Below, in pieces: positions 1-64,000 of a stretch of 64,000 nucleotides of DNA (within the stretch, counting starts at the first letter, position 1; each line of letters opens with the position of its first letter). The DNA lies in contig NZ_QGNJ01000006.1 of assembly GCF_003336875.1 (NCBI RefSeq), positions 124,001-188,000 on the forward strand, written 5' to 3'. The translations under genes and the position numbers were made by a program. The stretch is from Oleisolibacter albus. Its GTDB lineage: Bacteria > Pseudomonadota > Alphaproteobacteria > Azospirillales > Azospirillaceae. Below the pieces are notes generated by a model, which saw nothing but the letters and a program-made list of their open reading frames with translations, searched no databases and was not told the DNA's origin.

Positions 1-933
1 AACAGCCCGGCCATGACCGCCGACTTGGCCGAACAGCTGGTGCGCGACGTGGCCCGCGTCGCCGTGCCGATCCTGCGCCATGCCGACCGGCTGCCGGACT
101 CGCTGCTGCTGGAAATCGTGGCCGAACGCGATCCGCAGAAGCAGCTGGCCATCGCCAGTCGCCGCAGCGTGTCGGAAGCGGTGTCCGCCGCCCTGGTCGA
201 GAACGGCAACGTCATCACCGTGGTGCATCTGCTGCGCAACCGCGGCGCCCGGGTGACGGAGAAGACCCTGGCCCGGGCCGCCGACCGCTTCGGCCAAGTC
301 CCCGCCGTGGCCGATGCCGCCGCCGCCCGGCCAGAGATCACACTGGCGGTGGTGGAGAAGCTGATCGCCTTCGTCTCGGAAGAGGTGCGGCAACGGCTGG
401 TGGCGCGTCACGGGCTGGAGGCCGGACTGGCCCGGCGGCTGGCCGAGCGTGGGCGCGAAGCGGCCACCATGCGCCTGCTCCAGCCCCTGCTGATCCGGCC
501 GAACGACGCCGAGATGATGGCCCGCCATCTGCACCGGCAGGGGCGGCTGACATCCCATATGTTGTTCCGTGCGTTGTGCGGCGGCGATCTGGACCTGTTC
601 GTGGCCGGCATGGCCGCCAAGGCCGACATCACCATGGACAGCGCCCGGATCCTGGCCTGGGATGACGGGGTGCTGGGGCTGCGTTGCCTGCTGGATGCCG
701 CCGGTATTCCCGCCCGCCTGGGGCGGGCCTTCCGGACGGCGCAGAAGGTGGCGCTGGAAACCGGACTGCTGACCGGGTCGTGCAGCCGCGAGGCCTATCA
801 GGCCACCGTGCTAGACGAACTTCTGCGCACCGTCGCCACCGCCGATGACCCCGAGGTGGACGAGATGGTGATGCAGGCCTGCGATCAGCCCGGCCTGGAC
901 CCGACCGCCGAACTGATGCCCGTCGGCACCTGA
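1..933 (+). CDS. DUF2336 family protein, 5' end cut by the window
   Basis: Resembles the alphaproteobacterial DUF2336 family: all-helical, probably HEAT-like cytosolic proteins of unknown function, common in Rhodospirillales. The stretch KQLAIASRRSVSEAVSAAL and the following NVITVVHLLRN look like the conserved family core, and the rest is Ala/Leu/Arg-rich helix. The frame is open back through base 1 with no stop, and the N-terminus at the first ATG (13) begins inside what looks like conserved sequence, so I treat the gene as truncated upstream rather than starting at 13. It ends TGA at 931-933. No catalytic motif is visible. The family assignment is by recognition; the function is unknown. 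Confidence 0.75.
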   Translation, partial: NSPAMTADLAEQLVRDVARVAVPILRHADRLPDSLLLEIVAERDPQKQLAIASRRSVSEAVSAALVENGNVITVVHLLRNRGARVTEKTLARAADRFGQVPAVADAAAARPEITLAVVEKLIAFVSEEVRQRLVARHGLEAGLARRLAERGREAATMRLLQPLLIRPNDAEMMARHLHRQGRLTSHMLFRALCGGDLDLFVAGMAAKADITMDSARILAWDDGVLGLRCLLDAAGIPARLGRAFRTAQKVALETGLLTGSCSREAYQATVLDELLRTVATADDPEVDEMVMQACDQPGLDPTAELMPVGT

Positions 934-1010
934 CCATCCCGCACGGCCCACCGGCACAGCAGCGGGCGCCAGTTCAGTGGCACCAGACAATGGGTCAGCG
1001 CGCCATCCGC

Positions 1011-1033
1011 TTTGGCTTCATGGCGAAGCCAAA
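1011..1033. terminator. Perfect 9-bp hairpin between two convergent genes
   Basis: TTTGGCTTC (1011-1019) pairs perfectly with GAAGCCAAA (1025-1033) across a 5-nt loop. It lies between the 3' ends of the DUF2336 gene and the convergent Rmf-like gene. Neither side has a strong T-tract, so bidirectional termination is only a guess. Confidence 0.4.
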
Positions 1034-1059
1034 CCAGATGGTTCTTGATCGGCGATCGA

Positions 1060-1254
1060 TCAGGCGTGCAGCCGCCGTCCGCTGGCACCCGCCTTCATCC
1101 AGCCGTCCAGCCAGGCGGCGGAGCAGTCCGGTTCCTCGGTGAAGGGGTTGTCCAGGGCGGTTTCCCCGCGGGCATGGGCGGCCATGCCCATGACATGCGC
1201 CATCAGCGCGAAGCCGGTCAGTTCGTGGCGCTCGGCAACAGCGATGGTCTGCAT
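1060..1254 (-). CDS. Small Rmf/CrpP-like protein (putative ribosome modulation factor family)
   Basis: 64 residues. The second half carries the pattern G-x3-A-x2-G-x4-NPF ... AWLDGW, typical of the ribosome modulation factor/CrpP-like family (small helical proteins; the Rmf members bind 70S ribosomes during dormancy). The N-terminal half is not typical of E. coli Rmf. The ATG at 1254 is preceded by a good Shine-Dalgarno (GGGAGAGG) about 7 nt away. Upstream is an FNR-type site placed as in a class II promoter, which would link the protein to oxygen limitation. Family assignment is by motif only and the ribosomal role is inferred; a CrpP-like protein of other function is possible. Confidence 0.65.
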   Translation of the reverse strand: MQTIAVAERHELTGFALMAHVMGMAAHARGETALDNPFTEEPDCSAAWLDGWMKAGASGRRLHA

Positions 1255-1285
1255 GGCGTGGTTCCTCTCCCGTCAGGTGAGGGTC

Positions 1286-1327
1286 ACGATATGATTCGGC
1301 CAGTTAACAATCTCTGATCTGGATCAA
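1286..1327 (-). promoter_or_regulatory. FNR-type box and -10 of the Rmf-like gene
   Basis: On the minus strand TTGAT-CCAG-ATCAG (1314-1327) matches the FNR/FixK consensus TTGAT-N4-ATCAA at 9 of 10 positions. TATCGT (1286-1291) is a plausible -10. A start at about 1279 puts the box centre at -41.5, the classical class II activator position. Confidence 0.6.
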
Positions 1328-1365
1328 TCACCGACCGGTAAATGCGCCGATCGCTGAAAAGCGAA

Positions 1366-1389
1366 GCGCCCGGTCAAGCGACCGGGCGC
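1366..1389 (-). terminator. Intrinsic terminator of phoX
   Basis: Perfect 10-bp stem GCGCCCGGTC / GACCGGGCGC with an AAGC loop. On the minus strand it is followed by the T-rich TTCGCTTTTC. It lies about 55 nt beyond the phoX stop. Confidence 0.75.
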
Positions 1390-1443
1390 CGCCAGCGCGG
1401 ACGGACGGCCCGCGCTGGACTATCGGTGCCGGGCCTACTGCGG

Positions 1444-3495
1444 TCAGACGCCCACGGCGCCGCCGCCCTGCTTGGTGATGGCCACCACCGAGGGGCGCGG
1501 CGGGATGCGCTCGTCGAAGTCGGGCCAGCGGGTGCCCGGATCCTCGAACTTGGCGCGCCCGCCGGACTTGGTGAAGTCCTGCACGCCGTCCACGCCGGGG
1601 TGCTGCACCGCCACGAACAGGGTGCCATCGTCGGGCGTGAAGATCGGCCCGCACATCTCCGCGCCCACCGGCACGCGGAAGAACAGGCGGCCGGTGCCAC
1701 GCATCGGTCCCTGCGTCTCCAGCGCCCAGATGCCATCGGCGGACCCGCTGGCGCGCTTCCAGTCATTGCCCTGGTCGGTGGCGATCCACAGACGGCCCTG
1801 GTGATCGACGGCGCAGTTGTCCGGGCAGCTGAACCAGCCATTGGCCGTGGTGGCCTCGTTGAAGCTGGCGCCGGTCTTGGGATCGGCCGGGTTGCCGGCC
1901 TTGACCAGGATGTTCCAGGTGAAGCGGTCGGCGGTATGGTCGCCATCGGGCGGCATCATCTCGACGATGTGACCCCAGATGTTGGCGCCGCGCGGATTGG
2001 CGGCATCGGCCTTGGCATGGTTGACCGGCGAGGGATAGTCCGCGGCCTTGCGGTCCTCGTTGTTGGTCAGCATGGCATAGACGGCGTTGGTCTTCTGGTT
2101 GACCTCGATATCCTCCGGCCGGTCCATGCGGGTGGCGCCCACCAGCGTGGCGGCGATGCGGGCCATGATGACCACGTCACCCTGGTCATTGAAGCCGTTC
2201 TCCTTGGTCAGCGGCCCCTGCCCATGCACCAGCGGCAGCCAGGTCAGGCCGCCATCGGCGTCGAAGCGCGCCACGGACAGCGTGCCCTCTTCCAGCAGCT
2301 TCATATTGGCGGCGCGGTCCTTGGGGTTGAACTTGCCCTTGGAGACGAAGCGGTAGATGTGCTCGAAGCGCTGATCGTCACCCATATAGACGGCGACGCG
2401 GCCATCCTTGCCGATGCCGACTCCGGCGCCCTCATGCTTGAAGCGGCCCAGGGCCGTATGCTTGCGCGGCGTGGACTTGGGATCATAGGGGTCGATCTCG
2501 ATCAGCCAGCCGAAGCGGTTGGCCTCGAACGGCTCCTTGTTGACATTGAAGCGCTCGTCGAACCGGCCCCACTGGTAGCTGTTGCTGGGCACGGTCATGC
2601 GGTCGTAATTGCGCTGCTCCGGGTGGGACTGGTCGACGGCCCCCATGAAATAGCCGTCGATATTCTCCTCACAGGTGAGGATGGTGCCCCAGGGCGTCAC
2701 GCCGCCGGCGCAATTATTGATCATGCCGATGACGGTGCGGCCGTCGGGATCGGCCTTGGTCTTCATGCGGCGATGGCCGGCAGCCGGGCCGGCGATGGTG
2801 AAGGCCGTCTCCAGCGCCGTGATGCGGCGGTTGTAGGGGCTGTCCTTGACATAGGTCCAGGCGCCGTCCTTGCCGCGGCGGATCTCCACCACGCTGCCGC
2901 CATGGGCGGCCATCTCCACCGCCACGATCTCCTTGGTGATGCGGGCGGGGTCGATGCGGTCGCTGGCCGGATCGACCAGACCGGGAAACATCACCTCGGT
3001 GTTGGTGTATTCGTGGTTGGCCCAGAGCAGGCCATGGTCGGCCGTGGTGGCGCCCTGCGGCAGGGGCAGGAAACCCAGGAAATCGTTGTTGTAGCCGAAC
3101 TGCGCCTTCTGCGACTCGGCCGTCTGCTTGTAGGGGTCGAAGGCCGGGCTGTCCTTGAACAGCGGGTCGCCCCAGCGGATCAGGACCTTGGCGTCATAAC
3201 CCTTGGCCACATGGTGCGTGGCGTCCACGCCACGCTCCAGCTCCGGGAAGGCGAAGCTGAAGCCGTCCTTGCCGGCCCCGGCGGCGCCAGCGGATGCGGC
3301 CTGGGCTTCCGCCGGCAGCAGCTCCGGCAGGGCCGGCATCAGCGCCGCCAGGGCGGTGCCGGTCAGCACCCCCCGCAGGATGTCGCGGCGGCCGTGGCGG
3401 CGCTGCAGCACCTCGCCGAAGGTGGGAGCCGCGTCCGGGCTGACCGCCTGGTCCTGGAGATCGTGGAATTCATCATAGGACAGGGACTTGGTCAT
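1444..3495 (-). CDS. phoX: PhoX-type alkaline phosphatase (DUF839), Tat-exported
   Basis: 683 residues, close to the usual PhoX size. These are periplasmic, calcium- and iron-dependent phosphomonoesterases that release phosphate from organic esters during starvation. The N-terminus has a twin-arginine signal (GRRDILRG, RR at residues 36-37) followed by an Ala/Leu hydrophobic stretch and an AEAQAAS-like cleavage region. The body has family-typical stretches such as KVLIRWGDP, GLLWANHEYTN, NNCAGGVTPWGT, LTCEEN and CPDNCAVDHQGRLWIATDQGN. It stands alone, with its own terminator and a Pho box upstream, so PhoB control is expected. The assignment is firm at family level; the substrate range cannot be read from sequence. 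Confidence 0.93.
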   Translation of the reverse strand: MTKSLSYDEFHDLQDQAVSPDAAPTFGEVLQRRHGRRDILRGVLTGTALAALMPALPELLPAEAQAASAGAAGAGKDGFSFAFPELERGVDATHHVAKGYDAKVLIRWGDPLFKDSPAFDPYKQTAESQKAQFGYNNDFLGFLPLPQGATTADHGLLWANHEYTNTEVMFPGLVDPASDRIDPARITKEIVAVEMAAHGGSVVEIRRGKDGAWTYVKDSPYNRRITALETAFTIAGPAAGHRRMKTKADPDGRTVIGMINNCAGGVTPWGTILTCEENIDGYFMGAVDQSHPEQRNYDRMTVPSNSYQWGRFDERFNVNKEPFEANRFGWLIEIDPYDPKSTPRKHTALGRFKHEGAGVGIGKDGRVAVYMGDDQRFEHIYRFVSKGKFNPKDRAANMKLLEEGTLSVARFDADGGLTWLPLVHGQGPLTKENGFNDQGDVVIMARIAATLVGATRMDRPEDIEVNQKTNAVYAMLTNNEDRKAADYPSPVNHAKADAANPRGANIWGHIVEMMPPDGDHTADRFTWNILVKAGNPADPKTGASFNEATTANGWFSCPDNCAVDHQGRLWIATDQGNDWKRASGSADGIWALETQGPMRGTGRLFFRVPVGAEMCGPIFTPDDGTLFVAVQHPGVDGVQDFTKSGGRAKFEDPGTRWPDFDERIPPRPSVVAITKQGGGAVGV

Positions 3496-3584
3496 CGACA
3501 GGACTCCGCCAGCAGAGACCGCGGCACTGGGCCGCGGCCGAACAATGTTGATCCCGCCACAGCCTTCGCAGCAGGTTTCGCCTG

Positions 3585-3618
3585 GTTATAGCGCGGGAAA
3601 ACGACAGTTTCGTTACAG
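3585..3618 (-). promoter_or_regulatory. Pho box and -10 of phoX
   Basis: On the minus strand CTGTAAC-GAAA-CTGTCGT (3601-3618) is two 7-bp direct repeats spaced by 4 bp, matching the PhoB box layout (CTGTCAT-N4-CTGTCAT). A -10 hexamer TATAAC (3585-3590) follows 10 nt downstream, so the box occupies the -35 position as in PhoB-activated promoters. Confidence 0.7.
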
Positions 3619-3821
3619 TTCGCCGGATCAATCAGGCCGGGCGAGGCCGGCCTGCCCTGCTGCCGCCCCTGTGACGCGGACACCACCACCACGAGATCAC
3701 TGCATTCCCGCGCTTGCCGGGATAGTCCGAACTGATTAGGTTCAGGCTCCGGGTCCGTGCTCGTCCGGTCCCATGAACCCGATGTTATGCCTTGGACCCG
3801 AGCCTTCTGGACCCGACGACA

Positions 3822-4820
3822 ATGAAATCGTTCCTGCGCACGGCCGCCGCCGCTTTTGCTTTGTTCGCCGCCGCTGCCGGTCCCGCCGCCGCCTTCGAAC
3901 CCGCCATCGTCTTCGATATGGGCGGACGCTTTGACAAGTCCTTCAACGAGGGCGCCAACATGGGCGCCGAGAAATTCAAGAAGGACACGGGCACCGACTT
4001 CAAATGGTTCGAGGTGACCAACGAGGCCCAGCGCGAGCAGTTCCTGCGCCGTCTGGCCCAGCGCGGCACCGATGTCATCGTCGCCGTCGGCTTCTCCATG
4101 GCCCCGTCGGTGGAGAAGGTGGCCAAAGAATTCCCCAAGGTCCGCTTCACTCTGATCGACAATGTCGTCGACCTGCCCAACGTGCAGTCGGTGGTGTTCT
4201 CCGAGCAGGAGGGCAGCTATCTCGTCGGCATGCTGGCGGCCATGGCCAGCAAGTCGGGCACTGTCGGATTCATCGGCGGCATGGACATCCCGCTGATCCG
4301 CCGTTTCGAGTGCGGCTATGAGCAGGGCATCAAGGCCATCAAGGCCGATGCCCAGATCCTGGTCAACATGGCCGGCAACACCCCCACCGCCTGGGCCGAC
4401 CCGACCCGCGGCAGCGAGCTGGCCAAGAGCCAGTTCGACCGCGGGGCCGACGTCATCTTCGCCGCCGCCGGCCAGACCGGCATGGGCGCCCTGCAGGCCG
4501 CCGCCGACGCCAAGAAGCTGGCCATCGGCGTGGACAGCAACCAGAACCATCTGTTCCCCGGGACCATGCTGACCAGCATGGTCAAGCGCGTGGACGTGGC
4601 CGCCTACGAGGCCTTCCGCACTGCCAAGGACGGGACATGGAAGGGCGGCGTGCAGCGCCTGGGCCTGAAGGACGACGGCGTCGCCTGGGCCGATGACTCG
4701 TACAACAAGAGCCTGATCACGCCGGAGATGCGCGCCAAGGTCGAGGCTGCCGCAGCAGAGATCAAGGCCGGCACCCGCAAGGTGGCCAACCTCGACGATT
4801 CCGGCGCCTGCAAATACTGA
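3822..4820 (+). CDS. BMP-family ABC transporter substrate-binding protein
   Basis: Periplasmic binding protein of the basic membrane protein (BMP/PnrA-like) family, whose characterised members bind purine nucleosides or related compounds. 332 residues from the ATG at 3822. That start gives a clean signal peptide (MKSFLRTAAAAFALFAAAAG, cut after PAAA), whereas an in-frame TTG at 3792 would add ten residues ahead of it. The BMP hallmark FDMGGRFDKSFNEG sits at the mature N-terminus, and GMLAAMASKSGTVGFIGGMDIPLIRRFE is also typical (given here as a family stretch near residues 140-165). It is first in a four-gene importer operon, 19 nt before the ATPase gene. The ligand cannot be assigned; nucleosides are the best guess. 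Confidence 0.9.
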   Translation: MKSFLRTAAAAFALFAAAAGPAAAFEPAIVFDMGGRFDKSFNEGANMGAEKFKKDTGTDFKWFEVTNEAQREQFLRRLAQRGTDVIVAVGFSMAPSVEKVAKEFPKVRFTLIDNVVDLPNVQSVVFSEQEGSYLVGMLAAMASKSGTVGFIGGMDIPLIRRFECGYEQGIKAIKADAQILVNMAGNTPTAWADPTRGSELAKSQFDRGADVIFAAAGQTGMGALQAAADAKKLAIGVDSNQNHLFPGTMLTSMVKRVDVAAYEAFRTAKDGTWKGGVQRLGLKDDGVAWADDSYNKSLITPEMRAKVEAAAAEIKAGTRKVANLDDSGACKY

Positions 4821-4839
4821 TCCCGAGGACGTCCGCCCC

Positions 4840-6426
4840 GTGACACCGGTTCCTCCTGCCGCAGCCACCGCCCAGCCCTGGGCGGTGGAACTGGTCGGCA
4901 TCGACAAGCGTTTCGGCCCCGTGCACGCCAACAGGGATGTGCATCTTCAGATCGCCGCCGGCTCCATCCACGGGCTGGTGGGGGAGAACGGGGCCGGCAA
5001 GTCCACGCTGATGAGCATCCTCTACGGCTTTTATCAGGCCGACGCGGGCGAGATCCGCGTGCGGGGGGAGCCGGTGCGCATCAAGGGACCGCAGGACGCC
5101 ATCGCGCTGGGCATCGGTATGGTCCACCAGCATTTCATGCTGGTGGAGACCTTCACCGTTCTGGAAAACCTGCTGCTGGGGCATGAGGGGGGGGCTGTCC
5201 TGGGACCGGCCCGGGCCCGCGCCCGCCGCAATGTGGAGGAGCTGGAGCGCGACTTCGGCCTGGAAGTGCCACTGGATGCCGTGGTCGCCGACCTGCCGGT
5301 GGGTGTGCAGCAGCGGGTCGAGATCCTGAAGGCCCTCTATCGCGGCGCCGAGGTGCTGATCCTGGACGAGCCGACGGCCGTGCTGTCGCCACCGGAGGCA
5401 CAGCAGCTGTTCCGAATCCTGGACCGCCTGCGGAGCCAGGGCCGGACCGTGCTGCTGATCACGCACAAGCTGAAGGAGATCATGGCCATCACCGACCATG
5501 TGTCGGTGCTGCGCCAGGGTCAGGTGGTGGCCGGATTCGCCACGGCCGACACCAACGAGCAGGAACTGGCCGACGCCATGGTCGGGCGCAAGGCCGTACT
5601 GACCCTGGACAAGGCCCCGGCCCGTCCGGGTGCTGCAGTACTGACCGTGGACGGCGTCACCGTCACCGACGCCCAGGGGATCGACCGGCTGCAGGACGCG
5701 CGGTTCCAGGTGCGGGCGGGCGAGATCGTCGGCATCGCCGGCGTGGCCGGCAACGGCCAGTCGGAATTGCTGGAGGTGCTGGCCGGTATGCTACCCTTCA
5801 GCCACGGCACCCTGACGCTGAAGGACCAGCCCATCGGCCCCGGCGATGGCTATGACGCCGCCGGGGCCCGCCGCCGCGGCGTGGCCCATGTGCCGGAAGA
5901 CCGGCTGAAGCTGGCCGTGGTCAAGGCCTTCCCGGCCTATCAGAGCGCCATTCTGGGCTATCAGGACGACCGCGCCTTTTCCCCGGGCTGGCGGCTGGAC
6001 TGGAAACGGGTGGTGGCGCGGACGGCGGCGCTGATGGAGCGCTTCGATGTGCGCCCGCGCAACCCGCTGCTGAAATCCTCACTGTTCTCCGGCGGCAACC
6101 AGCAGAAGCTGGTGATGGCGCGTGAGATCGAGCGCGAGCCCGACCTGCTGCTGGTGGGCCAGCCGACCCGCGGCGTGGACATCGGTGCCATCGCCTTCAT
6201 CCATCGTGAACTGGTCGCCCTGCGCGACCGCGGCAAGGCCATCCTGCTGGTCAGCGCCGAACTGGAAGAGATCCTGGCCTTGAGCGATCGCATCCTGGTC
6301 ATGTGCGGCGGCCGCATCGTCGGCGAGTTGTTGGCCGCAGAGGCCACGGAAGGCCGCATCGGTCGCATGATGGCCGGCATCAGCGGCGACGGCGCAGCCC
6401 AGGCCCCGGCGGGAGCGGACGCATGA
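4840..6426 (+). CDS. Double-domain ABC transporter ATPase (BMP-type importer)
   Basis: 528 residues with two ABC modules, as in the sugar/nucleoside importer class (RbsA/YufO-like). Module 1 has Walker A GENGAGKST, the Q-loop region MVHQHFMLVETFTV, an atypical signature LPVGVQQRVEILKAL and Walker B VLILDEPTAVL. Module 2 has the degenerate Walker A usual for this class (GVAGNGQSELLEVL), a strong signature FSGGNQQKLVMARE and LLLVGQPTRGVDIGA. It probably energises the two permeases encoded next. The start is a GTG at 4840 behind CCGAGGAC. Its stop overlaps the next ATG (ATGA at 6423-6426), so translation is coupled. Confidence 0.92.
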   Translation: MTPVPPAAATAQPWAVELVGIDKRFGPVHANRDVHLQIAAGSIHGLVGENGAGKSTLMSILYGFYQADAGEIRVRGEPVRIKGPQDAIALGIGMVHQHFMLVETFTVLENLLLGHEGGAVLGPARARARRNVEELERDFGLEVPLDAVVADLPVGVQQRVEILKALYRGAEVLILDEPTAVLSPPEAQQLFRILDRLRSQGRTVLLITHKLKEIMAITDHVSVLRQGQVVAGFATADTNEQELADAMVGRKAVLTLDKAPARPGAAVLTVDGVTVTDAQGIDRLQDARFQVRAGEIVGIAGVAGNGQSELLEVLAGMLPFSHGTLTLKDQPIGPGDGYDAAGARRRGVAHVPEDRLKLAVVKAFPAYQSAILGYQDDRAFSPGWRLDWKRVVARTAALMERFDVRPRNPLLKSSLFSGGNQQKLVMAREIEREPDLLLVGQPTRGVDIGAIAFIHRELVALRDRGKAILLVSAELEEILALSDRILVMCGGRIVGELLAAEATEGRIGRMMAGISGDGAAQAPAGADA

Positions 6427-7538
6427 GCACGGCGACACGGACGGACGGCCTGCCCTGGTGGGCGACGGCCCTGGTGCTGCCGGTGTTCAACATCGCGCTG
6501 GCGCTGCTGATTTCAGCCCTGGTGATCCTGGCCATCGGCGAGGATCCGGTGGGCGCCCTGACCAGCATGCTGGCCGGCGCCTTCGGTAGCGGCACCGGGC
6601 TGGGCTACACACTCTATTACGCCACCAGCCTGATCTTCACCGGCCTGTCGGTGGCCGTGGCCTATCATGCCGGCCTGTTCAACATCGGCAGCGAGGGACA
6701 GGCCTATGTGGGTGGCCTGGGTGTCGGTCTGGTCTGTCTGGCGCTGGGCGGCTGGCCCTGGTGGCTGGTCCTGCCGCTGACCATTCTGGCCGGTGGTGCC
6801 TTCGGCGCCGCCTGGGCCGCCGTCCCCGGCTATCTCCAGGCCTATCGCGGCAGCCACATCGTCATCACCACCATCATGTTCAATTTCATCGCCGCGGCGC
6901 TGATGGCCTATCTCATGGTCAATGTCCTGAAGGCGCCGGGGCAGATGTCGCCGGAAAGCCGCGGCTTCGACGACAGTGTCACCCTGCCGATGATCCACGA
7001 CATGCTGGGAGCCATCGGCATCGAGACGGCCAATGCGCCGCTGAACCTGTCGCTGCCGCTGGCGCTGGCCGCCTGTGCCCTGGTCTGGCTGTTCATCTGG
7101 CACACGCGCTGGGGCTTCGCCCTGCGCACCGTGGGCGCCAACGAGCACGCCGCCCGCTATGCCGGCATGAATGCCCGCCGCATCACCGTGGTGGCCATGG
7201 CCCTGTCCGGCGCCCTGGCGGGGTTGATGGCCATCAACGAGTTGCAGGGCGTGCAGCACCGGCTGCTGCTGAACTTCCCGGCCGGACTGGGCTTCACCGG
7301 CATCGCCGTGGCGCTGATGGGCCGGGCGCATCCGGCCGGCATCATCCCCGCCGCCATCCTGTTCGGCGGGCTGCTGCAAGGCGGGGCCGAACTGGCTTTC
7401 GACTATCAGAGCATCAGCCCGGAGCTGGTGGTGGTAATCCAGGGTGTGGTCATCCTGTTCGCCGGCGCGCTGGAGCATATGTTCCGCCCGGCGCTGGCCC
7501 GCCTGTTCACCCGCAGCGCCAAGCCGGTGGGAGCCTGA
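6423..7538 (+). CDS. ABC transporter permease, BMP-type importer subunit 1
   Basis: 371-residue integral membrane protein of the BPD_transp_2 (LivH/RbsC-like) superfamily, with roughly eight to ten hydrophobic segments. Typical stretches are AVAYHAGLFNIGSEGQAYVGG and GSHIVITTIMFNFIAAAL. The latter, with the following LMAYLMVNVLK, marks the conserved permease core. The ATG at 6423 overlaps the ATPase stop by 4 nt, and a longer in-frame extension upstream would run back into the ATPase gene, so I prefer the overlap start. It should pair with the second permease as a heterodimer. Confidence 0.9.
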   Translation: MSTATRTDGLPWWATALVLPVFNIALALLISALVILAIGEDPVGALTSMLAGAFGSGTGLGYTLYYATSLIFTGLSVAVAYHAGLFNIGSEGQAYVGGLGVGLVCLALGGWPWWLVLPLTILAGGAFGAAWAAVPGYLQAYRGSHIVITTIMFNFIAAALMAYLMVNVLKAPGQMSPESRGFDDSVTLPMIHDMLGAIGIETANAPLNLSLPLALAACALVWLFIWHTRWGFALRTVGANEHAARYAGMNARRITVVAMALSGALAGLMAINELQGVQHRLLLNFPAGLGFTGIAVALMGRAHPAGIIPAAILFGGLLQGGAELAFDYQSISPELVVVIQGVVILFAGALEHMFRPALARLFTRSAKPVGA

Positions 7539-7540
7539 CC

Positions 7541-8512
7541 ATGGATGGCCTGATCTGGATCCTGTCCCTGCTGGACAGCATGGTGCGTCTGGCGGCGCCG
7601 CTGTTCCTGGCCGCCCTGGCCGGCTTTTATTCGGAGCGGGCCGGTGTCATCGCCCTGGACCTGGAAGGCAAGATGCTGGCTGGCGCCTTCGCCGCGGCGG
7701 CCACGGCCGCCGTCACCGGGTCGGCCTGGCTAGGCCTGGGGGCTGCCGTCATCGCCGCCATGGCCATGTCGCTGCTGCACGGTTTCGCCAGTATCACCCA
7801 CCGCGGCGACCAGGTGGTGTCGGCCGTGGCCATCAACACCATCGCCCTGGGGCTGACGGCCGTGCTGGCCAATGCCTGGTTCGGGCTGGGCGGGCGCACA
7901 CCCAATCTGGAGGCCGGCGCCCGCTTCGGCGAGATCACCCTGCCCCTGGCCGAGACACTGCGGCCGCTGCCGCTGCTGGGGCCGCTCTATGCCGAAGTCA
8001 TCAGCGGCCACAACATCCTGGTCTATATCGCCGCCGTTCTGGCGCCGCTGAGCGCCTGGATCGCCTATCGCAGCCGCTTCGGCCTGCGCCTGCGGGCCGT
8101 GGGCGAGAATCCGGCGGCGGTGGACACGGCCGGCATTTCCGTGCCGGCCCTGCGCTATCAGGCTGTGCTGATCAGCGGCTTTCTCTGCGGCATCGCCGGT
8201 GCCTATCTGTCGACGGCGCAGGGCGCCGGCTTCCAGCAGAACATGACCGCCGGCAAGGGCTATCTGGCCCTGGCCGCCCTGATCCTGGGCAAGTGGCGGC
8301 CGTTGCCGACCCTGGCGGCCTGCCTGCTGTTCGCCTTTGCCGACGCCTTGCAGACGCGGCTGCAGGGTGTGGCCGTGCCCGGCATCGGCGAAGTGCCGGT
8401 GCAACTGATCGAGGCCCTGCCCTATGTGCTGACGGTGCTGCTGCTGGCCGGCTTCGTCGGTCGCGCCGTCCCGCCCAAGGCCGTCGGCACGCCCTACGTC
8501 AAGGACCGCTGA
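7541..8512 (+). CDS. ABC transporter permease, BMP-type importer subunit 2
   Basis: 323 residues, second membrane subunit of the importer, same superfamily as its neighbour but the shorter type. The family-typical N-terminal part reads AALAGFYSERAGVIALDLEGKM (positions about 25-46), followed by QVVSAVAINTIALGLTAVL. The ATG at 7541 is 2 nt after the stop of permease 1, so the four genes form a tight operon. The order (binding protein, ATPase, permease, permease) is the common one for BMP/nucleoside importers. No regulator is linked. The substrate is unknown. Confidence 0.9.
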   Translation: MDGLIWILSLLDSMVRLAAPLFLAALAGFYSERAGVIALDLEGKMLAGAFAAAATAAVTGSAWLGLGAAVIAAMAMSLLHGFASITHRGDQVVSAVAINTIALGLTAVLANAWFGLGGRTPNLEAGARFGEITLPLAETLRPLPLLGPLYAEVISGHNILVYIAAVLAPLSAWIAYRSRFGLRLRAVGENPAAVDTAGISVPALRYQAVLISGFLCGIAGAYLSTAQGAGFQQNMTAGKGYLALAALILGKWRPLPTLAACLLFAFADALQTRLQGVAVPGIGEVPVQLIEALPYVLTVLLLAGFVGRAVPPKAVGTPYVKDR

Positions 8513-8649
8513 CAGCCGCCGTCTGAGGAGCGGAACGGCTGGACCAGGTCCAACCGCCGCCATCGTTGACGGTCGCGCAAGGTTCTGGGCTGTCGACAGC
8601 AACACCGGGGCGAGGTGATGGGGATCTTCTCGGCCACCCAGCCGGGTCC

Positions 8650-8688
8650 AATCGGTCGGCCTCCCCGTGATGGCAGACCCGACCGATT
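8650..8688. terminator. 10-bp inverted repeat in the convergent gap 8513-8733
   Basis: AATCGGTCGG (8650-8659) pairs perfectly with CCGACCGATT (8679-8688) across a 19-nt loop, between the importer operon and the convergent tetR gene. There is no T-tract, so its role as a terminator is tentative. Nothing else was found in this gap. Confidence 0.35.
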
Positions 8689-8733
8689 CCTGAAGGAATT
8701 TGGCGGGCTCATGTCGAACAGGGCAGGCTGGCG

Positions 8734-9393
8734 TCACTCCGCCCCGACGCAAAGCTCGGGCCTGTCCTGCTTCGCCGGCATACCGTAGGCGCGGAAGAAG
8801 GCATCGAGTGCCAGTTCCACGTCGGCGTCCATCTGTTCCGGAGTTGGTAACGGCAGGACGTTCCACAGCCGCAGCAGCTGCGTCTGAGACTGGCACAATG
8901 CCAGGAGATGGCGGGCGACCACCATCGGGTCCGCCCGGCGCAATTGGCCGCGGTCCATGGCCTGGGCCATGTATTCCGCAATTTTCAGCCAGGACTGTTT
9001 CGGAGCCCGTTCATAAAAGATGGCCCCCAGTTCAGGGAAACGGCGGGCCTCGGCAATGACCAGATGATTCAGGTTCATGGCCTTGTCTGACAACACCTTG
9101 CGCAGGAAGGCGCGGCAGAAGCTGCGCAACGTGTCCTCAAGCCGGCCATCCGGAGTCAGCAGCGACAGCATTTCTTCCCGGAACAGCCGGGTTTCCTCCT
9201 CCAGCACGGCAGCGAACAGCTCTTCCTTCGACGGAAAGTAGCTCCACAGCGTGGTTTTCGATCCACCGACACTGGCGGCGATGGAGGACATGCTGGTGCC
9301 AGCATAGCCATTCTCAAAGAACGATATGCGGGCGACATTGATGATCGCCTCTCGGCGAATCTGACGGCGGGTTTCGCGACGGCTGACTGACAT
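8734..9393 (-). CDS. TetR-family repressor of the adjacent efflux operon
   Basis: 219 residues. The N-terminal TetR helix-turn-helix is clear (ARISFFENGYAGTSMSSIAA, then GGSKTTLWSYFPSKEELF). The rest is the helical ligand-binding and dimer domain, with a C-terminal part (FFRAYG) like AcrR/AefR-type proteins. I start at the ATG at 9393. A longer frame begins at 9453 but runs through the likely promoter and operator. A -10 (TATAGT) ends 6 nt before 9393 and no Shine-Dalgarno precedes it, so the mRNA may be leaderless. It is divergent from a tripartite pump with two similar palindromes between, so self-repression plus pump repression is the natural model. The inducer is unknown. Confidence 0.9.
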   Translation of the reverse strand: MSVSRRETRRQIRREAIINVARISFFENGYAGTSMSSIAASVGGSKTTLWSYFPSKEELFAAVLEEETRLFREEMLSLLTPDGRLEDTLRSFCRAFLRKVLSDKAMNLNHLVIAEARRFPELGAIFYERAPKQSWLKIAEYMAQAMDRGQLRRADPMVVARHLLALCQSQTQLLRLWNVLPLPTPEQMDADVELALDAFFRAYGMPAKQDRPELCVGAE

Positions 9394-9394
9394 A

Positions 9395-9427
9395 ACCGTA
9401 CTATACAGTACATTTTTCGATTGACAA
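9395..9427 (-). promoter_or_regulatory. tetR promoter with operator 1
   Basis: Minus-strand -35 TTGTCA (9422-9427, 5/6) and -10 TATAGT (9400-9405, 5/6) are separated by 16 bp. The -10 lies inside the imperfect palindrome ACCGTAC-N6-GTACATT (9395-9414), a probable TetR operator. The predicted transcription start is at about 9393, on the ATG. Confidence 0.6.
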
Positions 9428-9473
9428 GAGGGAGACGGAAGCGCAGATGTCACACCGTACTACACGGTACGGT
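9421..9473 (+). promoter_or_regulatory. Efflux operon promoter region with operator 2
   Basis: TTGACA (9421-9426) is a consensus -35, but the -10 about 17 nt on is weak. ACCGTAC-TACACG-GTACGGT (9454-9473) is a perfect 7-bp inverted repeat, sharing ACCGTACTAYACRGTAC with operator 1, 59 bp away. It ends 5 bp before the first pump gene. Confidence 0.6.
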
Positions 9474-9478
9474 TCCCC

Positions 9479-10912
9479 ATGCAACACAATGTATCGATTG
9501 CCGGGTCCCTGCGGGTCCTGGCCCTCACGTCCGTTCTCCTCAGCGGCTGTGCGGTGATTCCACCGGACCTGGGGGAAGCCCCAGCCCCCCGCACGGCCAG
9601 CAGTCTGGACAGCGCCCGCAGCCTGACCGCCCCCCCGACCGACTGGCCGGACAAGGCCTGGTGGTCGCACTATGGCGACCCGCAGTTGGTCACGCTGATC
9701 GACGAAGCCGTGGCCGGCTCCCCCGATCTGGCAGCAGCAACGGCGCGCCTGCGCATGGCCGAAGCGCTGGCGGAGCAGGCCGGCGCCAGCCGCCTGCCCT
9801 CGGCCGCGGTGGACGGCACCGCCGGCTATGCCAAGCAGAGCTACAACAACGGCGTGCCGCCGGCCTTCGTGCCCCATGGCTGGAACGATACGGGGCGGAC
9901 AGCGCTGACGGTCGGGTTCGATCTCGACCTCTGGGGCCGCAATCGCGCCACTCTGGCAGCCGCCACCTCGGAAGCCGAGGCGGCGCGGGTTGAGGCGGAA
10001 GCCGCGCGTCTGACGCTCGCAACCAACGTGGCGGCCGCCTATGCCACCCTGGCCCAGCTCTATGCCGACCGGGACGTGGCGGAGTCGGCCGTGCGCATTC
10101 GCGGCGACAGTCTGCAGTTGGTCGAGCGGCGGCTGAAGAACGGGCTGGAGACGCTGGCCTCGGCCAAGCAGGCAGCCGCCGCCGTGCCTGCCGCCCGGGC
10201 CGAACTGGCCGCCATCGACGAATCCATCGCCCTGACCCGCAACCGCATCGCCGCCCTGATCGGTACGGGACCGGACCGTGGCCTGACCATCCAGCGCCCG
10301 GCGGTGGGCCGGCTGCATGCCGTGGGGGTGCCGGCCAATCTCGGCCTCGACCTCATCGGTCGCCGCCCCGACATCATCGCCGCCCGCCTGCGGGCCGAGG
10401 CGGAAGCCGATCGGATCAAGGCGGCCAGGGCCGACTTCTATCCGAACATCAACCTGTCCGCCGTCATCGGCTTGCAGTCCCTGGGCCTGTCGAAGCTGAC
10501 CGACAGCGGGTCCAGCTATGGCACGGTCGCCCCAGCCGTGAATCTGCCGATCTTCGATGGCGGCCAGCGCAGCGGCCGCTACCGGCAGGCCCGGGCCACC
10601 TATGACGAGGCCGTGGCCAGCTATGACCGCACCCTGACCGAGGCCCTGCACGACGTAGCCGACGTGGTGGCCAGCCAGCGGGCGCTCTCCACCCGGCTGA
10701 CCGAGGCCAAGACGGCCCTGGCGGACTCCGAACAGGCCTACGCCATCGCCAAGCAGCGGTACGAGGGCGGCCTGTCCACCTATCTGACCGTCCTTTCCAC
10801 CGAAGAGGGGCTGCTGGCCCAGCGGCGGACCGTCGCCGATCTGGAAGCCCGCGCCTTCATCCTGGACGTGGATCTGGTCCGCGCCCTCGGCGGCGGCTTT
10901 ACCCAAAGCTGA
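9479..10912 (+). CDS. Outer-membrane efflux lipoprotein (NodT/OprM type)
   Basis: 477 residues. A lipoprotein signal (TSVLLSGC, lipidated Cys24) is followed by two outer-membrane-efflux-protein repeats, each with long heptad-like helices (EAEAARVEAEAARLTLATNV in the first half). Family-typical pieces include DKAWWSHYGDPQL, GFDLDLWGRNRATLAAA, IGRRPDIIAARLRAEAEADR and APAVNLPIFDGGQRSGRY. It forms the trimeric outer-membrane channel of a tripartite pump with the next two genes. The ATG at 9479 lies just after operator 2, so the leader is very short. The family is certain; the drug specificity is unknown. Confidence 0.92.
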   Translation: MQHNVSIAGSLRVLALTSVLLSGCAVIPPDLGEAPAPRTASSLDSARSLTAPPTDWPDKAWWSHYGDPQLVTLIDEAVAGSPDLAAATARLRMAEALAEQAGASRLPSAAVDGTAGYAKQSYNNGVPPAFVPHGWNDTGRTALTVGFDLDLWGRNRATLAAATSEAEAARVEAEAARLTLATNVAAAYATLAQLYADRDVAESAVRIRGDSLQLVERRLKNGLETLASAKQAAAAVPAARAELAAIDESIALTRNRIAALIGTGPDRGLTIQRPAVGRLHAVGVPANLGLDLIGRRPDIIAARLRAEAEADRIKAARADFYPNINLSAVIGLQSLGLSKLTDSGSSYGTVAPAVNLPIFDGGQRSGRYRQARATYDEAVASYDRTLTEALHDVADVVASQRALSTRLTEAKTALADSEQAYAIAKQRYEGGLSTYLTVLSTEEGLLAQRRTVADLEARAFILDVDLVRALGGGFTQS

Positions 10913-10938
10913 CACGCGTCCCCGCAAGGATATCCGAC

Positions 10939-12096
10939 ATGACCACCACCGCAGACACCAACGGGGCGCCCGTCGTGACCACCCGCTCCGCCGAATCCGA
11001 CAAGCGCAGCCTGCGCGCCCGCCTGATGGCCGGCATCGCCGGTGCCGTGCTGCTGGCCGCCGCCGGCTACGGCGCCTGGTACGCCGTGATTGGTTCCGCC
11101 CATGTGACCACTGACAATGCCTATGTCGGTGCCGACTCCGCCCAGGTGACGCCGCTGGTCGGCGGCCCGGTCAAGGCGGTCAACGTCTCCGATACACAGG
11201 CGGTCACGCGGGGCGATATCCTGGTCGAACTGGATGATGCCGATGCCCGCATCACTCTGGCCCAGGCCGAAGCCGACCTGGATCAGGCCCGCCGCCGCTT
11301 CGAACAGACGACGGCCACCAACACCGCCCTGTCCGGTCAGATGGCTGCCCGCGCGGCCGATGTGGATCGCGCCAAGGCCCAGCTTGCCGTGGCCCAGTCC
11401 AATTTCGACAAGGCCCGGATCGATCTGGAACGTCGGCAGGCCCTGGCCAAGGGGGGGGCCGTGTCCGGTGACGAACTGACCACAGCCACCAATGCCTTCG
11501 CCGCCGCCCAGGCCAATCTGGCCCTGGCCCGCGCCGGCGTCACCCAGGCCGACGCTGCCCTGGATGCGGCCAGGGGCGAACTGGCCGCCAACGCGGCGCT
11601 GATCCACGGCTCGACCATCGAGACCGATCCCGCCGTCGCCGCGGCCCAGGCCCGTCTGGACCAGGCCCGGCTCGACCTGGAGCGGACCCGCATCCGTGCT
11701 CCCATCGACGGCATCGTCACCAGCCGGCGGGTCCAGGTCGGCCAGCGCGTGGCGGCCGGAACACCGGTCATGACCGTGGTGCCCGTGGACCAGCTCTATG
11801 TGGATGCCAACTACAAGGAAGGCCAGCTGACCGAGGTGAAGATCGGGCAGCCGGTCGAACTGGTGTCCGACCTCTATGGCGGCGACGTGGTCTTCCACGG
11901 CAAGGTGGTCGGGCTGGCCGGCGGCACCGGGGCAGCCTTCGCCCTGATCCCGGCCCAGAACGCCACCGGCAACTGGATCAAGGTGGTGCAGCGCCTGCCG
12001 GTGCGCATCGCCCTCGACCCGCAGGAGCTGAAAGCCCATCCGCTGCGCGTCGGCCTGTCGATGGAAGCCGACATCGACGTCCGGGCGGGCAAGTGA
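10939..12096 (+). CDS. HlyD/EmrA-family efflux adaptor
   Basis: 385 residues. A short cytoplasmic N-terminus and one membrane anchor (about residues 30-50) are followed by the barrel-sandwich start HVTTDNAYVGADSAQVTPLV, an alpha-helical hairpin rich in Ala/Gln/Asp, the second half of the lipoyl motif (IRAPIDGIVTSRRVQVGQRV) and a beta-barrel ending in GLSMEADIDV. This is the EmrA layout, bridging an inner-membrane MFS pump to the outer-membrane channel. It lies 26 nt after the channel gene and its stop overlaps a possible GTG of the next gene. A multidrug role is inferred from family and context. Confidence 0.93.
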   Translation: MTTTADTNGAPVVTTRSAESDKRSLRARLMAGIAGAVLLAAAGYGAWYAVIGSAHVTTDNAYVGADSAQVTPLVGGPVKAVNVSDTQAVTRGDILVELDDADARITLAQAEADLDQARRRFEQTTATNTALSGQMAARAADVDRAKAQLAVAQSNFDKARIDLERRQALAKGGAVSGDELTTATNAFAAAQANLALARAGVTQADAALDAARGELAANAALIHGSTIETDPAVAAAQARLDQARLDLERTRIRAPIDGIVTSRRVQVGQRVAAGTPVMTVVPVDQLYVDANYKEGQLTEVKIGQPVELVSDLYGGDVVFHGKVVGLAGGTGAAFALIPAQNATGNWIKVVQRLPVRIALDPQELKAHPLRVGLSMEADIDVRAGK

Positions 12097-12104
12097 GGCC
12101 GACC

Positions 12105-13628
12105 ATGGCAGCCAACCGCACGACCCTGGCCGGGTTCCAGCTGTTCCTGGCTGGTCTGGTCCTGGGCGTGAGCAATTTCATGGTGGTGCTCGACACCACC
12201 ATCGCCAACGTGTCGGTGCCGCATATCGCCGGCGGGTTGGGCATCTCCTCGACCCAGGGCACCTGGGTCATCACCTCCTATGCGGTGGCGGAGGCGATCA
12301 CGGTGCCGCTGACCGGCTGGCTGGCCCAGCGGTTCGGCACCGTGCGCACCTTTGCCGTGGCCATGGCAGGCTTTGCCCTCTTCTCCATGCTCTGCGGCCT
12401 GTCCGGCAGCCTGGCCACGCTGGTGTTGTTCCGCATCGGCCAGGGGCTGTGCGGCGGCCCGCTGATGCCGCTGTCGCAGACCCTGCTGCTGCAGATCTTC
12501 CCCAAGGAAAAGCACGCGGCGGCCATGGGTATGTGGGCCATGACCACCGTTGTGGCCCCAATCGCCGGCCCCATCCTGGGCGGCTATATCAGCGACAACT
12601 GGTCCTGGCCCTGGATCTTCTTCATCAACCTGCCGATCGCGGCAGTCTGCGTCTTCGGCGTCGTGCGGTTGCTGGCGCGGGTGGAAACACCCACGGTGAA
12701 GCGCAGCATCGACGTCATCGGTCTGCTGCTGCTGATCCTGTCGGTCGGCGCCCTGCAGATCATGCTCGATATCGGCCGCGAGCACGATTGGTTCTCGTCC
12801 GGCCTCGTGGTCGGGCTGGCCATCGTCGCCGCCATTTCCTTCGCCGTCTTCCTGGCGTGGGAGCTGACGGAGGACCACCCGGTGGTCGATCTGCGGGTCA
12901 TGCGGCATCGCGGCTTCGCCGTGGCGGTCAGTGCGCTTTCCTTCGCCTTCGCCGCCTTCTTCGCCAGTGTCGTCATCATTCCGCAATGGCTGCAAAGCTC
13001 GCTGGGCTATACCGCCACGGAAGCCGGTCATGTGACGGCCTTCACCGGTGTCTTCGCCGTCATCATGTCGCCCATCGTGGCGCGGCTGTCGACCAAGGTC
13101 GATCCGCGCGGCCTGGTGTGCTTCGGCATCCTGTGGCTGGGGGTGACCTCGTTGTTGCGCACCCAGTGGAACACCGGTGCGGACTTCTGGACCCTGGCCC
13201 TGCCACAATTGGCCCAGGGATTCGGCATGCCGTTCTTCTTTGTCCCGTTGACCACCCTAGCCCTTGGCGCCGTGCGCCCGGAGGAGACGGCGTCCGCCGC
13301 CGGGCTGATGAACTTCATGCGCACCATGTCCGGTGCCATCGGCACCTCCATCGCCACCACGGCCTGGGATGATTATGCCCGTGTGGACCGCTCCGAACTG
13401 GTGGGTCTGCTGAACCAGCCCGACCAGGTCATGCAGACCCTGCAGCAGCAGGGCTTCACGGCGGAGCAGGCCCGCGGCCAGATCGAGCGGCTGGTGGAAT
13501 TGCAGAGCATCTCGCTTTCCACCAACCACATCTTCATGGTGGCAGCCGTCGTCTTCGTCGCGGCAGCCATGGTGATCTGGTTGGCGCCCCGGCCGAAAGG
13601 GCCGGTGGACACCAGCGCCGCGCATTGA
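12105..13628 (+). CDS. DHA2-family MFS multidrug transporter (EmrB type)
   Basis: 507 residues and about 14 membrane segments, as in the DHA2 drug:proton antiporters. TM1 carries MVVLDTTIANVSVPHIA with the conserved Asp, motif A-like GWLAQRFGTVR follows, and motif C is seen as APIAGPILGGYISDNWSW. I choose the ATG at 12105, preceded by GTGAGG at a normal distance. The in-frame GTG at 12093 overlapping the adaptor stop would add four residues. It is the last gene of the TetR-controlled pump operon and ends 9 bp from the convergent cbbA stop. The substrate is unknown. Confidence 0.92.
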   Translation: MAANRTTLAGFQLFLAGLVLGVSNFMVVLDTTIANVSVPHIAGGLGISSTQGTWVITSYAVAEAITVPLTGWLAQRFGTVRTFAVAMAGFALFSMLCGLSGSLATLVLFRIGQGLCGGPLMPLSQTLLLQIFPKEKHAAAMGMWAMTTVVAPIAGPILGGYISDNWSWPWIFFINLPIAAVCVFGVVRLLARVETPTVKRSIDVIGLLLLILSVGALQIMLDIGREHDWFSSGLVVGLAIVAAISFAVFLAWELTEDHPVVDLRVMRHRGFAVAVSALSFAFAAFFASVVIIPQWLQSSLGYTATEAGHVTAFTGVFAVIMSPIVARLSTKVDPRGLVCFGILWLGVTSLLRTQWNTGADFWTLALPQLAQGFGMPFFFVPLTTLALGAVRPEETASAAGLMNFMRTMSGAIGTSIATTAWDDYARVDRSELVGLLNQPDQVMQTLQQQGFTAEQARGQIERLVELQSISLSTNHIFMVAAVVFVAAAMVIWLAPRPKGPVDTSAAH

Positions 13629-13637
13629 CCCGTGCCA

Positions 13638-14711
13638 TCACGCCGCCCGCACCTCATCCTGCGGGCGAACCTGGGCGGCATAGCGCTCGGCCATGTCGTC
13701 CAGCGGCAGGGGCCGGATGGTGGGAGCGAAGCCGGCGCAGCCGAAGGCCTCGAAACGGTCACGGCAGAGGTCGCGCGCCGCCTTTGTCGCCTCGGCCAGA
13801 AACTTGCGGGGATCGAATTCCTCCGGCTTGCGCATCAGCAGGCGTCGCACGGCGCCGCTCATCACCAGCCGGATGTCGGTGTCGATATTGACCTTGCGCA
13901 CCCCGTGGCGGATGCCCTCGCGGATTTCCTCCACGGGAACGCCATAGGTTTCCTTGATGCTGCCGCCATGGGCGCGGATCACCTCCAGCCATTCCTGGGG
14001 CACGGAAGACGACCCGTGCATGACCAGATGGGTGGAGGGAATGCGGGCATGGATCTCCCGCACCCGCCCGATGGCCAGAATATCCCCCTGCGGTCGCCGG
14101 GTGAACTTATAGGCGCCATGGCTGGTGCCGATGGCGATGGCCAGCGCATCGACGCCGGTGCGCGCCACGAAATCCGCGGCCTGATCCGGATCAGTCAGCA
14201 GTTGCGCGTGGGACAGGGTCCCCTCGGCACCGGAGCCGTCCTCCTCCCCCGCCTGCCCGGTTTCCAGGGAGCCCAGGCAGCCCAATTCGCCCTCGACCGA
14301 GACGCCCACGGCGTGGGCCATGTCCACCACCTGGGCCGTCACCCGCACATTGTAGTCGTAACTGGCCGGGGTCTTCATATCCTCCAGCAGCGATCCGTCC
14401 ATCATGACGCTGGTAAAGCCGGAGCGGATCGAACGCTGGCAGACGGCGGGGCTGGCGCCATGGTCCTGGTGCAGGCAAAGGGGAATGTGCGGCCAGCTCT
14501 CCACTGCGGCGGCCACCATGTGGCGGAGAAAGGCTTCACCGGCATATTTCCGCGCCCCGGCCGACGCCTGGAGAATGACAGGGCTGGCGCAGGCGTCGGC
14601 TGCCTGCATGATGGCCAGGATCTGTTCCATGTTGTTGATGTTGAACGCCGGCACGGCATAGCCGTGCTCGGCCGCGTGGTCCAGAAGCTGGCGCAGGGAA
14701 ATCAGGGCCAT
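13638..14711 (-). CDS. cbbA: Class II fructose-bisphosphate aldolase, Calvin-cycle type
   Basis: 357 residues. Condenses glyceraldehyde-3-phosphate with dihydroxyacetone phosphate (and probably erythrose-4-phosphate to sedoheptulose-bisphosphate). The zinc-dependent class II fold shows [15 protein letters not shown], the catalytic/zinc region [26 protein letters not shown], the Glu-rich metal site [32 protein letters not shown] and [10 protein letters not shown]. These match the Calvin subgroup found in cbb operons. It is the last gene of the operon, 51 nt after cbbT. It ends head-on 9 bp from the MFS gene, with no obvious terminator in the gap. Confidence 0.95.
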
Positions 14712-14762
14712 GGGATTCCTCCTTCGACGGCGCGCGGCGCCATCCCTCGAATGCGTCCAGGG

Positions 14763-16796
14763 TCAGAGCAGCGCCACGGCGGCGGAGACCACACGCTCCG
14801 GCGTCAGGCCGTAACGCGGGAACAGGTCCGCCGCCGGCGCGGATTCACCGAAGCGGTCGATGCCGACGACGCCACCGTCCAGCCCCACATATTTGCGCCA
14901 GATGTCCGGGCTGCCGGCCTCCACGGCCAGACAGGGCACGCCGCGGGGCAGCACGGCCCGGCGGTACTCCTGCGACTGGCGGTCGAAGCGGCTGGTGCAG
15001 GGCATGGAGACGATGCGGGCTGCCACCAGCTGCCGGGCCAGCAGGTCCCGCGCCGCCATGGCCAGCGCCACCTCCGACCCGGTGGCGACGATGACCACGT
15101 CCGGCACCCCGTCCGTATCCGCCAGCACATAACCGCCGCGGGCCGCCCCGTCGGCCCGGGCCGGACCGGCCTGCGCTGGAAGGCCCTGGCGTGACAGCAG
15201 CAGACAGGTGGGACCGGACGACCGTTCCACGGCAGCGCGCCAGGCCACAGAGGTTTCCAGCGCGTCGCAGGGACGCCAGACATCCAGGTTGGGAATCAGG
15301 CGCAGGGACGCCGCATGCTCCACCGGCTGGTGGGTGGGGCCGTCCTCGCCCAGGCCGATGCTGTCATGGGTCAGCACGAAGATGCTGCGCACCCCCATCA
15401 GCGCCGCCATCCGGATCCCGTTGCGGGCATAGTCGGAAAAGACCAGGAAGGTGCCGCCGAACGGGATGAACCCGCCATGCAGCGCTAGGCCGTTCATGAT
15501 GGCGGCCATGCCGAATTCCCGCACGCCGTAATGGATGTAGTTCCCTGCCCCGTTCGCCGTGACCGGGCGGCAGCCGGGCCAGTCCGTCAGGTTCGATCCG
15601 GTCAGGTCGGCGGACCCGCCCAGCAATTCGGGCAGATGCGGGGCCAGGGCCGTGATGGCCTGCTGCGAGGCCTTGCGCGTGGCCACGGCATCGGTACGCG
15701 CGGCAGTGGCCATGATCCAGGCATCGGCCTTGCCCGGGAACTCCGTCGGCAATTCCCCGGCAAGGCGCCGGACCAGCTCCACCGCCAGATCCGGATGGGC
15801 CCGGGCATAGGCGTCGAAACGGGTCTGCCAGTCGCGCTGACGGGCAGCCCCGCGGGTACGGGCGTCCCAGCCGGTACGCACATCCTCGGGAACGGTGAAG
15901 GGCGGGGAGTCCCAGCCCAGGGCCGCGCGGGTGGCCGCGGCCGCTTCTGGGCCGAGCGGCGCACCATGGACCTCATGGCTGCCGGCCTTGTCCAGGGCGC
16001 CCCAGCCGATGACGGTGCGGCAGCAGATCAGCGTCGGTTTGCTGGACGCCAGCGCCTGCGCGATCGCCTCGCCGACGGCCTGGGGATCATGGCCGTCCAC
16101 ATCCCGGATCACCGTCCAGCCATAGGCCGCGAAGCGCGCCGGCGTGTCGTCGGCGAACCATCCCGCCACATTCCCGTCGATGGAGATGCCGTTATCGTCA
16201 TAAAGGACGGTGAGCTTCGACAGCCCCAGCGTCCCGGCCAGGGAACAGGCCTCGTGGCTGACACCCTCCATCAGGCAGCCGTCACCGGCGACGACCCAGG
16301 TGCGATGGTCGACCACGGCATGGTCCGGCCGGTTGAACTCCGCGGCCAGAAGCCGCTCCGCCAACGCCATGCCGACGGCATTGGCCAGCCCCTGCCCCAG
16401 CGGCCCGGTGGTGGTCTCCACCCCCGGCGTCAGACCCGCCTCGGGGTGGCCGGGGGTGCGGGAATGCAACTGGCGGAAGGACTTCAGATCCGTCAGGGAC
16501 AGGTCGTAGCCGCTGAGATGCAGCAGCCCGTACAGCAGCATGGAGGCATGGCCGTTGGACAGCACGAAGCGGTCGCGGTTCGGCCAGCCGGGATCGGCGG
16601 GATTGTGGCGGAGGAAGTCGTTCCACAGCACTTCGGCCACGTCGGCCAGCCCCAGCGGCGCACCGGGATGACCGGAGCGGGCCTGCTCCACCGCATCGAT
16701 GGCCAGAACTCGCAGGGCATTGGCCAGGCGCCGACGATCGGGCAAGAGGGGGGCGTCAGCCCGGTCGGCGACCGGGCGCGTCAGGGTCATGCTCAT
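14763..16796 (-). CDS. cbbT: Transketolase
   Basis: 677 residues, the normal transketolase size. A thiamine-diphosphate enzyme that moves two-carbon units during RuBP regeneration. The N-terminal domain shows [51 protein letters not shown] and the ThDP/Mg motif [11 protein letters not shown]...[11 protein letters not shown]. The pyrimidine domain shows [35 protein letters not shown] and [19 protein letters not shown]. The ATG at 16796 is preceded by GGAGGAAC at about 9 nt. It lies between cbbP (49-nt gap) and cbbA and is co-oriented with the RuBisCO genes, so it is the Calvin-cycle copy. Confidence 0.96.
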
Positions 16797-16845
16797 GGGA
16801 CTGTTCCTCCGAGTGACGTTGCTATGACCGGTCGGATAGACCGGT

Positions 16846-17721
16846 TCAGAACGCCTTCTTCTTGCGGTCCATCAACTGCCAGATCATCGGCGTGAAGATC
16901 AGCTGCATGGCCAGGGCCATCTTCCCGCCCGGGCAGACGATGGTGTTGGGGCGGGTCATGAAGCTGTCCTTCAGCATCGACAGCAGATAGGGGAAGTCGA
17001 TGCCCTTCGGCCGGGCGAAGCGGATCACCAGCATGCTCTCGTCAGCCGTGGGAATGTCGCGGGCGATGAAGGGGTTGGATGTATCGACGGTGGGCACCCG
17101 CTGGAAATTGACATCGGTCAGGGAGAATTGCGGACAGATATAGGTCACATAGTCCGGCATCCGCCGCAGGATGGTGTCGATGATGGCTTCTGGCGAATAG
17201 CCACGGATGGTCTTGTCGCGGTGGATCTTCTGTATCCACTCCAGATTGACGATGGGAACGACGCCGATCTTCAGATCGGCATGGCGGGCCACATCCACCG
17301 TCTCGGTGCGCACGCAGCCGTGCAGCCCTTCATAGAACAACAGGTCGGTGCCTGCCGGCACATCCTCCCAGGGCGTGAAGGTGCCCGGCGGCTGGCCGTA
17401 GGGCGCGGCCTCCTTGTCGTCGTGCAGATATTTGCGCACGCGCCCCGTCCCGGTTTCGCCATAGCTGCGGAACAGCTCCTCCAACTCCTCGAACAGATTG
17501 GCGTCCGGGCCGAAATGGCTGAAGCTGGTGGCCTGCCGGGCCGCCGCCTCCTGCTGCTTGGCCCGCATCTCCAGCCGGTCGTAGCGGTGGAAGCTGTCGC
17601 CCTCGACCAGGGCGGCTGTCAGCCCCTCGCGCCGGAAGATCTGCTGGAAGGTCTGGGTGACGGTGGTGGTACCGGCACCGGACGAGCCGGTGACGACGAT
17701 GATCGGCTGCTTGCTCGACAT
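16846..17721 (-). CDS. cbbP: Phosphoribulokinase
   Basis: 291 residues, the typical bacterial class I size. Phosphorylates ribulose-5-phosphate to the RuBisCO substrate and is one of the two enzymes unique to the Calvin cycle. The P-loop is GSSGAGTTT, followed by [11 protein letters not shown], the conserved [22 protein letters not shown] and [13 protein letters not shown]. As in bacterial class I enzymes the plant redox cysteines are not evident; allosteric control by NADH would be expected from the family. The gene sits 3 nt after cbbF. Confidence 0.97.
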
Positions 17722-17724
17722 GGC

Positions 17725-18816
17725 TCAGGCCTCCAGGCTCAGGCTGGGCGCCCGGAACAGCGACCGGATGCCGAAGAGCGGCGCCTCGAACACCTCATCC
17801 TCACCCCGGTCATGCTCGGCGTGATAGCGCACCAGCCGCTCGACCTCCTGGGCCGACCCCAGGATCAGCGGCGCCCGCTGGTGCAGGGATGCCGGCTCCA
17901 CCTCCAGGATGCGGGCCCGTCCGGTGCTGGCCGCGCCGCCGGCCTGCTCCACCAGCATGGCGATGGGATTGGCCTCGTAGAGCAGGCGCAGCCGGCCGGG
18001 CTTGCAGCTTTCCCGCGTATCGCGGGGGTACATGAACAGGCCACCACGGATCAGGATGCGATAGACCTCAGCCACCAGCGACGCGATCCAGCGCATATTG
18101 AAGTCGCTGCCGCGGGGGCCGGCCTTGCCCTGCACGCATTCCATGACATAGCGGCGCACCGGCGGTTCCCAGAAGCGCTCGTTGGACGCGTTGATGGCGA
18201 ACTCGCAGGTCCGCTCGGGGATGCGCATGTCCGGGTGGGTCAGGGTATAGGCCCCGATCTCCGGGTCCAGGGTGAAGCCATGGGTCCCGTTGCCCAGGCT
18301 GGCGATGATCATGGAGGTGGGGCCGTAGAGGGCGAAGCCGGCCGCCACCTGCTGCGTGCCTGGCTGCAGGAAATCCGCCTCCGTCGGCTCCGTCACGCCG
18401 TCCGGCGCCCGCAGCACGGAGAAGATGGTGCCGACCGTGACATTGACGTCCAGATTGGACGACCCGTCCAACGGATCGAAGACCAGCAGATAACGCCCCC
18501 GGGGATAGTGGTCCGGAATGGTGTAGGGCTGCTCCATCTCCTCCGAGGCCATGCCGCAGAGCTGCCCGCCCCATTCACAGGCGCGCAGGACGATGTCGTT
18601 GGCCAGCAGATCCAGCGGCTTCTGCTCCTCCCCATGCACATTGATCCCCGCCTGGGCCAGCGGAGCATTCAGCCCCCCACGGGCCACGGCACAGGCGATG
18701 TGCTTGCAGGCGGTCTGGATGTCGTTCAACAGGGCCGTCAGTTCGGTATCCGGGCCGCCGCGGCGGCGCTGATCCTCGATGATGAAGCGGCTGAAGGTCG
18801 TGCGACGGTCCGGCAT
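17725..18816 (-). CDS. cbbF: Fructose-1,6-bisphosphatase, class I
   Basis: 363 residues. Hydrolyses fructose-1,6-bisphosphate (and possibly sedoheptulose-1,7-bisphosphate) in the regenerative phase. Class I motifs are plain: the metal site [19 protein letters not shown], preceded by an acidic SEEME, and late [20 protein letters not shown] with [13 protein letters not shown]. It sits between cbbX (53-nt gap) and cbbP (3-nt gap), so it is the cycle-specific copy; whether it also acts on sedoheptulose-bisphosphate cannot be seen. Confidence 0.96.
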
Positions 18817-18869
18817 GCGTTTTCCCCCCGTTTATGGTTCTTGGCTGCCTGCGGCCCGGATTGCCGGGC

Positions 18870-19790
18870 CTATTCCGCGAAGACCCTGCTTTTCCTCAGA
18901 TCCTCTGCGGTGATCAGTTGCAGGTCGTCGGCATCCAGCAGCCGATCCCGCGTGGCGAACAGCCGCCCGGCCTGGCGCAGACGCGCCCGGTCCAGGGCGT
19001 TCCGGATGGAACGGGCATTGGCGAAACGGGGCTGGCGCATGCGCCGGCCGATGTAATCGGCCATGGCCGCCGTCCCGTCGGGGCTGAAGCGGTACTGCAT
19101 GTCGCGCATCATCACCTGCGCGATCCGCAGCAGCTCGTCCGGGCCATAGTCCGGGAAATCGATATGATGGGCCACGCGCGAGGCCATGCCCGGATTGCTC
19201 TGGAAGAAGGTGTCCATCCGGTCCTTGTAGCCGGCCAGGATCACCACCAGATCGTCGCGGCTGTCCTCCATCACCTGGAGCAGGATCTCGATGGCCTCCT
19301 GGCCGTAATCGCGTTCATTCTCGGGCCGGAAGAGGTAATAGGCCTCGTCGATGAACAGCACTCCGCCCATGGCGCGCTTCAGCACCTCCTTGGTCTTGGG
19401 GGCGGTGTGGCCGATATACTGGCCGACCAGATCGTCACGGGTGACGCTGACCACATGCCCCCGGCGCACATAGCCCAGCGCGTGCAGGATGCCGGTCATC
19501 CGCCGGGCAACCGTGGTCTTGCCGGTGCCGGGATTTCCGGTGAAGCACATATGCAGGGCCGGCGGCTCGGCCTGCAGCCCCAGCATGCGGCGGGCGCGTT
19601 CCACCAGCAGCAGGGCCGCGATCTCGCGGATGCGGGTCTTGACCGGGACCAGGCCGATCAGGTCGCGATCCATATCGTCCAGCAGCCCGTCGATGCCGGA
19701 ATCCCGGTGCAGGGCCTCCAGATCGACAGCGGTCGGGGGGGCATCGGTTGCAGGGACGGGGGCGGACGGGTCCGACAGAACCAGACTCAT
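18870..19790 (-). CDS. cbbX: CbbX, AAA+ red-type RuBisCO activase
   Basis: 306 residues. Hexameric AAA+ remodeller that pulls on the C-terminal tail of the red-type large subunit to free inhibited active sites. It has Walker [10 protein letters not shown], a pore loop VGQYIGHT, Walker [12 protein letters not shown] and a sensor region [15 protein letters not shown]. Its presence matches the form IC large subunit upstream, whose tail ends in the expected DYVPTP-type peptide. The ATG overlaps the stop of cbbE by 4 nt. RuBP-dependent activation is known for the family. Confidence 0.96.
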
Positions 19791-20497
19791 GCCGGCCGCC
19801 CCACGGGCAGCGCCCGTTGCAGCTGGTCACGCATGTCCGCGATGACGCCGCGGTAGCCGCCGTCCCGGTCCGGCGCCCCGAAGATCGCGGAGCCGGCAAC
19901 GAAGGTGTCGGCTCCGGCCTCGGCCACGGCACGGATGTTGCCCGTCTTGATGCCGCCATCCACCTCCAGCCAGATCTCGCCGCCATGGCGGGCCGTGTGC
20001 CGGTCAATGCGCTGGCGGATGGCGGCGATCTTATCGAGTGCCTCCGGGATGAAGGCCTGACCGCCGAAACCGGGATTGACCGACATCACCAGGATCAGGT
20101 CCAGACGACCCATCACATGGTCGAGGCAGTGCAGCGGCGTCGCCGGATTCAACACCAGTCCCGCCCTGCAGCCATTCTCGCGGATCAGGGTCAGGGTACG
20201 GTCCACATGCTCCGAGGCTTCGGGATGAAAGCTGATGATATCCGCACCCGCCTTGGCGAACAGGGGCACCAGCGCATCCACCGGCTTGACCATCAGATGC
20301 ACATCGATCCGTGCGCGGGTGCGCGGCCGGATGGCGGCACAGACCGCCGGCCCGATGGTGAGGTTGGGAACGTAATGGTTGTCCATGACGTCGAAGTGGA
20401 TCAGGTCGGCGCCGGCGGCGACCACCGCCTCCACCTCTTCCCCCAGGCGGGCGAAATCGGCTGACAGGATGCTGGGCGCGATACGCAAGCCGGTCAT
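19787..20497 (-). CDS. cbbE: Ribulose-phosphate 3-epimerase
   Basis: 236 residues, a TIM-barrel epimerase converting xylulose-5-phosphate to ribulose-5-phosphate, the phosphoribulokinase substrate. Seen: [66 protein letters not shown] and EVDGGI, which include the metal-binding His/Asp residues of the family. It overlaps cbbS and cbbX by 4 nt each, so all three are translationally coupled. Placement of the epimerase between cbbS and cbbX is a feature worth comparing with other form IC operons. Confidence 0.95.
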
Positions 20498-20943
20498 GTC
20501 GCACCTCCGGCCGGGGGTGGTGGCGCGGCATAGCGCACGCCGGCCGGGCTGCCGGTGGCATAGCTGCGCAGGGTGTACTGGATCTGCTGACCGGGTCCCT
20601 GGCTGCGCACCAGCTCGAAGCCCGGTTCCTCCGCCGGCCGGCCGACCAGGAAGGACATGCGCACGGTCTCGAACCCCCGGGTGGAGTCGAAGGCCAGGAC
20701 CTTGACATAGCGGCCGGCATGAACCTGGCGGCAGGCGGTGACCTCCTGCATCACGCCCACAGCGTCCCGCAGATCGAACAGGGGCGTGCCCCACATCTCC
20801 CAATAGGCATTGCGGGGATGCGGATCATCGGTGAACTCCACCGCCACGGCCCAGCCCTGGTCCAGGGCGTACTGGACCTGGGCCCGGATCTCCGCATCCG
20901 TCAGGTCGGGCAGAAACGAGAATTGTCCTTGGGTCAGGCGCAT
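20494..20943 (-). CDS. cbbS: RuBisCO small subunit, red type
   Basis: 149 residues. The small subunit caps the L8S8 enzyme. The N-terminus [16 protein letters not shown] is the form IC/ID signature, and [19 protein letters not shown] and [18 protein letters not shown] follow. The long C-terminus ([19 protein letters not shown] onward) is the beta-hairpin extension of red-type small subunits. The ATG at 20943 has a GGCAAGAGGAGGCG Shine-Dalgarno and lies 26 nt after the large-subunit stop. Confidence 0.97.
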
Positions 20944-20969
20944 CGTCGCCTCCTCTTGCCGGATGGGGG

Positions 20970-23613
<2,644 letters not shown>

Positions 23614-23641
23614 CCACCGATCCCGCTCGTCCCGGGCCCCG

Positions 23642-24865
23642 TCAGCCGGGCCGGCCGTCGGCCCGCGGTCCGACCAGGATGGGCGCATAGACCAGGGTGA
23701 ACAGGATGAAGGCCGCCAGCCAGCCGAAGCCCGCCAGCATCAGCGCCGGCTGGTAGGCCCAGTCGCCGAGGCCGGTCAGGAAGACACGGGCCAGGGCGGC
23801 CAGCGTCACCAGCCCATAGGCCAGCACCGTGACCGGGGCGGCGACGATGTCCCGCCCGGTATGGCCGAGGGCGGCACGCGACATCACCGCCAGGATCATG
23901 GTGCCGAAGGCGCCCAGCGTCAGCGCATGCACCCAGGCCGCGGCCAAGGGGACGGCCGCCAGCAGCGACAGCGCCTTCAACGCCAGCCCGACGGGAACCC
24001 AGAGATAGCCCAGATGCAGGATGGCCAGGATCGGCTGGCCCAGCGTGCGCCAGCCGTACCAGCCGGCCAGGCGGGCCAGGGTCAGACCCGCGGCCACGGC
24101 GGCCATAGCGCCGGCCACGGGGCTGTCGGGCAGGGCCTGGTCCGCCGCCAGCATCAGCACCAGCGCCAGCATGGCCGCCCGCTCCAGCCGGGGCCTGGGT
24201 GCGATCTCCACCGGGCGGCCCAGGCGGCGCAGGCTGCTGGAGGTGAAGGACGGAACGATGCGGCCGCCGACCATGACCACCATGATCAGGATGATGTCGA
24301 TGGTCAGGCGGATGCCGGCCTGCCAGCTGTCCAGCGCCGGCCACAGCCCGTCCAGATGGCAGAGCAGATTGCCGGTGAAGAGCAGGCCCAGCATGGCCAG
24401 GAACGGATAATTGCGGCGGTTGCCGGAGCGCAGCAGCGAGGGCAGCACCGTCAGCATCAGCGCCGGGACGAAGGCCAGATCGACCAGGGCCGCGGCCAGC
24501 GGCGGCAGCGGCGCCAGTGGGTTCAGGGCCAGGCGCCCGGCCAGGAACACGGCGAAGACCAGCAGCAGCGGCCGGCCGGAATAGCCGCGTTCCCCCGTCC
24601 AGTTCGGCACAGCCGTCAGCATGAAGCCGCCGATGGCGGCACCGGCGAAGCCGAACAGCATCTCGTGCATGTGCCAGCGCAGCGGGTCCCAGGGACCGGC
24701 ATAGGGCAAGACGCCGGTCAGCACCGCCAGCCAGACAGCCAGGGCCAGCACGGCATAGAGGCCGCAGAGCAGGAAGAAGGGCCGGAAGCCGTAGGCGAAC
24801 AGGGCGAAACGGCGGCCGGCGGCGACCGGCGGATCGGACAGGGACTGTGCGGGAACGAAGCTCAT
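23642..24865 (-). CDS. nnrS: NnrS family membrane protein
   Basis: 407 residues and about twelve hydrophobic segments. NnrS is a haem- and copper-containing inner-membrane protein made under denitrifying conditions that protects against nitric-oxide stress. Family-typical stretches: FALFAYGFRPFFLLCGLYAV, WHMHEMLFGFAGAAIGGFML, TAVPNWTG, LTIDIILIMVVMVGGRIVPS and HALTLGAFGTMILAVMSRAAL with GHTGRD. Histidines in these motifs are probable haem ligands. The ATG at 24865 lies about 50 bp from a TTGCG-N4-CACAA element, the NnrR-type site known from Rhodobacter denitrification genes. Confidence 0.94.
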   Translation of the reverse strand: MSFVPAQSLSDPPVAAGRRFALFAYGFRPFFLLCGLYAVLALAVWLAVLTGVLPYAGPWDPLRWHMHEMLFGFAGAAIGGFMLTAVPNWTGERGYSGRPLLLVFAVFLAGRLALNPLAPLPPLAAALVDLAFVPALMLTVLPSLLRSGNRRNYPFLAMLGLLFTGNLLCHLDGLWPALDSWQAGIRLTIDIILIMVVMVGGRIVPSFTSSSLRRLGRPVEIAPRPRLERAAMLALVLMLAADQALPDSPVAGAMAAVAAGLTLARLAGWYGWRTLGQPILAILHLGYLWVPVGLALKALSLLAAVPLAAAWVHALTLGAFGTMILAVMSRAALGHTGRDIVAAPVTVLAYGLVTLAALARVFLTGLGDWAYQPALMLAGFGWLAAFILFTLVYAPILVGPRADGRPG

Positions 24866-24913
24866 GGCGGCAAACTCCTTGCGGGGAGCCAACCATGCGG
24901 GCGGGCAACCCAT

Positions 24914-24939
24914 CGGTCTTTGCGCCGGCACAAAGACCG
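24914..24939. promoter_or_regulatory. NnrR-type box inside a 26-bp near-perfect palindrome
   Basis: The core TTGCG-CCGG-CACAA (24920-24933) equals the TTGCG-N4-CACAA element described for NnrR in Rhodobacter. The flanks extend it to a palindrome of CGGTCTTTG / CAAAGACCG arms (24914-24922 and 24931-24939) with a single mismatched pair. It is shared by divergent nnrS and the 83-residue gene. Confidence 0.65.
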
Positions 24940-25033
24940 GAGCGGACGTCTGTGGCCTTCTGCCGCCCGAACAGCCCTGTCGCCCAGCGGCCCCGAACCG
25001 GGCCTGGGCCTGCACGTGAAAGGAACCCCAGCG

Positions 25034-25285
25034 TTGCGCACCGAACTGATCCTGTTCCAGCAGGGCGCCGCCCCCAGCCTGGCCGCCGCCGGATCGATGC
25101 CGGGACCGCAGCCCGACGGCACGGTGGTCTGCGCCATCGACAACTGCCCGGAGCGCATGGTCGTGGCCAAGCTGCTGGAGCGGCTGACCGGGCTGTTCCC
25201 CGCCGAGGGCGTGACCCGGGTGGAGTTCGCCGACCTGCCGGCCCCGCGCAACGGGGCCTGCTGCGGCGGGGCCTGCGGCGGCTGA
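25034..25285 (+). CDS. Small protein with Cys-rich CCGGAC tail, unknown function
   Basis: 83 residues, not recognised. I start it at the TTG at 25034, which follows GTGAAAGGAACC at a good Shine-Dalgarno distance; a GTG at 25016 in the same frame would add six residues but lacks a ribosome site. The centre VVCAIDNCPERMVVAKLLERLTGLFP looks like a small alpha/beta segment (quoted as positions about 36-61), and the end ARNGACCGGACGG-like tail has four clustered residues suited to metal or redox chemistry: Cys-Cys and one further Cys. It is divergent from nnrS with the NnrR-type box between, so it may be a nitric-oxide-induced partner. It could equally be a non-coding stretch, though GC-skew and the ribosome site favour a gene. 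Confidence 0.5.
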   Translation: MRTELILFQQGAAPSLAAAGSMPGPQPDGTVVCAIDNCPERMVVAKLLERLTGLFPAEGVTRVEFADLPAPRNGACCGGACGG

Positions 25286-25482
25286 CCGCCGCACTGCGGG
25301 TCCGTTCGCCGGCCTCCCCCCCGTCCATCCCCCCACAGCGGGGCGGGGCCGGCGCGCCCGCTGGAGACATGTTGATGTTGATCGACGCCAACAGTTCAGA
25401 TTATTCATCATCCAATTGAAGGGGGGATGCGGACAATGACGGGGAACGCACGACCATTACTGAACTTCCCCCATTTCATTTC

Positions 25483-25496
25483 TTGATCTTTATCAA
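25483..25496 (+). promoter_or_regulatory. Perfect FNR/Dnr box TTGAT-N4-ATCAA
   Basis: TTGAT (25483-25487), CTTT, ATCAA (25492-25496): a full-consensus FNR-family site, centred 57 bp before the Crp/Fnr regulator start at 25547. It points to oxygen (FNR) control, or autoregulation, of that regulator. Confidence 0.75.
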
Positions 25497-25546
25497 GACG
25501 CATTCCACCTGAACCGCCCACCCGATCACAATAAGACATAGCGCCC

Positions 25547-26284
25547 ATGAAGCCGGATGATCTCGCCCTGGTGCAATCGCTGCCCATGTTCCGCCGGGCA
25601 CAGCCGGAGCATCTGGACGAGCTGGTGCGCGGCGGCTATCTGCAGCGCTACCCCCGTGGCACCCTGCTGTTCCAGGAAGGCGCCCATGCCGACTTCCTGA
25701 TGATCCTGATGGAGGGGGCGGTGGAGATGTTCGCCCGCGACCAGGACGGCAACGAGGCCGTGGTGCAGATCCTGTTCCCGGTGGACAGTTTCATCCTGGC
25801 CGCGGCCCTGACCGACACGCCCTATCTGATGTCGGCGCGCACGCTGCAGCCCTCGCGCATCCTGCTGCTGGAGGCCGGGGCCTTCCGCCGCATCGTCTCC
25901 GCCCATGCCGATCTGTCGGTGCCGGTCATGGCCGAGCTGGCCCAGCAGTTCCGCCGGCTGGTCCGCCAGATCAAGGACCTGAAGCTGCGCACGGGGGCGC
26001 AGCGGCTGGGCTGCTTCCTGCTGGCCCTGCCCACGGAGGGGGGGCCGGACGGGGGCATTGACAGGCGCAGCGTCACCCTGCCTTTCGACAAGCGCATCCT
26101 GGCCTCGCGCCTGGGCATGACGGCGGAGAACCTGTCGCGCGCCTTCTCCACCCTGCGCGGCCACGGGCTGCAGGTCCAGGGCGCGCGCATCATCCTGGAG
26201 GATGTGGCCCGCCTGTCCGCCTTCTGCCGCCCCGACCCGCTGATCGACGGCGTCGAGGGCGAACTGGCCATCCCGACGGAATAG
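25547..26284 (+). CDS. Crp/Fnr-family regulator with FNR-type recognition helix
   Basis: 245 residues. A cNMP-like beta-roll sensor domain (GTLLFQEGAHADFLMILMEG), dimer helix, then a winged HTH (ILASRLGMTAENLSRAFSTL). The recognition helix keeps E-x-x-S-R, the residues FNR uses to read TTGAT. There are no N-terminal cysteines for an iron-sulfur cluster, so it is not FNR itself; a Dnr/NnrR-like nitric-oxide sensor or an electron-acceptor regulator fits. It sits behind a perfect TTGAT-N4-ATCAA box and beside nnrS. The exact subfamily is not certain; calling it dnr would be over-reading. Confidence 0.85.
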   Translation: MKPDDLALVQSLPMFRRAQPEHLDELVRGGYLQRYPRGTLLFQEGAHADFLMILMEGAVEMFARDQDGNEAVVQILFPVDSFILAAALTDTPYLMSARTLQPSRILLLEAGAFRRIVSAHADLSVPVMAELAQQFRRLVRQIKDLKLRTGAQRLGCFLLALPTEGGPDGGIDRRSVTLPFDKRILASRLGMTAENLSRAFSTLRGHGLQVQGARIILEDVARLSAFCRPDPLIDGVEGELAIPTE

Positions 26285-26356
26285 GCCCCCGCCCGGAATG
26301 TTCGCCCCGGCCTGCGCCTCGGTCTCCCGCCTGCGCCTCCCATCTGCGCCGTCCGT

Positions 26357-27055
26357 TCAGGCGCGGACGGGCAGATCCTCGGCCAGGGCCACCAGCGCGT
26401 CCGGCCGTGTCACCACGATGTGCTGGCGGCCGCCGGCGACGATGCCCTCCCCCTCCCAGCCGCTGAGGATGCGGCTGACCGTGTGCAGGGTGGTGCCCGT
26501 CATCTCGGCCAGATCCTGGCGGGTCAGGGGAAAGTCGATCTCCACCCCCGCCGCCACCTCCCGCCCGGCCTGCCCGGCCAGACGCAGCAGGGCATAGGCC
26601 ACACGCCGCTCCACCCGCTGGGTCGAGAGCTGGCGGATGCGGGTCTGCAGATCCTCCAGCCGGTTGCCCAGCATGGCCAGCGTGTTCATGGCGATCTGCG
26701 GCTGCGCCAGCATCAGCGCCCGCATGGTCTCCACGCTCCACACTACCTCGACGCTGTCGGTCACGGCCACGGCGTCGCCGGGATAGCCGCTGAGGAACAT
26801 GGCCAGCGTGCCATACATCTCCCCCGGCCCGACGAACTGCACCACCACCTGCTGCCCGTCGGGACCGACCTGGAGGATCTTGATGCGCCCGTCGACCAGG
26901 GCATGGCAGGTGGTGGCCGTCACCCCCTGCTTGAACACCACCGTCCCCTTCGGCACCCGCCGCGCCTGTCCCCGCTCCATGACCTGACGCAGGGCGTCGG
27001 CCTCCAGATGGGCAAACATGCGCATGGACTTCAGGATCGAAGGATCGGGCGTCAT
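26357..27055 (-). CDS. Crp/Fnr-family regulator, probable NnrR type
   Basis: 232 residues. The sensor beta-roll is RRVPKGTVVFKQGVTATTCH and VVVQFVGPGEMYGTLAMFLSG, followed by the dimer helix and HTH LTRQDLAEMTGTTLHTVSRIL. The helix reads H-T-V-S-R where FNR has E-T-I-S-R. I recall NnrR-type proteins, which use TTGCG-N4-CACAA sites, as showing this variant. Exactly such a site lies before nnrS 2 kb away, so this is the best candidate to control nnrS in response to nitric oxide. I take the ATG at 27055; a TTG one codon upstream is possible. No cluster cysteines are seen. Confidence 0.8.
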   Translation of the reverse strand: MTPDPSILKSMRMFAHLEADALRQVMERGQARRVPKGTVVFKQGVTATTCHALVDGRIKILQVGPDGQQVVVQFVGPGEMYGTLAMFLSGYPGDAVAVTDSVEVVWSVETMRALMLAQPQIAMNTLAMLGNRLEDLQTRIRQLSTQRVERRVAYALLRLAGQAGREVAAGVEIDFPLTRQDLAEMTGTTLHTVSRILSGWEGEGIVAGGRQHIVVTRPDALVALAEDLPVRA

Positions 27056-27663
27056 CAACCTCTCCGCAGCCGCCGCCGGCAGACCGCACCGGACCGCCCG
27101 ACCCTAACCGACCCCGCCGCCCCCCAGCAAGCCGACCGGCACGGGCCGAGGCGAACCAGGGGGTAACGGGCCGGGGACAAAGGCGACACACATGCACCGC
27201 AAAGGCGACCAAAGGCGACGTTAAGGTGACGAAACGTGACGTTAAGGCGACATCCGCCCCCAGCCCGTCACCCGCCAAACCCCTGAGAGACAAGGGATTA
27301 TTTTCCTTAACGCGACAAAGGCGACAGGATGTTGATGGTGGTGCGCCCGTCACCTTAAGCGCGGCATCTCCCTATTTCCGCTTCTGTTTTCACCCTGCCC
27401 AAGATCCGGCGCCACGCGGGCTGCCGGAAAACGGTGGCACAAAATAGGATTTTTGTCCATTGTGTGTGTTGGCCTGCCGCGGTGCGCGCAGACGGATTTC
27501 AAACGGCTGAAACTGGTTCCAGCATATTATGGCAGCCTACAACTCCGCAGAGTTCAAGCCTTCTTCCAGGCGAATTTCAAGATTGACCAGTGATATAATT
27601 CCTCTATAAATTTAAATATAGCCACCCCCATCGTAAAGGCAAGGAATAGATTAAGGAAAAAAT
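27056..27663. other. 608-bp non-coding region before the AT-rich two-gene unit
   Basis: No convincing gene. It holds the 9-bp repeat array at 27179-27357 and then a transition from GC-rich to AT-rich sequence at about 27530. The last 100 bp (AT-rich, with TATAATTCCTCTATAAATTT near 27592-27611) probably contain the promoter of the ATPase gene. A 73-codon frame at 27226-27447 runs through the repeats and is probably fortuitous. Confidence 0.6.
27179..27357 (+). repeat. Array of 9-bp repeats, consensus WAAGGYGAC
   Basis: Direct copies begin at 27179, 27201, 27211, 27222, 27232 (AAACGTGAC variant), 27243 and 27317, with TTAACGCGAC at 27307 and an inverted copy GTCACCTTA at 27349-27357. The five copies from 27201 to 27243 are spaced 10, 11, 10 and 11 bp, so all face the same side of the helix. 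It looks like an iteron-type multi-protein binding site or a recombination/transposase end. It is not CRISPR-like, having no spacers of constant length. Confidence 0.75.
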
Positions 27664-29028
27664 ATGCATAAAGAACAACTCGCAAGCCCAGACACAACAT
27701 ACATAATAGACGGCTTCCGATCACTCAGATCTTTTTCAATAACTCTCACCCCAGGGATAAATGTCCTTGTTGGCCCGAACGGCGCCGGAAAGACTAATTT
27801 CATTGATTTTCTAGATTTTCTTGATGAAACAATATCAAATGGCGCCGCTACAGGCATCTCGAAGGTAGGCGGCGTAGCGCGCGTATTTAGTATGGAGATC
27901 TACAAGAACAGTAGCCCAACTTTAAATGCACAAGTTCGTGGATTGGCCAAAATTTTCGACGCCGACCAACAGAAAATATTTATATTTAACTATGATTATT
28001 CAATTGAAATTCGATTTAGTAAGAACCATTCCTCTATATATATAGCTAAAGAAGCTTTAAAATTATGGAAGCTAAGGACCGCGGGAGAAGAAAATCCGAC
28101 CTCGTCCCCGGTTGGAACCATATCTGTTTCCAGAGCGTCACCTTTAGAAGATCTTGAACCAAGAATTCAGGTCAGCCCCAGATTTCGAACACAAAATATA
28201 AGAAATCCATTTAGAATTTTACCTAGGTATATGAGTCCAAATCAAAAAAAAGATTATTTGAGCCGATTCTCTTATTTCTTACTAAATCCAGATGAAAGCT
28301 TACTTTCTGGCCGTCACGGCTTTCCAGCAATCGATGCAGTCCGACAAGCAATAACTCGCGGAAAATCATTCAACATTGTACCAGAAAAAGCCAGGCAACC
28401 TGATGATCTGACTCGCCCCCCTCTTATTGCCCGAGATGGGGCTGGTTTATCAGCGACCCTCCACCACCTCCAACGAGCAAAAAACAACAGAACTTACAAA
28501 AGAGTAAATCGCCTCCGAAGAGTAAGTCCAGAACTCCTGTCTACAATTTTAGAATGGACAAAACTTGTTTTTCCGGATCTTCAGGATATATCCGTCACTC
28601 AAGACCCACATACAGGAAAGTATATAGGATATTTACACGTGGGATGCATGCAGACTCTGCGAATTCCCCTGCAGTCTGCAAGCGATGGAACGTTAAAGTG
28701 GCTCTCTTTAGTCACACTTATTTCCACCGAAGGAAACGCATATTCAATTGAAGAGCCTGAAAATTTCCTACATCCTAAAATGCAACAATTCCTAATTGAT
28801 TTGATCAGGGAGTCATTTTATTCCGAGCACAATACAGAATATTTTATTATTTCCACTCACAGCGAAACATTGCTGAATCATTGCCGAGCAGAAGAATTAA
28901 TTATCTTCAAGTTCGAAGAAGGGAGGACAGTGTGCGGGAGAATAAATAATCCTGATTTAGTGCGCCAAGAAATCAACAATACTGGCTTTGGACTGGGTTA
29001 TTACTATGCAAGCAATGCATTGCCGTAA
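27664..29028 (+). CDS. AAA (SMC/OLD-like) ATPase of a two-gene putative defence unit
   Basis: 454 residues, ABC/SMC-class ATPase of the AAA_15/AAA_21 kind used in OLD, PARIS AriA, Septu and similar systems. The N-terminal Walker A is GPNGAGKT (residues 37-44). A long central insert follows, then a signature-like SDGTLKWLSL (about 340), Walker B YSIEEPENFLHP (about 360) and an H-loop STHSETLL (about 397). The ATG at 27664 has TAAGGA about 8 nt upstream. The sequence is strongly AT-rich (19 G/C of 60 at 28021-28080), using many ATA, AGA and AAA codons, unlike all neighbours, so it was probably acquired. It overlaps the next gene by 23 nt. The defence role is inferred, not shown. Confidence 0.8.
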   Translation: MHKEQLASPDTTYIIDGFRSLRSFSITLTPGINVLVGPNGAGKTNFIDFLDFLDETISNGAATGISKVGGVARVFSMEIYKNSSPTLNAQVRGLAKIFDADQQKIFIFNYDYSIEIRFSKNHSSIYIAKEALKLWKLRTAGEENPTSSPVGTISVSRASPLEDLEPRIQVSPRFRTQNIRNPFRILPRYMSPNQKKDYLSRFSYFLLNPDESLLSGRHGFPAIDAVRQAITRGKSFNIVPEKARQPDDLTRPPLIARDGAGLSATLHHLQRAKNNRTYKRVNRLRRVSPELLSTILEWTKLVFPDLQDISVTQDPHTGKYIGYLHVGCMQTLRIPLQSASDGTLKWLSLVTLISTEGNAYSIEEPENFLHPKMQQFLIDLIRESFYSEHNTEYFIISTHSETLLNHCRAEELIIFKFEEGRTVCGRINNPDLVRQEINNTGFGLGYYYASNALP

Positions 29029-29581
29029 GATAATCGCTTTTGTTGAAGGAAGCATGGAGAGGTTATTTATAAATAATAATTTCCCCTATATAGACGTTAT
29101 TCCAATACTAAATGGAGAGAGCTGGACAATTGAAGCGCTATGTAAACAGGTTTCATCAAAATTTGCAGTCAAAAATATCAATGCTGATAGGATCATTATT
29201 TGGGTTGACAAAGAACGACAGAGGTGCACTTCAAATGAAGTGTCAATAAAAATAAAAGATGCACTTGTCAGCAAAGGAGCGAATCCGAATATAATATCTG
29301 TATGCATACCCGACAGAATGACAGAAAATATAATACTGGCAGATGAATGCATGATGCGAGAATATATTGATGATGACAATTATCAATATAAATATGAGGG
29401 CCAAAATGGAAAGTCAATCCTATCGAGTATATTATTAACTAAAGGAAAAAACTACAAGCCCATTTCCGAAGGCGTAATGCTACTAAAGAAAGTTCGATTG
29501 AGCAGATCAGCAGAAAATAGCAAAAGCGCAAAACTGTTTTTAGACAGTTTTTGCGTAAAATGCTGGTGGATTGGCCCGTGA
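29006..29581 (+). CDS. Small TOPRIM-like (DUF4276/RloB-like) partner of the ATPase
   Basis: 191 residues from ATG 29006 (the ATG at 29015 is equally possible). The start IIAFVEGSMERLF puts Glu14 after the first strand, IIIWVDKERQ gives a D-x-E pair (Asp68, Glu70) after a hydrophobic strand, and PDRMTENIILADE (about 102-114) recalls the E-x-W-x-LAD region of DUF4276-type proteins. These are the landmarks of a minimal TOPRIM nuclease fold. Encoded with an OLD/SMC-like ATPase, it resembles the effector halves of PARIS (AriB) or RloAB, but is shorter than AriB and has no recognisable DUF4435 length. Same AT-rich composition as its partner. Family placement is by motif, so moderate. Confidence 0.6.
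   Translation: MQAMHCRKIIAFVEGSMERLFINNNFPYIDVIPILNGESWTIEALCKQVSSKFAVKNINADRIIIWVDKERQRCTSNEVSIKIKDALVSKGANPNIISVCIPDRMTENIILADECMMREYIDDDNYQYKYEGQNGKSILSSILLTKGKNYKPISEGVMLLKKVRLSRSAENSKSAKLFLDSFCVKCWWIGP
29527..29555. repeat. Inverted repeat within the 3' end of the TOPRIM-like gene
   Basis: CGCAAAACTGT (29527-29537) pairs with ACAGTTTTTGCG (29544-29555), with one bulged base and a 6-nt loop. It lies in the last 18 codons of the gene. It could be a terminator-like hairpin, or the edge of the inserted segment with the gene end rewritten by the junction. Confidence 0.5.
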
Positions 29582-29851
29582 CAGCAGGAAGTTTGTCTGT
29601 TACTATATCTTTTATTTCTCAGAAGTTCACTTATGATGCAGCCCTATAAGCTGGTTTGGTGCGGATTTGATTGATATGATTCTGCGGTTTCTGGCGGAAG
29701 GCCGGAGGCTGTAACCGGTTTCCGGGAGCGGCCCGCCCGGCGGAGGTTGCATATCCGGAATGACACCGACGGACACAGGGCGGCAACGCCGCCGCAGTGC
29801 GCCCCGTGCGACGGGCCGCGGCACACCGCGGGTTGGCCGGGGCCAGCCGGG

Positions 29852-30910
29852 ATGAGCAAACCCGTCGCCCCGGTTCTCTGCCACCCCGCCCTGTCACCGG
29901 ATGGCCAGGTGCTCGCCTTCCAGTTCCATGGCGGCGACGCGCGGCGCAGCGGCATCGGGCTTTACCGCTTGCGGAGCGGGCACCTGATCCGCATCCCCAA
30001 TCCGCCGCAGGGCTGGCTGGCCTTCCCGTCCTTTTCCCGGGACGGCACCCGCCTTGTGGCCGTCCGCAGCAACGATGTCAGACGGACATCGGCCATCGTC
30101 AGCATCGATCTGCGCACCCGGGCGATCGAAACCGTGGGCACCCGCCCCCCGGACGCCGGATCGCTCAGGTTCTTCCCCGTCGTCCAGCCGGAAACCGGAA
30201 ACATCCTGTATGTGGACGCGGCGGATGATGGCGGGCATCGCCTTCGCCGCATCGACGTGCAGACGGGGACCGATGATGTCCTGATCGGATCGGATGCGGG
30301 CTACAGTGTTCTGTTCAGACCGTTCTTCACCGACCGCGACACACTCTATGTCCAGGGCATCGGGGGGCAGGCCAATGGAGGGCAGGACGGCGGGGGTCAG
30401 GACGGCGGGCCGCCGGACCCGGCCTGCGCCGGGCGCACAGACCTTGTCAGCTACCGTCTCCGCCCCGGGCAGGCGCCGGCCATCGCCTTCCCGGAGCTGG
30501 AGGCGCAGCGGGCAGCCCTGGCCGGCGATGATCCGGTGCGGGGCCTGACGGGGGCCGCCGGAGCCGACATGCTGATCGGCGTGGCGGCGGACCTCACCCA
30601 CAACAGCCGCGGGCGCGCCGACTGGTCGAAGTCCCGGATCGTCCGCGTGGACCAGGGCCGGCGGCTGGAAGCGCTGGCCCATCTCCACGGCCATGTCCTC
30701 GATCTGTGCCTGGCCGATGACGGGTCGGTGGCCGCCTTCCTGATGCAGGGCCGCGGCATGCGGGGGGACCGGACGCTGATGATCCTGGAGCTGCGGAGCG
30801 GCGCCGTGCGGGAGACCGGGTTGCCGGCGCGTCTGGCCGCGATGCCGGCCTTCACCCCGCCGTCCCGCCCCGCCCTGGTCCGCGCGGCGGAGATGCCGGA
30901 GCCACGCTGA
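29852..30910 (+). CDS. TolB/PD40-like beta-propeller protein, unknown function
   Basis: 352 residues from the ATG at 29852. Repeated blade-like segments are visible: HPALSPDGQVLAFQF, FPSFSRDGTRLVAVRS, SIDLRTRAIETVG, VVQPETGNILYVDA and RIDVQTGTDDVLIG, each with the S-x-DG-x-x-L/I-x-F rhythm of PD40/TolB or WD40-like propellers. No export signal is evident at this start, and an alternative TTG at 29747 adds a non-hydrophobic extension, so it may be cytosolic. It has the GC-rich composition of the host, unlike the unit just before it. The 270 bp upstream (29582-29851) show no gene I can defend. Probably a scaffold or sensor protein; no function assigned. Confidence 0.6.
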   Translation: MSKPVAPVLCHPALSPDGQVLAFQFHGGDARRSGIGLYRLRSGHLIRIPNPPQGWLAFPSFSRDGTRLVAVRSNDVRRTSAIVSIDLRTRAIETVGTRPPDAGSLRFFPVVQPETGNILYVDAADDGGHRLRRIDVQTGTDDVLIGSDAGYSVLFRPFFTDRDTLYVQGIGGQANGGQDGGGQDGGPPDPACAGRTDLVSYRLRPGQAPAIAFPELEAQRAALAGDDPVRGLTGAAGADMLIGVAADLTHNSRGRADWSKSRIVRVDQGRRLEALAHLHGHVLDLCLADDGSVAAFLMQGRGMRGDRTLMILELRSGAVRETGLPARLAAMPAFTPPSRPALVRAAEMPEPR

Positions 30911-31065
30911 TCCCCCGCTGCGGCCACCGCCCGGAGCCATGGGGGAGGCCTATTCGTCATGACCGTATTCATACCAGTAAAGTCAGGACAAATGCGCGCA
31001 TTGATACGCATCGCCGTGTGATGGCATGCTTGCCGTTACAACCCAAAAGGGAGATGAGGATCGCC

Positions 31066-32274
31066 ATGCGTCTTTTCCGCCATCCCATCCACGCCGGCCC
31101 CGGCCATCCTTCCCGGCATCGTCCCGGCCTTCGCCTGGGCGCCGGTCTGCTGCTGGCGCTGGGGGGCATGCCCGCGGCGGCGGCGCCGGACTCGGCACCG
31201 GATTATGGCGGGGCCAGCACCAGCCAATGCATTCCCTTCGCCAACCCGCAGAGCGTGGCCTTCACCGACCCGCCGAAGCTGAATTTCAGCATCGGCGACA
31301 GCACCACCATCCATACCGTGACCATGGACACCGGATCGGTGGGCATCGCCCTGGCCGCACCGCTGATCCCCGGCTTCGAGGGGCTGAAGGCCAAGGGCAG
31401 CCCCGGCACGCAGTTCCTGTCCAGCAGCAAGATCCTGTGGGTCGGCACCTGGGTCCCCGCCACCGTCACCCTGTATGACCGGGACAAGCAGGCCGTGGCC
31501 ACGGCGGCGGTGCCGGTGCTGGGGGTGGAGCGCACCGGCTATTGCCCGGCCTTCCAGAAGACCGGCCAGATCTGCACCGACGGCATGAGCCCGGCCAAGG
31601 ATGTGGTCTATATGGGCGTCGGCTTCGGCCAGGAGGCCGATTTCCAGCCCCAGGGCACACCGGACAAGAACGCGCTGCTGAACCTGACCAGCCTGAACGG
31701 CAAGCCCATCGCCCCGGGCAGCCTGAACCCCGGCTATATCATCGGGCGCCAGGGCATCCAGGTCGGGCTGACAGCGGAGAACAGCCAGGGCTTCCGCTTC
31801 ACCAAGCTGACCCCCTATGCCGCCTATCCCGGCGACTGGATGATGCCGCAGGGCTGTTACAGCCTCAATCCAGAGCAGAACCGTGCGGCGGCGGGGCCGA
31901 TCTGCACCCCGACCCCGATCCTGGTCGATACCGGTATTCCCCAGAGCTACATGACGGTGCCGGACGGCATCCGCTTCGACACGGTGGAAGAGCAGGACAA
32001 GAGCGATCCCAAGCGCAAGCTGCCGGTGCTGGCACCGGGAACGGTGGTGACGATCCGCCTGCCCGTCAGCGGCGACCCCATCGCCGAAGCCGCCTTCACC
32101 ATGGGCGGCGGCAGCCCGGTGCAGCCGGCCCAGATCATCCCCGACCAGACCGACAAATACCCGCCCTTCCTCAACACCGGGCGGCACTTCCTGCGGCAGT
32201 TCCAGTATCTCTATGACGCCAGGCAGGGCTATGTCGGCATGAAGCCGCAGCCCAACCCCTGCGGCGAGGGCTGA
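31066..32274 (+). CDS. Secreted pepsin-like (bilobal) aspartic-protease-fold protein
   Basis: 402 residues. A signal peptide with a basic start is followed by GLRLGAGLLLALGGMPAAAA. Two aspartic-protease-like motifs are seen, TMDTGSVG (Asp88) and LVDTGIPQS (Asp288). The 200-residue spacing compares with 183 in pepsin, so the two lobes of a pepsin-type enzyme could sit on one chain, which is rare in bacteria. Several Cys residues (CIPFA, GYCPAF, QICTDG, GCYSL, PICTP, NPCGEG) could form disulfides in the periplasm. The ATG at 31066 has GAGGA about 7 nt upstream; ATG 31054 is an alternative. It is a single gene before a convergent GIY-YIG gene. Activity is unproven: flap Tyr and other pepsin landmarks are not recognisable by eye. 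Confidence 0.6.
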   Translation: MRLFRHPIHAGPGHPSRHRPGLRLGAGLLLALGGMPAAAAPDSAPDYGGASTSQCIPFANPQSVAFTDPPKLNFSIGDSTTIHTVTMDTGSVGIALAAPLIPGFEGLKAKGSPGTQFLSSSKILWVGTWVPATVTLYDRDKQAVATAAVPVLGVERTGYCPAFQKTGQICTDGMSPAKDVVYMGVGFGQEADFQPQGTPDKNALLNLTSLNGKPIAPGSLNPGYIIGRQGIQVGLTAENSQGFRFTKLTPYAAYPGDWMMPQGCYSLNPEQNRAAAGPICTPTPILVDTGIPQSYMTVPDGIRFDTVEEQDKSDPKRKLPVLAPGTVVTIRLPVSGDPIAEAAFTMGGGSPVQPAQIIPDQTDKYPPFLNTGRHFLRQFQYLYDARQGYVGMKPQPNPCGEG

Positions 32275-32293
32275 TCAGCGCGGGAAACGGGCC

Positions 32294-32800
32294 TCAGTCC
32301 GGAACCGGAACGAACGGCAGCCCTGCCCCGCCGGGCCAGGCCAGCAGATGGCTGCGGCAGGTGGGGCAGTCGCTGCTGCCGAAGCCGGGGGCCGGCACCG
32401 GCAACCCCTCCAGCGCCGCGGCCAGGGCACATTCCGTCCAGTCCGGGCCGCCGGAGACGGAACCGGCGGGGAAGATCCAGGCGCCCACGGCGTTGCCGCC
32501 GCAGGTCAGCCGGTCCACATGCCAGCGCAGGGTCTTGTCCGGGCTGAGATGCCGTGCCAGCCGCGCCCGCAGCCCGCCCGGCCCGCGGGCGCTGCCGCAA
32601 TAGAGATAGCGCCCGGCCGCCAGCGTCACCGGCGGCCGGCCGGGCAGCGCCACGGACAGCGGCTGCCCCATCCGGATCAGCAGCACATAGGCCCCGGGCA
32701 CGGCGGGAATGCCGTCCGCCGTGCGGTGGAAGCCGGCAGACGGCAGCGGCGGCGGGCCGGGCGGCGCGGGCGGCAGGGGCGCGGTGTCGCGCCCGCTCAT
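32294..32800 (-). CDS. GIY-YIG/DUF123 domain protein
   Basis: 168 residues. The core PGAYVLLIRMGQP ... LAAGRYLYCGSARGPGGLRAR then HLSPDKTLRWHVDRLT is the DUF123 version of the GIY-YIG nuclease fold (the Tyr-Leu-Tyr-Cys-Gly-Ser segment stands for YIG). In other organisms DUF123 occurs alone or fused to endonuclease III. The end has a small Cys pair (SSDCPTCRSHL). Its start overlaps the stop of the FecR-like gene by 4 nt (32797-32800), so it is the last gene of the two-partner-secretion operon. It may be a passenger or a genuine part. Its role is unknown. Confidence 0.75.
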   Translation of the reverse strand: MSGRDTAPLPPAPPGPPPLPSAGFHRTADGIPAVPGAYVLLIRMGQPLSVALPGRPPVTLAAGRYLYCGSARGPGGLRARLARHLSPDKTLRWHVDRLTCGGNAVGAWIFPAGSVSGGPDWTECALAAALEGLPVPAPGFGSSDCPTCRSHLLAWPGGAGLPFVPVPD

Positions 32801-33519
32801 TTCACCGTCTTGGCCAGGGCCTCGGCCTGGCGGGTGCAGCCCTTGGCCGCCATCCAGGCCGCGGTCATCCTGGCGCCGGTCACGCTGGCCGGCAGCAGAT
32901 GCAGGGTGACGGCCGTGGCCTCCCCCCCGATCTCGAACAGCATGGACTGGCCGTCGCCCACCGGCATATCGGCCGGCAGCGCCAGTTCCGGCTGACCGGC
33001 CGGCCAGGGCGTGCTGGCCTGCCAGGCATGGTCGGCGGGGGCCAGGGTCAGCGTCACCTCCGGCACCGCATCGGCGCGCCAGAGCACGGCCGGCTGGCCC
33101 GGCTGCAAACAGGCATGGCCGGGCGTGGCGGCATCGACCAGCCAGGGCCGCGGCAGCGGCTTGGCCGTCGCGGCGGCACGCACGGCACCGAGCGCGCTGG
33201 TATCGGCGCCGCGGGCGGCCACCAGATTGGCGAAGGACTGGGTGACGCTGGCGCCACCGCCGGCGGCGCCCTGGTCGGGCTTGCCCTGGTACGGGCCGAC
33301 CAGGGTCAAGGTCGTGCCCTCGGCCGACACCAGCACCAGCCGCGCCCCGTCGGCCAGGGTCAGGCTGGCCCCGCCATCCAGGCTGGCGCCGGGTTCCAGC
33401 GCGATGCCGGCGGCCTCCACCACCACATAGTCGGCGGCCAGGGCCGGCAGCGCCGGCAGGGCCAGGACCGCCCCCAGCAGGGCGGCGGGAACACGGGAAC
33501 GCAGAGGGGACCGGGTCAT
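32797..33519 (-). CDS. Secreted FecR-like protein linked to the CHAT gene
   Basis: 240 residues. Sec signal peptide (AALLGAVLALPALPALA) and then a short repeat of beta pattern: YVVVEAAGIALEPGASLDGG, SLTLADGARLVLVSAEGTTL, TLVGPY. That is the rhythm of FecR-type domains (G-x-L-x-x-G-x-x-L), without the usual cytosolic anti-sigma part. A C-terminal carbohydrate-like segment ends in CTRQAEALAK. It overlaps the CHAT gene by 4 nt and the GIY-YIG gene by 4 nt. FecR-like secreted proteins often travel with CHASE2 cyclases and CHAT proteins, and both are present here. The function is unknown, and the FecR comparison rests on pattern only. Confidence 0.6.
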   Translation of the reverse strand: MTRSPLRSRVPAALLGAVLALPALPALAADYVVVEAAGIALEPGASLDGGASLTLADGARLVLVSAEGTTLTLVGPYQGKPDQGAAGGGASVTQSFANLVAARGADTSALGAVRAAATAKPLPRPWLVDAATPGHACLQPGQPAVLWRADAVPEVTLTLAPADHAWQASTPWPAGQPELALPADMPVGDGQSMLFEIGGEATAVTLHLLPASVTGARMTAAWMAAKGCTRQAEALAKTVK

Positions 33520-36500
33520 GGGCTCACCTGTGACAGGGACGCGGCAGCGGCCACCGGGCCGGCGGACTGACCGCGGGACAGGATACCGTCACCGACAACG
33601 GTGAAGGCACCCCAATAGAAGGGATGGCCGGTGGCCGGGCGCGCGGCCAGCACCATCTGCGCGGCCGAAAGGGAAGCGGCCACGTCACCGCCGCCGCTGC
33701 CGGCGAACAGCCGCGTCATCAGGGCCACGGTGGGCTGGGACGGCACCTGCCAATGGGTGACCAGAAGGTTGCGGGCGCCGGCGAAGAAGAAGGATTCGGC
33801 CAGGCCCGACAAGGATTCGCCACCGAAACGACCGTCGCCGCCCGCGGTGTTGCAGGCCGACAGCACCACCAGATCGGCATTGAGGCGCAGCAGAGCCACG
33901 TCCGATGCCGTCAGCAGCCCGTCATCGGCGGTGCTGGCCGGCATGGAGGCCGGCGGAGCCAGGGCCAGACCGGGTTCGGACTGGCAGCGCAGCTCACCGG
34001 GCAGCAGGCCATGGGTGGCGAAGTAGAGCACACGGTAATCGGCCAGCGGCCGGTCGCGCACGGCGGCCTTGGTCACGGCGGCGCCGGTGATCAGCGCGTC
34101 GGGACCGGCCCCGAACTGCTGGCCGACCTGGCGCAGCTCGTCCGCTGTCTCCGGCAGCGGGGCCAGCGCCCGCAGCATGGCCGGGTCGACCGGGGCGCCG
34201 GTGCGGCACTCCCGCCCCAGCAGCGACAGGCCGTCGGCCTTGCCCTGGAACGGCGGCGCGGCGAAACCGATGAAGGCGCGCGGGGCCGGCGCACGCCCGG
34301 CCAGCCTGCGCATCGACAGGAAGGCCGGCACCGACGGCGCCATGGCCAGGGCATGGTCACGGGCCAGCCAGGCCGCCCCGGCATAATCGCCGGCCGCGGC
34401 GGGGGCCGTCACCAGCAGCGCCGGGGGCAGGCTGAGCAGGGCGCCGCCGGGGATGAAGACCAGCCGCTTCAGCCCGCGCAGATCGTCGGCCACCGGACCG
34501 GCCAGCCGGGTATAGAGATCGTGCGCCTGCCCCAGGTCGAAGGGCGGCAGGCGCCCGGCCACGGGGATGAAGGCGGCGCGCAGCATCTGCACCCGGCGGG
34601 CGGCCTCGTCCCGGCCCAGGCGCACGGCATAGGCCCGGATGTGGTCGCGCGTGACCAGGAAGCCATAGGACTGGTCGGCGGCCAGGGCGAACAGCAGCAC
34701 CCCCTCCCCCGGCTCCAGCACGGCCTGAAGGTCGGCGGCCCCGGCCACGGTGAAGCGGGTCAGCCGGGCATAGCCGGGAAAGGCCGCCTGCAGATCGCGC
34801 TCCAGCGTGGCGGCCTGACGGCTGGCCCCCTCCAGCCGGGTACGCAGTTCCTGTTCGCGGGCGGGATTGCGGCTGGCGTCGGGCTTGGCCGTTTCCACCG
34901 CCAGATCCAGGCGCACGCGGTCGCGGGCGCGCACGGCGTCCTGCTGGCGGCGGACCAGATCGGCCACGGCCGGATCATCGGCGGCGAACCGGGCCGAGGC
35001 GCGGGAAATGGTCTGGCCCACAGCGCCTTCGCGCACGAACTGGGTGGCGGCGAACAGATCGGCATACAGGGCCGGGGCCTGGTCCGGCATACGCTCGGCC
35101 ACGGCCAGACCGGCGCGCAGGAAGGGGGCGATGCGGTCCAGCGGCAGCTGGGCCGGCGGCTGGTCGGCCGCGCCCAGCATGGCGAAGGCCTGGCGGAAGC
35201 TGGCGACGGCATCGACGGGGCGGTTGCCCTCGGCCTCGACCCGGCCACGCTCCAGCAGCAGCGAGGCGGTGGGCCAGCCCCCGCCGAACAGGTGGCGGTT
35301 GGCCTCCACCGCGGCGGTCAGCAGCCGCACGGCGCCGTCGGTGTCGCCCCGGGTGGCACGGGCCAGACCGCGCAGGGCCAGGATACGCCCCTGCCACCAG
35401 GCCGGCAGGCCCGGCGTGCGGTCGAACAGGCGCTGGGCCTCCGCCGCCGCGGCCTCGGCCAGATCGGCCTGCCGCAGCTTCACGCCGATGCTGCCTTCCA
35501 GGATCATGCTGTGGATGAGGTCGGCACGGGCCGCGGTGAGATTGCCCAGCACCATGCGGTTGAGACCGTCGTCGCCCTCCAACTCCTGCATCAGGGCGCG
35601 GCGGACGGCGCTGGCCTCCTGCGCCGTGGCCAGGGCGCGCTTGAGATCGCCGGCATTGAGCGCATGGAAGGCACGGTAGCTGGTCAGCCTGGCCCGCAGC
35701 GCCCGGTCGAAGCTGCGCTGCAACAGGGCGTCGGCACGGCGGAACAGCCCGTCCGCCTCTTCCAGGCGGCCCTGGTTGCTGACCTCCAGCGCCAGATTCA
35801 TCAGCGTGTCGCCCACGGCCGGGGAATCGGCCCCCAGCACCCGGCTCTGCACCTCAAGCGCGCGGCGGTAGGCGGTCTCGGCGGCGGCGAAGTTCTCCAG
35901 GCTGTTGCCCAGACGGCCCTGCTCGGTCAGCGACTGGTAGCGCTTGACGTCACCGCGGCCGAAGCTGACGGCCTGCTTGCCGACGGCGGCGGTGATACCC
36001 TCGCCGGACGGTGGCGGGGCCACACCGGCCAGCCGGGCCATGGCCTGCGGGAACAGGTCGCCCAGGGCCGGCACGCCGTCGCCCTGGTAGAGGCGGCCGG
36101 CCTGCACCGTGCTGACACCCAGATGCGGCCATGCCCCCTCGCGCAGCTGGCACGATGCCAGCAGCACCAGCCCCTCCCCGACCCAGGCAGGGTCCTGGCA
36201 GGCGGCCTTGCGCGCCAGCTGGTTGGCCCAGTCGGTCCGCTGGGCCGCCTGAAGCAGCTGCGGCCGCGCCGCGGCGGCATCGGCCGGCAGCGGCTGCACC
36301 AGCGGCACCGACCAGATCTGGCCGCTGGGTTCTTCCGACGCGCCGCAGTAAACGTCGTGCAGGGTCAGATCGCCTTTGACCGGCACCGGCACGGCGCGGC
36401 ACTGCTCCCCAGCGGCGTCGCTGCCGATCTCCACCGGCTGACCGGCCGGCCGGGCGCTGGACGGCACGCGGGTCCCGTCGGCGGCACAGGCACCGAGAGC

Positions 36501-36554
36501 GGCCAGCAGGGCCAGGGCCGGCAGAGAACGTCGCATCCAGGCACCCATCACCAT
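33516..36554 (-). CDS. CHAT-domain TPR lipoprotein
   Basis: 1012 residues. The N-terminus ALALLAALGACAADG is a lipobox, so the protein is probably a periplasmic or outer-membrane lipoprotein. The middle holds tetratricopeptide repeats (NSLENFAAAETAYRRALEVQ, SNQGRLEEADGLFRRADALL, further Ala-rich helices). The C-terminal third is a CHAT (caspase-like) domain: the His motif LYFATHGLLPGE and the Cys motif LVVLSACNTAGGDG form the expected dyad, and GAFTVVGDG lies near the end. CHAT proteins are known or suspected proteases. I give the ATG at 36554, overlapping the TpsA gene by 7 nt; the ATG at 36536 gives a tighter signal peptide. Its likely substrate is the neighbouring filamentous protein, but that is inference. 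Confidence 0.9.
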   Translation of the reverse strand: MVMGAWMRRSLPALALLAALGACAADGTRVPSSARPAGQPVEIGSDAAGEQCRAVPVPVKGDLTLHDVYCGASEEPSGQIWSVPLVQPLPADAAAARPQLLQAAQRTDWANQLARKAACQDPAWVGEGLVLLASCQLREGAWPHLGVSTVQAGRLYQGDGVPALGDLFPQAMARLAGVAPPPSGEGITAAVGKQAVSFGRGDVKRYQSLTEQGRLGNSLENFAAAETAYRRALEVQSRVLGADSPAVGDTLMNLALEVSNQGRLEEADGLFRRADALLQRSFDRALRARLTSYRAFHALNAGDLKRALATAQEASAVRRALMQELEGDDGLNRMVLGNLTAARADLIHSMILEGSIGVKLRQADLAEAAAAEAQRLFDRTPGLPAWWQGRILALRGLARATRGDTDGAVRLLTAAVEANRHLFGGGWPTASLLLERGRVEAEGNRPVDAVASFRQAFAMLGAADQPPAQLPLDRIAPFLRAGLAVAERMPDQAPALYADLFAATQFVREGAVGQTISRASARFAADDPAVADLVRRQQDAVRARDRVRLDLAVETAKPDASRNPAREQELRTRLEGASRQAATLERDLQAAFPGYARLTRFTVAGAADLQAVLEPGEGVLLFALAADQSYGFLVTRDHIRAYAVRLGRDEAARRVQMLRAAFIPVAGRLPPFDLGQAHDLYTRLAGPVADDLRGLKRLVFIPGGALLSLPPALLVTAPAAAGDYAGAAWLARDHALAMAPSVPAFLSMRRLAGRAPAPRAFIGFAAPPFQGKADGLSLLGRECRTGAPVDPAMLRALAPLPETADELRQVGQQFGAGPDALITGAAVTKAAVRDRPLADYRVLYFATHGLLPGELRCQSEPGLALAPPASMPASTADDGLLTASDVALLRLNADLVVLSACNTAGGDGRFGGESLSGLAESFFFAGARNLLVTHWQVPSQPTVALMTRLFAGSGGGDVAASLSAAQMVLAARPATGHPFYWGAFTVVGDGILSRGQSAGPVAAAASLSQVSP

Positions 36555-39500
36555 CCCCGTCCCAGGCCGGGATAGCCCTCATCAAGGCCGGGGGTGCCAT
36601 CCCTGGCCGGGGGCGGCGCCACCGGCTGCTGGAACAGCAGGCCGGGGATGATGACGCGCGGCGCGCTTTCCACCGCCGCCAGCGTACCGCTGACCGGGAC
36701 GGACGCGGACGGGCTTCCGGTGTTCGACAGGGCGGCGACGACGCTGTCGCCCGTACCTCCCGGCGTGGCGGCGGGCGTCACGCCCGCAGGTGGGGTGGCC
36801 CCAGGATCAGGGGTGGCCTGACCCGGAGCGGACCCCGGCGTCCCGGGAATCGGCGGCGGCGGCGCGATGACGGCGTTCAGAACGGTCACCGGCGCCACCC
36901 CGCCGGGCAGGGCGGCCCCGTTCGCCTCCACCGTCAGCAGGCCCGGCACATAGGTGATGGTGTAATTCTGCGCCACGCCGCCGAACGGGGTGATGGCATA
37001 GGCGCCCGCCGGCGACTGCGTCGTCGCCCCGGTCGCGAAGGACAGGCCGCTGACCACCGATGCGGTGTCGCCATTGACCAGACCCTCATAGCTGGCCGTG
37101 AAGGTCGGGTTGGCGGCACCGTAGGTGCGCCGCGCATCATTGGCACGGATGGTCAGCGCCGCCGGGTCGATGGTCAGGGCGCCGTCGACGTAGGAGATGG
37201 CGTAGTTGGCGGCGCTGGCGCCACCGGCACTGATGACATAGCGGCCGACACCGGACCCGGCCGTGGCCGTGCTGCCCAGCTGCAGGCCGCTGACCACCGA
37301 TGCGGTGTCGCCATTGACCAGACCCTCATAGCTGGCCGTGAAGGTCGGGTTGGCGGCACCGTAGGTGCGCCGCGCATCATTGGCACGGATGGTCAGCGCC
37401 GCCGGGTCGATGGTCAGGGCGCCGTCGACGTAGGAGATGGCGTAGTTGGCGGCGCTGGCGCCACCGGCACTGATGACATAGCGGCCGACACCGGACCCGG
37501 CCGTGGCCGTGCTGCCCAGCTGCAGGCCGCTGACCACCGATGCGGTGTCGCCATTGACCAGACCCTCATAGCTGGCCGTGAAGGTCGGGTTGGCGGCACC
37601 GTAGGTGCGCCGCGCATCGTTGGCGCGGATGGTCAGCGCCGCCGGGTCGATGGTCAGCGTGCCCGGCTGGAAATTGAAGATATAGCCCTTGCTGTTGGCC
37701 AGCGTGCCGGCGGCAAGCGTGATGGCGTAGGAGCCGACGCCGGACCCGGCTGTGGCCAGCGTGGTGAACAGCGGCGTGCCGCTGAGGGTATTGGCGACAT
37801 CGTCACCATCGACGAAGCCGCTGATGCTGTAGGTGAAGGCCGGATTGTTCTGGCCATAGAGCCGGATGAGATCATCGGCGGTGAGGGTCAGCACCACGCC
37901 GTTGGCGTAGAAGATCAGGTTGCCGGTTTCCGTCACCGTGCCGGGCGGGTTGCCGGCGAAGGTGCGGCCCAGAATGACCTGACCCGATACCGGTCCAAGG
38001 GTCGTTCCCCGCCGGGAGTCGGCATAGAGGATGGTGCGGCCGCTGGCCGATACGGCAGAGCTGGCGTCGGCCACGAAGGCACGGTCGGTGGCAAGCACGA
38101 CGTCGCCGCCACCGCTGATGATGTCGGCATCACCGCTCAGACGCAGATCGCCGCCGCTGACGGCCAGGGTCACCGCACCGTCGGCGGAGGCCACGGTGCC
38201 AGCGACGCTGAGATCGCCGCCGCTGGAGCGCAGATCGATATCGCCCCGGCTGCGGATGGACTCGAGGATCGACAGGCGGTTGGCACCGGTCAGGCTGATA
38301 TGGTCCCAGCCATCGACGGACAGCCGGTCGACGGACAGAACGGTTCCGGCGTCCTGTTCGATGCTGTCGCCGGCCAGCGCCAGGTCCAGCCCGTCACGGA
38401 ACTCCAGCGAGCGGCTGATGAGGACGGCCCCGGTGCCGTCGGGGGAATCGCCGGACGGCGCGCCGATGCGCAGCACCGGCGTGGAGAGGCCGAGCAGTGC
38501 CAGCTCATCCGCCGACAGTTCCAGCGTATTCGCCTGATCGTCAGTCTCCGACCCCAGATCGATGTCGTATCCGCCGCTGTAGGGACGGACCGTGACGCTG
38601 TCGCTGCTGCGGACGGAGAAGCCGCTGCCCAGCACCATCTGATCCGCCGCGATCTCAATGGGGCTGGCATAGGTGACAGCCCCATCGCCGCCGATGATCG
38701 GTGTGCCGCCCCCGGCCGCCGTCAGGTTGGTGATGCGGCCATTGCGTTTGGGCACCCGCAGCAGGATGCGGCCGCCGCCGGTGCTGTAGATGCGGGTGGG
38801 GCTGGCGCCGTCGGGACCGAAACTGATGCCGGTCTGGCCGAAACCGCCGCTGTCCGCCCAGCCGGCGAGCGTGATACGGCCGGCTGCCGTGCGCAGCAGC
38901 GACCCGTCGGCGATATGCAGGCCGGAGATGGTGGTCCCTTCGGAGAAGCCGGCGACGCCGCGCACCGAGATCTCTCCCGCATCCCCGGTCATCAGGGTGG
39001 CGCCGGCCAGCTCCACGCCGATGCTGGTGTTGCCGAGCACACCCCCGCGACCACGGAGGGTGATGTCCCCCCCGGCCGCGTCCAGGGTGGAACCGGAAAC
39101 CAGCACCCCGCGGCCGTTGGTCGGCCCCATGCCGCCGGCACGGGCGTAATCGCTCCCGCCGCTGCCGCCGACAAGGGCGATGTCGCCCCCGTTGCTGAGG
39201 ATCGAGGCGCCATTGGCCACCAGGATGGCGCCGGACGTGCCATCATCCGGATCATCAGAACCAAAGGCGCGGGCCTGCAGGGTGATATCGCCGCCCTGGC
39301 TGGTGATGACCCCGCCATCGACCGCGATGTCGGTGCCGGCCTTGAGATGCACGTCCCCGGCGCCAGTGAGGCTGCCCGTGACCTCGATGCCGGCCCCCGC
39401 CTCCACCCGCAGATCATCCTTGAAGGCGCCGTCCGTGATGGTGACGCGTCCCGGCCCGTCGGTGCTGCCGATGACGATCTGGTCGAAACCCTGCTTCAAT

Positions 39501-42100
39501 GTGTCCTGGGCGGCGCGGGTGAGGATCAGCACACCGTCGGCATCATCCCCGATGCCGATCGGCGTCTCGCCGTCGATGGCACGCAGGCGGAAGCTGCCTT
39601 GGCCGGCGATGTTCCCGTTGCCGCTGAGATCGATGCTGCCGGCCCGCAGGGTGATGTCGCCGCTGGCGTCGCTCCCCAGGGCGCTGTCGGCGGTCAGGAC
39701 GATGCCCTTGCCCCCGGCCAGCCCTGCCCGGCCGGTCAGGGTGATGGCACCGCCGCCGGTCGACTGCACCGTCGCCCCATCGGCCAGACGGATGCCGTCA
39801 TAACCGAAATCACCGCCATTCCCGGTGATGCTGATGCTGCCGAACTCCGTGGAGATCCCGGCACCGTTCAGGCGGACACCGGCGACCGAGCTGCCGCCCA
39901 TGTCGCCGCCGGTGCCATCGAGGGTGACAGTGCCGTAGCCGCTGGTCAGCAGCCGGCTGCCGGCCCCCATGGAGATGCCGCTTTCGCCGCCCGCGAGGGC
40001 GTTGCCGACGCTGGCACGACCGGTCAGACGGATATCGCCGCCGCCGGCATCGAGGGTGACAGTGCCATCGAGGCGGATGCCGCCATTCTGCTCGCCGCCC
40101 ACGGCACCGCCGCCGGTATTGGCCGACAGGTCGATGGACCCGCCGGAGGTGGTGATGGAACTGCCGGTCCGCAGCACCACGGTGGCGCCCGCCGCCAGTT
40201 CCACCAGACCGGCGGAGGTCACCGCCCCGTCCACCTCGATCCGGCCGGATGTGCCGTTGACGACGATCTGGGTGTTGCCGGTGAAGGCGGCATCGCCGAC
40301 CCGCACCCTGTTGTTGCCATTGGCCGCGCCGATCCACACGCTGGCCAGGGTGGCATCCAGCGCATCGAGATCGGATTGCCCCAGGTGGAAATCGCCGAAT
40401 GCCACGTCGCCGATGCCCATATCGGCGTCGAGATCCTCGGCGGACAGGAACAGGCCGCCGATGCCGCGGATATGACCACCGGCGAAATCCACGTCCGATG
40501 CCGTGATGGTGATGTTGGCATAGACATCCGTCATGCCGAGCTGGGCGCCATCGCTCAGCGCCACACCGGTGCCATCGCCGTTGCCGCGGCCCGTCAGCGT
40601 GATCCCGCCACTGCTGGTGGTCTGAACGGCGGTGCCGCTGCCCTCGATCAAGATGCCGTGGCTGATGCCGTCGGCGTTCAGACCGGCGCCAGTCAGCGTG
40701 ATGCTGCCGCTGGAGGTCACCAGCTGGCTGCCGCCGCGCAGCCAGACGCCATGGCCGCCATCGGCGACCGGGCTTGTCTCCACGCCCTCGCCGTTCAGGG
40801 TGATGGCGCCCGCACCGGAGGAGATGGTGGTGCCGGACAGGATGATCCCGGCCCCGGCTTCGCGGTCGTCCGGGGTGTCGGCGGAGCGCCCGCGGGCGGC
40901 GCCATTGCTGCGCAGATCATCCCGGTTGTCGGCGGAGACGGTGCCTGCCAGGATGACCTCCCCCCCGTTGGAGGTGAGCTGAGAGTCCGTCAGCCGGATG
41001 CCGCCGCCGCTGGCCACCTGATTGCTGGCCAGCACGATGGCCCCGCCCTGGGTGGTCAGGCTGGCGCTGCCGGCGCTGATCGTGCCGCCGGCTTCGAGCT
41101 GGATATCGCCGGACGCGGTCTCGATGGTGCCGCCCAGGGTGACGGCGCCACCGGTCTTGACCGAGACGCCGCCGCTGGCGCTGCCGGCGGCACCGGCGCT
41201 GACGCTGTTGGCGATCTGGACGTCGACCTCGTCCCCGCCCTCGATGATGATGCGGCCGCCGATGTCGCTGGCGGATCTGGCCTCGATGATGCCGGAGGTG
41301 TTGATGGAGCCGGCCATGGCGTCGCGGGCGCCGCGGGCCGTCATCAACACGGTGCCGCCATCGGCACGCAGCGTGCCCGTGTTCAGGACCGTGCCGGCCA
41401 GCTGCGCATCCTGGACCTGGAACCGCAGCAGACCGTCACCATTGACGTCCAGGGTGAAGAGGTGCTGACCGCCGGCCAGGGTCACGGCGCTCAGCTGCGC
41501 CTCGATCAGGCCGGAATTCTCCACCGTGGCGGCGGCCAGGGCGGCGAAGCCGCCATCGTTCACGCGGATGATGCCGGCATTGACCACGCCGGCCCCGACA
41601 ACGGTGCTGGGCGTGTTGAAGGAGACCGGGCCGCTGGCGAAGCTGGACATGTCCACATCGGTGGTCGTGGCCAGGAAGCCGGCGGTGTTGATCCGGGCAT
41701 CGGCGCCGATCAGCACGCCGGCATCGTTCAGCAGCACCACCTGGCCGTTGGCCGTCAGCGTGCCGTTGAAGGTGGTCGCGGTCCCGCTGCCATGGACACG
41801 GTTGACCAGCAGCGCGTCGGCGCTGGGCTGGCTGACCTGCACGGTGTGGGCGGCATCGGTGTCGAAGGAGGTCCAGTTCACCAGGGCGCGCTGGCTGGTC
41901 TGGTCGATCCGGGTCAGGGTGGCATCACGGCTGACGCTGACCGTGCCCGAGGCGACGGATTCGCCCGTCGGTCCCTGGGCCAGGGCGGGGCCGGCCAGGG
42001 CCACCAGACTGGTGCCGGACAGCAGGGCCAGCAGGCGCCGGGCCGCACGGGCGGAGGCGGGCCGCGGACCGGTCTGGATCAGGCGTCGAGTACCGCTCAC
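36548..42100 (-). CDS. TpsA-type filamentous haemagglutinin-like protein with MBG repeats
   Basis: 1850 residues. Signal peptide (ARRLLALLSGTSLVALAGPA), then a TPS secretion domain (about 45-280: TRIDQTSQRALVNWTSFDT, NGQVVLLNDAGVLIGADARI). A long right-handed beta-helix follows, with repeated G-x-I/V-x-L-x-A-G-x strands such as AGGDITLRGRGG. The last quarter has four MBG-type domains starting ALTIRANDARRTYGAANPTF; two are identical. It ends in a Pro-rich tail (PGSAPGQATPDPGATPPAG). It should be exported by the TpsB gene 12 bp upstream in the same operon. It has the size of a large adhesin/exoprotein, but no toxin C-terminus is seen, so adhesion or matrix formation is more likely than contact-dependent inhibition. 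Confidence 0.9.
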   Translation of the reverse strand: MSGTRRLIQTGPRPASARAARRLLALLSGTSLVALAGPALAQGPTGESVASGTVSVSRDATLTRIDQTSQRALVNWTSFDTDAAHTVQVSQPSADALLVNRVHGSGTATTFNGTLTANGQVVLLNDAGVLIGADARINTAGFLATTTDVDMSSFASGPVSFNTPSTVVGAGVVNAGIIRVNDGGFAALAAATVENSGLIEAQLSAVTLAGGQHLFTLDVNGDGLLRFQVQDAQLAGTVLNTGTLRADGGTVLMTARGARDAMAGSINTSGIIEARSASDIGGRIIIEGGDEVDVQIANSVSAGAAGSASGGVSVKTGGAVTLGGTIETASGDIQLEAGGTISAGSASLTTQGGAIVLASNQVASGGGIRLTDSQLTSNGGEVILAGTVSADNRDDLRSNGAARGRSADTPDDREAGAGIILSGTTISSGAGAITLNGEGVETSPVADGGHGVWLRGGSQLVTSSGSITLTGAGLNADGISHGILIEGSGTAVQTTSSGGITLTGRGNGDGTGVALSDGAQLGMTDVYANITITASDVDFAGGHIRGIGGLFLSAEDLDADMGIGDVAFGDFHLGQSDLDALDATLASVWIGAANGNNRVRVGDAAFTGNTQIVVNGTSGRIEVDGAVTSAGLVELAAGATVVLRTGSSITTSGGSIDLSANTGGGAVGGEQNGGIRLDGTVTLDAGGGDIRLTGRASVGNALAGGESGISMGAGSRLLTSGYGTVTLDGTGGDMGGSSVAGVRLNGAGISTEFGSISITGNGGDFGYDGIRLADGATVQSTGGGAITLTGRAGLAGGKGIVLTADSALGSDASGDITLRAGSIDLSGNGNIAGQGSFRLRAIDGETPIGIGDDADGVLILTRAAQDTLKQGFDQIVIGSTDGPGRVTITDGAFKDDLRVEAGAGIEVTGSLTGAGDVHLKAGTDIAVDGGVITSQGGDITLQARAFGSDDPDDGTSGAILVANGASILSNGGDIALVGGSGGSDYARAGGMGPTNGRGVLVSGSTLDAAGGDITLRGRGGVLGNTSIGVELAGATLMTGDAGEISVRGVAGFSEGTTISGLHIADGSLLRTAAGRITLAGWADSGGFGQTGISFGPDGASPTRIYSTGGGRILLRVPKRNGRITNLTAAGGGTPIIGGDGAVTYASPIEIAADQMVLGSGFSVRSSDSVTVRPYSGGYDIDLGSETDDQANTLELSADELALLGLSTPVLRIGAPSGDSPDGTGAVLISRSLEFRDGLDLALAGDSIEQDAGTVLSVDRLSVDGWDHISLTGANRLSILESIRSRGDIDLRSSGGDLSVAGTVASADGAVTLAVSGGDLRLSGDADIISGGGDVVLATDRAFVADASSAVSASGRTILYADSRRGTTLGPVSGQVILGRTFAGNPPGTVTETGNLIFYANGVVLTLTADDLIRLYGQNNPAFTYSISGFVDGDDVANTLSGTPLFTTLATAGSGVGSYAITLAAGTLANSKGYIFNFQPGTLTIDPAALTIRANDARRTYGAANPTFTASYEGLVNGDTASVVSGLQLGSTATAGSGVGRYVISAGGASAANYAISYVDGALTIDPAALTIRANDARRTYGAANPTFTASYEGLVNGDTASVVSGLQLGSTATAGSGVGRYVISAGGASAANYAISYVDGALTIDPAALTIRANDARRTYGAANPTFTASYEGLVNGDTASVVSGLSFATGATTQSPAGAYAITPFGGVAQNYTITYVPGLLTVEANGAALPGGVAPVTVLNAVIAPPPPIPGTPGSAPGQATPDPGATPPAGVTPAATPGGTGDSVVAALSNTGSPSASVPVSGTLAAVESAPRVIIPGLLFQQPVAPPPARDGTPGLDEGYPGLGRGW
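37042..37618 (-). repeat. 240-bp tandem repeat encoding MBG domains
   Basis: From about 37042 the sequence equals itself 240 bp further on, base for base, to about 37378, giving some 2.4 copies of an 80-codon unit ending near 37618 (the last copy differs at 37619). Perfect identity at the DNA level implies recent duplication or gene conversion, and the copy number may vary between strains. Confidence 0.9.
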
Positions 42101-42112
42101 GTCAGCCCCCGT

Positions 42113-43855
42113 TCAGAACTGGATGGAGAGTTCGAGGAAATAGCGGGTGCCGGGATCGGCCAGGCCGGGCAGCGGCAGGCTGTCCAGCGGTTCCGCCACC
42201 TCGGCGGTCAGGCTGATGCCGGCGGGCAGGCCCAGACGCACGCCGCCGCCGGCCGAGGCCAGCTTGGCATCCAGCGCCACCGAGCCCCAGACCCGCGCCC
42301 AGTCGGTGAAGGCGTAAACGGTGGTGCTGCGCAGCACCGGCCAGTCGATCACCGGGGCGTAGCGCAGCTCCGCCGACAGGCCCAGCCCCTTGGGGCCGGC
42401 CAGATCGCCGGCATTGTAGCCGCGGCCGAAACGGCTGCCGCCGGCCGAGAATTCCTCCCCCGCCACCAGCGTGTCGCGGCTGTACTGGCCGGCGGCCTCC
42501 AGCACCAGCAGCAGACCGTCGGCCAGCCGCGTCGTCTGTTCGATCTCCGCCGTCAGCTTGGTGAAGCCCGGCCCGGCGCCCGGGCGCGAGGTCGGGTCGG
42601 CCGTCCGGTCCTTGCGGATGCGGCCGTCGCTGGCATCGAGGATGTCCAGCCCCTGGACGATGCCGGCCGACAGGTAGACGCCGCCGAGGGGCAGCGTGGC
42701 ATCGGCGTAGGTCAGCCTGGCATCGACGCTGCGCCAGCGGTCCAGCGTGTAGGGGCTGTTGAGGATATCGACCTTGGCCCGGCTGACGGACCAGCCCGCC
42801 TCCAGCGACAGGTTGCGCTGGCGCGCGCGCAGCAGCGGATAGGCATAGCGCTGGCCGACGCTGCTGCTGCGGGTGCTGACGGCGAAGGGCTTCAGCGAGG
42901 CGCCGGGCGCCCCCTTGGCATAGGACGCCGTGGTGGTCAGCGCATCGCCGTCCGGCGTCAAGGGCTGGAGGTAGCGGGCATTCAGCGCCCGCTGCTCGTC
43001 ATTGGTCGGGGTGCCGGACAGGGTCAGGCCCAGCTGTTCGCCCAGACCGGCCAGATCGTTGCCGGCCAGATCCACATAGGCGGTCCAGGGGCCGGCATAG
43101 CGGCTGTTGCGGTTGCCGAGGCCGGCCACGCCGGCGAAATCGGTCTGGCGCGTCTCCACCAGCAGCTCGGCCGCGCCGAACTGCTCCCCCGGCCGCAACA
43201 GGCCGGACAGGGCGATGCCCGGCAGATCGTCGGCCAGCAGCAGGCCGCGCTCCACCGGCTCCACCCGCGCCGGCCGGCCGGACAAGGCCGGGGCCAGCCG
43301 CGCCTCGATACGGCCGCGCATGTCGGGAGAGACACCATCCACGGCCACGCGGGAGATGAACCCCTCGATGACCTGGATGCGCAGCGTGCCGTCGGCCAGT
43401 TCCTGCGCCGGGACGAAGGCCCGGCTGAGCACATAGCCCAGGGCCAGATAGCGGGCCTGGATGGCGTCGGCCAGGGCCGTCACCTCCGACAGGGTCACGG
43501 GCCGGCCCAGCAGCGGCTGGATCAGCGGATCATAGAAGTCCGGCCCGACGACGGTGGCCCCGTCGACGACGATGCGGGCCAGCGTGAATTTCAGCTCCGG
43601 CCCCGTGCGCCCGGGCGCCTTGCGCTGGGTCGGGATGGAGAATTGCAGCTTGGCCTCGGGCGGGCGGGTCTGCTGCAGGGGTGCCGGCAGCGTGGACCGC
43701 CCCGGCTCCACGGCACCGGGCAACCGCTCGGGCACGGGCTGCGCCGGCAGGGATTGGGCCGCTGCGCCTGCCGGTGCGACTGCGGGCAGCGACAGCAAAG
43801 CCATGGCGCTGCCGGCCAGCAAAACCCGCATGAGCGGCCGGCGGTGCGCAGACAT
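42113..43855 (-). CDS. TpsB-type (FhaC/ShlB) outer-membrane transporter
   Basis: 580 residues from the ATG at 43855; a longer frame to 43903 is less likely because the signal sequence MRVLLAGSAMALLSLPAVAP would then be internal. POTRA-like part: LKFTLARIVVDGATVVGPDF, then LADAIQARYLALGYVLSRAF and PAQELADGTLRIQVIEGFIS, the typical TpsB POTRA text. The C-terminal half is amphipathic beta-strands ending in LELSIQF with the final Phe of outer-membrane barrels. It secretes the TpsA protein encoded just downstream. The order tpsB-tpsA-CHAT-FecR-like-GIY-YIG, with overlaps or gaps below 15 bp, indicates one operon. The 275-bp upstream gap is AT-rich near 43905-43950 and probably carries the promoter. 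Confidence 0.92.
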   Translation of the reverse strand: MSAHRRPLMRVLLAGSAMALLSLPAVAPAGAAAQSLPAQPVPERLPGAVEPGRSTLPAPLQQTRPPEAKLQFSIPTQRKAPGRTGPELKFTLARIVVDGATVVGPDFYDPLIQPLLGRPVTLSEVTALADAIQARYLALGYVLSRAFVPAQELADGTLRIQVIEGFISRVAVDGVSPDMRGRIEARLAPALSGRPARVEPVERGLLLADDLPGIALSGLLRPGEQFGAAELLVETRQTDFAGVAGLGNRNSRYAGPWTAYVDLAGNDLAGLGEQLGLTLSGTPTNDEQRALNARYLQPLTPDGDALTTTASYAKGAPGASLKPFAVSTRSSSVGQRYAYPLLRARQRNLSLEAGWSVSRAKVDILNSPYTLDRWRSVDARLTYADATLPLGGVYLSAGIVQGLDILDASDGRIRKDRTADPTSRPGAGPGFTKLTAEIEQTTRLADGLLLVLEAAGQYSRDTLVAGEEFSAGGSRFGRGYNAGDLAGPKGLGLSAELRYAPVIDWPVLRSTTVYAFTDWARVWGSVALDAKLASAGGGVRLGLPAGISLTAEVAEPLDSLPLPGLADPGTRYFLELSIQF

Positions 43856-44130
43856 CCGGGGCAGACCGCCGGAGCGGCAGCAAACCGCCCTATCCTTAAA
43901 CACCCAAGACCCCCAATATCCCGTACTAAATATAAAGTGCGATATACACAGCCCTTCCCAGGCGGAGAAGGCATCGGACCGAAATATTCAACCCGCGTTG
44001 AAGTTCGACCGCCGAATGAATAGGCATGCTTATCCCGTGGCGCCGAGCTGGGCTAAGGTCCGCCCGCTTTCGGCCCGGACCGGGGAGACTCCGGCCCTGG
44101 TCCGGCCGCCGGAGCCGCCACCGAGGGGGG

Positions 44131-46098
44131 ATGGGCAGTACCGTGCGTGCGGTGAGACTGAAAGCGTGGGTCCTCGGCGCGGCCCTGGTCCTGGCGGCAA
44201 CCCTGGGGCCGATCGCCATGGGACGGTTCCTGCCGTTCCTCAACGCCTTCGAGACCTGGGTCGCCGATTACCGCATCGCCACGCTGCGGCCACCCGCGCC
44301 GCAGCACCCCGATATCGTGTTCGTGGCCCTGACCGAGGAGACGTTGGCCCGCTTTCCCTACCGGTCGCCGGTGGACCGGGCCTTCCTGGCCGGGTTGCTC
44401 GGCACGCTGGAACAGCGGGACATCCGCGCCCTGTTCCTGGACGTACTGCTGGACAGCCCGACCGAACCGGACAAGGACGCGGCGCTGAAGCGGGTGCTGG
44501 CCGGGCTGACGGTTCCGACCGTGGTCAGCTATGGCGACGAGGCCGAGGGGCTGACCCCGAAGCAGGCCGCCTTTCTGCGGGATTATGTGCCGGCGCCGTT
44601 GCGGGCCGCGGCCAATCTCAACAAGGATCCCTATGACGGCACGGTGCGCCTGCTGTTCCCGGCCAAGCGGCTGGCCGACGGGACCCTGTTGCCGGCGGTG
44701 GCCCCCGCGCTGCTGGCCAAGCTGGGCCGCCCCGTCGTCCCGCCCGAGGACCTGCCCATCGCCTGGCGCGGCCAGCCCGACGCCAGGACCCCGCCCTTCC
44801 GCCAGTTCCCGGCGCATGCCGTGCCGCTGCTGCCGGCCGCCTGGTTCAAGGACAAGATCGTCATCGTCGGGGCCGACCTGACCGACACCGACCGGCACGC
44901 CACCCCCTTCCGCGCCGCCTTCCCCGGGCTGGAGGGCAGCATTCCCGGTGCCCTGGTCCATGCCCACGCCCTGGCCCAGCTGCTGGACGGCCAGGACCCG
45001 CCGGCGCAGGGGCCGGGCGTGCTGCTGGCGGCGACGCTGCTGGCCGCCCTGGCCGGTCTGCTGCTGGGCCGGCTGGAGGTGGGGGTGTGGCTGCGCCTGC
45101 TGATCGGCCTGACCGTCATCGCCGGCATCTGGGTGGCCGCCTTCGCCCTGTTCCGTTACCAGGACGTGATGGCGCCGGTCATCGCCCCGTCCCTGGCACT
45201 GGCCATGGCCTCGTGGATGGCCGACCTCTACAGCCGCCGGCAGGAGCGCGAGCAGAAGAAGTTCATCCAGGCCGCCTTCAGCAAATATCTGTCGCCGGTG
45301 CTGCTGGACGACATCCTGAAGGACCCGAGCAAGCTGCAACTCGACCCGAAGCGGCGCGAGCTGAGCTACATCTTCACCGACGTGGCCGGGTTCACCACCA
45401 TCTCCGAGAGCATGGACGCGCTGAGCCTGGCCGACGTGATGAACCGCTATCTCGACGGCATGGTGACCATCGTCTTCCGCCATGGCGGAACGGTGGACAA
45501 GTTCATCGGCGACGCCGTCTTCGCCCTGTTCAACGCTCCGCGCGACCAGGAGGACCATGCCCGGCGCGCCGCCCTGTGCGCGCTGGAGCTGGATGCCTTC
45601 GCCCAATCCTTCCTGCAGGCCGAGCAGGCCGCCGGCCGCGCCTTCGGCATCACCCGCATCGGCGTGCATACAGGGCCGGCCAGTGTCGGCAATTTCGGCG
45701 CCGAGGCCCGGTTCGAGTACACGGCCCTGGGCGATTCGGTGAACACGGCGGCGCGGCTGGAAGGGCTGAACAAGTATTTCGGCACGCGCATCGCCCTGAG
45801 CGGCGCCACCCTGGCCCGGGCCGGGGAACTGGCGCACCGGCCCATCGGCCAGATCGTGCTGAAAGGCAAGACCGAGCCGATCCCCGTGCATGAGCCGCTG
45901 ACCGCCGGGCAGGCGGACAGCGGCTTCGTCCAGCGCTACCGCCTTGCCTATGACGCCATGGCCGCCGGCGAGACGCAGGCGCTGGCGCTGTTCGAGCGGC
46001 TGGCCCAGGACCGGCCGGAGGACGGCCCGACCCGCCTGCATCTGGACCGGCTGTACCGCGGCGAGCTGGGCGACCGGGTCATCATGGCCGAGAAATAG
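44131..46098 (+). CDS. CHASE2-domain class III adenylate cyclase
   Basis: 655 residues. An N-terminal membrane helix, a periplasmic CHASE2 sensor (HPDIVFVALTEETLARFPYR to about 290, with FKDKIVIVGADLTDTDRH), three further membrane helices, then a cytosolic cyclase. The catalytic Asp pair appears in YIFTDVAGFTTISESM and KFIGDAVFALFNAP. The substrate Lys of DKFIGD and the Thr of EYTALGDSVNTAARLEG point to ATP rather than GTP. The ATG at 44131 follows GAGGGGGG; upstream in-frame extension back to 44026 has no ribosome site. It is divergent from tpsB, so cAMP signalling by a periplasmic cue and the secretion operon are probably linked. Confidence 0.9.
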   Translation: MGSTVRAVRLKAWVLGAALVLAATLGPIAMGRFLPFLNAFETWVADYRIATLRPPAPQHPDIVFVALTEETLARFPYRSPVDRAFLAGLLGTLEQRDIRALFLDVLLDSPTEPDKDAALKRVLAGLTVPTVVSYGDEAEGLTPKQAAFLRDYVPAPLRAAANLNKDPYDGTVRLLFPAKRLADGTLLPAVAPALLAKLGRPVVPPEDLPIAWRGQPDARTPPFRQFPAHAVPLLPAAWFKDKIVIVGADLTDTDRHATPFRAAFPGLEGSIPGALVHAHALAQLLDGQDPPAQGPGVLLAATLLAALAGLLLGRLEVGVWLRLLIGLTVIAGIWVAAFALFRYQDVMAPVIAPSLALAMASWMADLYSRRQEREQKKFIQAAFSKYLSPVLLDDILKDPSKLQLDPKRRELSYIFTDVAGFTTISESMDALSLADVMNRYLDGMVTIVFRHGGTVDKFIGDAVFALFNAPRDQEDHARRAALCALELDAFAQSFLQAEQAAGRAFGITRIGVHTGPASVGNFGAEARFEYTALGDSVNTAARLEGLNKYFGTRIALSGATLARAGELAHRPIGQIVLKGKTEPIPVHEPLTAGQADSGFVQRYRLAYDAMAAGETQALALFERLAQDRPEDGPTRLHLDRLYRGELGDRVIMAEK

Positions 46099-46114
46099 GG
46101 CCGGCCACGGCGCT

Positions 46115-46152
46115 CCGGATCAGCCCGCCCGGATCAGCGGGTCCGGATCAGC
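46115..46152. repeat. Three 14-bp tandem repeats at a convergent junction
   Basis: CCGGATCAGC recurs at 46115, 46129 and 46143, spaced exactly 14 bp. They lie between the cyclase stop and the stop of the convergent LuxR-type gene, the third copy covering that stop codon. A replication-slippage product is likely. Confidence 0.75.
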
Positions 46153-46840
46153 CGGCGCGAACCGCCGTCGAGGGTTCCGCCACGCCCTGGTCCCCGGCAA
46201 AGCCATTGTTCAGCGCCCAGATGGCCGCCTGCGTGCGGTTGGAGGCGTTGATCTTGCGCAGCAGGCTCTTCAGGTGGACCTTGACCGTGGCCTCGGTGAT
46301 GTTCAGCTGGTTGGCGATCATCTTGTTGCTGTCGCCGGACAGAAGATGGCGCAGGATCTGCACCTCGCGCTGGGACAGTCCCTTGCGGGCGCCCGAGGGC
46401 ACGGGGCTATCGTTGCGGCCGGCCCGCCCGCTGATCAGAAGCGCCGCCAGATGGCTGGGGAACACCTTTTCCCCCAGCATGACCAGCCGCAGCGACTGGA
46501 TCAGCGCATCGGACGACAGGTCCTTGACCAGATAGGCGTCGGCCCCGGCCTCCAGCACCAAGGACAGACGCTCGGGGCAGAGATCGCCGGTCAGCACCAC
46601 CATGGGGGCGCCACCCAGCAACTGCCGCAGCCGGCGCATGCTGTCGGCCTCGTCCGGACCGCCGCCGGCCGGGTCGAGGATCACCATCTGGGGCTGGGTC
46701 CCCTGCTGCACCAGGGTGATGGCGTCCCTGAGCCCGGAGGGCTCGGCCACCACCAGAAAGGGTGATTCTTCCAGCAGCCGCTTCAATCCCTCGCGAAACA
46801 GCTTGTTGGGATCAATCAGGAAGACCTTGACCGCATCCAT
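46148..46840 (-). CDS. NarL/FixJ-type response regulator (LuxR HTH)
   Basis: 230 residues. Receiver domain with VKVFLIDPNKLFREGLKRLL, the phospho-accepting Asp in PQMVILDPAGG, Thr in MVVLTGDLC and Lys in YLVKDLS. One acidic residue usually seen as DD near the start is only partly kept (LIDPN). The output is a clear LuxR-type HTH: LSQREVQILRHLLSGDSNKM then TEATVKVHLKSLLRKINASN. The ATG at 46840 is chosen because it opens the conserved receiver. No histidine kinase is adjacent; the hybrid kinase at 48943-51108 is the nearest, but has its own receiver. Target genes are unknown. Confidence 0.93.
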   Translation of the reverse strand: MDAVKVFLIDPNKLFREGLKRLLEESPFLVVAEPSGLRDAITLVQQGTQPQMVILDPAGGGPDEADSMRRLRQLLGGAPMVVLTGDLCPERLSLVLEAGADAYLVKDLSSDALIQSLRLVMLGEKVFPSHLAALLISGRAGRNDSPVPSGARKGLSQREVQILRHLLSGDSNKMIANQLNITEATVKVHLKSLLRKINASNRTQAAIWALNNGFAGDQGVAEPSTAVRAG

Positions 46841-47268
46841 CTTCAACACCCCCCTATCCGGTCTGGCTGTCCGGCCCGTTTCCCCGCGGCGACCGGCCGG
46901 CCCGGCAGTCGCCATAGTGACCGGATTTTGCCGGCAGGGGGTCAACGCCGATGGGAGGTGCGCCCCTTCTTTGGAGAGGGCGCCGCCCCCCCCGATCAGA
47001 CCGATCTTTCGGTGCGCGCGGTGGGCATCGCCGCATGGCTGCTGCGCGACCGGGAGACGGGGCTTGTCCCCCGGCGGCGGACACGGCATATCAAAGGCCA
47101 GAAAGTCGCACCTGGACCCTGCGCCGTATGCGGCCGCCGACGTTCCGGCGCATTTCGCTCCCGGGTCCGCATCCTGCGCCGGGGAATGTCCGCCGGGTTG
47201 ACCGGTCCGTGACCCGCCGCCCCAGGGTGGCCGGGACGGACGGCCCGGCCTGGTCCAGAGTGGTTTCC
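46841..47268. other. 428-bp non-coding gap, long leader of the DEAD-box gene
   Basis: The open frame of the DEAD-box gene continues in-frame through this gap but lacks conserved protein text, so I read it as promoter and untranslated leader. GC-rich arms (GCGCCC near 46960, GGGCGC near 46980) could fold. Cold-inducible helicase genes often have long structured leaders; this is only a suggestion. Confidence 0.4.
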
Positions 47269-48915
47269 ATGCAGTCCTTTTCCGAACTCGGCCTTCCGGC
47301 CGCCCTGGCCGCCGGCCTGGACGCCGCCGGCTATGTCCGTCCGACGCCGATCCAGGCCGCGGCCCTGCCCGCCGCCCTGGATGGCCGTGACGTGCTGGGG
47401 CTGGCCCAGACCGGCACCGGCAAGACCGCGGCCTTCGCCCTGCCGGTGCTGAAGCAGCTGTCCGCCCGAGAGGAGCGGGCCCGGCCCGGCCTGCCCCGCG
47501 CCCTGATCGTGCTGCCCACGCGCGAGCTGGCGCTGCAGGTGGCCGAGGTGCTGGGCACGCTGGGCAGCAAGCTGCCCCTGACCGTGGCCGTGGTGCATGG
47601 CGGCGTCTCGCTGAATCCGCAGATCCGCAGTCTGAAGGCCGGTGTCGATATCCTGGTGGCCACGCCCGGCCGCCTGCTGGACCTGATGCAGCAGAAGGTG
47701 TGCAGCCTGAAGGCGGTGGAGCTGTTCGTGCTGGACGAGGCCGACCGCATGCTGGACATGGGCTTCCTGCCCGACGTGCGGAAAGTTGTGGCGCAGCTGC
47801 CCAAGCCACGGCAGACCCTGTTCTTCTCCGCCACCATGCCCAATGACGTGGCCAAGCTGGCCGCCGGGCTGCTGCACGACCATGTGCGGGTCGAGGTCGC
47901 CGCCCCCGCCACCACGGTGGAGCGCATCGGCCAGTCGGTGGTGCTGGTGGAACCGGCGCAGAAGGTGGGCACGCTGGTCGGCCTGCTGTCGGCAGCCGAG
48001 GTGGCGCGCGCCATCATCTTCACCCGCACCAAGCGCGGGGCCAACAAGCTGTCGGAACAGCTGCTGGCCTGCGGCATCGAGGCCGCGCCCTATCACGCCA
48101 ACAAATCCCAGCCCGCGCGTGAACGGGCGCTGGCCGGCTTCAAATCCGGCGCCACCCGCGCCCTGGTCGCCACCGACATCGCCGCCCGCGGCATCGATGT
48201 CGACGGGGTGACCCATGTGTTCAACTTCGACCTGCCGGAAGTGCCGGAAGCCTATGTCCACCGCATCGGTCGCACCGGCCGCGCCGGACGCGACGGCATC
48301 GCCATTTCCCTGTGCAGTCCGGCCGACCGGCCGCTGCTGACCGCCATCGAGAAGCTGATCCGCCAGCCGGTGCCGCGCGCCAGCGCGCCGGTCGCCGCCG
48401 TGGCCCCGGTGCTGGTCCGCGCCCCGGCGGAACGGCCAGCACCCCGGCCGGCCGCCAGGCCGGGCGCCGCCCGCAAAGCCGCCGCCCCGAGAAAGCCGGC
48501 CGAGCGGGCCGGCGATGAGCAGCGCCGCGACGCACCTGGCCGCGATTCCGTGGGCCGTGAGGTCCTTGGCCGCGACGGCGAGACCGGGGAGCGCAAGCGC
48601 CGCCGTCGGCGGCGCGGCGGCGGACAGGAGGGGGCGTCCGTTTCCGGCGGCGTTTCCAAATCCGTTTCCGCCGCTCCGGCGGCGGCCCGGCCGAGCGGTC
48701 CGGGCACGCGCCCGGCCGGCGGCAAGCCCGGGGCCAAAGCGGCCCTGGGCAAGACGATGGCGGGCAAAACGATGGCAGGCCAACCGACGGCGGCCAAGAC
48801 AGCGGTGGCCAAGACAGCGGTGGCCAAGGCCGGTGGACGCCCGGCCCGTACCGCCGAGAGCGGCAGCGGCGAATGGCTGCCGCAGTTCCTGCGCCGCCCG
48901 GCCGGGGCGGACTGA
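47269..48915 (+). CDS. DEAD-box RNA helicase, RhlE-like
   Basis: 548 residues. The helicase core has all motifs: Q-motif (YVRPTPIQAAALPAAL), I AQTGTGKTAAF, Ia PTRELALQ, Ib TPGRLLD, II VLDEADRML, III FSATMP, IV IIFTRTKRGANKL, V TDIAARGIDV, VI HRIGRTGRAGRDG. The C-terminus is a long basic Arg/Ala/Pro tail with tandem MAGKT and VAKTA repeats and no fold, likely for RNA binding. It unwinds or anneals RNA, in ribosome assembly or mRNA decay or during cold. The ATG at 47269 opens the conserved text. Subfamily (RhlE) is likely but not certain. Confidence 0.93.
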   Translation: MQSFSELGLPAALAAGLDAAGYVRPTPIQAAALPAALDGRDVLGLAQTGTGKTAAFALPVLKQLSAREERARPGLPRALIVLPTRELALQVAEVLGTLGSKLPLTVAVVHGGVSLNPQIRSLKAGVDILVATPGRLLDLMQQKVCSLKAVELFVLDEADRMLDMGFLPDVRKVVAQLPKPRQTLFFSATMPNDVAKLAAGLLHDHVRVEVAAPATTVERIGQSVVLVEPAQKVGTLVGLLSAAEVARAIIFTRTKRGANKLSEQLLACGIEAAPYHANKSQPARERALAGFKSGATRALVATDIAARGIDVDGVTHVFNFDLPEVPEAYVHRIGRTGRAGRDGIAISLCSPADRPLLTAIEKLIRQPVPRASAPVAAVAPVLVRAPAERPAPRPAARPGAARKAAAPRKPAERAGDEQRRDAPGRDSVGREVLGRDGETGERKRRRRRRGGGQEGASVSGGVSKSVSAAPAAARPSGPGTRPAGGKPGAKAALGKTMAGKTMAGQPTAAKTAVAKTAVAKAGGRPARTAESGSGEWLPQFLRRPAGAD

Positions 48916-48942
48916 TCGCCGGCGGGGGGCAGCCCTGGCGGC

Positions 48943-51108
48943 TCACCCCCGGCTGCGGCGCAGTTCGCTGTCGAGGGCGGCGGCCAGAGCCTGGACCTGA
49001 TAGGGCTTCGGCAGCACGGTCAGCCCGTCCGCCGCCGCCACCTCCTCGCTGTAGCCGGTGGTCAGCACCACCGGCAGATCGGGCCGGATCGCACGGGCGG
49101 CCCGGGCCAGGGCCACGCCGTCGAGGGCGCCGGGCATTACCACGTCGGTGAAGAGCAGATCCACCGGCTCCCCGGCCTGCAGCAGGATCAGCGCCTCGTC
49201 GGCCGTGGTGGTGCGCCGCACGCTGTAGCCAAGATCCTCCAGCACGGCGCAGACGGTGGGCGCGACCACGGGATCATCCTCCACCAGCAGCACGCGCCAG
49301 CCGCCGCCCACGACCGCGGCCGGCACCGGCGCCACACCGCGGCGCGGCTGACGCTGCGACCGCGGCAGCAGCAGGGTCACGCGGGTGCCGCGCCCCTCCT
49401 CGCTGTCGATCCAGGCCTGACCACCGGACTGGCGGGCGAAGCCATAGACCTGGGACAGCCCCAGCCCCGTGCCCTTGCCCACCGCCTTGGTGGTGAAGAA
49501 GGGATCGAAGGCCCGCTCCCGCACGGCCGCCGACATGCCGGTCCCGGTATCGGCCACCTCGACACGGACATAGTCGCCCTCCTGCCCCCGCGGATCACCG
49601 GGACCGAGTGGCAGGTTCGACGCGGTGATGACCAGCTGGCCCCCTGCCGGCATGGCGTCACGGGCATTGACCGCCAGATTGAGCACCGCCAGCTCGAACT
49701 GGGTGGGGTCGGCTTCCGCCGGCCATAATCCAGGGGCGAAGCGCATGTCGAAACGGATGTCGGCGCGCAGCGCCCGCGACAGCAGGCCGGACATGGACAG
49801 GATGCGGTCATGCACGTCCACCGCCTCCGGCCGCAGCGCCTGACGGCGGGCAAAGGCCATAAGCTGCTGGGTCAGCTTGGCGCCGCGGTCGATGGCCTGC
49901 TGCCCCGCCGCGAACAGGGTACGGGAGCGGTCGTCATCGGCGGGGATCCGGCGGGACAGCATCTGCAGGCAACCGGACAGAGCCTGCAGCAGATTGTTGA
50001 AATCATGCGCCACGCCGCCGGTCAGCTGGCCGATGGCCTCGGCCTTCTGGGCCTGGAGCAGGGCGGCCTGCACCTCGGCGCGGCGGGCCTCGCTGGCGGC
50101 CAGGGCCGCCGTCCGCTCCCGGACCAGATCCTCCAGATGCGTCCTGTAGAGTTCCAGCTCGTCCTGGGCCCGGCGCTTCTCGGTCACATCGTGCCCCTGG
50201 ACGAACACGCCGGTCACACTGCCGTCGGCGGCCACCAGGGGCTGATAGACGAAGTCGAGGTAAAGGGCGGCCGGGTCCGGGTCCCGGTGGCGCTGCAACA
50301 GGATACGGATATCCCGGCCGGAATAGGTGGTCCCGGTCCGGTAGACCTTGTCCAGCAGCTCATAGAAGCCCTGCCCCTCCAGCTCCCACAGTACCTCGCG
50401 CACGCGGCGCCCGATGATGTCCTGCCGCCCGATCAGCGACAGGTAGGCGGCATTGGCCATCTCGAAGACATGGTCCGGACCGCGGACCACGGCCATGAAG
50501 CCCGGCGCCTGGGCGAACAGGCTTTGCAGCCGGTCGCGCTCGGCATCGAGAAGCAGGTTGGTTTCCTGGACGATGCGGGCCCGCTGCCACAAATCGCTTT
50601 CCGCCTGCTGGGACGGCTGATCGCGGATCCCGCCACTTTCCGCCGCCGCGCGCAACTGCTGGAGTTCGGTCACATCGACCGTGTGCTGGAGGATCAGCGA
50701 CACCGATCCGTCGCCGGCAAGCACGGGCGTGTGGGTGGCCGACCAGTAGCGCAGGTCGGGCGGGCCGCCGTCGCGGGAGATGGCGTAGGGGATCAGGGCG
50801 ATGGTATCGCGCCGCCGCGTCCGCAGCACCCGCTCGAAGGAGGCGCGGAGCTGGGGTTCGTTCTCGCGGTCGGGAAAGGCCTCGAACATGCCGCGGCCGA
50901 TGATCGCGTCGGCCGGATGCCCCGTCACCCGCAGATAGGCGTCGTTGGCCGCCACGATGGTGAAGGAGCAATCGAGAACGACGTAGGGATTGGGAGAGGC
51001 CCGCAGCAGCGCCCGGCAGTCGAGGTCGCTCAGGGCGCGGTCGACGACCAGCGGTTCCGGCCGGGCCGTGTCCGGCCGCGCCGGGGCGGCATCCATGAGA
51101 CCTGACAC
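48943..51108 (-). CDS. Hybrid sensor histidine kinase, two PAS domains and C-terminal receiver
   Basis: 721 residues from a GTG at 51108 with AGGGGAG 8 nt upstream; ATG 51096 is an alternative. PAS 1 starts near LLRASPNPYVVLDCSFTIVA, PAS 2 near LFAQAPGFMAVVRGPDHVFE with a PAC end VFVQGHDVTEKRRAQDELE. The HisKA phospho-acceptor is His in GGVAHDFNNLLQAL (a HWE/HisKA-like version), the ATPase N-box NLAVNARDAMP, G1 DTGTGM and G2 GKGTGLGLSQVYG. The receiver carries LLVEDDPVV, FTDVVMPG (phospho-Asp) and LPKPYQ. No membrane segment is seen, so it is a cytosolic sensor; the cue is unknown. Confidence 0.93.
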   Translation of the reverse strand: MSGLMDAAPARPDTARPEPLVVDRALSDLDCRALLRASPNPYVVLDCSFTIVAANDAYLRVTGHPADAIIGRGMFEAFPDRENEPQLRASFERVLRTRRRDTIALIPYAISRDGGPPDLRYWSATHTPVLAGDGSVSLILQHTVDVTELQQLRAAAESGGIRDQPSQQAESDLWQRARIVQETNLLLDAERDRLQSLFAQAPGFMAVVRGPDHVFEMANAAYLSLIGRQDIIGRRVREVLWELEGQGFYELLDKVYRTGTTYSGRDIRILLQRHRDPDPAALYLDFVYQPLVAADGSVTGVFVQGHDVTEKRRAQDELELYRTHLEDLVRERTAALAASEARRAEVQAALLQAQKAEAIGQLTGGVAHDFNNLLQALSGCLQMLSRRIPADDDRSRTLFAAGQQAIDRGAKLTQQLMAFARRQALRPEAVDVHDRILSMSGLLSRALRADIRFDMRFAPGLWPAEADPTQFELAVLNLAVNARDAMPAGGQLVITASNLPLGPGDPRGQEGDYVRVEVADTGTGMSAAVRERAFDPFFTTKAVGKGTGLGLSQVYGFARQSGGQAWIDSEEGRGTRVTLLLPRSQRQPRRGVAPVPAAVVGGGWRVLLVEDDPVVAPTVCAVLEDLGYSVRRTTTADEALILLQAGEPVDLLFTDVVMPGALDGVALARAARAIRPDLPVVLTTGYSEEVAAADGLTVLPKPYQVQALAAALDSELRRSRG

Positions 51109-51323
51109 ATCGTCTCCCCTGTCGGCGGCCCGGCCGGCGGGCTTCCCCGCCCCGGGGCGCAGCAAAGAGCCGCTCGATCGAGCCGGCCCACGCCGCACCT
51201 TAGGCACGGCACCAGGGGGCGCCAATATCGCTTTCGGTGACACGGGACCTGGGCGGACATAGGCGGAAAAGCAGGAAAATTGCCCCCCGCCCCGGTCGGA
51301 AGCCGGTCACCCGGGCCGCGCGG

Positions 51324-51360
51324 GCCACCCGCCGGAACCGCAGCGGCCCGCGCGGGTGGC
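51324..51360 (-). terminator. Hairpin just after the Pal-like gene
   Basis: GCCACCCGC (51324-51332) pairs with GCGGGTGGC (51352-51360), a 9-bp stem with a 19-nt loop, beginning 6 nt beyond the pal-like stop on the minus strand. There is no T-tract, so intrinsic termination is uncertain. Confidence 0.45.
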
Positions 51361-51365
51361 GGCTG

Positions 51366-51911
51366 TCAGTCCACGGCGGTCACGGCGCGGCGGTTGCGCT
51401 GCCATGCCTGCTCATCGGCGCCGGTCACCTCCGGCCGCTCCTTGCCGTAGCTGACAGTGGCGACGCGCTGCGCCGGGATGCCCTGGGCGATGAGGAAGGC
51501 GCGCACGGAGCTGGCGCGGCGGTCGCCCAGGGCCAGATTGTATTCGCGGGTGCCACGCTCGTCGGCATGCCCCTCGATGGTCACGTTGACATTGGGATAG
51601 CGCCGCATCCATTCGGCCTGACGCTGCAGGATCGACTGCGCTTCCGGCGACAGGTCGGTACGGTCGGTGCCGAAATAGACCCGGTCCCCCACGGACTGGG
51701 CCAGATCCTGCTGCGATCCCGGCGCGGCCGAGCCGGCCAGGGACTGGCTGCTGACCGAGGCGGTCCCGGCGGAACCGTAGGTGCCGCCGCTGCCATTGGC
51801 GCCGAACCCGTCACCGCCGCCACCGGCGGAGTAGTCGGAATCACCGGCGCTGCGGCAGCCGGCCAGAAGGAGGGAACTGAGAACGGCAACGGTGACGAAG
51901 GCCTTGCCCAT
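51366..51911 (-). CDS. Pal/OmpA-family peptidoglycan-binding lipoprotein
   Basis: 181 residues. Lipobox SSLLLAGC near residue 19, a Gly/Ser-rich linker, then an OmpA-like domain: VYFGTDRTDLSPEAQSIL and EGHADERGTREYNLALG with the Arg/Asp that hold meso-diaminopimelate. Ends in RNRRAVTAV. It anchors the outer membrane to the wall; Pal is normally in a tol-pal operon, but no tolQRAB is next to it here, so it may be a second Pal-like gene. ATG 51911 follows a start-like leader; the long frame upstream of it is not coding. Confidence 0.9.
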   Translation of the reverse strand: MGKAFVTVAVLSSLLLAGCRSAGDSDYSAGGGGDGFGANGSGGTYGSAGTASVSSQSLAGSAAPGSQQDLAQSVGDRVYFGTDRTDLSPEAQSILQRQAEWMRRYPNVNVTIEGHADERGTREYNLALGDRRASSVRAFLIAQGIPAQRVATVSYGKERPEVTGADEQAWQRNRRAVTAVD

Positions 51912-52120
51912 CGGTGAACACTCTCTCTGAACAGCAGGACTGGGGTGAGGCGAACCTAACGCCCTGGACGAACATGACAAGAGGTCAGGACGCGACGCCG
52001 GCATGTGCAGGAGCCGGCGGTGATGCTCCCGCCTGTCGTCGTGCCGCAACTCTGGCGATAAAGAAAGGCAGAATTCGGGTGGGATTGCGGCAGAGCCGCG
52101 CACGCCCGCGAGGCGGGAGG

Positions 52121-52552
52121 TCAGCGGGCCGCCGGCCGGGCGGAGAGCGGATCGTCCGGCGCGTCGCTGTCCGGTCCCATCCACTCCGGCGGCCCCGGCA
52201 GGACAGGCGGATGCCGGAACAGGTCCGCCGGCACGGGCCGGACGGATTCCGCCTCGGGCAATGCCGTCGGCGGATGGCGGTGGGCCGAGGCCAGCAGACC
52301 GGTGCGCGCGGGCGGGCCGGTGCGGGTGGTGAACCCCGCCAGGGCACCGGCCCCGGGGGCGAACATGCCATCCTCCAGCCCCAGCCCCCCGGCCCAGCCG
52401 GAGTCCGGCCGGCCGGGGGCAAGCCCCCCGGGCCGCGGCCAATCGACCGCGCCGACCGGCGGCAGCGCCCCGGGTTCCCGCTCCGTGGCGGTGGCCGACC
52501 CGGCCGAGGCGGCCAGGATCAGCGCGAGGGAGAACAGCGGTCGGTGCGGCAC
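52121..52552 (-). CDS. Small secreted Pro-rich protein, unknown
   Basis: 143 residues. I start at the GTG at 52552, which has CAGGAGCG 9 nt upstream and gives a signal peptide (PLFSLALILAASAGSATAT). The mature part is rich in Pro, Gly and Ala, without recognised motifs. It could be a cell-envelope protein made with its neighbours. It is not recognised. High GC leaves several frames open here, but ribosome site plus signal peptide favour this one. The 211 bp upstream to the fcl stop hold nothing I can defend. Confidence 0.45.
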   Translation of the reverse strand: MPHRPLFSLALILAASAGSATATEREPGALPPVGAVDWPRPGGLAPGRPDSGWAGGLGLEDGMFAPGAGALAGFTTRTGPPARTGLLASAHRHPPTALPEAESVRPVPADLFRHPPVLPGPPEWMGPDSDAPDDPLSARPAAR

Positions 52553-52763
52553 TACGGAACGCTCCTGGAATCCGGCCCGGACAGGCTGCACCGAAAGGGA
52601 ACCCGTGAAAAGAGCCGAAACGATGGCACGGGCGCCGCCAGCGGCGCGTCATCCGCAGAACAAAGCCGCGGCGATGATGGTTTCACGCCGACGGCAAAGT
52701 CGCTTTCTTGTCATCGGCCGGGTCCGGGCCGGCAGATCGGCCATCAGGCGGACACCGACGCCC

Positions 52764-53744
52764 TCACGCCGCCGGAACCACCACGGGCCGGGACTGGCGC
52801 AGGGTCCCGCTGTTGCTGCGGAACCAGGCGTAGGTGGAGGCCAGACCCTCCGTCAGCCCGATCCGGGCCGTCCAGCCCAGATCCGCCAGCCGCGACACAT
52901 CCATGACCTTGCGCGGCGTGCCGTCGGGCTTGCCGGGATCATAGACGATGCGCCCGGACCAGCCGACCACATCCGCCAGGGTCCGGGCCAGATCGGCGAT
53001 GGCGATGTCCTCCCCGGTGCCGACATTGACCGGCTCCTCACCATCATAGTGGCGCAGCAGGAACAGGAGGGCATCGGCCAGATCGTCCACATGCAGGAAT
53101 TCACGGCGGGGCCGTCCCGTTCCCCAGACCTCCACCGTCTCCGCCCCGCGTTCCGCCGCCTCGTGGATCTTGCGCATCAGGGCCGGCAGCACATGGCTGG
53201 TGGTCAGGTCGAAATTGTCACCCGGCCCGTAGAGATTGGCCGGCATGGCGGAAATGAAGCGGCAGCCATACTGGCGCCGATAGGCCTGGCACAGCTTGAT
53301 CCCGGCGATCTTGGCCACCGCATACCATTGGTTGGTCGGCTCCAACGGTCCGGTCAGCAGGGATGATTCGCGGATCGGCTGCTCGGCCAGACGCGGATAG
53401 ATACAGGAGGAGCCGAGGAACAGCAGACGCTCTACCGCCGTCTGCCGGGCCGCCTCGATGATGTTGGCCTCGATCATGAGGTTCTCATAGAGGAAGACGG
53501 CGGGCTGGCTGTCATTGGCATGGATGCCGCCGACGCGCGCCGCCGCCAGCACCACCACGTCCGGCCGCTGGTCGCGCATCCAGTCCAGCACGGCCCGCTG
53601 GTCGCGCAGATCCAGCCGCTCGCGCCCGACCGTCAGCAGCGTGCAATCCTCCCCGGCCAGCCGACGGCAGACGGCCGCGCCGACCATCCCCCTGTGCCCG
53701 GCCACCCAGACCCGCCGTCCGCCGAGATCGAACCCGCCGCTCAT
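52764..53744 (-). CDS. fcl: GDP-L-fucose synthase
   Basis: 326 residues, short-chain dehydrogenase of the extended kind. It makes GDP-L-fucose from GDP-4-keto-6-deoxymannose by epimerisation and reduction. NADP site GRRVWVAGHRGMVG; AAARVGGIHAN is the family-specific stretch; catalytic Ser in LGSSCIYP and YAVAKIAG give the S/Y-x3-K set; PANLYGPGDNFD follows. It overlaps the FkbM gene by 4 nt (ATGA at 53741-53744). The partner gmd is not in the window. L-Fucose would go into surface glycans, fitting the transferases around it. Confidence 0.95.
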   Translation of the reverse strand: MSGGFDLGGRRVWVAGHRGMVGAAVCRRLAGEDCTLLTVGRERLDLRDQRAVLDWMRDQRPDVVVLAAARVGGIHANDSQPAVFLYENLMIEANIIEAARQTAVERLLFLGSSCIYPRLAEQPIRESSLLTGPLEPTNQWYAVAKIAGIKLCQAYRRQYGCRFISAMPANLYGPGDNFDLTTSHVLPALMRKIHEAAERGAETVEVWGTGRPRREFLHVDDLADALLFLLRHYDGEEPVNVGTGEDIAIADLARTLADVVGWSGRIVYDPGKPDGTPRKVMDVSRLADLGWTARIGLTEGLASTYAWFRSNSGTLRQSRPVVVPAA

Positions 53745-54703
53745 GCCCTGCCTCCATGTTGTTCCGTATCGGGGTCCATGCCCGTCCCCGCCCGGGGGCC
53801 GGATGCGGCCAGCGGCGCCAGGCGCACGGCCGACAGATCGGTCCTGGCCAGCAGGATGTTGCCGGTGCGGTACTGCTGCCGGGGCACATGGGGATGCAGT
53901 CCGCTGGCAGTGACATCGAACGCCGCGTAGCCCCGGGCGATGGCATGGCCGAGAATGGCGGCACTGCTGGGCACACCGGCGATGTCCTTGTCCCCGACCT
54001 CGATGGACAGGATGGGCCCGTGGCGTGCCATGGTGCGCTCCAGCCCCTGCAGCACCTGCATCTCGGCGGATTCCGCATCGATCTTGATGAGGCTGGGGAT
54101 CAGGCCGTTCTCCTCGATATAGCTGTCGAGATCGGTGGCCGGCACCGTCAGCGGCGTCGCCGTCACCGCCTGACCGGACAGGCGCGGCGCCGTGAAGCTG
54201 TTATAGGCGGAATGCGCCCAGCCGAAATCGTTGAAGGTCAGCGTCTCCCGCCGGTTCCAGGCCGCCATGCCCACCACCCGGGCCTGGGGATAGGGCGCCA
54301 GATTGCGCCGGGTCAGCGCCGCCGTGCGCGGCGTCGGCTCGAAGGCCACCACGCGTCCCTGCGGCCCGACCAGCCGGCTGGCCAGCACCGAGAAATAGCC
54401 GATATGCGCGCCGACATCGAGGAAGGTGCCGCCGGGCCGCAGCAGGCAGATCAGCGCCCGGGTCAGGTCCGGCTCGAAATAGCCGAAGCGGCAGATGGTG
54501 GTGGAAACGATCTCCGGCAGCACGCCGCGCAAGGTCTGACCGGCGAAGGTATGCAGCGTGACCTCGCGCACCACACCCAGCGACAGGGCCAGCTTCAACT
54601 GGGCCACGCCCGCCGGATTGCGGCGGAAGCGCTGGAAGCGCGCCGTCTGTCCCGCCGCCGCCTGTAACTGCTGCACCAGCTGTTCCTGTGAGGCCAGCAT
54701 GCG
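53741..54703 (-). CDS. FkbM-family methyltransferase
   Basis: 320 residues from the ATG at 54703, which has GAGGG 5 nt before it; an in-frame ATG at 54730 lacks a ribosome site. SAM-binding start FLDVGAHIGYFSVLASRLVG, VVAFEPTPRTAAL, and the FkbM hallmark LIKIDAESAEMQVLQG. FkbM proteins methylate sugar or small-molecule hydroxyls. Joined with GDP-fucose synthase, a methylated deoxysugar on a surface polysaccharide is a natural guess. Start could be later; the target is unknown. Confidence 0.9.
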   Translation of the reverse strand, partial: RMLASQEQLVQQLQAAAGQTARFQRFRRNPAGVAQLKLALSLGVVREVTLHTFAGQTLRGVLPEIVSTTICRFGYFEPDLTRALICLLRPGGTFLDVGAHIGYFSVLASRLVGPQGRVVAFEPTPRTAALTRRNLAPYPQARVVGMAAWNRRETLTFNDFGWAHSAYNSFTAPRLSGQAVTATPLTVPATDLDSYIEENGLIPSLIKIDAESAEMQVLQGLERTMARHGPILSIEVGDKDIAGVPSSAAILGHAIARGYAAFDVTASGLHPHVPRQQYRTGNILLARTDLSAVRLAPLAASGPRAGTGMDPDTEQHGGRA

Positions 54704-55262
54704 ACCCTCAATCCCGGGGGTGGACGCCATGGCGGCACCGGGCACCGCCGGACGGGCGGCAGGACGCCATGGTGCGATGCGACAGCGATCATCGGCCAAA
54801 GCGGCCGCCGGGCGCAGCAGGCAGAAGACTATCCCCCATCGGCGGGAGCCGGTTCCCCCACCCGGCGGCGGCCAGGCCCGTTTCGCCATTCGTCCGGACG
54901 GGGAGATCGGGCCGGCGGCACCCCGACCGGCACGGCCGGGGAGGCCGCGCCCCCTTCGCGCCGCCACACCGGATGCGCCGATCCCCTGGGACGGCCGCCG
55001 ACCGATCTGGCGCAGCCGGGAGCGGAACCAGACGAAGACAGAGCATGTCAAGTCATTGACAGCCGCCCGCACGGATCAGAACCGAACCGATTTCAACGAA
55101 TTTCAAATCAAAACGGTCGGAGAAATTTCTGCATTGCTGTCAGAACTGTGACCGTTCGTCGACATGGGGCCGTTGTCTCTGGACGCTTTCGGGGTAGCCC
55201 ACTAGTGCATGGCAAAGACGAGTTACTTCTTTCGATGCACGCAGTGGAGAAGGACCCCGATC
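54704..55262. other. 559-bp divergent gap between FkbM and M10 protease genes
   Basis: No gene found. The first 350 bp are GC-rich and carry only chance frames. From about 55065 to 55145 the sequence turns AT-richer, with TTTCAACGAATTTCAAATC at 55090-55108, and probably holds the protease promoter. Leaderless or regulated starts cannot be separated by eye. Confidence 0.5.
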
Positions 55263-56843
55263 ATGAGTGCGCCCCCCCCCGGCACAATCGACGCTGTGAT
55301 CTATGGCGGCACCCGCTTCTGGAAGGCCGCCAGCGCCAGCACCGGCGCCACCACCGTCAGCTACAGCTTCCTGACCTCGACCCCCAGCTATTATCCCGCG
55401 GGCTGGACCGAATGGAAGGGCATGACCCCGTTCACCGCGGCACAACAGGCCGCGACGCAGGACATCCTGTCCATGGTGTCCAGCGTGGCCAATATCCGCT
55501 TCGTGCAGACGGCGCAGACCGCCACCAGCGCCGGCGACATCACCTTCGGCAATGCCAAGAACACCAGCGCCACCGGCTGGGCCTATGGGCCGGGCGTGAA
55601 GATGGGCGGCGATGTCTGGATCAGCTCGTCCAAGGCGGGCTATGACGCGCCCGTGGTCGGCACGAAATCCTATTTCGCCATCCTGCACGAGCTGGGGCAT
55701 GCGCTGGGGCTGAAGCACACCGGCGATTATGGCGACGGGGAGGGTCCGTTCCTGCCCAAGGCCCAGGACAATGAGCAATACACCGTCATGTCCTACAACC
55801 TGCATCCGGGCATGGGTTCGGTGCGGCCGGCCACGCTGCAGCTGTACGACATCGCCGCCCTGCAATATCTGTACGGCGCCAACATGTCCTATCAGGCGGG
55901 GGATACGGTCTACCGCTTCGCCGGGACCAAGGATCTGATCGCCACCTATTGGGATGGCGGCGGCATCGACACCTTCGATGCCAGCGGCGAAACCGCCACC
56001 GTCTGCATCGACCTCAACGACGGGGCCTTCAGCTCCATCGGCCTGTGCGGCACCAAGGCGGCCAAGAACAACATCGCCATCGCCTATGGCGCCGAGATCG
56101 AGAACGCCACTGGCGGGGCCGGCAACGACACGCTGACCGGCAACGCCCTGGACAATGTGCTGCGCGGCGGGGCCGGCAACGATACCATCACCGGCGGCAA
56201 GGGCAACGACACCATCGACGGCGGCAGCGGCACGGACAAGGCGGTCTACAGCGACATCCGCGCCCATTACACCGTCAGCGTCCTGGATGACGGCATCCGC
56301 ATCACCCACAGCGGCGACGGGAGCGACGTCGTCCGCAATGTGGAGCAGTTCAGCTTCGCCGACGGCACCTTCACCCTGGACCAGCTGCGCCCGGTCCCGC
56401 CCGTGGCCTCGCTGCCGCCGGCCCCCACAGCCCCCAGCCCGACCCCGGTTCCCGTACCGGCACCGGATGCGACCGTGCTGACCGGAACCGCCGCGTCGGA
56501 GCTGACCACCGGCACCAAGGGCGCCGACATCTTCCTCAGCAGCGCCGGCAACGACCGGCTGAGCACGCCGCTGGATGGCGCCTGCGACCTGTTCGTGTTC
56601 AGCAAGGGTTTCCAGGGCGACCGCATCTTCAATTTCGAACTGGGCATCGACAAGCTGGACCTGACCAGCTTCGGCATCGACAGCCTGGGCGACGGACGCC
56701 TGTCCCTGGCCCAGGGTGGGTCCGGCGTGCAGCTTGACCTGGGCGGCGGCGACAAGATCGTGCTGAACGGGATCAGCATGACCGATCTGCTGAAGCATGA
56801 CGTGCTGGTGCCGCACGACCAGGGCTATTTCCTGACGGCCTGA
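55263..56843 (+). CDS. M10/serralysin-type RTX metalloprotease
   Basis: 526 residues from ATG 55263, preceded by GAGAAGGA. Zinc motif HELGHALGLKH (HExxHxxGxxH) with the Met-turn VMSYN place it in M10B. RTX calcium repeats follow: GGAGNDTLTG, GGAGNDTITGGKGNDTIDGG, and a second short set near GTKGADIFLSSAGNDRL. The C-terminus DQGYFLTA fits an uncleaved type I secretion signal. Secreted through an ABC/HlyD/TolC system not present in the window; the pump at 9479-13628 is not of that type. No Sec signal. A protease for extracellular protein digestion or biofilm turnover. Confidence 0.92.
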   Translation: MSAPPPGTIDAVIYGGTRFWKAASASTGATTVSYSFLTSTPSYYPAGWTEWKGMTPFTAAQQAATQDILSMVSSVANIRFVQTAQTATSAGDITFGNAKNTSATGWAYGPGVKMGGDVWISSSKAGYDAPVVGTKSYFAILHELGHALGLKHTGDYGDGEGPFLPKAQDNEQYTVMSYNLHPGMGSVRPATLQLYDIAALQYLYGANMSYQAGDTVYRFAGTKDLIATYWDGGGIDTFDASGETATVCIDLNDGAFSSIGLCGTKAAKNNIAIAYGAEIENATGGAGNDTLTGNALDNVLRGGAGNDTITGGKGNDTIDGGSGTDKAVYSDIRAHYTVSVLDDGIRITHSGDGSDVVRNVEQFSFADGTFTLDQLRPVPPVASLPPAPTAPSPTPVPVPAPDATVLTGTAASELTTGTKGADIFLSSAGNDRLSTPLDGACDLFVFSKGFQGDRIFNFELGIDKLDLTSFGIDSLGDGRLSLAQGGSGVQLDLGGGDKIVLNGISMTDLLKHDVLVPHDQGYFLTA

Positions 56844-56853
56844 CCCCGCCGGG

Positions 56854-57729
56854 TCATTCCGCGACCCGGCCGGGACCCGGCCGGGCACGGGACCGCAGGC
56901 TGCGCTCCAGCCCCCGCAGCGCGCCCAGCCACAGACGGGCGAGGTTGCGGGGCACGAAGCGCCAGGGACAGCAGAGCAGCACGAAGACCGAGAAATAGAC
57001 CGGATTGGCCGGCGCCTTCTTCGAAAAGAGCTTGGCCAGATAGTCCCGTGCCGACCCGGCCTGGATGCGGTGCAGCCCCGTGGTCCCCAGATCGACTTGG
57101 AGCTGGAACGCGTCCGCCAGCTGGAAGGCCAGGCCGCGCCGGTGGGCACGGATGGTGAATTCATAGTCGGACAGGTAATGGGGCAGCAGCCGGGGCCGGA
57201 AGCCGCCGGTTCCGCGGAAGTCCCCCAGCCGCAGCACCAGCCCGCGGGTGGAAAAGCAGGTGATCTTCTCCGGCGGCGCCTGGAAGTCGAACTGCAGGCG
57301 CCGCCAGTCCACCTGCACTCCGGCCGTCGAGGGCCGCCCGGTGCGCAGGTCGAAGGCCCGGGCCAGCAGCATGGACCGGGGCCGCAATAAAGTGGCCGCC
57401 TGTTCCAGGAAGGCCGGGCCGATGCGGGTATCGTCGTTGAGGATCAGCACCAGATCGTCGGCCCGGCTGCTGCCGTCGTGCAGGCGCCGGCAGAGCGTGC
57501 GATAGGCCAGATGCAGCGCCCCGCCCCACCAGAGCGTGCCGTCGCCCTGGAGCACGACCGTTCCCGGCAGATGGGTGCGCACCATGTCGGCGGTGCCGTC
57601 GGTGCTGCCGTCATCGACCAGGAACAGGGTGAAGTCCCGCCAGCTCTGACGGCAGAGATCCAGGATCAGACCTTCGGTGACGGTGCGCCGGTTGTGGACC
57701 GGGACCACCACATGGATGTGCGTGCCCAT
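56854..57729 (-). CDS. Family 2 glycosyltransferase
   Basis: 291 residues. GT-A fold: VVVPVHNRRTVTEGLILDL, LVDDGSTDGTADMVR, and the DxD-like LILNDDTRIGP. The tail FSVFVLLCCPWRFVPRNLARL is a hydrophobic segment suggesting membrane association. Starts ATG 57729, chosen from the conserved fold start. It lies 34 bp after the kinase-hydrolase gene on the same strand, so it probably belongs to that operon. Donor and acceptor are unknown; a rhamnosyltransferase-like activity is possible. Confidence 0.9.
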   Translation of the reverse strand: MGTHIHVVVPVHNRRTVTEGLILDLCRQSWRDFTLFLVDDGSTDGTADMVRTHLPGTVVLQGDGTLWWGGALHLAYRTLCRRLHDGSSRADDLVLILNDDTRIGPAFLEQAATLLRPRSMLLARAFDLRTGRPSTAGVQVDWRRLQFDFQAPPEKITCFSTRGLVLRLGDFRGTGGFRPRLLPHYLSDYEFTIRAHRRGLAFQLADAFQLQVDLGTTGLHRIQAGSARDYLAKLFSKKAPANPVYFSVFVLLCCPWRFVPRNLARLWLGALRGLERSLRSRARPGPGRVAE

Positions 57730-57763
57730 GGTATTCCCCCCCCGTTTCATGCCCGGCCGGAGC

Positions 57764-60700
57764 TCAGCGCGCCCCCTCCTCGATCTGCACGTCGAAGCTG
57801 GTGCTGTCATGGTTGATGTCCAGCGCCGGTCCCGGCGTCAGCACGAAATCGAGCCGCGTCCCCGCCTGCACCGTCACCGGCAGCCGGAACGCCTGCTGCG
57901 ATCCCGCCTCCCCCCCCAGCGATACCGCCCAGAGCGGCCTGCCGTCGGCCAGGATCAGGGCGCAGACGCCGTCGCCGCGGCCGGAGGAGGGCTGGACCCG
58001 CCCGGTCAGGGTCAGGGTCCCCGGCCGGGCCGCCGTCCAGCGCCGCACCGCCCAGACCTGCGATGTGCCGGAAATGCCGGGATGGGACCCGGCGGCATTG
58101 ATCTGGAGATAGGGCGTGGCACCGCGCCAGGCGCCCCCCCATTCGTCCTGGCGCCACTGCAACGGGCGCACGGCGTCGGGCAGATAGCCGCCGCCGGAAC
58201 AGCCCCGCCCCGCCGCCTGCGGTTCGACCACGGAGCCGTAACTCCAGACGCCGGCGCCCGCGGCGGCGAACTCGTCCCGGCTGTCGGCCAGCAGCGGCTG
58301 CCGGCCGAGATCCCTGACCGACTGCACCGGACCGTCGAGATAGACGGGTGTGGGCGTCAGGGTCAGCCGGACCACGCCGCCCCGCGCCGGCAGCCGGCTC
58401 TGCCGGCCCATGAGATCGGTCAGCACCAGCCCCTGCGCCGCCGCCAACTCCACCTCGGCCGGACCGTCCGGCGACCAGGCGATCTGGAGCGGCGTCCCGC
58501 CCCGGTCGAAGCGGTAGATGCGGGTGCGGCGGTCGCTGGACAGCCGCCCCTGCGGCCGGGCCGTCCCCACCATGCGGATGAAGGTGGCATAGGCCACATA
58601 GGCGGGAGCCGGGGCGTAGCGCCCCAGCGGGCTGTCGGCGGCCCGCAGCAGCCCCATGCCGGCGAACTTCCCGTCGTCCCGCAGCAGATACCAGTAGAGC
58701 CGCTCGACCCCGGTGTTCAGCATCAGCGTGGCGTGACGGACCAGATAGGCCGCGGCCCAGCGCCGCCCCTCCGGCGTATGCTCCTGGCGCCCGAATTCGG
58801 TGGCCCAGATCGGCTTGCCGCGGCCGCCATTGTGGCGGCGGATCTGTTCGCGCAGGCGGGCGATGTCCAGCTCCACCCCTTCCGGCACGGGGCGGTAGGG
58901 ATGGATGACGACGGCATCCATAGAGTCCAGCGCGCCCTGGGCGAACAGCGCCTCGAACCAGGGTTCCGGCAGCAGCACCGCCGCACCGCCGGCCACGGTC
59001 AGGCGCGGGCGCGCCTGCTTCAATGCGGCGGTGGTGGTGCGCAGCAGGGCGGCATAGCTCCCCGGCCGGTCCTCGCTGCACGGCCCCTTGCAGAAGCTGC
59101 CGTTGAACTCGTTCCAGACCTCGACCGCCGGGATCTCCCGCGCGAAGCGCTCGACCAGGAAGCGGCCATAGGCGGCGAAGGCGGCGCGGCCGGCGTCGGT
59201 ATGGGGGGTATTGCCGTCATCATGGAGGCGGTTCTCGAAGCTCAGCACCAGCAGGGGCGTGATGCCCTGGGCCGACAGCGCCTGCATATAGGTCTGGACC
59301 CGGTCCGGCACGGCATAGCGGCCGGGTTCCCGCTCCACATGGTTCCAATACATCTCGTCCCGGACCTGACCGATGCCGGCGCGGGCGATCAGGGGGACGA
59401 TGTCGGTGTCCCAGCCCTGGGCGAAATGGGTCATGACCCCGTAGCGGGCCGAGGGCCGGGCCGGCGGCGGCAGCACGGCCAGACTGAGCCGCGCCGGCGT
59501 GGCCGTTCCCGGCTCGCGCATCGCCAGCTCGTAATAGCCGGGCGTGGCCAGGGGCAGATCGAGCCGCGGCACCGTCCCGTCCGCGGGACGCTCCAGGGCG
59601 CCGCCGGCCACCCGCTCCCCCGTTTCGGTTTCCAGATGCCAGTCCAGGGGACCAGCCTCCGCCGTGACGGTGATCCGCGCCGTCTCCCCCGGTGCATAGA
59701 CCTGCCCCGGCCGGTCCGCCGCCAGGGCCAGGGCCGGCGCCGGACGGGGCGCCAGCATCAGCGCCAGGGCCAGCAGACCACCCGCCACGATCCGGCCAAG
59801 ATGGCCTTCCCCCCCATTCTGCCCCGGCCCCGGCTGCCCCGGCCCTGCCCGCCCTGGCCCGGCGGGGTCCTGCACCGCGGGCGGCCGCTTCGACAACGCG
59901 GCGAGGTCGCGGGCGACGAGGGCGGCGGCGGCGTCCATATGCTGCCAGCCGCGCGGCCGGACCAGACGGCGTACAGCCAGCAGCGCCGCCATGCGCGTGC
60001 AGTCGAGGAAACGCCGCTGCGCCTGGGACCGGGTCAGGAAATAGCCGCGGAAGGTGTTGCCCAGCAGGATGCGCAGCGCCGTTGGCGTGTCCACCGCCTC
60101 GCTGCGGGGCGCGCCCGCCGTGTCATCGCTGACCAGTTCGTACAGCAGGCGAAGCGGCAGACCGTCGGGGGCCTGGACCAGAGGCTGCGCCACATCGGTC
60201 TTGTCGACGCCGGGCATGAGCGCCTGCAACGCCTCCGGCCCCTGGCCCATGGCCAGCTGCGTGTCGAAACACATCTTGATGCGGCCGCAACTGGGAAAGG
60301 CCCGGATCGTGCCGTCGGCGGCGATACGGGTGACGCAGACATCGTCACTGAGCAGCTGGTAGCCGGCCCGCAGCAGCACGGCCGCCATGGTGGACTTGCC
60401 CGCCCCGGATTCCCCGACGAAGCCGACACAGGCGCCCTGCCCGTCCGCCGTCCCGCCCCGGCTGACGACGCTGGCATGGAAGGGCAGCAGGCCGCGCTGA
60501 TGGAAGATGGCGGCGAACCCGGACCCCAGCAGATAGAGGCGGACGGCCCGCGCATCGGCCCCCGGCTTCGGCGCCACCAGGATGCGGCAGCCGCCGGTGA
60601 TGCGGAAATTGGCCGCCCAGGGGATCGACACATCGACCCCGTCCTCGCCCACGCGGTAGCGGGGCGTCTGTCCCGCACCATCGAGATCGGCCACAGCCCC

Positions 60701-60802
60701 GACATCGACCTGCACATCGGCCGGCCCGGCCGGCACCGCCGGCAGTTCGGGCAACGGCAGGGCGGAACGGACCGTCAGGCCGGAGAACTGGTAATGATGC
60801 AC
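57764..60802 (-). CDS. Fusion: HPr-kinase-like domain, membrane segment, exported glycoside hydrolase
   Basis: 1012 residues from a GTG at 60802 with AGGGGAG 8 nt upstream. Residues 1-300 resemble HprK-like proteins of RiPP clusters: QFSGLTVRSALPLPEL, Walker A GESGAGKST (130-138), LLSDDVCVTRI. A Pro/Gly/Gln linker, then a hydrophobic segment (about 332-358, IVAGGLLALALML), place the C-terminal 650 residues in the periplasm. These carry a clan-A glycoside hydrolase (GH5/GH39-like): VWNEFNG with acid/base Glu565 and ATEFGRQ with nucleophile Glu669, the expected spacing, plus a beta-rich tail. No stop separates the parts and no ribosome site precedes the second. It overlaps the AsnB-like gene by 28 nt. 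Function unknown. Confidence 0.75.
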   Translation of the reverse strand: MHHYQFSGLTVRSALPLPELPAVPAGPADVQVDVGAVADLDGAGQTPRYRVGEDGVDVSIPWAANFRITGGCRILVAPKPGADARAVRLYLLGSGFAAIFHQRGLLPFHASVVSRGGTADGQGACVGFVGESGAGKSTMAAVLLRAGYQLLSDDVCVTRIAADGTIRAFPSCGRIKMCFDTQLAMGQGPEALQALMPGVDKTDVAQPLVQAPDGLPLRLLYELVSDDTAGAPRSEAVDTPTALRILLGNTFRGYFLTRSQAQRRFLDCTRMAALLAVRRLVRPRGWQHMDAAAALVARDLAALSKRPPAVQDPAGPGRAGPGQPGPGQNGGEGHLGRIVAGGLLALALMLAPRPAPALALAADRPGQVYAPGETARITVTAEAGPLDWHLETETGERVAGGALERPADGTVPRLDLPLATPGYYELAMREPGTATPARLSLAVLPPPARPSARYGVMTHFAQGWDTDIVPLIARAGIGQVRDEMYWNHVEREPGRYAVPDRVQTYMQALSAQGITPLLVLSFENRLHDDGNTPHTDAGRAAFAAYGRFLVERFAREIPAVEVWNEFNGSFCKGPCSEDRPGSYAALLRTTTAALKQARPRLTVAGGAAVLLPEPWFEALFAQGALDSMDAVVIHPYRPVPEGVELDIARLREQIRRHNGGRGKPIWATEFGRQEHTPEGRRWAAAYLVRHATLMLNTGVERLYWYLLRDDGKFAGMGLLRAADSPLGRYAPAPAYVAYATFIRMVGTARPQGRLSSDRRTRIYRFDRGGTPLQIAWSPDGPAEVELAAAQGLVLTDLMGRQSRLPARGGVVRLTLTPTPVYLDGPVQSVRDLGRQPLLADSRDEFAAAGAGVWSYGSVVEPQAAGRGCSGGGYLPDAVRPLQWRQDEWGGAWRGATPYLQINAAGSHPGISGTSQVWAVRRWTAARPGTLTLTGRVQPSSGRGDGVCALILADGRPLWAVSLGGEAGSQQAFRLPVTVQAGTRLDFVLTPGPALDINHDSTSFDVQIEEGAR

Positions 60803-62787
60803 AGATCGGCTCCCCTGCGCTGGGGCATGGCGGCGCCGGCCGTGTCCGCCCGCAGCCGCTCGGCCCATTCGATGAAGCGGCCGACACGGTGGCCGGTGAT
60901 GACGACGGCCTGGGTGCGGATGTCCCAGCCATTGTAGGACATGCGCCGGGCCGTCTCGTTGACGATCTGGCGCATCTTGCCCAGATCCAGGCAGTCCCGC
61001 ACGGCGGCATTGCCCTCCAGCCGCGCCAGATCCTGCAGCAGCCAGTCGCGCCGGCGGGCGATGCGGTGGTGGAAATCGGGGGTGAAGGCCCCCTTGCTAA
61101 CCCGCCAGCGCACGGCGTCGGGCAGAATGTCCGCCATGGCGTCGCGCAGCAGCCGCCGGCCGAAGCCGTCGCGGTGGATGGCGTCCAGCGGCGCCGAGCG
61201 GCATAGCTCGAACAGCCTGCGGTCCAGGAACGGGCGGGCGATGCCGACACCGGCGAAGCGGGCCAGGGCCAGGCTTTCCTCCTGCACCGAGGCCGGCGTG
61301 CTGGAGGAAAGCCCCTCCTGCAGGCGGGCGCTGAGGCTGAAGCGGCGGGGCCAGGACAGCGGGCGTTGCGTGGCCCGCAACCGCTCCTTGATCCCATGCC
61401 GCTGCGCGAAATCCGGCCGGATGGCGGAGATCGCCATATAGCGCCGGGCACCGCCATTGTTGATGCGGCTGCCGGGATGGAACCAGTGGTCGGGGATCAG
61501 GGGCGCCAGCGCCCGGGCCAGGATGCGGCGGCGCGGTTGCCGGTAGGCCCTGGCCAGCAGGGCCAGTTCGCGGTGGAACCGGCCCCAGCGCCCCGTCACC
61601 GCCAGATCCAGGAAGACGGCGCCATGCTGGAAGGAGGCGGAGGAATCGCCGACATAGCCATCGACCATGATCTGCGCGCCCTGCGCCGCCGCCGTGCGCC
61701 AGAGCGCCGCCGTCATGTAGTCGAAGGGATGGCGGCAGGGCTGGGACAGTGCCTCGAACCCGACCTCCAGCCCGTCGAAGGGCGTCTCGTCCTCGGCCGT
61801 GACATAGTACAGATCGATATTGGGATTGGCGGCAGCCACGGCCTCGATATAGGGGCGTTCATCCGCCTCCGGCCCCTGGTGCCCCGCCGGCAGCACCGAG
61901 GAGACGGCGACAAGGCGGCGGCCATCCTGGCGCAGACGCTGCGCCAGCAGACAGGCCAACGACGAGGAATCCAGCCCGCCGGAGAGCTGGACCGCCAGCC
62001 CGGCCCCGGTGCCGGCCAGGCTTTCCGCCCGCTCCCGCAGCAGGTCGCGCAGGGCGTCGGCATAGTCCTCCACCCGCGGCAGATGCAGCCGCGGCGCGTC
62101 GGCCAGGGACCAGTAGCGGGAGATGTGCGGCGTCCCTCCCGGCTGCCAGACCAGCCGATGGGCCGGCGGCAGACGCTGGATGCCGGTGAACCAGGTGCGC
62201 TCCCCGGCATCGGCGCAATGGACCAGGAACAGGCCGAGTGTCGTCTGGTCCAGCGGCGGCGGCCCGCCGGGCAGCGCCAGCAGGGAACGGACGCTGCCGG
62301 CGACGCAGAGGCCGTCCCCGCGCCGCGTGTGATAAAGGGCACGCAGACCCAGATGGTCGCGGGCACAGAACAGGGTCCGGTCCCGGCGGTCCCAGATGGC
62401 GAAGGCGAAGGCGCCGGACAGGCGGGTGACGCAGTCGTGGCCCCAGCGCGCATAGGCGGCGGCGATCAACCGGTCATCGCCGATGTCCGGTCCGGCCGGG
62501 TCCTGCCCGCCCAGGTCCATCCCCAGGGCCTGGGCCAGGGGCCGCCGCTCGGCCAGGTCGGCATCGGCCACCAGCACGAACCGCCCGTCGCCGGCCAGGA
62601 CTGGCGGCGCCAGGGCGCTGTCCCCCGGGTGCAGCAGCGCCTGGTTCTTGCCCAGGCAGACCCCGTCCTCCGCCCAGAGCCGCGGGCCGGCGCGGCGCCC
62701 GCCGCAGGGCAGCGCCAGCATGGACCAGACGATATCCGATGCGGCGGGCCCATCCCCCGATCCCACGACGCCGGCAATGCTGGTCAT
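60775..62787 (-). CDS. Asparagine-synthetase-like protein, putative lasso-peptide cyclase
   Basis: 670 residues. N-terminal glutaminase-like half (SGAFAFAIWDRRDRTLFCAR, HLGLRALYH) and C-terminal ATP-pyrophosphatase half with PP-loop VQLSGGLDSSSLACLL (about 265-280) and YVGDSSASFQHG. The nucleophile Cys2 of true glutamine amidotransferases is absent (start MTSIAGVVG), so it cannot use glutamine in the normal way, as in many lasso cyclases. With divergent PqqD and B2 genes it is most likely an amide-bond former on a peptide. The ATG at 62787 has GGGAGGGG about 6 nt upstream. Alternative: an asparagine synthetase-like enzyme of glycan biosynthesis. Confidence 0.8.
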   Translation of the reverse strand: MTSIAGVVGSGDGPAASDIVWSMLALPCGGRRAGPRLWAEDGVCLGKNQALLHPGDSALAPPVLAGDGRFVLVADADLAERRPLAQALGMDLGGQDPAGPDIGDDRLIAAAYARWGHDCVTRLSGAFAFAIWDRRDRTLFCARDHLGLRALYHTRRGDGLCVAGSVRSLLALPGGPPPLDQTTLGLFLVHCADAGERTWFTGIQRLPPAHRLVWQPGGTPHISRYWSLADAPRLHLPRVEDYADALRDLLRERAESLAGTGAGLAVQLSGGLDSSSLACLLAQRLRQDGRRLVAVSSVLPAGHQGPEADERPYIEAVAAANPNIDLYYVTAEDETPFDGLEVGFEALSQPCRHPFDYMTAALWRTAAAQGAQIMVDGYVGDSSASFQHGAVFLDLAVTGRWGRFHRELALLARAYRQPRRRILARALAPLIPDHWFHPGSRINNGGARRYMAISAIRPDFAQRHGIKERLRATQRPLSWPRRFSLSARLQEGLSSSTPASVQEESLALARFAGVGIARPFLDRRLFELCRSAPLDAIHRDGFGRRLLRDAMADILPDAVRWRVSKGAFTPDFHHRIARRRDWLLQDLARLEGNAAVRDCLDLGKMRQIVNETARRMSYNGWDIRTQAVVITGHRVGRFIEWAERLRADTAGAAMPQRRGADLCIITSSPA

Positions 62788-63147
62788 GAGCACCCCTCCC
62801 GCTCAGGCGACAGGACAGCAACCCGCCGGGGTTCCGACAGGACTGTTTTCAAACCAAAATGAGCCCAGGCCAAAGATGAACCTGCGCAGACGAAATATGC
62901 CGGACAGCACGGACCTAGCCGAAAGAGCGGACAGGCAAGAGATTGCGACTTCCATCTATACAGCATCGCTTCATCATGCTGCGCTGCGCCATCGGATACG
63001 GTCAACAGGCCATATAATTTTCCGTATGGATTAACGCCACTATGGCCTGGACTTGCCAACCAGCAGCAATGCACTGTCAAAGCCCTGGTTTGCGCCGCAT
63101 GCAACGGCACAACAGCGCCAACCGACAACGCCAAATGGAACGCCAGA
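62788..63147. other. 360-bp divergent gap in the RiPP-like cluster
   Basis: Where a lasso precursor might be expected. The only ATG-led frame of note on the plus strand, 62876-63034 (52 codons), lacks a leader motif and the Gly...Asp/Glu ring pattern. Minus-strand frames are shorter than 30 codons or run into the cyclase. Probably a shared promoter region; moderately AT-rich at 62930-63030. Confidence 0.5.
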
Positions 63148-63483
63148 ATGGGGCACCAGATGACGACGCTCAGCGCGGACAGCGTGATCAGGCGCGAGGC
63201 CGATCTTGTCATGGCCGACATGGCCGGCGGGGAAAAGGCGCTGATGAGCATGGGCACCGGGACTTACTTTGTTCTCAACAGCGTCGGCGCGAACATTTGG
63301 TCGCTGCTGGAGACGCCGCGGAGCGTGGGCAGCCTGTGCCGCGCGCTGGCGGCAACCTATGAGGTCGACCCGGAGGTCTGTCAGCAGAAGACCATCGCCT
63401 TCCTGGAAGGACTGCGGGCGGAACGGGTGGTGACGTTTGCCGATGCGCCCATTGCCCATGCGCCGGCTGAACAGGTGGCTTGA
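63148..63483 (+). CDS. PqqD-family protein (RRE, lasso B1-like)
   Basis: 111 residues. PqqD fold: VIRREADLVMADMAGGEKAL, MGTGTYFVLNSVGANIWSLL, then a helical part EVDPEVCQQKTIAFLEGL. In RiPP pathways such small winged-helix proteins (RRE) bind the leader peptide and hand it to the protease and cyclase. The start could be ATG 63148 or 63160. It overlaps the next gene, giving B1-B2 order, and is divergent from the AsnB-like gene. Confidence 0.88.
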   Translation: MGHQMTTLSADSVIRREADLVMADMAGGEKALMSMGTGTYFVLNSVGANIWSLLETPRSVGSLCRALAATYEVDPEVCQQKTIAFLEGLRAERVVTFADAPIAHAPAEQVA

Positions 63484-63892
63484 TCTGCCCCCGGCCCGCC
63501 GCCGCCTGCTGCTGGAGGCGGCGTGGCAGTTGCTGCGCGCGCGTCAGCGCATCCTGCTGGGGCATCTGCGCCGCCGCCGCCCCGGCCTTGGAACACCGGC
63601 GGCAACGGGGCCGCTGCCGCTGACGGCGGAACAGGAGGCAACGGTGCGGCAGGTGCGCTGGGCTGTCAGCGTCGCCGCCCGCCATGTGCCCTGGAATGCC
63701 GTGTGCCTGCCCCAGGCCATGGCGGCCAAGACCATGCTGGCACGGCGCGGCATCACCTCGGTGCTGTTCCTCGGCCTGCGCCGGGGGCGGGAGGCCAGGG
63801 TCCAGGCCCATGCCTGGCTGTGCAGCGGCCGCCTTTATGTGACCGGCTATGAGCCACCGATGGATTTCACCTGCATTGCACGCTTTCAGTGA
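63443..63892 (+). CDS. Lasso-peptide B2-type protease (transglutaminase-like)
   Basis: 149 residues from ATG 63443 (63458 possible), overlapping the PqqD gene by 41 nt. The conserved core is VPWNAVCLPQAMAAKTML (catalytic Cys88), GITSVLFLGL and AHAWL (His123); the Cys-His spacing of 35 resembles McjB. The third residue of the triad is not clear; a Glu (GYEP) stands near where an Asp is expected. The protein ends FTCIARF, typical for B2. It should cut the leader from a precursor peptide. The precursor is not visible in the window and may lie beyond 64000. Confidence 0.88.
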   Translation: MRPLPMRRLNRWLDLPPARRRLLLEAAWQLLRARQRILLGHLRRRRPGLGTPAATGPLPLTAEQEATVRQVRWAVSVAARHVPWNAVCLPQAMAAKTMLARRGITSVLFLGLRRGREARVQAHAWLCSGRLYVTGYEPPMDFTCIARFQ

Positions 63893-64000
63893 AAAACAGA
63901 GAATATACAGACGAGCATGATTGGCTAAAAACTACCCTAAAGTTTCGATATAAGCTCGATCCAGAAGCCCACATGTATTGCTGACACTGATAGATTGATT

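Follow-up and report, generated by a model that had tools for sequence, protein, structure and literature searches.

Lasso peptide serine kinases are described as sharing a His-Lys-Asp-Asp motif and as targeting the C-terminal Ser of the precursor peptide, and in the pseudomycoidin cluster the nucleotidyltransferase PsmN is linked to the addition of hexose to the phosphorylated Ser (PMC9266682). PslG is reported from the inner membrane and the periplasm, where it acts on Psl, and its gene sits in a polysaccharide synthesis cluster (PMC9075953). No description of a fusion between a kinase and a hydrolase of these kinds was returned by a literature search covering titles and abstract openings. 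In the 64,000-bp stretch of the Oleisolibacter albus genome analysed here (referred to as the window), an open reading frame of this composition was found, and the evidence presented below suggests that it probably arose by a lineage-specific loss of a stop codon, which fused two enzymes that work separately.

The ORF (P0001) lies on the minus strand between a GTG start at 60,802 and a stop codon ending at 57,764. Translation gave 1,012 amino acids with no internal stop, so the single open frame claimed in the preliminary description was confirmed. From N to C terminus, the protein consists of a P-loop HprK-like kinase, a linker, one hydrophobic stretch and a hydrolase. The linker supposed to separate the two halves is indeed present (Gly/Pro-rich, about residues 308–331), and the proposed overlap with the cyclase gene amounts to 28 nt shared with the cyclase ORF at 60,775–62,793. 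The domain search was successful in part: both halves showed the motifs and the PDB profile matches, but the kinase half stayed below the Pfam and NCBIfam cut-offs, and Glyco_hydro_cc below its own. Consequently, the kinase and hydrolase assignments are based on motifs, profile matches to PDB chains, genomic context and, for the hydrolase only, the predicted fold. A full-length structure prediction left almost the whole kinase half at pLDDT <50 and yielded no usable kinase half or interface; since the underlying alignment contained hydrolase relatives only and the kinase pLDDT was low, contact between the domains is not readable from this model.

The kinase half (residues 1–307; 59,882–60,802, minus strand) carries the P-loop GESGAGKST at residues 130–138 (60,389–60,415, minus strand). 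In the alignment A3, which combined the kinase of the window with seven relatives (L040 was left out), G130, S132, G133, G135, K136 and T138 of the P-loop were invariant, and H109, K136, D153 and D154 were identical in all eight sequences. According to our own mapping, the latter four residues would represent the His-Lys-Asp-Asp motif of the lasso peptide kinases. When the A3 profile was compared with PDB, the best matches were the HPr kinases 1ko7 (6.7e-7) and 1jb1 (7.5e-7), and ABC proteins having the common P-loop ranked below them. The Pfam model Hpr_kinase_C scored 17.8 bits on this half, under its cut-off of 33.3, and the equivalog model HprK_rel_A scored 27.9 bits, under its cut-off of 200. 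Judged by its sequence, the kinase half thus appears to resemble the lasso peptide Ser kinases, and its earlier identification as an HprK-like kinase of a lasso cluster agrees with the P-loop, the invariant motif, the PDB profile matches and the neighbouring genes.

The lasso-cluster context of the fused ORF is real. The cyclase (C, asparagine-synthetase type, minus strand) scored above the cut-off of PF00733, and its best NCBIfam match was the lasso cyclase model (324.8 bits vs. a cut-off of 525). On the plus strand, the PqqD-like recognition protein B1 (63,148–63,483) exceeded the cut-off of PF05402 and reached 70.8 bits with lasso_PqqD_Bac (cut-off 80), while the lasso leader peptidase B2 (63,437–63,892, with a later start at 63,458 possible by coding score) matched NF033537 with 80 bits (cut-off 33). 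A PF14907 nucleotidyltransferase and an ABC transporter are also encoded just outside the window, together with a precursor candidate at 188,055–188,195 of the contig (G000:C41; 64,055–64,195 in window numbering), an ORF of 47 aa ending in PNPDPLS. A genome of the same genus, G001, has the same set of lasso genes (cyclase, B2, nucleotidyltransferase, ABC transporter and PqqD-like B1), and its precursor candidate (L058, 6,886–7,026, minus strand) ends in PGGAS. The core of lasso precursors generally begins with Gly1 and has an acidic ring residue at positions 7–9. Both candidates contain IGTEG, have Asp as core residue 8 and end in Ser, so the ORFs of both species would be compatible with the precursor rule (Thr at −2, Gly1, acidic residue at 7–9).

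The hydrolase half (57,764–59,719, minus strand), which also includes an N-terminal beta-sandwich and a C-terminal beta domain, is taken as GH39/PslG-like and putatively exported. A profile built of three sequences found 5jvk (2.3e-22) and PslG (3.9e-12) in PDB. The proposed acid/base Glu565 in VEVWNEFN (59,108–59,110, minus strand) and the proposed nucleophile Glu669 in IWATEFG (58,796–58,798, minus strand) were aligned with their counterparts in the WNE and TE motifs of 5jvk and PslG, and both were invariant in the alignments A1 and A4. Ten hydrolase loci were obtained by searching the named collection, of which A4 and A5 hold seven; L010, L011 and L012 were left out (the L011 and L012 stretches contained stops, and the match listed for L010 was that of L008). 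The AlphaFold model of this half, calculated from an alignment of eight sequences, had a mean pLDDT of 72.4, and 19 of the 28 ten-residue blocks within its residues 121–400 reached a mean of 80 or more. Foldseek matched the model to 5jvk (4.2e-28, TM 0.79 by target) and PslG (6.2e-21, TM 0.74 by target), and a TIM-barrel fold with the two catalytic Glu residues as in GH39 structures is predicted by it. With E values up to 1 allowed, Pfam returned no curated GH39 model, and Glyco_hydro_cc scored 17.7 bits, under its cut-off of 21. The MalQ_N match (25.2 bits, cut-off 24.1) was taken merely as a resemblance of the beta-sandwich. The clan-A type of the hydrolase with Glu565 and Glu669, as originally proposed, is supported by the 5jvk/PslG profile, the fold and the aligned glutamates.

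The search for further fusions covered 82 genomes of the family, including 11 of the same genus, and found a single place spanning both halves, that of the window itself. In G001, a TGA terminates the kinase gene. AAGGAG comes next, and then a distinct hydrolase gene, which starts with MRPRPESRRAVAWGLALALLSGSAMA in another frame and encodes its own signal peptide. G001 is the one same-genus genome that has both parts, and it provides the sole other locus where kinase and hydrolase are adjacent; the identity to the proteins of the window is 47–49% for the kinase and 53–55% for the hydrolase. The position of the kinase stop was surveyed at 43 loci, 40 of which gave a kinase match, corresponding to 39 distinct genes (L014 contains the same gene as L026, and the hydrolase locus L021 was excluded). 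In all 39, G001's included, the first in-frame stop occurs at about residues 294–316 in window numbering, as counted from the start of the alignment with gaps ignored. Accordingly, the assumption that homologues keep the fusion failed, and a conserved kinase–hydrolase fusion family was rejected: G001 has the genes split and none of the 39 distinct other kinases checked is fused. The result named in the preliminary description as refuting, a split at the linker with separate start codons, is thus seen in the single relative found to have the two parts side by side. The presence of two ordinary genes in a related species suggests that the fusion stems from a stop codon lost locally and is not a new type of coupled enzyme. 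We infer that the split state is older than the fused one; with only one other locus having both genes adjacent, the direction of the change (fusion vs. fission) is deduced from G001 and from the fact that the other kinases and hydrolases are not fused.

The linker (residues 308–331; 59,810–59,881, minus strand), where the stop codon of the kinase is missing, shows less coding character than any other part of the ORF. In the fused frame, the coding score reaches its minimum here, −0.23 for the 26 codons that begin with codon 316, a value as low as that seen in 0.95% of 4,841 overlapping windows of 11 neighbouring genes. Across the linker, all three frames lack a coding signal, while the same frame is coding on either side of it, which fits a formerly intergenic stretch that became translated after the stop was lost. 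At the GC content of the linker (about 82%), the chance that its 31 codons are free of stops is about 0.79; therefore, the lack of stops is ordinary, and the idea of a remarkable stop-free run was discarded.

The same GC-rich stretch could have suffered an assembly or sequencing indel, in which case the locus would truly contain two overlapping genes, a kinase ending at the TGA at 59,760 and a hydrolase starting at the GTG at 59,788. The composition of the linker, its run of seven Gs at 59,809–59,815 and the split genes of G001 are in line with such an error, and the TGA at 59,760, which is out of the fused frame, is the sole stop in any frame between 59,905 and 59,700. However, no frame of the window has a stop close to where the G001 kinase terminates, the other runs of seven and eight Gs in the ORF (58,140 and 57,917) keep the frame open, and the best-scoring frame is identical on the two sides of the linker. 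We consider this explanation unlikely. The frameshift suspected earlier around 59,750–59,900 was not borne out: it left no signature in the codon statistics, and a shift before 59,760 into either of the other frames meets only the TGA at 59,760, inside the signal peptide.

The signal peptide concerns the segment that had been described as a single membrane span. The hydrophobic stretch exists (about residues 338–351, best 19-residue Kyte–Doolittle mean of 1.67 at residue 343), but it is followed by PRPAPALALA/AD, resembles a signal peptide, and, as IVAGGLLALALMLA-PRPAPALALA-AD, aligns with the hydrolase N-termini of G001 and L003, a locus of a Rhodospirillales MAG. Read by eye, the putative membrane segment is most likely the Sec signal peptide of the hydrolase, now located inside the chain. 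On the basis of alignment and hydropathy, it covers residues 332–361 (59,720–59,809, minus strand), with likely cleavage, also judged by eye, at A361/A362. The in-frame GTG at codon 339 (59,786–59,788, minus strand) may serve as the hydrolase's own start, for which no strong ribosome-binding site was found.

The hydrolase was detected in 3 of 82 genomes of the order (G000, the window's own, G001 and G081; E 1e-12) and, with the G001 query, in 4 of 385 genomes evenly drawn from a larger group of the class (G000, G355, G171 and G386; E 1e-15). About two dozen weak matches to residues 530–710 in the family genomes (E 8e-4 to 1e-7) are taken, from their sequence, as putative distant clan-A hydrolases. 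The G001 kinase had no match in the hydrolase-bearing genomes G081, G171 and G386. One weak kinase match was obtained in G355 (1.6e-9, on C92, with the hydrolase on C73) and another in G462, the genome of L003 (1.3e-4, on C70, with the hydrolase on C149), and the Truepera and Microbacterium loci L004–L010 gave no kinase match at 1e-10. In L003, the hydrolase gene is surrounded by GT4, GT2, Wzx-type, second GT4 and sugar-transferase genes, each matched by the respective G001 protein (GT2, GT4, Wzx-type, second GT4 and bacterial sugar transferase), while the kinase, C, nucleotidyltransferase, ABC transporter and B2 had no match at 1e-10 in the 14 kb of this locus. A related GT4 gene is also near the hydrolase in G355, and in the window genome relatives of the GT2, GT4 and Wzx-type proteins are found past the lasso operon, on its far side. 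The fused ORF is followed downstream by a gene for a GT2-family glycosyltransferase (56,854–57,750, minus strand; assigned by Pfam, start from coding score). Since the L003 cassette is free of lasso genes and the glycosyltransferase relatives are also nearby in G355 and the window genome, the hydrolase is more likely an enzyme of an exopolysaccharide cassette that has the lasso operon next to it, in the way that pslG belongs to its own cluster. Two relatives of the hydrolase are parts of long proteins with RTX calcium-binding repeats (L067:8,301–12,197 and L069:7,637–10,351), thus the family is not confined to exopolysaccharide cassettes. One of these two proteins also has Ig-like and GDSL-lipase domains.

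Some further features of the window were recorded. A serralysin-like metalloprotease with RTX repeats (55,209–56,843) adjoins the locus. A low-GC island at 27,664–29,581 (GC about 0.41–0.52 vs. about 70% for the contig) encodes an AAA ATPase that matches the PADLOC HEC-01A (5.5e-39) and AriA models; the ORF after it (197 aa) has no PADLOC match. From these genes, the island is a possible anti-phage module. The region of about 14,000–23,000 resembles plasmid-borne RuBisCO/cbb genes of Cupriavidus and others, and the best plasmid matches among those listed for 1–25,000 belong to Azospirillum, Niveispirillum and Indioceanicola, indicating a related host.

A bifunctional, membrane-tethered enzyme, which would couple cytosolic phosphorylation of the lasso peptide with periplasmic glycan processing, was also weighed. 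The single frame with both sets of catalytic motifs intact, the adjacency of the kinase and hydrolase genes in two species, and the PF14907 nucleotidyltransferase of both clusters speak for such a coupling, as does the link of a nucleotidyltransferase, PsmN, to hexose addition on phospho-Ser in the pseudomycoidin cluster (PMC9266682). Against it, the genes are split in G001, there is no other fusion among the genomes and loci checked, hydrolase relatives exist without lasso genes, the linker has no coding character, and the hydrophobic stretch is short and has Pro and Arg after it, as in a signal peptide. Taken together, this arrangement seems quite improbable, and the original suggestion that phosphorylation and glycan processing are coupled in a conserved single chain found no support in view of the split genes of G001 and the L003 hydrolase free of lasso genes. 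That the fused chain is in use, the uncleaved signal anchoring the kinase at the inner membrane so that the precursor is phosphorylated beside its exporter, while the GH39-like part, in the periplasm, trims either a sugar put on the phospho-Ser with the help of the nucleotidyltransferase or the neighbouring exopolysaccharide, is highly doubtful, though it would mean that the lasso peptide is matured together with a surface glycan.

In the preferred scenario of stop-codon loss, an upstream stop codon would have disappeared in this lineage, joining the genes of neighbouring enzymes in one frame. The first enzyme would be a lasso peptide kinase, which is expected to act in the cytosol and to transfer phosphate to the precursor's C-terminal Ser, and the second an exported GH39/PslG-like hydrolase presumably belonging to the neighbouring exopolysaccharide cassette, so that the two halves would act on different putative substrates. 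Although its signal peptide would now lie inside the chain, the hydrolase may still reach the periplasm, either through the internal signal and cleavage by signal peptidase or by translation from an internal start such as the GTG at 59,788. Two observations point away from this scenario: the kinase and hydrolase genes lie next to each other in both species, possibly because of a functional tie, and other multidomain proteins, namely, those with RTX repeats, contain relatives of the hydrolase.

In consequence, a seemingly new enzyme architecture is dropped from the candidates, and the locus becomes a likely example of how, in a genome of high GC content, the loss of a single stop codon can create a fusion ORF. 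Apart from that, the analysis describes, for two species of the same genus, a lasso cluster with a kinase, a nucleotidyltransferase and a Ser-ending precursor candidate, next to which lie exopolysaccharide genes and a PslG-like hydrolase. A functional fused protein would physically link RiPP phosphorylation to glycan processing, and we know of no described system with such a link.

Compared with PslG and 5jvk, the hydrolase half shares the profile and fold matches, both aligned Glu residues, a signal peptide and relatives beside exopolysaccharide genes. It differs from them in its N-terminal beta-sandwich and its C-terminal beta region of about 250 residues, which was partly modelled at low confidence, and its identity to them is only 20–21% in the Foldseek alignments. 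The likeness to PadeK, ThcoK, SyanK and PsmK, drawn from motif and context, consists in an HprK-like P-loop protein beside C, B1 and B2, the His-Lys-Asp-Asp motif and precursor candidates ending in Ser in both species. Unlike these kinases, the predicted kinase is encoded by a frame that runs on into a hydrolase, in this genome only. Similar to the pseudomycoidin cluster with PsmK and PsmN, the lasso clusters of both species pair a kinase with a nucleotidyltransferase, the PF14907 assignment being made here only, but in contrast to that cluster, their lasso genes adjoin exopolysaccharide genes and a GH39-like gene.
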